Source: Victivallales bacterium
Lineage (GTDB): Bacteria; Verrucomicrobiota; Lentisphaeria; Oligosphaerales; Oligosphaeraceae
Direction of reading: 5' to 3'
Length of the DNA: 34,396 bases
Assembly: GCA_017535315.1 (NCBI GenBank)
Contig: JAFXUD010000029.1
Location: 1 to 34,396, forward strand
Part shown: positions 1-34,396 of the stretch, in pieces
How the letters are laid out: every line of letters starts with the position of its first letter
Numbering within the stretch: position 1 is the stretch's first letter
Notes under the pieces: generated by a model
What the model was told of the DNA's origin: nothing
The model's input: only the letters and a program-made list of their open reading frames with translations
The model's database searches: none
Program-made: the position numbers and the translations under genes

Positions 1-23
1 GGACGGGAGCGACGGGAGAGACG
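1..23. repeat. Inverted partial copy of the minisatellite motif
   Basis: The first 23 bases read as the reverse complement of the (GTCGCTCCC)n core found at 71-300, with one variant triplet (GAGAGACG). This means the downstream minisatellite has an oppositely oriented relative at the window edge. The element probably continues to the left, outside the window, so its true length is not visible. No coding potential is credible. Confidence 0.6.
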
Positions 24-70
24 CAAGTGGCACGGGCAGGAGGGCATAACTCTAGTAATCTTGCCCCATG

Positions 71-300
71 CGTCGCTCCCGTCGCTCCCGTCCCTCATGT
101 CCCTTACAATCAAGCCCTCCTATTCAAGCCCCTTGCGTCGCTCCCGTCGCTCCCGTCCCTCATGTCCCTTACAATCAAGCCCTCCTATTCAAGCCCCTTG
201 CGTCGCTCCCGTCGCTCCCGTCGCTCCCGTCCCTCATGTCCCTTACAATCAAGCCCTCCTATTCAAGCCCCTTGCGTCGCTCCCGTCTCTCATGTCCCTT
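71..300. repeat. 65-bp minisatellite, about 3.4 tandem copies
   Basis: Units begin at 71, 136, 201 and 275. The first two are exactly 65 bp apart and essentially identical. The third is 74 bp because it carries one extra 9-mer (GTCGCTCCC). The fourth is truncated at about 300, with a single 9-mer and a C-to-T change. Each unit is a run of the 9-mer followed by a conserved pyrimidine-rich tail containing TCATGTCCC and CAAGCCC. Several long ORFs cross the array in all frames, but they simply translate the repeat and are not genes. The nested 9-mer variation points to slippage or unequal exchange. Confidence 0.9.
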
Positions 301-363
301 CTAAGTAGCCGTCGTAACACCCTCGGTTGTAGTTGCACACGCCCGATTTCTTGAGTACATAGA

Positions 364-581
364 TTAATGAACGCCAGCAGCGAGAAAAAGGATGGTCGCC
401 AGGCATCTGCGTTCCTGGCCACTGAGCGCGGTTTTGAAGCACTTCTCGAAGAAGGTGAGTTTGCCAGCCTTATCCAAATGCTCGTTTGTGCGATGGAGAA
501 GCTTCTTTTGCCGACATCGGCCACCAGTGTCTTCGCAAAGCTGGTCTTGCCTGTACCAGGTTTGCCGTAAAGCAATCTCAA
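364..581 (-). pseudogene. Remnant of an AAA-type ATPase gene (Walker A region)
   Basis: Read from 581 leftwards, the frame gives LRLLYGKPGTGKTSFAKTL, a hydrophobic strand followed by a textbook P-loop (GKPGTGKT), then KRSFSIAQT. After this the sense-looking sequence moves to another frame (TNEHLDKAGK, ending at a stop near 364). That indicates a frameshift inside a broken gene. There is no Walker B motif, sensor region or proper start; the only initiator here is TTG. A MITE begins at 582, directly at the 5' side of the fragment, and removing it extends the frame upstream. The spacing resembles AAA-family ATPases. The family assignment rests on the P-loop and surrounding strand only, so the precise function of the parent gene is unknown. 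Confidence 0.55.
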
Positions 582-735
582 GAGGGAATTTCAAAACTAA
601 CGCGAAATGCGCTAAGAGATGAGCGCAGTGGCTAAGGCAACGGCTCGAAGTCGCACTTTCGTGCGGTAAGAGGCGTTGCCAACGCCAATGTGTTCATGTC
701 AACGTGCATTTCGATGATAGTTTTGAAATTACCTC
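582..735. mobile_element. MITE copy 1 (154 bp), TSD TCAA
   Basis: Non-coding element bounded by inverted ends of about 30 bp: left GAGGGAATTTCAAAACTA, right the complement of GAGGTAATTTCAAAACTA, with the homology continuing inwards to CGAAATGC. It is flanked by a direct TCAA on both sides (578-581 and 736-739). The interior differs from the two later copies (20643-20794 and 25557-25708) and contains its own stem GGCAACG/CGTTGCC. It has the same termini and the same 4-bp duplication length but is a divergent subfamily. It carries no transposase, so it would depend on one elsewhere in the genome. Confidence 0.8.
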
Positions 736-840
736 TCAACTCAAATCCGCACAAAAACAGCCAAGCCGTTTCGTTTTTTAGGCAATTTGCAATATATTAA
801 ATATGTTTTCCCTTCCATCATAAAATACAAGGAGCAGACC

Positions 841-2430
841 ATGAGTGTTCGCGTCAGATTCGCCCCCTCCCCGACAGGGCAGGTACATATTGGAAACATC
901 CGTGCAGCCATTTTCAACTGGCTTTTCGCACACCATGAAGGAGGCTCCTTCCTCCTTCGCATCGAAGACACCGATCTGGAACGTTCGACCCCAGAAGCCA
1001 TCGCAACCCTCCTAGAGGTCATGGAATGGCTCAAGCTCGACTTCGACGAGAAGCCCCCGCTCTACCAGACCTCCCAGGTCCAGAAGCACCTGGCCGCCGC
1101 GCAGCAGCTCCTCGCGCAGGGCGACGCCTACAAGGACAACAAGGGCGGCAACGGTGAAGCCATCCTCTTCCGCATCCCCTTTGACACGGCGCGTGTCCCT
1201 GGCGTCGCCGAAGCCGGTCCTGCCGAAACGCTCGTCCATCCCGAGGTTCCCGTGGTCGTCAGCCACAAGGGCGTCGATTATGCAGGCGTCTCCAGCAAAG
1301 GGAAGCCCGCGCCTGGCGGCGCAACGCTGGCGGGTTTCCTCAACCTCGTCGTCAAGGACACGCAGGACAATACGCTCTTCACGCTCAACGACCACCTGGA
1401 CGAGGTGAAAGCTGGCAAGGAGTTCACCCTGCCAAACGCCGCCAAGCTCTGCTTCACGCGTCGCACCATCACCTACCACGACATCGTGAAGGGCGACATG
1501 ACCAAGCCGTTGGACAGCCTGAAGGACGTGGTCATTGTCCGCTCCGACGGCTCCCCCGTCTTCCACCTGGCCAACGTGGTCGATGACATCACGCAGAAGG
1601 TGACGCATATCATCCGCGGCGACGACCACGTGGAAAACACCTTCAAGCACATCATGTTGTTTGCGTGCCTGGGCGCGCAGCCCCCGCAATACGGCCACCT
1701 GCCGATGATCGTCAACGCGGCTGGCAAGCCCTATAGCAAGCGTGACGGCGATGCCTTTGTAGGCGACTTCCGCACCAAGGGCTACTTGGCCGATGCCCTG
1801 GTCAACTACCTCTCCCTGCTGGGCTGGGCGCCTGGCGACAACCGCGAAAAGATGACGCGTGACGAACTGGTGGAGGCCTTCACGCTGGAGCGAGTCCAGC
1901 ACGGGGCCGCGCAGATGGACATCCAGAAGCTCACCAACCTCAACGGCCTCTACATCGCCGAAATGCCCGAGGACGATTTCCGCAAGACCGCCCTCGAATG
2001 GATTGCCACCTTCGATTGGGGCAAGACCATCGATGAGGCACTGGCCGCCAAGGTCTGCACCCTGATGCACAGCCGCACCAAAGTCTTTGCCGACATCGCG
2101 CAGTGGGAGTACTTCTTCAACGACATCCCCGCCTACGACGAAAAGGCCTGCACCAAGCAGCTCAAGGACCCAACTGCCATCACCGCCCTGAAGTCCCTGC
2201 TGGAGCAGTTCAAAGCCCTCGACTCCTTCGACGCCGCCACGCTGGAGCCCATCGTCGCCGCCGCCACGGAGGCCGCTGGTCTCGGTCATGGCAAGCTCAA
2301 CCAGCCCCTACGCGTCGCCGTCACTGGCTCCGCCATTGGCGCGGGCATCTTCGAGACGCTTGAAATCCTCGGCAAGGAAAAGTCCGTCAAACGGCTTGAA
2401 TACGCCCTTGCCAACAAGGTGGTGCAATAG
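841..2430 (+). CDS. gltX: Glutamyl-tRNA synthetase
   Basis: Class I aminoacyl-tRNA synthetase that charges tRNA-Glu with glutamate in the cytoplasm; 529 aa. The N-terminus RFAPSPTGQVHIGN holds the HIGH signature (HIGN, residues 16-19). RIEDTDLERS and the VIRGDDHVENT region are typical of GluRS/GlnRS catalytic cores. The KMSKS loop is KPYSKR (296-301), followed by DGDAFVGDF, a variant I associate with PVC-group enzymes. The start at 841 is preferred over an upstream in-frame start at 787: AAGGAG lies about 8 nt upstream of 841, and family homology starts immediately after it. It lacks any paralogue context to say whether it is discriminating or also charges tRNA-Gln. The long GC-rich antisense frame here is a shadow. 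Confidence 0.96.
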   Translation: MSVRVRFAPSPTGQVHIGNIRAAIFNWLFAHHEGGSFLLRIEDTDLERSTPEAIATLLEVMEWLKLDFDEKPPLYQTSQVQKHLAAAQQLLAQGDAYKDNKGGNGEAILFRIPFDTARVPGVAEAGPAETLVHPEVPVVVSHKGVDYAGVSSKGKPAPGGATLAGFLNLVVKDTQDNTLFTLNDHLDEVKAGKEFTLPNAAKLCFTRRTITYHDIVKGDMTKPLDSLKDVVIVRSDGSPVFHLANVVDDITQKVTHIIRGDDHVENTFKHIMLFACLGAQPPQYGHLPMIVNAAGKPYSKRDGDAFVGDFRTKGYLADALVNYLSLLGWAPGDNREKMTRDELVEAFTLERVQHGAAQMDIQKLTNLNGLYIAEMPEDDFRKTALEWIATFDWGKTIDEALAAKVCTLMHSRTKVFADIAQWEYFFNDIPAYDEKACTKQLKDPTAITALKSLLEQFKALDSFDAATLEPIVAAATEAAGLGHGKLNQPLRVAVTGSAIGAGIFETLEILGKEKSVKRLEYALANKVVQ

Positions 2431-2457
2431 CTCTCACATACTACAGAGGTACCCGCC

Positions 2458-3936
2458 ATGTCTCTCCCCATCATTGCCATAGTCGGACGCCCGAATGTGG
2501 GCAAGTCCGCCCTGTTCAACTGCATCCTCCGCAAGAGGGTCGCCATCGTGCATGAGCAGAGCGGGGTGACGCGTGATCGCATCACTGCCCCCGCCGAGCA
2601 CTTCGGTAAGAAGTTCCTGCTCGTCGATACGGGCGGGCTTGGTGTGCATCACCGTGAAAACACCTCCGACATCTTCGATGGGCTCATCCGCGAACAGGTC
2701 GCCGAAATCGTCAAGGAGGCCTCCGTACTCATCTGGGTGGTCAACATCCAGGACGGCATCACCATCCAGGACGAAGAGGTGGCGGACTACCTCCACAAAT
2801 GCGGTAAGCCCATCGTCATCGCTGCCAACAAGGGGGACAACGAGCCATTGCGCGCCTCGGCGACGGGGCTTTTCGCCAAACTGGGGATTCAAGAGATACA
2901 CCCTGTCAGCTGCATGCACACCGTCGGCATCAGCGACCTGCTGGAGGCGACTTTAGCCCTCGTCCCGCAGGAGGCATGGCAGGATGAGGAGCAGAAAAAC
3001 GAAAACCGTCTCAAGGTGGCGGTCGTCGGACGCCCCAACGTCGGCAAGTCCTCCCTGGTCAACAAGATATTGGGACGGGAGCGCGTAATGGTCTCCGATA
3101 TCCCAGGCACCACGCGCGACGCCATCGACGAACCCGTTGACCTGGAGTACGATGGCATCCCGCTGCCCATCACCATCATCGACACGGCGGGCATGCGCCG
3201 CAAAAAGCAGGTCGATACCGTTGTGGAATTTTTCAGTTTATCTCGTTCGGAAAATGCCATATCCCGCTGCGACATGGTAATTTTCATGCTGGACGCCACT
3301 GACCCGTGCACGAGCCAGGAGCGGCGTATCGGCCACATCATCGTGGAGGCGAAAAAGCCCTGTCTACTGCTGGCGAACAAGTGGGATCTGGCTCGGAAGG
3401 AGAATCGTTCCGAGAAGAAGATGATTGAGCGAATCCGCCAGGAGATGCCCTTCATGGCGCACGCGCCGCTACTTCTCGTTTCTGTGCTGAAAGGCTTCAA
3501 TTTCAAGGAGATCGCGGGACGGATGCTGCACGTCCGCGAGCAGATGGGGGTCAAGGTTCCGACCGCCATTCTGAACCAGTTCCTGCAGGACATCATGGCG
3601 CGCAATCCGCCGCCCAGCACGGGCCTCAAGAGCTTCAAGCTCTTCTATGGCACGATGACGACCTGTCCGCCGCCCACCTTCAGGCTCTTCGTCAACAAGC
3701 GTTCCCTCTGCCCCGCAAATTACCTCCAGTATCTGGAGAACCAGCTGCGCGAGGCCTTCTACCCCGAGGCAGGTCTGCCTATCGTTTTGGAACTGCGCGA
3801 ACGCGAATCCCACAAGGAGGACACCACCGACGGCAAACGACAGGCCGCCGCAGGCGTCAAGCGCAAGCGCGAGTCCAACTATCAGTCTGAACACCGCCGC
3901 ATTTCTCGTGCAAGAGGCAAGCGCAAGAAGAAATGA
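2458..3936 (+). CDS. der: Ribosome biogenesis GTPase Der (EngA)
   Basis: Double-GTPase protein that acts in 50S subunit maturation; 492 aa. Domain 1 shows G1 GRPNVGKS (10-17), GVTRD, DTGG and NKGD (124-127). Domain 2 shows GRPNVGKS (191-198), PGTTRD, DTAGMRRK (from 242) and NKWD (307-310). A C-terminal KH-like region follows (GLKSFKLFYGTM... through ENQLREAF). The last ~45 residues are very rich in Lys and Arg, an extension plausible for rRNA contact. It starts 28 bases after gltX with a GAGG upstream, and its stop overlaps the next ATG (ATGA), so gltX-der-maf look co-transcribed. All GTPase motifs are intact. Confidence 0.97.
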   Translation: MSLPIIAIVGRPNVGKSALFNCILRKRVAIVHEQSGVTRDRITAPAEHFGKKFLLVDTGGLGVHHRENTSDIFDGLIREQVAEIVKEASVLIWVVNIQDGITIQDEEVADYLHKCGKPIVIAANKGDNEPLRASATGLFAKLGIQEIHPVSCMHTVGISDLLEATLALVPQEAWQDEEQKNENRLKVAVVGRPNVGKSSLVNKILGRERVMVSDIPGTTRDAIDEPVDLEYDGIPLPITIIDTAGMRRKKQVDTVVEFFSLSRSENAISRCDMVIFMLDATDPCTSQERRIGHIIVEAKKPCLLLANKWDLARKENRSEKKMIERIRQEMPFMAHAPLLLVSVLKGFNFKEIAGRMLHVREQMGVKVPTAILNQFLQDIMARNPPPSTGLKSFKLFYGTMTTCPPPTFRLFVNKRSLCPANYLQYLENQLREAFYPEAGLPIVLELRERESHKEDTTDGKRQAAAGVKRKRESNYQSEHRRISRARGKRKKK

Positions 3937-4565
3937 GTTCATTCAATATGATTGATTCAGGAGAGATGGCAGGTTATTCCGACGACGGGCCGTCGTCGCT
4001 ACATCCTGGCGAAATGCTGGTTCTTGCGTCTGCCTCGCCACGCCGCCGTGAACTACTGATACAGGCGGGGATTCCCTTTGTCTGCCATCCCGCCGACATC
4101 GACGAGAGTGTCGTGGAGGCGGCTTCTCCCGAAGAACTTGTGCAGAAGCTCGCCTCGCTGAAAAGCCTGGCAGTCGCCCAGGAACTGCAAACGCAGCAGC
4201 TCATCCTTGGGGCGGACACCGTCGTCGCACTGGATAGCAGAATCTTCGGCAAGCCCGCCGACATGGAGGAGGCCGCCGCAATGCTGCATGCCCTGTCAGG
4301 GCGTACACATGCCGTCATCACGGGAGTCGCCCTGCGGCGGGGCGAGCAGTGCATCACCAGGGCATGTACTACGCAAGTCACCTTCAAGGTGCTTTCCGAC
4401 AAGGACATTGCCCATTACCACAGCCTTGTCAACCCGCTGGACAAGGCTGGTGCCTACGCCATCCAGGAACATGGCGACCTCATCATCGAGAGTATTAACG
4501 GTTCGCGCACCAACGTCATCGGCCTCCCCGTCGAGATGGTGCAGGAGTTGATTTCCCCTCCATGA
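3933..4565 (+). CDS. maf: Maf-like nucleotide pyrophosphatase (dTTP/UTP type)
   Basis: Hydrolyses non-canonical or excess NTPs to NMP and PPi. Signature LASASPRRRELL at residues 31-42, catalytic-region GADTVV (Asp95), FGKPAD, and the DKAGAYAIQEHG stretch, which is typical of the YhdE (dTTP/UTP) subgroup rather than YceF. As annotated (210 aa) it carries about 28 extra N-terminal residues. The start at 3933 overlaps der by ATGA, which favours coupling. However, family homology begins at MLVLASASP, so the ATG at 4014 is a serious alternative. The ATG at 3966 has AGGAG only 2 nt away. A 19-nt palindrome (3979-3997) lies inside the extension. The product is confident; the start is not. Confidence 0.9.
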   Translation: MSSFNMIDSGEMAGYSDDGPSSLHPGEMLVLASASPRRRELLIQAGIPFVCHPADIDESVVEAASPEELVQKLASLKSLAVAQELQTQQLILGADTVVALDSRIFGKPADMEEAAAMLHALSGRTHAVITGVALRRGEQCITRACTTQVTFKVLSDKDIAHYHSLVNPLDKAGAYAIQEHGDLIIESINGSRTNVIGLPVEMVQELISPP

Positions 4566-4627
4566 GATTCCAACTTATCCATTCTGGACAACGCTTTTTC
4601 TATTTCACCTTGCTAGAAGGAAGAGCC

Positions 4628-5302
4628 ATGAACAAAAAAAGATTCACCTTTACGGAACTGTGTGTGATTTGCGGGATGCTGTTCCTGCTTTTCACGTTTC
4701 TAGGCAATGCGGCGGAGAAGGCTCTGCAAAAGGCACGTGAGAAAAGCTGTGTCGGCAATCTCAAGGTCATCGGGCAGGCTTGCGGCTCATACGCAACGGA
4801 CAATGCCTCCTTCATCCCCTGCCAGCCAAAGCCAGATGGTACCCTCATCTACTTTGGCACGTTCCACAACGAAGGCTCTTTGCCATTTCTGCTGGCAAAA
4901 AACGGCTACTTTGGTGAAAAGCCGACTGGTCCTTCAAAAAACTGGCTCCCCAATACTATTTCCGAATTCTTTGCCTGCCCTGAGGACAAGGCGAACTTCA
5001 AGCCTGGCACGGTGCGCAGTTCCTACTTCATCCACCAGATTGACGCGGCAACCGCCGTCAAGATGCGACGTTACGGCGAGGAACTCTTCGCACGGGTCAA
5101 CCTGGAGACGGACCGCCCCGAAAACAGCATCTGCTTTGATGTCTTCCCATATAAGCAGGCGGAGAAATACATCTCAAACCATGGGAGTGTCACCAATGTG
5201 CTTCGTCTGAACGGCAGTGTAGATCAAGTCGATTGCACTGGTGCCCTGAAGGGCAACATCTGGAACTGGATAGCCGAGGTCATGGACGAAATCGAACTAT
5301 AG
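4628..5302 (+). CDS. Pseudopilin-like prepilin-type protein
   Basis: 224 aa. It begins KKRFTFTELCVICGMLFLLF, a prepilin-type N-terminal methylation/cleavage segment with Glu at +5 of the presumed mature chain and one hydrophobic helix (residues ~7-25). AREKSCVGNLKVIGQA follows, as in the abundant DUF1559/type II pseudopilin-like proteins of Lentisphaerae and Planctomycetes. Near the C-terminus, HGSVTNVLRLNGSV resembles the H-x9-DG motif of those families with Asn for Asp. The start at 4628 is chosen because GAAGGAAG lies just upstream; an upstream in-frame ATG at 4562 would bury the prepilin motif. The Leu-rich core is unusual, with Cys residues replacing the usual LLVVIAI. It is likely inserted in the inner membrane; its assembly partners are not in the window. 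Confidence 0.8.
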   Translation: MNKKRFTFTELCVICGMLFLLFTFLGNAAEKALQKAREKSCVGNLKVIGQACGSYATDNASFIPCQPKPDGTLIYFGTFHNEGSLPFLLAKNGYFGEKPTGPSKNWLPNTISEFFACPEDKANFKPGTVRSSYFIHQIDAATAVKMRRYGEELFARVNLETDRPENSICFDVFPYKQAEKYISNHGSVTNVLRLNGSVDQVDCTGALKGNIWNWIAEVMDEIEL

Positions 5303-5332
5303 CTACATAATACCCCACTCAGGAGAATTGAA

Positions 5333-8300
5333 ATGAACCTAAAGCCCCTGTTATTGTCCGCATGCTGCGCATTCCCCCTATTTGCGGAGCCCGTGATTCC
5401 CTTCTTCCAGAAATCGCCAGCGGTGGATGGTGTCATTTCGCCTGATGAGTATGCCCAAGCAGCCACTTTTACGCTCAAGAAAATAAAGGGACGCGGCGAG
5501 CCGACAAACGCCACCACCGTCTATTTCGGGCGCGACAAGGACAACATCTATGTCGCATATGACTGTAAGGAAAAGGAGATGGCCAATATCCGCGCGCAGT
5601 TCAAAACCCCAGAGGAGCGCGACAACAACATCTTCAATGACGACTGCATCGAGTTCCAGTTCGACCCATGGAACGCCCCCGATCGCAAGGAGGTCATCCG
5701 ACAGTTCATCGTCAACTCCAATGGCATTCTCTACGATGCCCTGGGGCCTGACCGCTGGAAGGACTGGGACGTTGCGGTCAAAACCTCCAAAGGCGCAAAC
5801 GGTTGGCAGGTAGAGCTGGCCGTGCCCATTCTCCCCGTCTGCGGCTATGCCCCGACAGGCGCTGAACTCTGGCGGTTCAATCTCGCCCGCAACAATCCGC
5901 GCCTCAAGGAGCCTTGCACCATGACGGGCGGCAGTCCAAGGGGCTTCAACGCCCCCGAAAACTTCCTCACCTACAGAAGTGGAGAAGCAACCACTCCTGT
6001 CACCATCCTCGCCAAAACTCAAGACGAAATCAGGTTCCGCGCAGAAAAGCCCTGCACCATCACCATGACGCAGCTTCGCGCGGACGGCAAGCTGCTAGGG
6101 AATCCACAGAGCCTCGCGCTGAAGCAAGGCGAAGAGGGTTCCCTGCCCATCAAGCAGCAGAAAGGTGCCTCCACCTTTCAGGTGATAACAGAAGGCTGGA
6201 AGCTCACCTGGGAGGCGGAAACCGTCCAGGAGCCATCCCCCATCGTCAAGATGACCCAAAACCCGCTTTACCGCGAGCTTTGGGGCACCGAGTACACAAT
6301 GCAGGCACGGGAGGGGGCGACACTTGCCCACCATGGGCTTGACCCCAAATGGACAACCTCCGCCTTCCAGTTCGGTCAGGAGTGGAGCGGAATCGAGAAG
6401 ACGCGCAACGCCCTCCAAGACGGGCTAATCATTGAGGGACTTCCCTCCATTCTCAGCGCTTTCGGCTTTCCAGAGGCCATCCCCGAGTTCAAAGCGTGCG
6501 TTACCCTCATGAACTACATGATACATATCCCCAAAGGAGTTCCGCGCTTTCTCGGCAAAATCTTCCTTCTGGCTGGCGAGGAGAGCAAACAGAGTTACCT
6601 GAACAACATCCGCGAAAACCCCAACTTCCAAAAATACAGGAAGAACCTCTGGGGTTTCTGGTTCGGCGACGAGGTTTCAGAGCACCAGGAGGAAGGGCTT
6701 CTGCATTTCATGGAGCATCCCAAGGAGTGGCCAGGCATCACCGACTTGAACGAGAAAATCAAGGAGAAGTACGGCCACCCGCTTCCTTCCTCCAACGCCG
6801 ATCCCGACCCGCTGAAATGGATTGCCATGAGGCGCTATGTCCAGGACGAGCTTCTTGACCTGAGCAAACGTGCATACGCCACTGTCAAACAGGAGTTTCC
6901 AGGGGTGCATTTTATCAGCGACGACCCCATGGGCACGCACAAGATATACGACTTCGCCTATTTCACTCCCGATGTCGCGGAATATGTCTGCTTCCAGCTT
7001 TATCCAAGGAACCACCATCAGATATCCGACTTCAGCGCCAAAACGAAGTATGTGGCGGACCTCTCCACTTGCGAGTACATGACCCCATGCCCACATGTTG
7101 AAAACTACGGCGCAGACTACAAGGTCGAGGAGGTCATCGAGAAGCTGAGCCAGGCCGTCCGCGCTGGAGCCGTCGGCTTCCACCTCTATTTGGACGATGT
7201 CACTGGGCAGCGGGACGGGCGTCGCTCTATCTGCTGCGATCAATTCGGAGCCCCCGAACGCTACCAGGCGATTCTCGCAGTATTGAACGAGATGAAGAAT
7301 ATGCCCCGTCTGCGTTTCCCAGAGGCGGACTGTGGTTTCTTTATCTCCGCCAATGCCATCCGCGCAACCCCCCACCATGTCAACGCGCCAGACGCGACCA
7401 TCGCGCTACACTCGCTCTTGGAGAACACCAGCGGCTGTTGGTTCAAGTACTTCTCGGAGGGCTCCATCCACCTTGGTCAGGTTGATCTCAGCAAATACAA
7501 GGCGGTCTTTGTCCCCTATTCAAAGTATCTGGAGGCAGAAGCCATGGCGGCGCTGGAGAGATACGTCCAGGACGGCGGACGATTGGTCGTCATGGACCCA
7601 GAGGCCTTCATGTTCACTCCAGTTGGCGAAAGCCTAGCGGCCCGCAGGACGGCATTGACAGGCATTGTGGAATCAAAGCAGGGACGCAATGCGAAAAACG
7701 TTTACATCGGCGATTCCATCGTCCCCGTACTCGGCTCAAAGACATGGGACTTTGCCGTTGCGGATGGTGTCACCGTCCTTGGCAAGTTTGACGATGGGCG
7801 TCCTGCCCTCATTCAGCACCGCTTTGGCAAGGGTGAGGTGATGACCTTCGCCTCTGATTTGCTCCACCTCGAAAATGTTAAGAACGAGGGTCTTCGCACC
7901 TATTTCCGCAAGTTGACGGGGAGCCTTGGCCTGGAGCACGACTGCGACATCTGGCGCTTCCGCTTCCCGTTCTCCATCATCAAGCGTCCTCAAGGCCATC
8001 CTGGCCGCTGCCTGACCAACAACTACGTCTTCTGGGAACGTTGCAAACCGCTTTTCGGCGCCAACGACAAACTGCCCAACACCACCTACAGCTATTCCGT
8101 CGCTCCCGATACCCCCGCCGACAATCCTGCCGTGGAAGAACGGCATCCTTTCGACAAGGGACGCTTGACCGACCGCCGCACACAAATAAAACTTGGAAAC
8201 GTTGGTCGCCCGCCTGAAGATTTCGCCAAGGCCATCGTCGGCTGGAAGAGCCCAGCCCCCTTTGAAATCTCCTTCGACCTGGGCGAGGTGCGTACAGTCG

Positions 8301-8623
8301 AGACTGTGGAGGTTTTCACGCATGGTGTCATGCGCGACATCACGCTTTCTGTCTCGGAGGATGGCACGAATTACGAAAGCCACTCCTTCCCCGCAAACCA
8401 TGCCAAGGAAGACAGTAACCTGACCATTACCCGTAAGGCCATGCCGCTGCCGAATCCGCGCCAGGTGCGCTACTTGAAGCTCGCCTTTGCTGAATCCACT
8501 AGCAAAGCCCCCATCCATCCCGAATTCTCCAAAATCGACAAAATCTTCATCAAGGGAATTGAGGCGGGTCACTTCACCGAAGCCAACTTCCAAATCTCCG
8601 AAATCGAAATCTGGGGAAAATGA
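5333..8623 (+). CDS. Large secreted glycan-active protein: CBM9-like, TIM-barrel, GATase-like and discoidin-like domains
   Basis: 1096 aa with a signal peptide (MNLKPLLLSACCAFPLFA, cleavage near residue 18-19). Residues ~20-215 resemble a CBM9/DOMON-type sugar-binding domain (VDGVISPDEY, DDCIEFQFD, WQVELAVP). Residues ~320-650 look like a glycosidase-type barrel; WGFWFGDE at ~440 has acidic residues positioned as a possible acid/base, but no family signature is decisive. Residues ~660-840 resemble the beta-galactosidase trimerisation (GATase1-like) domain (YKAVFVPYSKYL, VQDGGRLVVMD). Residues ~930-1096 look like an F5/8-type (discoidin) module. The start is supported by AGGAG 7 nt upstream. 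No catalytic residue assignment is certain. It may be a hydrolase or a binding protein acting on surface or dietary polysaccharides. Confidence 0.75.
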   Translation: MNLKPLLLSACCAFPLFAEPVIPFFQKSPAVDGVISPDEYAQAATFTLKKIKGRGEPTNATTVYFGRDKDNIYVAYDCKEKEMANIRAQFKTPEERDNNIFNDDCIEFQFDPWNAPDRKEVIRQFIVNSNGILYDALGPDRWKDWDVAVKTSKGANGWQVELAVPILPVCGYAPTGAELWRFNLARNNPRLKEPCTMTGGSPRGFNAPENFLTYRSGEATTPVTILAKTQDEIRFRAEKPCTITMTQLRADGKLLGNPQSLALKQGEEGSLPIKQQKGASTFQVITEGWKLTWEAETVQEPSPIVKMTQNPLYRELWGTEYTMQAREGATLAHHGLDPKWTTSAFQFGQEWSGIEKTRNALQDGLIIEGLPSILSAFGFPEAIPEFKACVTLMNYMIHIPKGVPRFLGKIFLLAGEESKQSYLNNIRENPNFQKYRKNLWGFWFGDEVSEHQEEGLLHFMEHPKEWPGITDLNEKIKEKYGHPLPSSNADPDPLKWIAMRRYVQDELLDLSKRAYATVKQEFPGVHFISDDPMGTHKIYDFAYFTPDVAEYVCFQLYPRNHHQISDFSAKTKYVADLSTCEYMTPCPHVENYGADYKVEEVIEKLSQAVRAGAVGFHLYLDDVTGQRDGRRSICCDQFGAPERYQAILAVLNEMKNMPRLRFPEADCGFFISANAIRATPHHVNAPDATIALHSLLENTSGCWFKYFSEGSIHLGQVDLSKYKAVFVPYSKYLEAEAMAALERYVQDGGRLVVMDPEAFMFTPVGESLAARRTALTGIVESKQGRNAKNVYIGDSIVPVLGSKTWDFAVADGVTVLGKFDDGRPALIQHRFGKGEVMTFASDLLHLENVKNEGLRTYFRKLTGSLGLEHDCDIWRFRFPFSIIKRPQGHPGRCLTNNYVFWERCKPLFGANDKLPNTTYSYSVAPDTPADNPAVEERHPFDKGRLTDRRTQIKLGNVGRPPEDFAKAIVGWKSPAPFEISFDLGEVRTVETVEVFTHGVMRDITLSVSEDGTNYESHSFPANHAKEDSNLTITRKAMPLPNPRQVRYLKLAFAESTSKAPIHPEFSKIDKIFIKGIEAGHFTEANFQISEIEIWGK

Positions 8624-8633
8624 AGGATGTAAG

Positions 8634-8829
8634 TTACTATTCAGAGGGGAGTAATCATGCACGGGATGCCTATTTTTCTGCGCCTTGCCGCTCCACTGCG
8701 CTTCGCGGCACGGCGCAAAGGAACTGGGGTATATCGCCTGCCCGTGGGTTTCGCTCGCGCCAAAGGCGCTCGCTTCACCCACGGCTATATTCTTGCCGCC
8801 GCTTCGCGGCTTACCCTTCTGAATAGTTA
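8634..8829. repeat. GC-rich hairpin repeat, copy A (REP-like module)
   Basis: About 196 bp, directly after the stop of the preceding gene. The outer ends are 16-bp imperfect inverted repeats (TTACTATTCAGAGGGG and the complement of TAACTATTCAGAAGGG). Inside are nested stems: TGCGCCTTGCCGC (8679-8691) with GCGGCACGGCGCA (8705-8717, one mismatch), and CCGTGGG (8742-8748) with CCCACGG (8778-8784). A short CTTGCCGCCGCTTCGCGGC stem follows. The interior matches the element at 18551-18790, but the outer ends differ. ORFs across it are repeat translations, not genes. It may also help end transcription of the gene at 5333-8623. Confidence 0.75.
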
Positions 8830-8895
8830 CGAATGTTGCAAAGCCTCGTTTTTGTAGGATAAACTCGTTTTGCCACAAAACAATCGAAGAAACAA

Positions 8896-11064
8896 ATGAC
8901 TAAAGAGCAGATATCCACCTCCCCCTGGCGCGCCAAGTTCGCCTGGTTCTGGTACAACACAGCCGAGATTTTCCATTTCACGCAAGAGGATATGGACAAG
9001 AAGATGGCACGCTATACCGCTCAAGGCATCACCCACGTCATCACCTTCAGCAGCACCCACTTCCGCTGGTCGTTCAAGCCATGGTGGCCACAAATCAATG
9101 CCTGCATCGCCAAAATCGTGAAAAGCGCCCATCGGTATGGCATCAAGGTAATCGAGCACCACTCCAGTTGCCTCACCTGGTGCCCCGACCCTGAAATCTC
9201 CCCTGCCCACCGCACCGCCTTTGAAAATGGCCTGAAGGGACGCAACAGTTCCGTCGAGGACTTCCCTGGCATCGTCGAATACTGCCTCGACCTAACCAAG
9301 CCCGAAAGCCAGTGGGAGCAAATCGACGCTGTTTCAGGCAACCGCCTTTCGTGCCGCTACCATGGACACATCAAGTGCCCAAGCAACCCCGACTACATGA
9401 AAGCATATCTCCACTATCTGGAAGAGGTCTATGCCACGGGCGTCGATGGAATCATGACCGATGACATGGGTGCAGAAGAACATTTCATCTATCCCAAGGA
9501 CGGAGGCCCCGTTGTCCGCATCCACAGCAGTTGCGGCTGCAAATACTGCCGTGAACGCTTCCGCAAGGAGTACGGCTATGAATTCCCGTCTGGCGACCAG
9601 TGGAAAAAATGGTACGGCAATTTGGAGGACAAGACCTTTCAAGACTACCTTCATTTCCAGATGGAGAAGTTCCTTGATTTCCACCGTACTATCAAACGGC
9701 ATTACGAGGGGCTTGGTCTGAAGATGTTGCGTCCAAACTATACCTCCTCCCCTATGACCTCGAATCGGTACTGCTCCAATCCATGCACCTACCCGCAACT
9801 TGACTGGTTCTTCCAGGAGTGCATGTACAGCCGCGCCATCCGCTACTCATGGCCGCATTTTCTGACACAGCAAAAACTAATCGCCATGGTCGCCAGGCGT
9901 CGCAACATCCCCCACATGATGATGTTCTACGCGAACCGTCCCGATACCCTCCTCTTCTCCTTCGGCATCTGCCGTCTGGCAGGTGCCATGCTCACCAACA
10001 CACCTGAAGGGGAAAACAATACCGATGAAACTGCGCTGAGGCGTTTTGAGGACAACTATGCCTCCCTTCTCTTTGACGTCTCAGAGCTTCCCGTTGTCGG
10101 CTTCCTAGATTCTGAAGCGAATCGCTTCTATGGCGCAGGCTATCTGGAGACACGCCTCACATACTGGCTGAAAGTCACCTTCTTCAAGAACATACCATCC
10201 ACCATGTTCAGCATCGAAGAGCCTGAAAACTGGAACGTTCCCGTCCTTGTCTGCAATGAGCTGCATCTCCTTGCCGACAAGGAGATTCGCGCCTTGCAGG
10301 AGTATGCCAACAAGGGCGGTTCTCTCGTGCTGACAGGCATCTGCGGTGAACAGGATGCGGACGGACGCTTCCGCACACGTGAGGAAATCAACGCCATCTG
10401 GGGGCTCGACCTCTATGATGAAGCCATCGCGGATTCCTATAAAACCATTCCATACGGGAAGGGAAGCATCACCATCGTTGGCTACAATTTCGGCTATCAC
10501 GCCGACAAACAAGCCAACTACAGGCACTATGTCTTCGATGAAAGGCGCCGCAACAGCGACTACGTCGATCATCCGCGAAGCGATATCTTCGTCTTGCAAA
10601 TGCCGCGATACGGCCATGAGAATACAGGTCATCCACTCGAAGACTACTATGCCATCTACGATGAACTGGCTCCCCAGATTGACGCCATTGCGGCTCTTCT
10701 GACGGGTCTTGCCAAAGACCGCCTCTCTTTCCAGGCTGAACTTCCGAAGCATGTCATCGCCGTGCCCTTCCACAGCCCATCCGCACATGCCATAGCCATC
10801 CAGTTGTTGAACGCGACAGACACCCTGCCCACCCATAAGGGACAACTTGTCTCCCACGGCGACCCAATCCCCTTCCCCGCCTGGAATGGAGACGACGGCA
10901 TCCTGCGTATATCGCTTCCAGATGATGTACGCGCAGAATCCGCCTTCTTCGCCGATGTGTCAGGCACACATATACCACTGCATCTTACAGTGAAAGACAA
11001 TACCGCGACGGTCACCCTTCCCGCTGGCACCCTAAAGGACTATGGAATGGTCTGCATCAAATAA
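8896..11064 (+). CDS. GHL6-like putative glycosidase
   Basis: 722 aa with no obvious signal peptide. The N-terminal half is a TIM-barrel-type glycosidase-like domain: WFWYNTAEIFHFTQ, then GVDGIMTDDMGAEEHF at ~180-196 with two adjacent Asp, and a Cys cluster CGCKYCRERF at ~213, the pattern I associate with hypothetical glycosyl hydrolase 6 (GHL6) proteins. Residues ~445-480 (VPVLVCNELHLLADKEIRALQEYANKGG) resemble the GATase-like beta-galactosidase trimerisation domain. It shares architecture with the protein at 20934-23006, so the two are probably distant paralogues. The ribosome-binding site is weak (GAAGAA). The substrate is unknown. Co-location with a CBM9 protein and an esterase points to glycan degradation. 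Confidence 0.7.
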   Translation: MTKEQISTSPWRAKFAWFWYNTAEIFHFTQEDMDKKMARYTAQGITHVITFSSTHFRWSFKPWWPQINACIAKIVKSAHRYGIKVIEHHSSCLTWCPDPEISPAHRTAFENGLKGRNSSVEDFPGIVEYCLDLTKPESQWEQIDAVSGNRLSCRYHGHIKCPSNPDYMKAYLHYLEEVYATGVDGIMTDDMGAEEHFIYPKDGGPVVRIHSSCGCKYCRERFRKEYGYEFPSGDQWKKWYGNLEDKTFQDYLHFQMEKFLDFHRTIKRHYEGLGLKMLRPNYTSSPMTSNRYCSNPCTYPQLDWFFQECMYSRAIRYSWPHFLTQQKLIAMVARRRNIPHMMMFYANRPDTLLFSFGICRLAGAMLTNTPEGENNTDETALRRFEDNYASLLFDVSELPVVGFLDSEANRFYGAGYLETRLTYWLKVTFFKNIPSTMFSIEEPENWNVPVLVCNELHLLADKEIRALQEYANKGGSLVLTGICGEQDADGRFRTREEINAIWGLDLYDEAIADSYKTIPYGKGSITIVGYNFGYHADKQANYRHYVFDERRRNSDYVDHPRSDIFVLQMPRYGHENTGHPLEDYYAIYDELAPQIDAIAALLTGLAKDRLSFQAELPKHVIAVPFHSPSAHAIAIQLLNATDTLPTHKGQLVSHGDPIPFPAWNGDDGILRISLPDDVRAESAFFADVSGTHIPLHLTVKDNTATVTLPAGTLKDYGMVCIK

Positions 11065-11101
11065 GCAAAAAACACCTACCACACAATATCCCTAAAGTGC
11101 T

Positions 11102-13120
11102 CTATTCCGTCTGCTGGTGGAAGAGCTTGGCGTAGAAACCGTTCTTTTCAAGCAATTCCTTATGGGTACCGTATTCGGAGATGATGCCGTTCTCGATGAC
11201 GGCAATCTTGTGGCAGCGCATGGCCATGGAGACGCGCTGCGAGACCATGATAGCAGTCTTGCCCACTAGAATCTGCGCCAGCGTCTCCTGGATTTTGCGT
11301 TCGGTGTTGGCATCCAGAGCGGAGGTGCAGTCATCCAAAATCAGCAGGTCGGGGTTCGTGAGAAGGGCTCGCGCGAGGGAAAGGCGCTGTCTCTGGCCAC
11401 CAGAGAGGCTGCTGCCCTTCTGGCCGATTAGCGTCTCGTACTGCACCTTCATCTCCATGATGAAATCATGCATCTGGGCGGCCTTTGCCGCGTTCATGAT
11501 CTGCTGGTTGGTGGCATTTGGACGCCCATAGCAGATATTATCGCGCATGGAACCACTGAAAATCTGCGCCTCCTGCGGAACAATGCCGACGCGATGCCTG
11601 AACGAGCCTAACTTGATGTCCTTGATGTTGATGCCATCGATGAATATATCGCCGAAGGTAGCCTCGTAGAGGTGGGAGAGGAGGTGGAGCATGGTGGTTT
11701 TGCCAGCTCCCGAGGCTCCCATGATGCAGAGCCATTCGCCAGCTGGCACGAAGAAGTTGATGCCCTTCAGAACGGGCTCGGGCGGCGGGGCTGGCGTGGT
11801 GTCTTCGATGATGCCCTCCTTGTCACTGCGTGGCGCAGGATAGGCGAAATAGAGGTCCTTCACTTCAATGCCCTTGGTCATGGGCGACGGAAAATCGACG
11901 GAATTGGGCTTGTCAGCGATTTCAATCTTCTTGTCCAACACGCTGACTACACGCAGAAGCGCCGTGCGCAGCCGTTGCAGCACAAAGGAGAGCTGTGCAA
12001 ACTCTAAAACGGGCTGGAAGAGCGTCATCGTCGTGCTGTGGAGGAACATCATGCGGCCAAGCGTCATGTCGCCGTCCAGCACCATCTTGCCGCCATAGAG
12101 GAAGATGGCGCAGCTGCTCAGGCTTGTCAGGATGCCTGCCTGCCGTCCAAGTCCCGCGCTGACGCGGAGGGCGGTCAGATTGTCGCGAAGCGAGCAGGCG
12201 ATCATGCGGTGGAAATTCAGGAGTTCGCCCTTTTCGCGCGCATAGGCCTGAATCGCCTTGATGCCGTCAATCTTCTGGGTGACAAGACCGTAAAGGCAGG
12301 CGTTCGTATGGCGAAGTTCAATGTTCAGGCGGCGTATCAGAGGGCGCTTGTAGCGATACATGAAGGCATAGATAGGGGTAATGCCGAAGGCTATCAGCGC
12401 CATCCGCCACTCTTCATAGAGCAAAACGGCTGCGCCAACGATAATCATCGACGTGCAGTGGGTCGCGCTCATGAACAGTCCCATCATCTCCGCGCGGACA
12501 GAATCCACGTCCGACAGAATACGCGAAAGGAGGCGCCCAGGGCTCATCGACTGGTGGTAGGCCATGGACAAATCCAGCACCTTCTGGTGCATGTCCTCGC
12601 GGAGGCTCCCCGTGATGCCCTGCGCGACGATGATCTGCTGACGCGTGGAAAGGCGCGCCAGGAAATTCAGCGCAATCTGCGTCCCCATATAGAACATGGC
12701 GATGATGAGCAGATGCCGCCCAGCTTCAGGCTCTCTTGCGCTGACACGTGCGCCATTGTCGATTTTGCGCCCCATGCTGACCGTGGGACGGCTTCTCGAC
12801 AGCCTCTCCCTGTCGGGTTGCCAGATTCGCTGCCGTTCGCCGTCCTGTGGAGCCACCTCCGCCTTCTTGTTGTCCCCCTTGATGACCAGGATGTCATCGA
12901 CGACCAAGCGGTTGTAGAAGCTCATCAGATAGGTCGAGGAGGAGTTTGTGGCCACGATGAGGATACATATTAGCAAGGACCACCGCTTGGGCCAGGCATA
13001 TTTCTTGATGAATCGCCAATAGAGGGGCCAGTCCGTCCCACTGTCATCTGGGATATGCTTAGGCGGTCGGAAGGGGATGTTCCGATGGTGTTCTTTTATG
13101 TTGTTGCTGAAGAAAAGCAT
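11102..13120 (-). CDS. ABC half-exporter with degenerate ATPase site (subunit 2)
   Basis: 672 aa permease-ATPase fusion. The membrane domain spans residues ~40-400, with a long polar insertion after the first membrane segment (~75-130, rich in Arg and Lys). The ATPase has Walker A GASGAGKT (468-475) and a canonical signature LSGGQ (572-576). Walker B ends ILDD, so the catalytic Glu is Asp597, and the switch His is Gln628 (SQRVS). An insertion follows the A-loop (FAYPAPRSDKEG). The start at 13120 has GAGGGG upstream and lies 13 bases after the stop of the partner gene; a longer open frame extends upstream but lies out of frame within the partner and is not coding. It is the last gene of a five-gene operon and is likely the degenerate partner of a heterodimer with the 13134-14909 product. 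Confidence 0.93.
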   Translation of the reverse strand: MLFFSNNIKEHHRNIPFRPPKHIPDDSGTDWPLYWRFIKKYAWPKRWSLLICILIVATNSSSTYLMSFYNRLVVDDILVIKGDNKKAEVAPQDGERQRIWQPDRERLSRSRPTVSMGRKIDNGARVSAREPEAGRHLLIIAMFYMGTQIALNFLARLSTRQQIIVAQGITGSLREDMHQKVLDLSMAYHQSMSPGRLLSRILSDVDSVRAEMMGLFMSATHCTSMIIVGAAVLLYEEWRMALIAFGITPIYAFMYRYKRPLIRRLNIELRHTNACLYGLVTQKIDGIKAIQAYAREKGELLNFHRMIACSLRDNLTALRVSAGLGRQAGILTSLSSCAIFLYGGKMVLDGDMTLGRMMFLHSTTMTLFQPVLEFAQLSFVLQRLRTALLRVVSVLDKKIEIADKPNSVDFPSPMTKGIEVKDLYFAYPAPRSDKEGIIEDTTPAPPPEPVLKGINFFVPAGEWLCIMGASGAGKTTMLHLLSHLYEATFGDIFIDGINIKDIKLGSFRHRVGIVPQEAQIFSGSMRDNICYGRPNATNQQIMNAAKAAQMHDFIMEMKVQYETLIGQKGSSLSGGQRQRLSLARALLTNPDLLILDDCTSALDANTERKIQETLAQILVGKTAIMVSQRVSMAMRCHKIAVIENGIISEYGTHKELLEKNGFYAKLFHQQTE

Positions 13121-13133
13121 ATCTACCCCTCGA

Positions 13134-14909
13134 CTAGTCCTCGATGACGCCCTTGCCCATGTGCTTGGTATAGAGCTCGTGATACCGTCCGTTCGGGATG
13201 GCCATAAGCTCGTCGTGAGTGCCGCGTTCCTGGATATAGCCCTTGTCCAGCAGGATAATCTGGTCGGCGTTCTTGATGGTGCTGAGGCGGTGCGCCACGA
13301 CAAATGAGGTGCGTCCCGCGAGAATCTTGTCCATGGCGCGCTGGATGGCCTGCTCGGAATCGCTGTCGAGTGAGCTGGTGGCCTCGTCCATGATAAGGAT
13401 GGCGGGGTCTGCGCAGATGGCTCGTGCAATGGTGATGCGCTGCTTCTGGCCGACGGAGAGTTCCACACCGAAATCGCCGACAAGCGTGTCATAGCCGTCG
13501 GGCAGGGTCATGATGAAGTCGTGGATTTCAGCGGCCTTGGCGGCATTGATGATCTCCTCGTCGGAGGCGAGAGGCTTGCCGTAGCGGATATTGTCCTTGA
13601 TGCTCGTGCTGAAAAGCAGGGATTCCTGCAGGACAATGCCGAACTGGCGTCTGAACTGGTGCAAGTCCAGTTTCTTGATGTCGTGGCCATCGATGAGCAG
13701 TTCGCCGCCCGTGATGTCGTAGAAGCGGAGAATCAAGTTGAGGATGGTGGATTTGCCGCAGCCAGTTGGCCCGATGAGGGCGGTGGTGTCGCCTGGCTTG
13801 CAATGGATGGTGATGTCCTTCAGGACGGACTTGCCCTCCTCGTAATGGAATTCAACGTTCTTGAAATCCACCTCGCCGCGCATCCTCGGTATGGGGATGG
13901 GATTCGGATCATTCACCACTTCGGGACGTTCGTCGAAGATTTCAAAAAGACGGTCCGTTGCAATGGCAACCTGCTGCAGCTGGCTGATGAGGTTGGAGAA
14001 TCGGACGGCTGGCCCGAGCAACTGCATCGCGTATGCCGTGAAGGCGGTCACCTCGCCGTAGGTCAGGTCGCCTGTAATGATCATCCCGCAGCCGAGGAAG
14101 AAGATGATGGAACGCCCCAGGCTGTGAATCAGATTCACGTTCATGCCGAAGGTGTTGCCAGCGATGCCCTGCTCCTTTTCGAAGGCCATGGTGGTGTCGG
14201 ACTGCTCCTTGAAGACATTGTTCTCACGCCCCTCCGCCCCGAACGTCTTGACCGCCATATTGGCGACCAGGCGGTTCTGCACGCCGCCCGAAAGGCGGTC
14301 GTAAGCACGCCGCGTATTTCGGCTCGCCTGGATGATAGGCTGGATAGTGAACTTGTAGTTTAAAACAAACACGATTACCAGCAAAAACAGCACAATCGAC
14401 AACCGCCAGTTGATGGCGATGGTCGCCACTATCGCAAAGGTGGAACAGACCAGGTCGGAGATGATGCCTACGCTCTGCCCCGTCAGCATGTTCTGCACAG
14501 TACTGGAATCGCCCATCAGACGATAGACCAGTTTCCCGACGCTGTACTTGCTGAAAAAGCGAAGCGACAGATTCAGAAAGTGGTTGTAGAGCGCACAGCG
14601 GATGTCAAAGACAAACTTCTGTCCCAGAAAGGCGATGCTCATCGTCTGGAAAAAGCCGCAGGTGGCAGAGAGAACTGGCAACATAATCATCAGAAGCCCC
14701 AGCGGAAAAAACAGGCTGGTATCCCCCTGCGTAAACACCTTGTCAACCAACTGCATCGTCACAATCGGTGGAATCATCGCCAGAACCGAGAGGAGAATGG
14801 TCAGACCCAGCAGCGAATACAACCGCAGATAATACGGGCGCATGAAAACAAGAATCTTGACGATATTGCCAAGATTCTTCTTTTTATCTAGATCGCTCTG
14901 CGCCGACAT
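13134..14909 (-). CDS. ABC half-exporter with intact catalytic Glu (subunit 1)
   Basis: 591 aa with an N-terminal six-helix membrane domain (~20-320) and a C-terminal ATPase. Walker A is GPTGCGKST (380-388). Walker B reads LIMDEATSSLD with the catalytic Glu at 509, and the switch His is 540 (AHRLS). The signature motif is LSVGQ (484-488) rather than LSGGQ. This complements the neighbour exactly: in heterodimeric exporters such as TM287/288 the subunit keeping the Glu often carries the altered signature. It is fourth of five genes, 49 bases after the adaptor gene. No C39 peptidase domain is present, so a leader-processing exporter is not supported. Substrate unknown. Confidence 0.94.
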   Translation of the reverse strand: MSAQSDLDKKKNLGNIVKILVFMRPYYLRLYSLLGLTILLSVLAMIPPIVTMQLVDKVFTQGDTSLFFPLGLLMIMLPVLSATCGFFQTMSIAFLGQKFVFDIRCALYNHFLNLSLRFFSKYSVGKLVYRLMGDSSTVQNMLTGQSVGIISDLVCSTFAIVATIAINWRLSIVLFLLVIVFVLNYKFTIQPIIQASRNTRRAYDRLSGGVQNRLVANMAVKTFGAEGRENNVFKEQSDTTMAFEKEQGIAGNTFGMNVNLIHSLGRSIIFFLGCGMIITGDLTYGEVTAFTAYAMQLLGPAVRFSNLISQLQQVAIATDRLFEIFDERPEVVNDPNPIPIPRMRGEVDFKNVEFHYEEGKSVLKDITIHCKPGDTTALIGPTGCGKSTILNLILRFYDITGGELLIDGHDIKKLDLHQFRRQFGIVLQESLLFSTSIKDNIRYGKPLASDEEIINAAKAAEIHDFIMTLPDGYDTLVGDFGVELSVGQKQRITIARAICADPAILIMDEATSSLDSDSEQAIQRAMDKILAGRTSFVVAHRLSTIKNADQIILLDKGYIQERGTHDELMAIPNGRYHELYTKHMGKGVIED

Positions 14910-14958
14910 ATCAGTCGTAAGGATGTTTAAGTGTTATATGCAAATGCATATAACCACA

Positions 14959-16068
14959 TTACAAGTCAAGATTGAAAAGATAGAGCCAAAGGCAGGACTT
15001 GCCGTAGTAGATGCGTGCCTCGGCCGTTGTGCCTGGGGGAATTTCGCGGTCGCCTGGGTCAAAGGAGCAGTAGGCCACACGGTAGGTGGCGTTTCCATCC
15101 TGCTGGATGACGCTGCGCAGATACTCGATATTTCCACGGAAATATTGACGGATAAGTCCCTTGAAGGAGGTCAGCCGCGCACGGTAGGCCTGCCCTTCGG
15201 CGACCTTCATCGAATAGCGCTCGTTGATGCGCAGTTTCAAAACCTGCTTGTCCCCGCCGAAAATCTCGTAGATGACGTTGCTGGGCTGCAAAAGCTCGCC
15301 CTCCACAAACTCATAGCGCACCACCACGCCTGCCTTCGGAGCGCGCACCTGTCGCGTACGCAGACGCGCCTCCGCGCGGCGCACAGCATCTGTCAGCGCC
15401 GACAGTTCGTTTTCAATGGCGGTTATCTCGCAGTCGTATTTCTTGCGGTCCAGTTCCAGCAATTTGCGATAGTGGGTAAAATCCTTGTTCTGGAGGGAGA
15501 CCAGGGTCGTCTCCGCCAGCTGGGCCGTCAGCATGTCGTCCTCCAGATTGGTGGCTGCCTTCAGCCCCTTCTCCACCAATTCCTTGGTCAGCTTCAGCTT
15601 GGTCTTGGCATTCTCCAGGCGCAACTTGGCAATGGCGATGTCATCCGTATGCGTGCGTTCCTGTTCGGAGAGGTCCAGTTCGCGCCGCTCCAAGTCAATG
15701 TTCATTTCTGCCTTACGGCGTTCCAGTTCGACCTGCAGTTTCGCATGACGTGCCTTTGTTTCCGCAAGCGTCGCCTCCTCCTCCTCATTGTTCAACTGGA
15801 CGAGAAGCTGCCCTGCCTGGACCTGGGCGCCCGTCTTGACAAGAATCTTGCTCACGGTGCCCGTCACGGGGGGACGCACCTCCGCGTACTCCTCCGTCGT
15901 GACATAGCCAGACGCAACGGTATAGCGGTCTATCTTGATGTACAGGCCTGCGGCAATCACTCCTGCAATAATCAGGAAGGCAAGGAAAGTGTAGATGACC
16001 TTCCGCTTGTTTGTCTCCTTTTGCGGCAGTGGCTTGGATTCCCCAAGTGTGGTTCTTAAATCACCCAT
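14959..16068 (-). CDS. HlyD-family periplasmic adaptor
   Basis: 369 aa. A short cytoplasmic N-terminus is followed by one membrane segment (~24-45), then a half-lipoyl beta region (RPPVTGTVSKILVKTGAQV) and a long charged coiled coil (~95-235, many Glu/Lys/Arg). The second half-lipoyl follows (VRAPKAGVVVRYEFVEGE), then a beta-barrel region ending in TTAEARIYYGKS. This is the order expected for membrane fusion proteins bridging an inner-membrane transporter to a TolC-type channel. It lies between the Cys-rich gene and the ABC pair, and 53 bases separate it from the Cys-rich gene. It would act in the periplasm, anchored in the inner membrane. Confidence 0.92.
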   Translation of the reverse strand: MGDLRTTLGESKPLPQKETNKRKVIYTFLAFLIIAGVIAAGLYIKIDRYTVASGYVTTEEYAEVRPPVTGTVSKILVKTGAQVQAGQLLVQLNNEEEEATLAETKARHAKLQVELERRKAEMNIDLERRELDLSEQERTHTDDIAIAKLRLENAKTKLKLTKELVEKGLKAATNLEDDMLTAQLAETTLVSLQNKDFTHYRKLLELDRKKYDCEITAIENELSALTDAVRRAEARLRTRQVRAPKAGVVVRYEFVEGELLQPSNVIYEIFGGDKQVLKLRINERYSMKVAEGQAYRARLTSFKGLIRQYFRGNIEYLRSVIQQDGNATYRVAYCSFDPGDREIPPGTTAEARIYYGKSCLWLYLFNLDL

Positions 16069-16121
16069 TTTTACACCTTGAAATTATGCGTTTCCCATCT
16101 GCTCTTCTATGAGGCAATTGC

Positions 16122-16943
16122 TCACGGCTGTTTTTTCTCGGCGGCCTGCTTTTTCTCCTGGCTCTTAGCGCTGATCTTCTCAAGCAGGCGCAGCTCCTCC
16201 GCCTCGTCGCTGTAGCGTTTCACGCACAGGTTGCAGGTATTGCAGTTGCGGTCATAGCAGTCGCGATGGACGCGGGAGGGATACATCTTGCGGAAGGCCT
16301 CATAGCACTCGTCGCAGCAGAAGCAGTAGCGCTCCTGCATCGTGCCGAAGGCAACGTGAATCAGGTGGAAGCCGTCCTTGTTCACATTCGCCTCGCCACC
16401 GCACCAGGCGCAGGTGACCTGCATCTGCTCGCGCGCCTGCTTCTCGCGCTGCTCCAACTCCTCCTCGCTCCAGCCATACTCCACCCATGAGAAGCCGTTG
16501 GCGGGAATGCGCGCATAGACCACTGGACCACGGATAACCAGGCAGCCTCCCGTCTTCAGAACGTAGGCATGGTCGCCTTCGATGACCTCGTTGGAGCCTG
16601 TCAGATGCACGCGCACCTTGCCGCTCTTCGGCGAATCATACTTGTTCCAGCCGCAGGATTCGCAGATGTTCGCAGCCAGATGCTGGCTCAGATGCTCGCC
16701 GCAGACAGGGCAGCGCCCCAACTGGATGATGTGAATCTTCTTGAGCGAATCCTCCGCCGCGCTTTGGACCTCGCGCTCCGCGACCTTTTGCAGCCGTTGT
16801 TCATGCGTGCCATCCTGGTCGCCCAGGATGGATTTGTCCGATTCCAGATACTCGCGCTGCTCCTCTGGCAGGATCACTTGCTTCTTTTCACTCTGGGATT
16901 CCTCTTCCTTGCTACCCCAGCCAAAAAAACTCTTCATGGGCAT
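16122..16943 (-). CDS. Cys-rich, zinc-ribbon/TRASH-like protein of the export operon
   Basis: 273 aa, no signal peptide or membrane segment, so cytoplasmic. There are 15 cysteines in three groups: CPVC...CESC (78, 81, 94, 97), a zinc-ribbon pattern; CAWC with YCFCCDEC (178-213), which looks like a treble-clef TRASH/YHS-type domain; and C229-x4-C-x2-C-x2-C, which could bind zinc or a cluster. Between the first two groups lies a beta-rich segment (KVRVHLTGSNEVIEG). Both ends are highly charged. The start at 16943 has AGGAGA 7 nt upstream. It sits between the TolC and HlyD genes of the operon. I cannot name its role. Metal sensing, a substrate-handling adaptor and a regulator are all possible. 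Confidence 0.75.
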   Translation of the reverse strand: MPMKSFFGWGSKEEESQSEKKQVILPEEQREYLESDKSILGDQDGTHEQRLQKVAEREVQSAAEDSLKKIHIIQLGRCPVCGEHLSQHLAANICESCGWNKYDSPKSGKVRVHLTGSNEVIEGDHAYVLKTGGCLVIRGPVVYARIPANGFSWVEYGWSEEELEQREKQAREQMQVTCAWCGGEANVNKDGFHLIHVAFGTMQERYCFCCDECYEAFRKMYPSRVHRDCYDRNCNTCNLCVKRYSDEAEELRLLEKISAKSQEKKQAAEKKQP

Positions 16944-16984
16944 ACTCTATCTCCTAAAGGCTTAACTGATTGCGAACGATTTCG

Positions 16985-18424
16985 TCAAGGCTGATAATAT
17001 CCAGTGGCATAAAGGTAATTGGCGCGTGCGCGGAGCAGATCGGCTGTCGCGGTAGTCTGCCGCTGCAGAATGGTCGTCAGGTTCTTCTGGGCATCGGTTA
17101 CATTGGTGGAGGTGGCCTCGCCAAGGCGGAAGCGCTCCTGCTGGGCAGCCAGATGATTCTGCGCAGCCTCAATGCCTTCGTTCACCAACGCAAGGCGGTT
17201 TTTCGCTGCCTTGAAGTTCAAAGCGGCATCCTGCATGGCAATATAAATATCCAACTGCACACTGCGCAGATTCTCATTGAGCTCCTTGATGCGCGCACGG
17301 TAGCGCGCCATGCGCGTATTCGGACCGCGGTAGTCGATGTTGCGCTTCCATATCAGGGATATCTCTGTGCCGAAGCGCCTGTCGGTGAGGATTTCATCCA
17401 TTTCAAAGGGGTGGTCAGGGTGTTCACCCTGGGCCGTGACTCCAAAGTTGAGGCTCAGGTCATCCTGCTTTTCCTCTTCCGCCATATCCAACTGGACCTG
17501 CGCATAACGGATGTTGTTTTTGATTTCAAGATAGGCCCCCCTGGCATGGCACGCATCCTGTTCCGAAACCTCAATCAGTTCCACAACCTGCTGTGCCGTA
17601 TCCAGAAGCGCCTTCTGATCCCCTGCCAGGGCCAGATCACGGGAGATGCCGACCGCATTCGCCAGGTTGTGCAAACTCAATTCAAAGGCGACACGCGCTT
17701 TCTCCTCATCTTCACGGCCTATCTGAAGTTCCAGCTTGGAGGAGAATATCTGATAGTCGGAGACTACCTTCATCCGACAGAGCTCAATAGTCTCATCATA
17801 GAGTTTCTGAAATCGCTTCGTCGCCTCCTGGGAGACGCGATACGCCGAAAGTTTCTCGTATGCCGCAATATAGGCCAATTCAATGTCCCGCCGCATGATC
17901 TGCGTGACCTTCAGCAGATTGCTGACGTTCATGTTATACTCCGCCATGGCCAGAGCACGGTTCAACGTCAGGGACTTGAACTGCCTGTCCCGCAAAAGAG
18001 GCACCCGTATGCCAAAGCCATAGATGGTCTGAAACAGCTCGTCATAGCCATTGGGGTCCTTCAGAAGACGCTTTGCGCCGCCAAAGGAGATATAGGCGCC
18101 TGGATTGACAGGCATTTGGAAGCCAACCTGCGCATCGTAGCTGTCGTTCGTCAGAGAGGTCACGTTTGATGCAGGGAAGTTGCGTGCCTTGTCTGCACGC
18201 CCGATGCCAGCAAACAGACTGGGATCGAAGAACTCGTTGAGCTCTTCATGTTTGAGAAGCGCCTGCTCCACCTTCCATTTCGCCGCAAGCACAGCAGGGT
18301 TGCTCTCCTCGCCTTCCTTGAGGAGTTCCGCTAGTTCATTGCCTACGCAAACAGAACAGAAAAAACTCGTTATCGCCGCGGCTGCAAAACACATTATGCC
18401 GCAATAAAAACGCTTTATCATCAC
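16985..18424 (-). CDS. TolC-family outer-membrane channel protein
   Basis: 479 aa with an N-terminal signal peptide (cleavage near residue 28, ...CSVCVG). Two OEP-type repeats are visible by their long alpha-helical stretches: AMAEYNMNVSNLLKVTQIMRR in the first and AAQNHLAAQQERFRLGEATSTNVTDAQ in the second. The latter is the conserved RxRxGxxxxxxVxxAQ helix end. The C-terminus LRARANYLYATGYY is typical. It is first of the five-gene operon and likely the outer-membrane exit for the ABC exporter. No strong ribosome-binding site precedes the start; the ATG three bases later (18421) is equally possible. Confidence 0.92.
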   Translation of the reverse strand: MMIKRFYCGIMCFAAAAITSFFCSVCVGNELAELLKEGEESNPAVLAAKWKVEQALLKHEELNEFFDPSLFAGIGRADKARNFPASNVTSLTNDSYDAQVGFQMPVNPGAYISFGGAKRLLKDPNGYDELFQTIYGFGIRVPLLRDRQFKSLTLNRALAMAEYNMNVSNLLKVTQIMRRDIELAYIAAYEKLSAYRVSQEATKRFQKLYDETIELCRMKVVSDYQIFSSKLELQIGREDEEKARVAFELSLHNLANAVGISRDLALAGDQKALLDTAQQVVELIEVSEQDACHARGAYLEIKNNIRYAQVQLDMAEEEKQDDLSLNFGVTAQGEHPDHPFEMDEILTDRRFGTEISLIWKRNIDYRGPNTRMARYRARIKELNENLRSVQLDIYIAMQDAALNFKAAKNRLALVNEGIEAAQNHLAAQQERFRLGEATSTNVTDAQKNLTTILQRQTTATADLLRARANYLYATGYYQP

Positions 18425-18550
18425 AAATCGTCTAAACTCGTTGTGCCAGTTTATATGATTGAGACTTTACCCCCAAAAATACACCATGCCTATACTATAA
18501 ACCATTTCTCCGATTTCTAAAACCGACAACCCGTTTTTTTTCCAAAAAAA

Positions 18551-18790
18551 GGGAATTATATACTTGAGTTTCCTGATGACATTAGCCTTCATTGGTCGAT
18601 GGCCAAAATGCGCCTTGCCGCTTCGCTGCGCTACGCGGCAAGGCGCACGGAGACTGCGGTGGGCATCTGACCGTGGGTTTCGCTTCGCCGCTGTCGCGGC
18701 TTCCTCCACCCACGGCTATGCTCTTGCCGCCGCTTACGCGGCTCTTCTCTATTGGTAAAGTCCAATCGGCAACTAAAGTATATAATTCCC
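18551..18790. mobile_element. GC-rich hairpin element, copy B, with ~25-bp terminal inverted repeats
   Basis: About 240 bp upstream of the exporter operon. The outer ends are inverted repeats: left GGGAATTATATACTTGAGTT, right the complement of GGGAATTATATACTTTAGTT. CCAAAAAA lies outside both ends and could be an 8-bp target duplication, although it is a low-complexity sequence. The interior carries a perfect 13-bp stem, TGCGCCTTGCCGC (18609-18621) with GCGGCAAGGCGCA (18635-18647), and CCGTGGG (18671-18677) with CCCACGG (18709-18715). This interior is homologous to copy A at 8634-8829, although the ends are unrelated. There is no coding content. It probably belongs to a REP/MITE-like dispersed family. 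Confidence 0.7.
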
Positions 18791-18792
18791 CC

Positions 18793-18833
18793 AAAAAATT
18801 AGCAATTATGCAATCGACTGCTAATTGCTAATT
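18793..18833 (-). terminator. Probable intrinsic terminator of the SGNH esterase gene
   Basis: On the minus strand, starting 4 nt after the stop codon at 18837, a ~12-bp AT-rich stem (TAGCAATTA paired with TAATTGCTA, 18800-18808 and 18822-18830, extended by three pairs) has a 13-nt loop. The 3' arm runs into a T tract (complement of 18793-18798). This fits a Rho-independent terminator, although the stem is AT-rich and so only moderately stable. Confidence 0.6.
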
Positions 18834-18836
18834 GAT

Positions 18837-20534
18837 TTACTCCTCTGGGGTCATCTTCACATTGTCGGCATAGACCGTTCCAACAGCCGTTTTCTCAACC
18901 CACACGAGGATACGGAGGAAGTTGACTTTTGCTGGCACTTCATAGCTCTTCTTGAAGAACTTCCAGTCGGGAGCCTCTGATGAAGCCACCATGGTCATTG
19001 CGCCATAGTTTTTGTCCTCGTTGGCATATTCCACGACAAAAACCTTCGCGACGCCACCGCTTAATTCAGCAGCCAAATCCGCGCTGACCGTGTATTTCTG
19101 CCCCTCCTGAACAGGCAGGTAACCAGACCATGCGCGCACAAAATCCTTCTTGGGGTCATTGATGCACACCATCTTGATGGCCTGTTTTCCGCCCTTCACT
19201 CGGTCGCCGCTGACGCTAACGTTCTGTTCAAGAGCCCAATCCTGCTGGCCTGTCTCAAAGTCCCAGCTATAGGCCTTCCCCTTGGGGGCGACAGGTTTCG
19301 GCGGCGGAACTGGCTTCGGGTCCTTGATGCCCGCCTTCGCAATCAGAAACTCGCACAGCTTATCGGCCACGAACTGGTGCCCCGCCGCATTGGGGTGGGC
19401 GGTATCGACCATGTACTTCTCGCCCAGGGGCAGCTTGCCTACCGCCTTCATGCAGGCGTTGACGTCAAAGCACTCAATGCCGCGCTCCTTCGCCAAATCG
19501 CGAATCGTCTGAGCAAACTCATCCATCATCGTGAAGCGCGCGCCTGAGCCAGCACCCGTGGCGAAGAGCAGGATAGCCGCCTGCCCCTTCGTCTTGGCGC
19601 AGATGCGATTGATGTAGTCGTTGACCGCACTCTTGTAATAGGATGCGGCGGCCGTGCCGCTCCTGTCGTTGTAGCCAATCCACAAGGTGACCAAATCAGG
19701 GGTCTCGCCCGAGAAGTCGCGGTTCAGCCAGGCACGCTCGTCGTTGGTTCTGGCACCGCCGACGGCACGGTTGACGCAGATGATGTTCTCCGTCTTCAGC
19801 CATTCGCGCAGCAGCTCCTCCGTCTTGATGGAATAGCGCTCGTTCACCTTGTCCCGCAAACCAGTGCCCGCCGTGATGGAGTCCCCCTGGAACTGGATGA
19901 TCAGCTTCTCGCGCTTGCGCAGCTTCTCAAGGACCTTGTCGAAGGGAGCGGGCTTATAGACGGTGTTGTCAACTGGCACGACGGGCTCCAGCACGACATT
20001 GGCAAGCGTCAGCGTATGGGCGGGAATCTTGTCGTTGTTGTACCAGATGTTCCAGCGGCAGCCGACGCGAAGCTCATTGATGCCGCACGGAGGAATGCCG
20101 TTGGGCTCGCCCACAAGCCCCGCGAATCCCTCGGGGATGAAGTCGCGCCAAGCCACCGTGTATTTCACCCATTCCGTGCTCTTCAACGGCACGAAATAAA
20201 TGTACGAGTAAGAGCCGTAGGAGTTGGAGAAACCAACAGGCGACCAGCAGTCCGAGCCATCTCCCTTCACGTAGAAGGAGATGCCCTGATACTTGTCCCA
20301 CACATCCAGCTCTTCGTTGGTATAGGAAAGTTTATGGGAGGCCGTGCCATACGGCAAATTGGAGATGGCCAGCGCCTTTGCGCCGTTGGGCCCCTCTGCT
20401 GGCGCAACCGAAACTCTGTTCGTCGCTTTCCACGCCGTCGGTATGCTGAAGTCGTCAATCGTAATCACGTCCAACGCAAATGAACACATCGTGAACGCAA
20501 ACAAAAGGCACAAAAAACTACTGGATCTTTTCAT
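18837..20534 (-). CDS. Secreted SGNH/GDSL esterase with flanking carbohydrate-binding-like domains
   Basis: 565 aa. Signal peptide 1-20 (SSFLCLLFAFTMCSFA). Residues ~21-185 form a beta-rich domain like CBM11/CIA30 (ITIDDFSIPTAWK, GISFYVKGDG). The SGNH hydrolase core covers ~205-400: block I GDSIT (217-221, catalytic Ser), block II GGAR (259-262), block III GYND (287-290) and block V DTAHPN (377-382, catalytic Asp and His). A Pro-rich linker (404-420) leads to a C-terminal beta-sandwich, probably another carbohydrate-binding module. The predicted role is deacetylation of acylated polysaccharides outside the cytoplasm; the exact ester is not determinable. The start has GGAGG 7 nt upstream. The gene has its own promoter and terminator, so it is likely monocistronic. 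Confidence 0.88.
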   Translation of the reverse strand: MKRSSSFLCLLFAFTMCSFALDVITIDDFSIPTAWKATNRVSVAPAEGPNGAKALAISNLPYGTASHKLSYTNEELDVWDKYQGISFYVKGDGSDCWSPVGFSNSYGSYSYIYFVPLKSTEWVKYTVAWRDFIPEGFAGLVGEPNGIPPCGINELRVGCRWNIWYNNDKIPAHTLTLANVVLEPVVPVDNTVYKPAPFDKVLEKLRKREKLIIQFQGDSITAGTGLRDKVNERYSIKTEELLREWLKTENIICVNRAVGGARTNDERAWLNRDFSGETPDLVTLWIGYNDRSGTAAASYYKSAVNDYINRICAKTKGQAAILLFATGAGSGARFTMMDEFAQTIRDLAKERGIECFDVNACMKAVGKLPLGEKYMVDTAHPNAAGHQFVADKLCEFLIAKAGIKDPKPVPPPKPVAPKGKAYSWDFETGQQDWALEQNVSVSGDRVKGGKQAIKMVCINDPKKDFVRAWSGYLPVQEGQKYTVSADLAAELSGGVAKVFVVEYANEDKNYGAMTMVASSEAPDWKFFKKSYEVPAKVNFLRILVWVEKTAVGTVYADNVKMTPEE

Positions 20535-20581
20535 TATTAACCTCCGTTAATGATGCTCGAATGCTTAAAATACATTTTTAA

Positions 20582-20611
20582 CGAATATATACTAGCATAT
20601 TCGTTTGTCAA
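20582..20611 (-). promoter_or_regulatory. Sigma70-type promoter with overlapping inverted repeat (candidate operator)
   Basis: On the minus strand, TTGACA (complement of 20606-20611) is separated by 16 bp from TATATT (complement of 20584-20589), upstream of the SGNH gene start at 20534. An inverted repeat, CGAATAT (20582-20588) and ATATTCG (20597-20603) with an 8-nt centre, covers the -10 box and most of the spacer. Such placement suits a repressor site. The promoter match is direct; regulation is inference. Confidence 0.6.
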
Positions 20612-20642
20612 ACTGCGTTGTGGAAAAAAAGATGTTTCAATT

Positions 20643-20794
20643 GAGGTAATTGCAAAACTACCGTCCAACCGCCAAAACGCCGCAAGCGAGGGCAAAGAGC
20701 GAAAACGAAGCGTGGTGACCACGCTGAGTTTGAGCGATGAATCCATCGCGCCGCGCCGTGAAGGCGGTTGGGATGAGAGTTTTGCAATTACCTC
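20643..20794. mobile_element. MITE copy 2 (152 bp), TSD AATT
   Basis: Terminal inverted repeats of ~33 bp start GAGGTAATTGCAAAACT and end in its complement. AATT lies directly outside both ends (20639-20642 and 20795-20798). The interior holds the palindrome AGCGTGGTGACCACGCT (20709-20725). Compared with copy 3 (25557-25708) I count 6 mismatches over 152 bp (about 96% identity), in the same orientation. The left end is only 31 bp upstream of the SGNH promoter -35 box. ORFs across it are shadows; no transposase is present. Confidence 0.88.
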
Positions 20795-20834
20795 AATTAT
20801 CAAGTATATTCGGGCGAAAAAGTGCCATTTCTTA

Positions 20835-20901
20835 AAATAGTCGCCCGATTTTGAAGGAATGATTTTGGGCGACTATTTGCAAAATCACCAAATAGTCGCC
20901 C
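20835..20901. repeat. Three-arm inverted repeat (mutually exclusive hairpins)
   Basis: Arm A AAATAGTCGCCC (20835-20846), arm B GGGCGACTATTTG (20867-20879) and arm C CAAATAGTCGCCC (20889-20901). B can pair with A (12 bp, 20-nt loop) or with C (13 bp, 9-nt loop). The hairpins lie just downstream of the GHL6-like gene at 20934. No T tract follows in either direction, so this is not a classical intrinsic terminator. It could still stop or protect the 3' end of that transcript. Confidence 0.65.
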
Positions 20902-20933
20902 CCAAAAAAGCAAGCTGGAAATGAGGATAATCT

Positions 20934-23006
20934 CTACTCTGTTTTGAGCAGGAACATGGCGAATTCATTGAGCACGGGGACGGTGAACTCGACACAGTGG
21001 CCTGAGATCTCGCAGGGATATAGCGTCTCATCGGGAGCCAGAAGCAGCTCCGTCGGACGAATGCGGTCGGGGAAGTTCAGCTTGACGCGGATGTCATGGA
21101 GCGGCTGCGCTGGCAAATCCGACGGCAAGTTCAGCAGGCTGATGACCAGCCGCTTTTCATCTGGCTGCTCATAGACGGTGATTTCCGTCGTGCGCGGAGC
21201 GTTCGTCTCCACATATTGCCTGCCACGCAGTTCCTTCAGCAGCGTTATGAGGGCTTTGCGATGGTAGTCCCACTTCACCTCTTCCAGCACGCCAGCACAA
21301 TAGATGACCTCGCCTTTGCCGTAGGAATGGCGGACCAGAGCAGGCGTCCCCTGCGGGAGCATCGGCGGATCGCTGATGCCAGAGGAGAAGTATTCAGGCG
21401 CACCCGCCTCGGAAATCGGCAGCGTCAGCGTGCCTTCAACATGTACGTCCGCATTCGCCTCAAGCACGCATTGCCTGGAGTCCAACATGAGCGGATACTG
21501 CTCCGTTGCAATGCCAGAAAGAAGCGAGCCTTCCGTGGGCGCAATATAGGTGCGTTTCTGCGTCAGGCCACGGTAGTGGACACCGAAGAGCTGCGCGAGG
21601 GCAAAGTCCTCCCGACGCCCTTTTTCTGGGTCATACAAGGAGGCGCAATAACTCGTGTAGAGTTTTCCTCCATTGGCAACATACGTCTCCAGTTCTGCGC
21701 ACTCCTCATCGGTCAAACGTGCGCCAAAGGCGACAAACACGACTGGATAGCGGCTGATGTCATCGGGGAGCATGTGCCCCGTGAAGGTAAAGAGCAGATG
21801 CGCGTCTGCAAAAGCGCGGACGAGATTTTCGCTGTTCGGATTGTAGGCAAAGGCCGCGTCGTTGCGCTTCTCTAGGGGGAGCCTCCCGCAGTCAACATTC
21901 ACACGCGAGGGGAAACTGTAGTAGATGGCAACGTCCGCCAGCGGAACAGAACTGCCTGACACGTACTTTTCATAGCGTGCGTAGGCGTCGTTGATTTCCC
22001 TGGCGTGGTCATAGAAGCGTTCGTCCAGCGTCCCTTCGGGATCAATGGCGTCAATCAGCGTGAACGATGACTGGTTGGCAAGGGCGGCGTATGCGCGCAT
22101 CAGCAGATTCTCGCGGGAGCGTTCCGTCGTATGGAACGCCAGGTTCTCGCAGCGCGGCGTCATGAACTCCATGGGGCGGTGCGGTGAAAAGGCGGAGAAG
22201 AGTTTGCTGATGTAGGACTGCTCGATGGCGTTCCCCGTGAAATCCCCCGCCAGATATTCGCTGGCGCGGATGAACTCCTCGTTCATGCCGCCAGCCCAGC
22301 CGCGTATGAGAGTGGCGCATTGAATGTTCACCGTGCGCTCAGGCGTGCGCGCATGGATGGTCTCGCGAATCCGCGTCGCAAATTCCCCCATACATTTGGA
22401 GCGCCACTGCGCATAACGTGCAAAATGCGGATCGTTCCAGTCGATGAATTGCGGCAGCTCCTCGCCCGTCTCCTCCTTATAGCGCCGCTTGCAGTCGGGG
22501 CACTGGCAGAGGATGGAGAACCAGCCAAACATGTCAATCCAAAAACCCTGCACGTCATAGCGCGAGTTCAGCTCGTCAAGCTCCGCGAGGAAATAGTCAC
22601 CGAAGCCGCCGTTCATGCAGCAGATGCCCCAACGCCCGCCGTTGGTGTCGATGGTTCCCTTGCCGCTTTCCAAAATCATGCGCCATTCGGGGTGCAGCTT
22701 GTACGGCATCGTCGCCCAGTAACTGAAATAGGCCTGGACATCAATGCCACGACGACGGCACGCCGCCACCGTCTCCCCGAAAAAGTCGCGCCCCTTCAGC
22801 TGCTTGTGCGCATACCCCCTTTTCGTCGGGAAAAGGCAGATGCCCAGGGAGTTGCCCGCATAGATTTCCGCACAGGTGACCTGAGCCTTCGCCATCATCT
22901 CCGCATAACGCTCAGGGTCGAATTTGCTGAAAAATCGCTCGTTCCAATCGGGTATATGCTGGTCAACCAGTATCCGTCGCAAATCTCGTTCGTACCATTT
23001 CTTCAT
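20934..23006 (-). CDS. GHL6-like putative glycosidase
   Basis: 690 aa, no signal peptide. A TIM-barrel-type domain covers ~1-380, with QGFWIDMFGW at ~153-162 and a Cys pattern CQCPDCKRRYKEETG (167-181), matching the hypothetical glycosyl hydrolase 6 / alpha-fucosidase-like superfamily. Around 415-470 a GATase-like trimerisation segment (VFVAFGARLTDEECAELETYV) resembles GH42-type beta-galactosidases. The C-terminus is beta-rich. The start at 23006 has a weak GGGG upstream. It lies 82 bases after the phosphatase gene on the same strand and could be read from that operon. The catalytic residues are not assigned; Asp157 in FWIDMF is a candidate nucleophile by analogy. Confidence 0.72.
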   Translation of the reverse strand: MKKWYERDLRRILVDQHIPDWNERFFSKFDPERYAEMMAKAQVTCAEIYAGNSLGICLFPTKRGYAHKQLKGRDFFGETVAACRRRGIDVQAYFSYWATMPYKLHPEWRMILESGKGTIDTNGGRWGICCMNGGFGDYFLAELDELNSRYDVQGFWIDMFGWFSILCQCPDCKRRYKEETGEELPQFIDWNDPHFARYAQWRSKCMGEFATRIRETIHARTPERTVNIQCATLIRGWAGGMNEEFIRASEYLAGDFTGNAIEQSYISKLFSAFSPHRPMEFMTPRCENLAFHTTERSRENLLMRAYAALANQSSFTLIDAIDPEGTLDERFYDHAREINDAYARYEKYVSGSSVPLADVAIYYSFPSRVNVDCGRLPLEKRNDAAFAYNPNSENLVRAFADAHLLFTFTGHMLPDDISRYPVVFVAFGARLTDEECAELETYVANGGKLYTSYCASLYDPEKGRREDFALAQLFGVHYRGLTQKRTYIAPTEGSLLSGIATEQYPLMLDSRQCVLEANADVHVEGTLTLPISEAGAPEYFSSGISDPPMLPQGTPALVRHSYGKGEVIYCAGVLEEVKWDYHRKALITLLKELRGRQYVETNAPRTTEITVYEQPDEKRLVISLLNLPSDLPAQPLHDIRVKLNFPDRIRPTELLLAPDETLYPCEISGHCVEFTVPVLNEFAMFLLKTE

Positions 23007-23088
23007 TATCTTGCCCCCAAAGATATTACAGTGCTCTGTTCACCAAGACGGATTGATAAACGACCTAAACGACACAAGTGACATACTT

Positions 23089-24768
23089 TTATACCTGTCT
23101 TGGTCCATTGAACCGCAGGATGAGTTGCGTTCGGTCGTCTGCCTGCTCCACGCCAAGACCATGCGCCTGGACGCTGTCCAAAACCGTCCTCAAAACCGAC
23201 GATTCCGCGTCAGAGAACACAGGTGTACCGCTTGCCAGCATCCCCTCCAGTGTGCGCAGAAGCCGTTCCTCGCCGAAGAGTTCGTTCTTTTCGTCGGGCT
23301 GCTCCGTGATGCCATCGGTATAGAGGTAAAGGGCATCTCCCCGTTCCAGAGTGACGGTCTGGCTCTTGTACTTCATTCCCTGCATCCCGCCAAGAACCAA
23401 CCCTGGTTTCGAGCGCAGGTACTTCGCCCTGCAACCTTCCACTTCTGGCCAATTGGACAGAATGATTGGCGGATTGTGCCCCGCGTTCACGTAGGTAACA
23501 ACACCCGTATCCAGGTTGATTTCCCCAATCCACGCTGTCACGAACATGTTCGCATCATTGTCCTGGCTGAGAGCCTCATTCGCCTCATACACGACATCAG
23601 CGAGCGGTTTCCCCGTCTGCGCGATGCCCTTGATTGTAATCTTGGCGCGCATCATGAAAAGCGCCGCAGGCACGCCTTTCCCGCTCACGTCGGCGACGAG
23701 GAAGGTGATGCTGTGCGGACCAGTGAAATAGAAATCGTAGAAGTCGCCGCCGACATCCTTCGCTGGCTTCATGTCGGCGAAGATATCGATTCGCTTCTCA
23801 CCAGGGAATGGCGGGAAGGTACGGGGGAGTGCGTTCTCCTGTATGCCAGCCGCCATCTCCATCTCTTTGGCCCTCTGCGCGGCTATTTGCGAACGAACAT
23901 AGCCAGCGATGACGATTCCCACGAGAATGGCGGCAAGCACAAGCGCCATGCCATTCAGAAAGGCGGAGGTGGCGACCAGGACCCGCCTCTCGACGATCGC
24001 CGTCTGCTTGGGAATCACGATATAGACGGGGAAGCCCTCAATGATGCGCTTTTCGTAGTAACTGTCCTCCCCTGGATCCTGCCATTGGCCCCCCTCGCAA
24101 CCCGATTCAGGATGCGAGATGATCGTGCCATTGCCAGTGGTGATGTAGATGCCGCCGTCCCCTCCTGTCACATGCCAGTCATTGGTAATCCCGATGACGG
24201 CGGTACGCGAAAGGTTACGAAGCGTCTTGGCAAACGCTCCGACCTGCACGAAGCCGCCGTCGGGCACCCAGACGCCGACATACTTGACCATCTCACCGTG
24301 AATGGAGCTGGGCAGCAGTGTCTGCGTGACTTCGCACTTGTCATCGAGCAGCTCGGCAAACTCCTTCGCCTGCCCCTCGGCCTTGGTGAAGTCAAGCGCG
24401 CCAACCTCCTCGCGGCGTGCACTGTGCGTCAGGATGCCCTTGGCGTCAACAATGCAGATCTCATCCACACCCAGTTCGTCGGCGAATGCGCGAAGACGGC
24501 GGCTCGACTCGTCGGGATCGTTCCACCACGTCTCTTCGCGCATCTCGTACAGTTTGTCGCGTACCACCATCGCCTGGCGCAGCATGCGCTTGTCCACCTG
24601 CCAACGAATGTCCACGGAAACATCATGGAACACATTTTCAAAAAGGTTTCGAATCTCGTTCTCCGTCATCCGTACGTGAAGCACCCAGGTCAATGCCAAA
24701 GACGCGATGAAAGCGATCGCCACTGCGCCGACGAGACGCCATGCCAGTCTGCGTTGTGCTGTCATCAT
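23089..24768 (-). CDS. Membrane sensor SpoIIE/RsbU-type PP2C phosphatase
   Basis: 559 aa. TM1 (~9-31), an extracytoplasmic region of ~230 residues resembling a Cache-type sensor (VDEICIVDAKGILTHS, GGIYITTGNGTIISHPE), TM2 (~266-291), a short linker without a clear HAMP, and a PP2C/SpoIIE phosphatase domain. Metal-binding motifs are intact: DVGGDFYDF (338-346), VADVSGKG (358-365), NAGHNPP (428-434), YTDGITE (483-489) and ADDRT (543-547). Such enzymes dephosphorylate STAS-domain anti-sigma antagonists. No STAS protein or anti-sigma kinase is in the window, so the target is elsewhere. The gene starts by a 4-bp ATGA overlap with the solute-binding protein gene, which implies translational coupling. 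Confidence 0.92.
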   Translation of the reverse strand: MMTAQRRLAWRLVGAVAIAFIASLALTWVLHVRMTENEIRNLFENVFHDVSVDIRWQVDKRMLRQAMVVRDKLYEMREETWWNDPDESSRRLRAFADELGVDEICIVDAKGILTHSARREEVGALDFTKAEGQAKEFAELLDDKCEVTQTLLPSSIHGEMVKYVGVWVPDGGFVQVGAFAKTLRNLSRTAVIGITNDWHVTGGDGGIYITTGNGTIISHPESGCEGGQWQDPGEDSYYEKRIIEGFPVYIVIPKQTAIVERRVLVATSAFLNGMALVLAAILVGIVIAGYVRSQIAAQRAKEMEMAAGIQENALPRTFPPFPGEKRIDIFADMKPAKDVGGDFYDFYFTGPHSITFLVADVSGKGVPAALFMMRAKITIKGIAQTGKPLADVVYEANEALSQDNDANMFVTAWIGEINLDTGVVTYVNAGHNPPIILSNWPEVEGCRAKYLRSKPGLVLGGMQGMKYKSQTVTLERGDALYLYTDGITEQPDEKNELFGEERLLRTLEGMLASGTPVFSDAESSVLRTVLDSVQAHGLGVEQADDRTQLILRFNGPRQV

Positions 24769-25466
24769 TTCACCCTCCTCGCCGCTATAACTTCGTCCAG
24801 TGCGGCCTTGAGTTTCGCATTCCCCTTTCTGACCGCGATGCCGAAGTGTTCACGCGTCTCCATACGGGAAGCAGCCAGTTCACCGCCAGATTGCTCCGCC
24901 ACAACCCGCACCGTGCAGCTGTCATAGAAGATAGTATCCACTCGTCTTTCCTTGAGTGCCTGAATAGCAGGTTCATACGAATCATAGCGTATCGGGTCCA
25001 CGCCATGTAAGGAGAGGTAGAAATCGTATATAGAGGCGTCCATCACGGCGACACGCAGCTGCTCCGCGCGAATCATTGTCGGCATTGGTTCGCCCGCGCG
25101 ATAGAGGAACATCCCGCCCTCTGTCGCATACGGTATGGAAAAGTCCACCGTCTGTTGTCGTCCCTCGGTAATGATGATTCCCGAGGCGGCGAGATCGGCC
25201 TTGCCCTCACTGACCATCGGCAGAAGTTCGGGGAATTTGGCCGTGCGAATCTCCAGCGTACGCCCCAGTTTCGCGGCAGCCATACGGGCGATGTTGATTT
25301 CCTCGCCGACAATTTCACCTGTCTTTTTATCCATGTACGAATATGGCGGCATCTCGGCAGTGGTGAGAAGAATAAGCGGCGGCATGGGCTTCGACGCTTC
25401 TTCCGCGTTCCCGCCGAGCAGAACTGCACACGTCAAAATCCCTGCCGCTAACCATTTATTTATCAT
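24765..25466 (-). CDS. Periplasmic solute-binding protein, family 3 (amino-acid type)
   Basis: 233 aa. A signal peptide (MINKWLAAGILTCAVLLGGNA) is followed by an SBP_bac_3 fold: LTTAEMPPYSYMDKKTGEIVGEEINIARMAA, then LLPMVSEGKADLAASGIIITEGRQQTVDFSIPY, the conserved ligand-binding half. The start at 25466 is chosen because AGGAGG lies 7 nt upstream; an ATG further upstream (25490) would give an atypical leader. No ABC permease or ATPase gene adjoins it. It overlaps the PP2C sensor gene instead, so it may deliver ligand to the sensor rather than feed a transporter. Ligand specificity cannot be read from sequence alone. Confidence 0.88.
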   Translation of the reverse strand: MINKWLAAGILTCAVLLGGNAEEASKPMPPLILLTTAEMPPYSYMDKKTGEIVGEEINIARMAAAKLGRTLEIRTAKFPELLPMVSEGKADLAASGIIITEGRQQTVDFSIPYATEGGMFLYRAGEPMPTMIRAEQLRVAVMDASIYDFYLSLHGVDPIRYDSYEPAIQALKERRVDTIFYDSCTVRVVAEQSGGELAASRMETREHFGIAVRKGNAKLKAALDEVIAARRVK

Positions 25467-25556
25467 CTTTCGACCTCCTGACCTTCGCACACCAACGGGT
25501 TTTCCACGTTCGTGAACGACGCAACCATATCGAATGGAGCGATATTGATGTCTTTA

Positions 25557-25708
25557 GAGGTAATTGCAAAACTACCGCCCAACCGCCAAAACGCCGCAAG
25601 CGAGGGCGAAGAGCGAAAACGAAGCGTGGTGACCACGCTGAGTTTGAGCGATGAAGCCATCGCGACGCGCCGTGAAGGCGGTTGAGATGAGAGTTTTGCA
25701 ATTGCCTC
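25557..25708. mobile_element. MITE copy 3 (152 bp), TSD TTTA
   Basis: Starts GAGGTAATTGCAAAACT and ends with its near-perfect complement (one change, GCCTC for ACCTC). TTTA is directly repeated at 25553-25556 and 25709-25712. Only 6 differences from copy 2. It sits between the solute-binding protein gene and the MacB-like operon, 90 bp upstream of the SBP start, so it could influence expression of either. The rest of the 25467-25805 gap holds no gene I can support. Confidence 0.88.
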
Positions 25709-25805
25709 TTTAAGTACCATAAAAGTGATCTCCAGGTTTATTGAAATAGTTCAGTTGAATGCTATTGCCACTTGGCGCTAAGCACCAGGCACAGGACAGG
25801 TTGCC

Positions 25806-27032
25806 CTACTCGTACCTCAGGCAGTCGATGGGATTGAGGCGCGAGGCGCGCCAAGCAGGGTAAAAGCCAAAGAAAATGCCCACCAATGCGCTGAAGGTGA
25901 AGGAGATGGCGATGGAGGACTCCGTGATGAGGATGGGCCACTTCTGGATGTTGCCGACGATGAGCGCACCGCCCACGCCGCACGCCACCCCTATTAGCCC
26001 GCCAACGCAGGAGAGCACAATGGATTCCAACAGGAACTGCACGAGGATATCGACGGGGCGCGCCCCTATCGCCATGCGCAGACCAATCTCCTTTGTGCGC
26101 TCCGTCACGGAGACCAGCATGATGTTCATGATGCCAATGCCGCCCACCACCAGCGAGATGGAGGCGACGACGCCCAGCAGAATTGTCATCATGCGCGAGA
26201 TGCTGGTGACGCTGTCAACGACCTCCGTCATGTCGCGCACGTCGAAGTCGTCTGCCTTGTTCTTGCCCAGACGGTGGCGCATCCGCAGAAGCGATTCGAT
26301 CTCTGCCTTGGCAGCCTTGAGGTCATCCAGGCTATGCAGACTGACCATCAGCATGTTGACGTTGTTGAATATGGAGTTCTGAAGGACACGTCGCACGGTG
26401 GTGTAGGGCATGATGAGAATGTCGTCCTGGTCCTGCCCCATGGCGTTACTCCCCTTCTTCGCCATGACGCCCAGCACCTTGAAGGGCATGTTCCGCACGC
26501 GGATGGTCTTGCCCAACGGGTTCTCGGAGCCAAAGAGGTTCGTGGCAACCGTCTGACCGATGACGACGACACGCCGTCCGCTCTTCACATCCGCATCCGT
26601 GAAGAAGGAGCCCTCGCCGACATCCCACTTGCGCACGACGGTAAAGTCAGGCCCTACGCCATTGACGCTAGTGGCCCAGTTGTTCGCCATATACATCACC
26701 TGCGCCTGCGAGTTGATCATGGGGCAGACCGCCAGCACATAGTGCGAAATCTCCGATGCGATGCGCTCGCCGTCCTCCGCCGTGAGGGTCGTGCTCATTC
26801 CCGCGCCAAGGCGCGCACCGCCGCTCGACAGACTTCCTGGGAAGACCATGACCAGATTATGCCCCATGCCGCTGATGGAGTTCTGCATCTGCGTCGAGGC
26901 CCCCTGCCCTATCGCGATAACCGCGATGACCGCCGCAATACCGACAATAATGCCCAATGCCGTCAACGCACTGCGCACCTTGTTGCGCCAGATGGCCCGC
27001 AGGGCCACTTTGAATATCATTAGAAAACTCAT
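25806..27032 (-). CDS. MacB-like ABC transporter permease
   Basis: 408 aa. One N-terminal membrane helix (~20-42, RSALTALGIIVGIAAVIAVIAIG), a large periplasmic MacB_PCD-type domain (~45-265), then three C-terminal helices forming the FtsX domain (LLGVVASISLVVGGIGIMNIMLVSVTERTKEIGLRMAIGA). The latter stretch is the conserved MacB/FtsX signature. The ATPase is a separate polypeptide, as in many non-enterobacterial relatives. Its start overlaps the ATPase gene by ATGA. It is the last gene of the four-gene efflux operon and works by mechanotransmission, pushing periplasmic substrates towards the adaptor and TolC channel. Confidence 0.94.
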   Translation of the reverse strand: MSFLMIFKVALRAIWRNKVRSALTALGIIVGIAAVIAVIAIGQGASTQMQNSISGMGHNLVMVFPGSLSSGGARLGAGMSTTLTAEDGERIASEISHYVLAVCPMINSQAQVMYMANNWATSVNGVGPDFTVVRKWDVGEGSFFTDADVKSGRRVVVIGQTVATNLFGSENPLGKTIRVRNMPFKVLGVMAKKGSNAMGQDQDDILIMPYTTVRRVLQNSIFNNVNMLMVSLHSLDDLKAAKAEIESLLRMRHRLGKNKADDFDVRDMTEVVDSVTSISRMMTILLGVVASISLVVGGIGIMNIMLVSVTERTKEIGLRMAIGARPVDILVQFLLESIVLSCVGGLIGVACGVGGALIVGNIQKWPILITESSIAISFTFSALVGIFFGFYPAWRASRLNPIDCLRYE

Positions 27033-27697
27033 TGCACCACCTTCCCGTCGCAGACGACGATTGTCCGTTTCGCGTGAGCCGCGATGTCATCTTCGTGCGT
27101 CACCATCACTACCGTAATCCCCTCGTCGTTCAGGCTGCGCAGGAACTCGACGATTTCAATGGAGGCCTTGGTATCCAGGTTGCCCGTCGGCTCGTCCGCC
27201 AGGATGACAGACGGACGGTTCATCAGGGCTCGCGCAATGGCGACACGCTGCTGCTGTCCGCCCGAAAGTTGCGCAGGCGTATGCCAGAGGCGTCCACCTA
27301 ACCCGACCTTGGTCAGCAATTCAATCGCACGCTCGCGCCGTTCCGCATTGCTCACCTTCTTGCCATAGAAGGATGGCAGTTCCACGTTCTCGATGGCACT
27401 GGTCCTAGGAAGCAGGTTGAAATTCTGGAAGACAAAGCCCAGCTTTTCGTTGCGGATGGCCGCCAACTCGTTGCGGTTCATGCCCGCAACCTCCTTGCCA
27501 TCCAGCAGATAGGAGCCTGAACTTGGAGTGTCCAGGCAGCCAAGTATGTTCAGCAGCGTACTCTTCCCCGAGCCAGAGTGCCCCATGATAGCGACAAACT
27601 CGCCATAGTCTATCTGGAGGGAAACGCCGTTCAGCGCGTTCACCGTGCTCTCCCCCACATGATAGGTCTTGTACATCTCCTTGATTTCAATCAACAT
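27029..27697 (-). CDS. MacB/LolD-type ABC transporter ATPase
   Basis: 222 aa. Walker [11 protein letters not shown]-loop [11 protein letters not shown], signature [15 protein letters not shown], Walker [13 protein letters not shown] and switch His VTHEDD. Length and motifs match stand-alone LolD/MacB-type ATPases. The start is set at 27697 because GGAGGG lies 7 nt upstream of [12 protein letters not shown]; an ATG 15 bases earlier overlaps that same site. It follows the adaptor stop by 18 bases and is coupled to the permease by overlap. Confidence 0.95.
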
Positions 27698-27715
27698 GGC
27701 GAAGCCCTCCATGCA

Positions 27716-28963
27716 CTACCTCGGCGGTGGCCCGCCAGGCCCGCCTCCAGGCCCGCCAGGAGCTCTGCGCCCGCCGCCAGGCGGTCTCATCATAAAGGGA
27801 TTCGTCTCCTGCTTCTCCTTGCTCTTCTTAAGCTCCTCGGCGGTCATGACGCCTGTCGCAACCTCCCTGCCCTCAAGTGCTTCCTTCTCGGAAGCAACCT
27901 GGACATTGATGCCGTCGGAGATGCCCACCTCAATAGGAACTGGATGGATGTGGTTCGCGTCATCCGCCACCCACAGCACCTGCCCCGCATCAGGCGGAAC
28001 CTGCATGCCTTCAGGCACAAAACGCAGGGCCGCCGCCGAAACCGTCAGCACATCCGCTGCCTGCGATACCACGATGGAGATGGTGGCCGTCATCCCTGGA
28101 AACAGCTTCTCACCAGGGTTTTCCGCCTCGACAATCACGGGGTAGGTCACGACGTTGGAGGCCGTCGTCGCCGCCAGACGAATCTCCTTCACCTTGCCCA
28201 GAAAGCTCTCCTTGTAGGCATCAACCGTGAAATGCACCACCTGCCCCACCTCAAGAAGCCCAACATCCGCCTCTGGCACGCTGGCCTCCACCTGTATCAT
28301 TGAGAGATCCGTAGCAATCTTCAGCAAAGACGAGGCAGCCATGTTGGAGACAACGGTCTGCCCCTCATCCACATCCCTGCTCAACACCACGCCCGTAACG
28401 GGCGAGACGATGGTGCAGTAGTCGAAATCGGTCTTAGCCTTTTTGACGTTGGCCGTCGCCTGCTCGATGCTCGCCTGGTTGATTTTGATTTCAGCCAGCA
28501 GTTGGTCGCGCGTGGAAAGCTGCGCGTCATATTCGGAGTCGGATACCATCTTGCGCTCAACCAGCGTCTTGAGGCGCGCCAGCTCCTTCTCCGCGTGCGC
28601 CAAGCTGGCCTTCGTCTTCTCCAATGTGGCGTTGGCAGAGCTCAACTGAGCCTTCGCTGCACTGTACGTGGCCTCGTAGGTAGCTGGGTCAATCTGCGCA
28701 ACAACTTGCCCCTGCGTCACTTTGGAGTTATAATCCACCGCCAGGCTGATGATTTTGCCATTGACCTGTGCCCCCACCTCGACCTCCTTGATGGGCTTGA
28801 CGGTACCCGTCGCACTGACCTCCTGCGTAATCGTCCCCTTGGCAACCTTCACACGACGATAGAATACCTCGCCAGCTTTACCGCCACCACGATTTCCCTT
28901 CGCAAACCACCAACCGCCAGCGATAATCGCAAGCGCAATGACCAACCATACTATCTTCTTCAT
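27716..28963 (-). CDS. MacA-like periplasmic adaptor
   Basis: 415 aa. N-terminal membrane anchor (~4-20). Then QEVSATGTVKPIKEVEVGAQVNGKI (barrel-sandwich half), an alpha-hairpin (~80-165, Ala/Lys/Glu-rich, with SSANATLEKTKASLAHAEKEL) and the second half CTIVSPVTGVVLSRDVDEGQTV. A beta-barrel and membrane-proximal domain follow (LFPGMTATISIVV). The last ~25 residues are a Gly/Pro/Arg-rich tail not usual in MacA. AGGAGT precedes the start. It would link the MacB-like pump to the TolC-like protein encoded upstream. Confidence 0.93.
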   Translation of the reverse strand: MKKIVWLVIALAIIAGGWWFAKGNRGGGKAGEVFYRRVKVAKGTITQEVSATGTVKPIKEVEVGAQVNGKIISLAVDYNSKVTQGQVVAQIDPATYEATYSAAKAQLSSANATLEKTKASLAHAEKELARLKTLVERKMVSDSEYDAQLSTRDQLLAEIKINQASIEQATANVKKAKTDFDYCTIVSPVTGVVLSRDVDEGQTVVSNMAASSLLKIATDLSMIQVEASVPEADVGLLEVGQVVHFTVDAYKESFLGKVKEIRLAATTASNVVTYPVIVEAENPGEKLFPGMTATISIVVSQAADVLTVSAAALRFVPEGMQVPPDAGQVLWVADDANHIHPVPIEVGISDGINVQVASEKEALEGREVATGVMTAEELKKSKEKQETNPFMMRPPGGGRRAPGGPGGGPGGPPPR

Positions 28964-28980
28964 TCTACACTCCTTATATT

Positions 28981-30402
28981 CTATTCGTTGCTGTCCTGCT
29001 GATTCTCCCGATAGCGTTTTCCTGGCTCGCCAGGCAGCACGAAGTCGCCCGTCAGGTAGGCGATGGCCGCCAAAGCATCCTGACGGTCATAAATAGCCGT
29101 GACCACAGCCGCCTGCGCCGTTGAATGGGAAACCTGTGCATCCGTACGCTCCACGCTGGAGGCGCGTCCCACCTTGAACTGCTCGTTCACAATCTCCAAG
29201 TTCTGCTTGGCTGACTGCTCCGTAAGAGTCGCCACCTCCAACTGCTTTTCTGCGCGCTGTGCAACCAACACCGCCTTGCGCAACTGCTGGAACAGTTCCT
29301 GCTCCTTGGCCGCAACATCAGCACGCGCCGACTGCAGCTGCACAACAGCATCCTCTATGCGACGCAAATTGCTGCCACCGTTGAAGATAACCTGCGACAA
29401 CGAAGCCGCTCCCGTCAGATTCCAGATAAAGTCTGCTAGATTCCTGCTAGAAATGGAAGCACCAAGGCTCAGCCCCAGCGTTGGATAAAGTTCCGCAATG
29501 GTCCTATCGACATAAAGCGAAGCAGCTTCAGCACGTGCGTGTAAGGCAGCCAGCTCTGGCTCCTTCTCCTGTGCCAGTTTCAAAAGCTCCTGTAAATCAA
29601 GGTTATAATCGGTCATTCGCCCCTTGCCAAGGGTGAATTCGGGGGCCTCCGCCAGCCCCAGTGCCAAATAAAGCTCCCCCCAGGCGTTCTGGATGTTATG
29701 GGAGGTGGTCACGTGCGCCAGGACAGCGTTGTGCCAGTCAACCTCCGCTTTGGTATAGTCGTAGCTTGTGCTTTTTCCGACATCGGCCTTCGCCTTGACC
29801 TGCTCCAAATGCTCCTTGTACTGCTCCTCTGCCTGCGCAGCCACCTTGTCCAGCTCCACACAACGTTTTAGTTCAAAGAAAGCGGTGCGCACCCTGTAAA
29901 TGGCCAGGCTCTCCGCGTTCCGCAAATCCTGCTCGGCGGCACGCAGGTTCTCTCGCGCCCGTTTCACAGCCAAATTGGTCTTGCCGAAGTCCCAGACCGT
30001 CCAGTTGAGCGAGAGGTTTCCCGAATAGCTGCCTTCCAGATTAGGCTTCTGGTGATGAGGGTTGTTGTTCTTCGTGGAGCGTGTATGGCCAGCACTGGCA
30101 GTAATGGACGGCAGATTGTCCGCTCCCGCCTCCTTCACGGCAATGCGTGCAGCTGCCATCGCCTGCTGGGCACGGATCACGCTTGGCGCATAGCGGACAG
30201 CAATGTCCTCCAGCTCCTTCAGGCTCTGTGTACACTCTGCATTGAGCCCCAATTCTGCAGCCGTCACAGTCCGCTCCCCCGCCCGTTGGCTCTCAGGCTT
30301 CTGCACATGCCGCGCCTTCTCCACCGTCTTGCAGGATATAGTCAGCAACAACCCGCAGACTAGCACCCATATTCCCTTGTACCATTTTCTTGTCTGTTCC
30401 AT
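28981..30402 (-). CDS. TolC-family outer-membrane efflux protein
   Basis: 473 aa. A hydrophobic N-terminal segment ends in TISCKT, a weak lipobox-like sequence, so it may be an NodT/CusC-type lipoprotein or simply Sec-exported. Two OEP repeats: NLAVKRARENLRAAEQDLRNAE and later QNLEIVNEQFKVGRASSVERTDAQ, the conserved helix end. WTVWDFGKTNLA and LSQVIFNGGSN are typical of outer-membrane channel beta strands. It is the first gene of the efflux operon, 17 bases upstream of the MacA-like gene. AGGAGA lies 9 nt before the start. Confidence 0.93.
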   Translation of the reverse strand: MEQTRKWYKGIWVLVCGLLLTISCKTVEKARHVQKPESQRAGERTVTAAELGLNAECTQSLKELEDIAVRYAPSVIRAQQAMAAARIAVKEAGADNLPSITASAGHTRSTKNNNPHHQKPNLEGSYSGNLSLNWTVWDFGKTNLAVKRARENLRAAEQDLRNAESLAIYRVRTAFFELKRCVELDKVAAQAEEQYKEHLEQVKAKADVGKSTSYDYTKAEVDWHNAVLAHVTTSHNIQNAWGELYLALGLAEAPEFTLGKGRMTDYNLDLQELLKLAQEKEPELAALHARAEAASLYVDRTIAELYPTLGLSLGASISSRNLADFIWNLTGAASLSQVIFNGGSNLRRIEDAVVQLQSARADVAAKEQELFQQLRKAVLVAQRAEKQLEVATLTEQSAKQNLEIVNEQFKVGRASSVERTDAQVSHSTAQAAVVTAIYDRQDALAAIAYLTGDFVLPGEPGKRYRENQQDSNE

Positions 30403-30447
30403 ATATGTGGTTCTCCTTATAGCAACTTAATATTAATAATATAACGC

Positions 30448-30486
30448 TGAAAATCCGTTTTTATGTTGGCAAACAATGGATTTTCA
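30448..30486. promoter_or_regulatory. Inverted repeat in the divergent promoter region
   Basis: TGAAAATCC (30448-30456) and GGATTTTCA (30478-30486) form a perfect 9-bp inverted repeat with a 21-bp spacer, in the 296-bp divergent gap between the efflux operon and the acyl-CoA ligase gene. It could be an operator for either direction. I did not find a convincing -35/-10 pair next to it. The rest of the gap is AT-rich and non-coding. Confidence 0.35.
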
Positions 30487-30626
30487 CCTTATATAGTTTT
30501 TTCACTGCCATTTCACCATGGCAAATTACTCCACCTGGACGCGGTGATTTTTAGCTATATCACTTGAAAAATCTCGCAGTTATAATAGATTAGTAGATTG
30601 GATTTAATTTTGGGATATTTTCATAT

Positions 30627-30641
30627 TTTTGAAATTACCTC
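30627..30641. repeat. Solo MITE end
   Basis: TTTTGAAATTACCTC is an exact 15-bp match to the right terminus of MITE copy 1 (721-735). No matching left terminus is present upstream in the gap, so this is a decayed copy or chance similarity in AT-rich DNA. Confidence 0.4.
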
Positions 30642-30698
30642 TATATAAAAGCAACCACCTAAACCATAATCATAACCCCTTTACAGGAGCTCGCTTCA

Positions 30699-32504
30699 AT
30701 GAACGGATTGGACATCCAGATGAAACATAATCTGGGTCAATATTTTGACGAATGGTGTGCAAGAAAGCCAGAACTGCCTGCCTTGATGACCATGGAGAAC
30801 GATGGCCTGCTGAAAATCAGTTATGCTCAACTCCATGCAGATGCGATGGCTTGGGCCGCCTTCCTGGCAGAAAAAGGCGTCAAGAAAGGCGACCGTGTGG
30901 CTTTCATTGGCACGAAAAACCTTCGTCACTTCTATTTCTTCTATGCCTGTTGGAACCTGGGAGCCATCGCCGTTCCCGTCTGCGAAACGCTCGGCGACCC
31001 TGAAATGAGCTTCGTCCTCAAGGACTGCGCCCCAACTCTGGTCATCGCTGACAAGCAATTTCTGAAGAAGGCAACTGCCAATGCAGGTGAAATACCTGTT
31101 ATCCCACTGGACGAACTCCCCTTCAAAGCTCCGCTTGACACTAAGCCGTTGCCCCCTGCCGACGTCGATATCGACGCCATCAGCGTCCTCATCTACACCA
31201 GTGGCTCCACTGGCATGCCCAAAGGGGTGATGCTCTCGCACAAGAACATCTACACCAACGCCTACTGGGCATTGGACGCCTACCATGTCGATGAAAGTGA
31301 CAGCCTCATCTCGCTGCTCCCCTACTGGCATACCTACGCCCTGACCTGCGAAATCCTCTGCGTCATCATGGCCTCCGCCATCTGCATTGTCCCCAAGGAC
31401 ATACGCGATTTCAAGAAGAACCTGGCCAACTACAAGCCAACCATCATGATTGCGGTCCCCAGAATCGTCGAGACCTTCAAGGCCGCTATCGACAAGCAGA
31501 TTTCCAGCCTCCCCGCCAAGAAGAAGGAGCTGGTCGAGAAAGCCATCTACAACGCATCGCGCATCTTCACTGCAGGACCGCGCCTCAACGGGGGCATGCT
31601 GCGCATGGTCACCCACAAGCTATTCTACGATCCGCTGGTATTCAAGAAGTTCCGCCAGGCCTTGGGCGGTCGGCTTCGCTTCATCGTCGTCGGCGGTGCC
31701 CCCATGGACCTTGAAATCTCCATCTTCTTCAAGTTCATGGGCATCCTCACGTTGGTTGGGTATGGCCTCACCGAGACCAGTCCCGTCATCAGCTGCAACC
31801 GACCAGAAAACCACAAGCTCAGCACCTGCGGCACCCCCATGCCCTGGGTCACGCCCAACTTCAACGGTGACTTCATCTTCAAGGATGACGACGGCAATTT
31901 GGGCAAGGATGTCCATGGGCAGCTTCTCGTCAAGGGAGACTGCGTGATGAAAGGCTACTGGAACCATACCGACGCCTCCGCCAAATCCTTCGAGGACGGA
32001 TGGCTCAACACTGGCGACATGGGCTTCCTGGACAAGGACGGCTTCATCTCCATCCAGGGGCGCAAGGGCAATATGATTGTCCTCTTCGGCGGTGAAAAAC
32101 TCCATCCCGAGCACATTGAGGATGCCGTGAAGAACTCCCCCTACATCACGGAGGCCATGGTCATCGGCGAGAAATGCAAGTCCATCTACGTCTGCGTAAA
32201 CGTTGCAGCAGATGAGGTCAAGGGCATGTCCGAGGCCGAGATACTGGAAAAGGTCAAGGAGGAGGTCCACAAATACACGAAGGACCTCGCCGCCTACCAA
32301 AAGCCGCGCGACGTTCTCATCCTCCCTGAATTCAATGCCGAGGACGGCACCATGACCGCCACCCTCAAAATCCGCCGCTTCAAGGTCAAGGAACTCTACC
32401 GTGACAAAATCGAGGCCTTCCTCCAGGCCAATGGCGAGGAAATCGCCACGAAGCACGATGTCACCATCGCCTCCTCACGCATCCAGGAAAGCCTGTCAAA
32501 ATAA
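30699..32504 (+). CDS. Long-chain acyl-CoA ligase (AMP-forming)
   Basis: 601 aa, ANL superfamily; activates a fatty acid as acyl-AMP and transfers it to CoA. P-loop-like motif YTSGSTGMPKG (166-176), YGLTETSP at ~355 (adenine binding), GWLNTGD at ~434 (hinge and ribose-binding Asp), and a C-terminal Lys in the LKIRRFKVKELY segment (~557-568). The organisation suits FadD/LACS-type enzymes, but chain length specificity is unknown. AGGAG lies 9 nt before the start; an in-frame ATG at 30720 is possible but less well placed. The gene stands alone, divergent from the efflux operon. Confidence 0.94.
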   Translation: MNGLDIQMKHNLGQYFDEWCARKPELPALMTMENDGLLKISYAQLHADAMAWAAFLAEKGVKKGDRVAFIGTKNLRHFYFFYACWNLGAIAVPVCETLGDPEMSFVLKDCAPTLVIADKQFLKKATANAGEIPVIPLDELPFKAPLDTKPLPPADVDIDAISVLIYTSGSTGMPKGVMLSHKNIYTNAYWALDAYHVDESDSLISLLPYWHTYALTCEILCVIMASAICIVPKDIRDFKKNLANYKPTIMIAVPRIVETFKAAIDKQISSLPAKKKELVEKAIYNASRIFTAGPRLNGGMLRMVTHKLFYDPLVFKKFRQALGGRLRFIVVGGAPMDLEISIFFKFMGILTLVGYGLTETSPVISCNRPENHKLSTCGTPMPWVTPNFNGDFIFKDDDGNLGKDVHGQLLVKGDCVMKGYWNHTDASAKSFEDGWLNTGDMGFLDKDGFISIQGRKGNMIVLFGGEKLHPEHIEDAVKNSPYITEAMVIGEKCKSIYVCVNVAADEVKGMSEAEILEKVKEEVHKYTKDLAAYQKPRDVLILPEFNAEDGTMTATLKIRRFKVKELYRDKIEAFLQANGEEIATKHDVTIASSRIQESLSK

Positions 32505-32580
32505 GGTTACCATTAGCGACAGTCCTGCTCTTAGCACTGTATGATTTCGAGAAAGTTGGTTGGACTTACAATAAATGGCC

Positions 32581-32610
32581 TGACAGGAAAATGCTTCAGG
32601 TTTCCTGTCA
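32581..32610 (+). other. Stem-loop downstream of the acyl-CoA ligase gene
   Basis: TGACAGGAAA and TTTCCTGTCA form a perfect 10-bp stem with a 10-nt loop, 76 bp after the stop. No T tract follows, so it is a weak terminator candidate or an RNA-stability element. GAGGTAATTGC (32614-32624) next to it matches the MITE left end over 11 bp but lacks a partner. Confidence 0.5.
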
Positions 32611-32646
32611 CCAGAGGTAATTGCTAATTGCCAAAGGGACACCACC

Positions 32647-34396
32647 ATGCGCAAAACCCTTCTCCTCTTCCTGTGTCTTCTCTGCCCGCTGGCCCTGCTG
32701 GCGGAAATCCGCGTCACCAGCGTCACGGTGAAGCCGCGCTGGCCCTGGAGCGGGCTGGTCGATGTCACCTACACGGTCGAGGGCGAGCCTGGCGAGTACT
32801 GCTCGGTCAGCTTCTCGGGCCACGACCTGGCGCGGGACGAGGCCATCGAGATGAAGAGCATGAGCGGCGCGGGCACCACCAGGTTCCTGCTCTCCCCAGG
32901 CATCCACACCGCGACCTGGGACGCCGCCAAGGATCTGCCTAAGGAGTTCCACACCCCCAGCTTCGCCGTGGACGTCGAAGCGACCGCCGTGACTGAGCCG
33001 CCCTATCTGGTGGTGGAGCTCGTGGAGGGCGCGGACCACTATCCCGTCGGCTATGCCCTGACGCCCCCCGCCGACATTGAGAACGACGACGCCTGCCGCA
33101 CCAACGAGCTCTGGCTCCGCCGCATCCCCAAGGGCAGCTTCCAGATGGGCAGCCCCGAGGGCGAGACGGGGCGGTTTGACGACGAGGAGCCGCATGACGT
33201 CACGCTGACGGAGGACTACTACGTCGGCCTCTTCGAGTGCACGCAGAGGCAGTGGGAGCTGGTCATGGGCGACCGCCCCAGCTACTTCAAAAACAACCAC
33301 GCCTACAAGACCCGCCCCGTGGAGCAGGTCTCCTACGACAAAGTTCGGGGCGATGTCTGGCCCGACGAAAGGCACATCGTGGACCCCGCCTCCTTCATGG
33401 GGCGTCTCCAGGCGAGGACGGGACTGCGCTTCGACCTGCCCACCGAGGCGCAGTGGGAGCACGCCTGCCGCGCGGGAACCGACAAGGCCCTGAACTCGCG
33501 CGAGGACCTCTCCAATGAGGAAGAGGACAAGAAGGTGGACAAGGTCGGCAGGTACAAGCATAACGGCGGCGAGGAAGGCAAGGACAACCGCGAGTGTGAC
33601 GCTTCACAGGGGACGGCGACGGTCGGCTCCTACCAGCCGAACGACTGGGGGCTCTACGACTGCCACGGGAACGTCTGCGAATGGTGCCTGGACTGGTACG
33701 AGGAGGAGCTTGGCGCCTCGGCGGCGACCGACCCCGTCGGCCCAAACTCCAACGAGGACAATTACCGTGTCGCCAAGGGCGGCAGCTGGGAGCAGAACGC
33801 GCGGAGATGCCGCTCCGCCTACCGCCTGAACAGCTCGTCGGACGAGCCCGACAGAAGGATCGGCTTCCGCGTCGCCTGCCTGCCCGACGAGAAGGCCTAT
33901 CTGGTCATCGACCTCGCGGGCGGCCCCAATGCCGAGAGCTATCCCCACCGCTACTCCGAGCTTCCGCCAGATTTCTCGAATGACGCCTGCCGCACGACGG
34001 AGCTGTGGCTCCGCCGCATCCCCAGGGGCGCCTTCCAGATGGGAAGCCCCAACGGCGAGACGGGGCGGGATGACGACGAGGATCGGCATAAGGTCACGCT
34101 GAGGGAGGACTACTACGTCGGCCTCTTCGAGTGCACGCAGAGGCAGTGGGAGCTGGTCATGGGCGACCGCCCCAGCTACTTCAAAAACGATGCCTGCTAC
34201 GCCACCCGCCCAGTGGAGCAGGTCTCCCACAACGACGTCCGAGGCATCGTCTGGCCCGACAGCAGGCACATCGTCGCCCCCGCCTCCTTCATGGGGCTTC
34301 TCCAAATGAAGACGGGGCTGATCCTCGACCTGCCGACGGAGGCGCAGTGGGAGTACGCGTGCCGCGCGGGCACCACCACCGCCCTGAACTCGGGGA
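32647..34396 (+). CDS. Secreted protein with tandem SUMF1 (FGE-like) domains, 3' truncated by window
   Basis: The frame stays open from the ATG at 32647 to the window end (at least 583 codons). Signal peptide MRKTLLLFLCLLCPLALLA. Residues ~20-120 are a beta-sandwich-like N-terminal region. Domain 1 (~150-415) has IPKGSFQMGSPEGETG, LPTEAQWEHACRAGT, GNVCEWCLDWY and IGFRVAC, the SUMF1/formylglycine-generating signatures. Domain 2 (from ~450) repeats them and runs off the window. The catalytic Cys pair of true FGEs is not seen in domain 1 (RRCRSAYR has one Cys only), so a sugar- or protein-binding role is likelier than sulfatase maturation. An 84-nt perfect repeat (33211-33294 and 34105-34188) links the domains. 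Coding is visibly more GC-rich than neighbours. Confidence 0.88.
   Translation, partial: MRKTLLLFLCLLCPLALLAEIRVTSVTVKPRWPWSGLVDVTYTVEGEPGEYCSVSFSGHDLARDEAIEMKSMSGAGTTRFLLSPGIHTATWDAAKDLPKEFHTPSFAVDVEATAVTEPPYLVVELVEGADHYPVGYALTPPADIENDDACRTNELWLRRIPKGSFQMGSPEGETGRFDDEEPHDVTLTEDYYVGLFECTQRQWELVMGDRPSYFKNNHAYKTRPVEQVSYDKVRGDVWPDERHIVDPASFMGRLQARTGLRFDLPTEAQWEHACRAGTDKALNSREDLSNEEEDKKVDKVGRYKHNGGEEGKDNRECDASQGTATVGSYQPNDWGLYDCHGNVCEWCLDWYEEELGASAATDPVGPNSNEDNYRVAKGGSWEQNARRCRSAYRLNSSSDEPDRRIGFRVACLPDEKAYLVIDLAGGPNAESYPHRYSELPPDFSNDACRTTELWLRRIPRGAFQMGSPNGETGRDDDEDRHKVTLREDYYVGLFECTQRQWELVMGDRPSYFKNDACYATRPVEQVSHNDVRGIVWPDSRHIVAPASFMGLLQMKTGLILDLPTEAQWEYACRAGTTTALNSG

Follow-up and report, generated by a model that had tools for sequence, protein, structure and literature searches.

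Why does an operon for a tripartite exporter contain a gene for a soluble, cysteine-rich protein? The usual description of a tripartite exporter has three parts. In a gut bacterium of the Victivallales, a fourth, soluble part is encoded between the channel and the adaptor, and it is kept across two classes. It survives operon splitting and the absence of the adaptor. The window is the whole stretch of DNA that was analyzed, 34,396 nucleotides of contig JAFXUD010000029.1 (GCA_017535315.1). An earlier note on its sequence had tied the protein to the exporter and suggested substrate handling, metal sensing, or assembly.

The cysteine-rich gene and its operon

The ORF coordinates given in the earlier note were exact. 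The gene lies on the minus strand and starts with ATG, and the ribosome-binding site described as good is an AGGAG 7 nt before that ATG. Compared with its nearest relative (96% identity), the gene contains 78 synonymous and 12 nonsynonymous codon differences, and third positions account for 81 of the 96 differing bases. This synonymous excess and third-position bias indicate that the ORF is a real gene whose protein is under purifying selection. It does sit between the TolC and HlyD genes, as first read, and Pfam confirmed both neighbors.

The operon contains five genes on the minus strand in the order TolC/Cys/HlyD/ABC2/ABC1 (Table 1). The gaps are 41 nt (TolC to Cys), 53 nt (Cys to HlyD), 49 nt (HlyD to ABC2), and 13 nt (ABC2 to ABC1). 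A cluster of promoter-like sites (consensus matches only) precedes TolC, and ABC1 is followed by a convergent gene (8896-11064, +), so the unit consists of these five genes.

Table 1. Features of the exporter operon, the cysteine-rich protein, and the MacAB-type operon in the window
Feature	Position	Strand	Basis
Promoter-like sites upstream of TolC	18494..18582	-	Consensus matches only
TolC-family outer membrane channel (ATG at 18421)	16985..18424	-	Pfam
AGGAG ribosome-binding site of cysteine-rich gene	16951..16955	-	Sequence
Cysteine-rich accessory protein gene, 273 aa	16122..16943	-	ORF list, homologs
Short hydrophobic N-terminal segment (MPMKSFFGWGSK)	16908..16943	-	Homolog comparison; inference
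Predicted helical region, residues 25-70	16734..16871	-	Low-confidence model
Zinc ribbon C78/C81/C94/C97	16647..16718	-	Homologs, PDB sequence search, profile matches
Small beta-barrel, residues 108-158, predicted Sm-like/YgdI-like	16470..16622	-	Model and Foldseek
TRASH/zf-FCS treble clef C178/C181/C209/C213, FC-x3-C-x3-F	16278..16412	-	Homologs, profile and fold matches
CX4CX2CX2C cluster C229/C234/C237/C240, then invariant R243	16212..16259	-	Homologs
HlyD-family adaptor	14959..16068	-	Pfam
Conserved cytosolic tail of HlyD (MGDLRTTLGESKP..)	16003..16068	-	Motif comparison
ABC2, exporter half, intact Walker B glutamate, LSVGQ signature	13134..14909	-	Pfam, motifs
ABC1, exporter half, degenerate Walker B (LDD), LSGGQ	11102..13120	-	Motifs
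MacAB-type operon: TolC-family channel	28981-30402	-	
MacAB-type operon: adaptor	27716-28963	-	
MacAB-type operon: ATPase	27029-27712	-	
MacAB-type operon: MacB permease	25806-27032	-	

Other genes were noted around the operon. Three large glycosidase-like proteins with GH42 trimerization or GHL6 matches are encoded at 5333-8623 (+), 8896-11064 (+), and 20934-23006 (-). Six loci of the same family as the window (L051, L052, L053, L068, L088, and L089) carry a gene for an MFS-like transporter of ~395 aa (by eye) upstream of TolC on the same strand. A secreted protein of ~275 to 300 aa (..NGxxExG..PxxWS..) is encoded downstream of ABC1 in L052, L068, L088, L089, and L121; it is found in several genomes of the same family and not in the window. 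A 405-aa ORF at 14842-16059 (+), antisense to HlyD, recurs in many relatives. Long ORFs antisense to the HlyD and ABC genes in many loci were taken as probable codon-bias artifacts.

The pump

The ABC transporter, the HlyD-family adaptor, and the TolC-family channel are encoded together in the window and in nearly all relatives. ABC1 contains 672 aa from the ATG at 13120, just past the end of ABC2. A longer ORF of 796 aa (11102-13492) was rejected as overlong; homologs and spacing put the start at 13120. Asp replaces the catalytic Glu (LDD) in 31/31 ABC1 sequences. ABC2 keeps the Glu, and its signature is LSVGQ in 18 of 19 sequences and LSRGE in the remaining one. The Walker B Asp of ABC1 and the altered signature of ABC2 place both defects in one ATP site. 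Judged from these motifs, the pair is a heterodimeric exporter with a degenerate site. Pfam matched no C39 peptidase or C39-like domain on either half. The TM1-TM2 loop of ABC1 is 58 to 83 aa in 30 tripartite operons versus 21 aa in G113 and G450, two genomes described below, and the long form would fit contact with a periplasmic adaptor.

The cytosolic tail of HlyD has the pattern MGDxRTTxGExxP, and the full MGxxRxTxGxxxP is found in 28 of 39 sequences. None of 18 paralogous adaptors from three genomes has this tail, and no Cys-like gene lies in their flanks. The window also contains a MacAB-TolC operon (25806-30402, -) without a cysteine-rich gene, which is an internal control. ABC1 of the tripartite loci starts with a conserved cytosolic motif, HHRNYxFRPP (window 13120 downwards), which G113 and G450 lack. 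The parts of the exporter are themselves ordinary; what is new is the obligate cysteine-cluster partner.

Anatomy of the cysteine-rich protein

The protein contains 15 Cys in 273 aa (5.5%), versus ~1.3% in neighboring proteins. Twelve of them are invariant in 36 full-length homologs, in three sets of four (C78/C81/C94/C97, C178/C181/C209/C213, and C229/C234/C237/C240), and C134, C207, and C210 vary. The count of 15 in the earlier note was right, but because three are not invariant, it is 12 cysteines that matter. The three clusters described there (a zinc ribbon, a TRASH/YHS-like cluster, and CX4CX2CX2C) are confirmed as the invariant Cys4 sets, which point to three structural zinc sites. The protein is also soluble, as proposed; it contains no transmembrane segment, and its maximum 19-residue hydropathy is 1.08 versus 2.5 for HlyD. 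It has no signal-peptide-like start. The hydrophobic N-terminal segment is present in loose form in all homologs, including the minimal one.

The zinc ribbon has weak matches to bL32 and RpoM, and the PDB sequence search matched no part of the protein but the ribbon. A small barrel sits between the ribbon and the TRASH set. The full-length structure model, built from a seven-sequence alignment, was of low confidence. Residues 108 to 158 were modeled with pLDDT ~70-84, and the nearest structures are Sm, LSm, Hfq, and YgdI-like proteins. Foldseek gives probabilities up to 0.97-0.99 against Sm/Hfq, but with E values of about 0.1-0.3. The barrel is predicted to be Sm-like; with E values near 0.1, we call this a prediction, not an assignment.

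The published zf-FCS consensus is CX2CX14-30FCSX2C (PMC4047054). The TRASH set fits it in 39 of 41 sequences when S or C may follow FC, and in 41/41 with any residue; the window has FCC. Subthreshold YHS matches were obtained for 17 of 38 members (best E 0.004), and the set scores below every curated YHS or zf-FCS cutoff. There was no YHS match in the window's own genome. In a model of residues 165 to 264 (pLDDT 66), the leading fold matches were eL24/Rlp24, a TRASH-type treble clef, and none was significant by E value. The CX4CX2CX2C cluster is found in 41/41 sequences and has no family match.

No Pfam, NCBIfam, or PHROGs family covers the protein, which has weak zinc-ribbon, YHS, and PHF5 matches only. 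A plasmid search gave no match, and the open-access literature searched contains no description of it. The earlier note did not recognize the domain combination, and the database searches likewise give no family. It is a new protein family for annotation.

Short forms of 131 to 190 aa were found in G189, G311, G214, and G150. The barrel is missing from all four, as is at least the ribbon's second half. G150 groups with G246 in the ABC2 tree, and G189, G311, and G214 fall near G283/G201. Shortening probably happened twice, because these neighbors carry full-length proteins. The N-terminal hydrophobic segment and the C-terminal module of TRASH plus CX4CX2CX2C (~70 aa) are always kept. This putative double zinc module is likely the working core.

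Distribution and gene order

The protein was found in 43 of 60 relatives' genomes and, by sequence search, in 41 of 388 genomes of the phylum. A profile search of the phylum sample gave no credible further members. Its additional weak matches (E 0.002-0.009) lay in short frames, mostly across the ribbon, and were taken as unrelated zinc proteins. In a further class sample, 20 of 146 genomes encode it. Matches are confined to the window's own order and one other class; records that carry a name are metagenome assemblies of Victivallales and Lentisphaeria. Each genome with the gene has a single copy.

Gene order was checked at 46 loci, some of them duplicates, and was scored where the contig was long enough and the channel was recognized by BLAST. 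The order TolC/Cys/HlyD/ABC2/ABC1, whose conservation the earlier note had raised, is conserved at nearly all loci in two classes, with G005, G015, G113, and G450 excepted. Homologs are not spread widely away from exporters; the gene is nearly always in the operon, the exceptions being G450 and G005/G015. In none of 40 genomes is it missing from an operon that keeps the other four genes. The one apparent case, G020, was discarded; its contig ends 40 bases upstream of HlyD.

Among the 388 phylum genomes, 40 encode both the cysteine-rich protein and this HlyD, 1 encodes the cysteine-rich protein alone, none encodes the HlyD alone, and 347 encode neither. The HlyD profile matched 41 of the 388 at E below 1e-30. 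Forty score below 1e-90, and all 40 encode the cysteine-rich protein. The 41st match (G222, E 5e-34) was set aside as a distant HlyD whose neighboring ABC gene is a different one. The Fisher p of ~1e-53 for this co-occurrence is inflated by shared ancestry; because the genomes are related it overstates the case, and independent operon breaks matter more. Mean pairwise identity is 0.52 for the cysteine-rich protein, 0.53 for ABC1, 0.48 for HlyD, and 0.36 for TolC. The protein is conserved as strongly as the pump. Its tree and that of ABC2 agree, including one family of the window's order (f4) that groups with the other class in both.

Split operons and genomes without the adaptor

The operon is split in G005 and G015. 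TolC-Cys lies apart from HlyD-ABC2-ABC1, and every part is kept; in G005 the split is well away from contig ends. In G113, ABC2-ABC1-Cys are linked. This genome (94% complete) has no such HlyD anywhere at E 1e-8 and no adjacent TolC. In G450, the cysteine-rich gene follows genes that we take, from reading their translations, to be yicC-gmk, and the ABC2-ABC1 pair is on another contig. It likewise has no such HlyD and no adjacent TolC, and it is 79% complete, so its missing HlyD alone is weak evidence. The ABC pair of G450 is orthologous to that of G113 (47% identical). The best match of the G113 ABC2 in G000 and G037 is the operon's ABC2 (37 to 40%). In the relatives G369, G463, and G264, which do not encode the cysteine-rich protein, the ABC2 orthologue is absent and only paralogue matches of 31 to 36% were found.

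An adaptor and channel are thus not part of every genome with the cysteine-rich protein. Its obligate partner appears to be the heterodimeric ABC transporter, not the adaptor, because G113 and G450 keep the protein and the same ABC pair without this HlyD. The functional tie to the exporter suggested earlier is supported by gene order, co-occurrence, and retention when unlinked. With co-inheritance and the invariant cysteines added, the genomic partnership appears well supported, and matching trees and similar evolutionary rates back it further.

Proposed role and alternatives

We propose, at a probability of about 50%, that the protein is a cytosolic zinc-binding obligate partner of one heterodimeric ABC exporter that presents cargo or gates the pump. 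The protein probably works as part of the pump, because it is kept whenever the pump is kept, even with the genes scattered. Its docking site may lie on the pump's cytosolic face, with the conserved HlyD tail and the transporter as candidates. The tail cannot be the sole dock, because this HlyD is missing from G113 and G450. In the least certain step, it would receive or hold cargo and hand it to the transporter. Alternatively, it could gate ATPase activity until cargo is present. It would act in trans, as a separate chain, like the C39-like domain of HlyB in hemolysin export. We propose this arrangement because the ABC halves have no match to a C39-like domain and are always accompanied by a separate soluble protein. 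Both forms of the mechanism, cargo presenting and gating, are drawn by analogy. More tentatively, and at somewhat longer odds than this main proposal, the system may be a new class of ABC exporter. Its core would be the ABC pair and an obligate, separate cytosolic zinc-cluster subunit responsible for choosing cargo or gating ATP hydrolysis, with HlyD and TolC added or lost.

Co-occurrence alone fits a pump subunit, a cargo-modifying factor, or a dedicated regulator alike. Regulation is the main rival, since there is no domain that does not resemble a fold for binding RNA or sensing metals. The protein would sense metal or redox through its cysteine clusters, bind DNA or RNA, and control the exporter genes. 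TRASH/YHS domains are metal-sensing modules (PMC4626032), and zf-FCS fingers can bind RNA or DNA (PMC4047054). The nearest folds (bL32, Sm/Hfq, and eL24/Rlp24) are all RNA binding, and the compatibility of TRASH, Sm-like, and L32-like folds with such a function counts against a subunit. A regulator may also be unlinked, as the gene is in G450. However, profile searches recognized no DNA-binding domain, the barrel and half of the ribbon were lost in two groups of short forms, and each set of cysteines supplies all four ligands of a site, an arrangement that is usually structural. We consider regulation unlikely, though it is the strongest of the alternatives. A little less probable is a factor that modifies, folds, or metal-loads cargo before export and never touches the pump. 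The same genomic evidence would be expected for it, and RTX export operons offer a parallel in the gene for the acyltransferase HlyC, but the cysteine-rich protein has no catalytic-domain match and most of its invariant residues are cysteines or frame them.

The 12 invariant cysteines would also suit a metallochaperone that feeds metal or a metal-thiol complex to the exporter, and YHS/TRASH domains occur in copper ATPases (PMC4626032). With all three Cys4 sets complete, though, no site is obviously open for transfer, and no metal-resistance genes were recognized beside the operon; we regard this role as improbable. That the protein is itself the exported cargo is very improbable. A cargo gene often lies inside an exporter operon, but this one evolves slowly, is single copy, encodes three complete Cys4 sites, and co-occurs with the pump when unlinked, and no peptidase domain was matched on the ABC halves. 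If the cysteine-rich protein is a pump subunit, it could help to show how such exporters select their cargo. It would also supply a marker for finding the system, namely VHRxCYxxxCxxCxxC in a protein whose gene accompanies an ABC pair.

Comparison with known systems

PVC bacteria have type I-related loci in which a second SecA, HlyD, and sometimes OEP domain proteins form a conserved cluster (PMC4452313). These loci share the superphylum and the clustering of HlyD and sometimes OEP domain proteins with the operon described here. They carry SecA_DEAD, peptidase M50, and GAF proteins and no ABC transporter (PMC4452313). We rejected them as the same system; SecA_DEAD, peptidase M50, and GAF proteins are absent from this operon.

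With TRASH, YHS, and zf-FCS domains, the protein shares the CX2C-x26-FC[C/S]x2C motif, the subthreshold YHS matches, and the leading eL24/Rlp24 fold matches. Unlike them, it scores below the curated cutoffs, and an invariant CX4CX2CX2C cluster comes next.

In degenerate heterodimers, both defects fall in one ATP site (PMC7756269). The ABC pair resembles TM287/288, TmrAB, and TAP in having a Walker B Asp in one half and a noncanonical signature in the other. We know of no coupling of TM287/288, TmrAB, or TAP to an obligate cysteine-cluster protein. Also unlike in them, the TM1-TM2 loop of ABC1 is long where HlyD is present and short where it is not. The pair differs from PCATs in that Pfam found no N-terminal C39 peptidase domain in either half.

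Another parallel is the HlyB-HlyD-TolC type 1 secretion system, in which HlyB has a C39-like domain that handles cargo and is contacted by the adaptor's cytosolic tail (PMC10386944). Both systems have an ABC exporter, an HlyD adaptor with a cytosolic tail, a TolC channel, and a cytosolic module beside the transporter. The system described here differs in its heterodimeric transporter, which has one degenerate ATP site and no recognized C39-like domain, and in the separate cysteine-cluster protein that always accompanies it.
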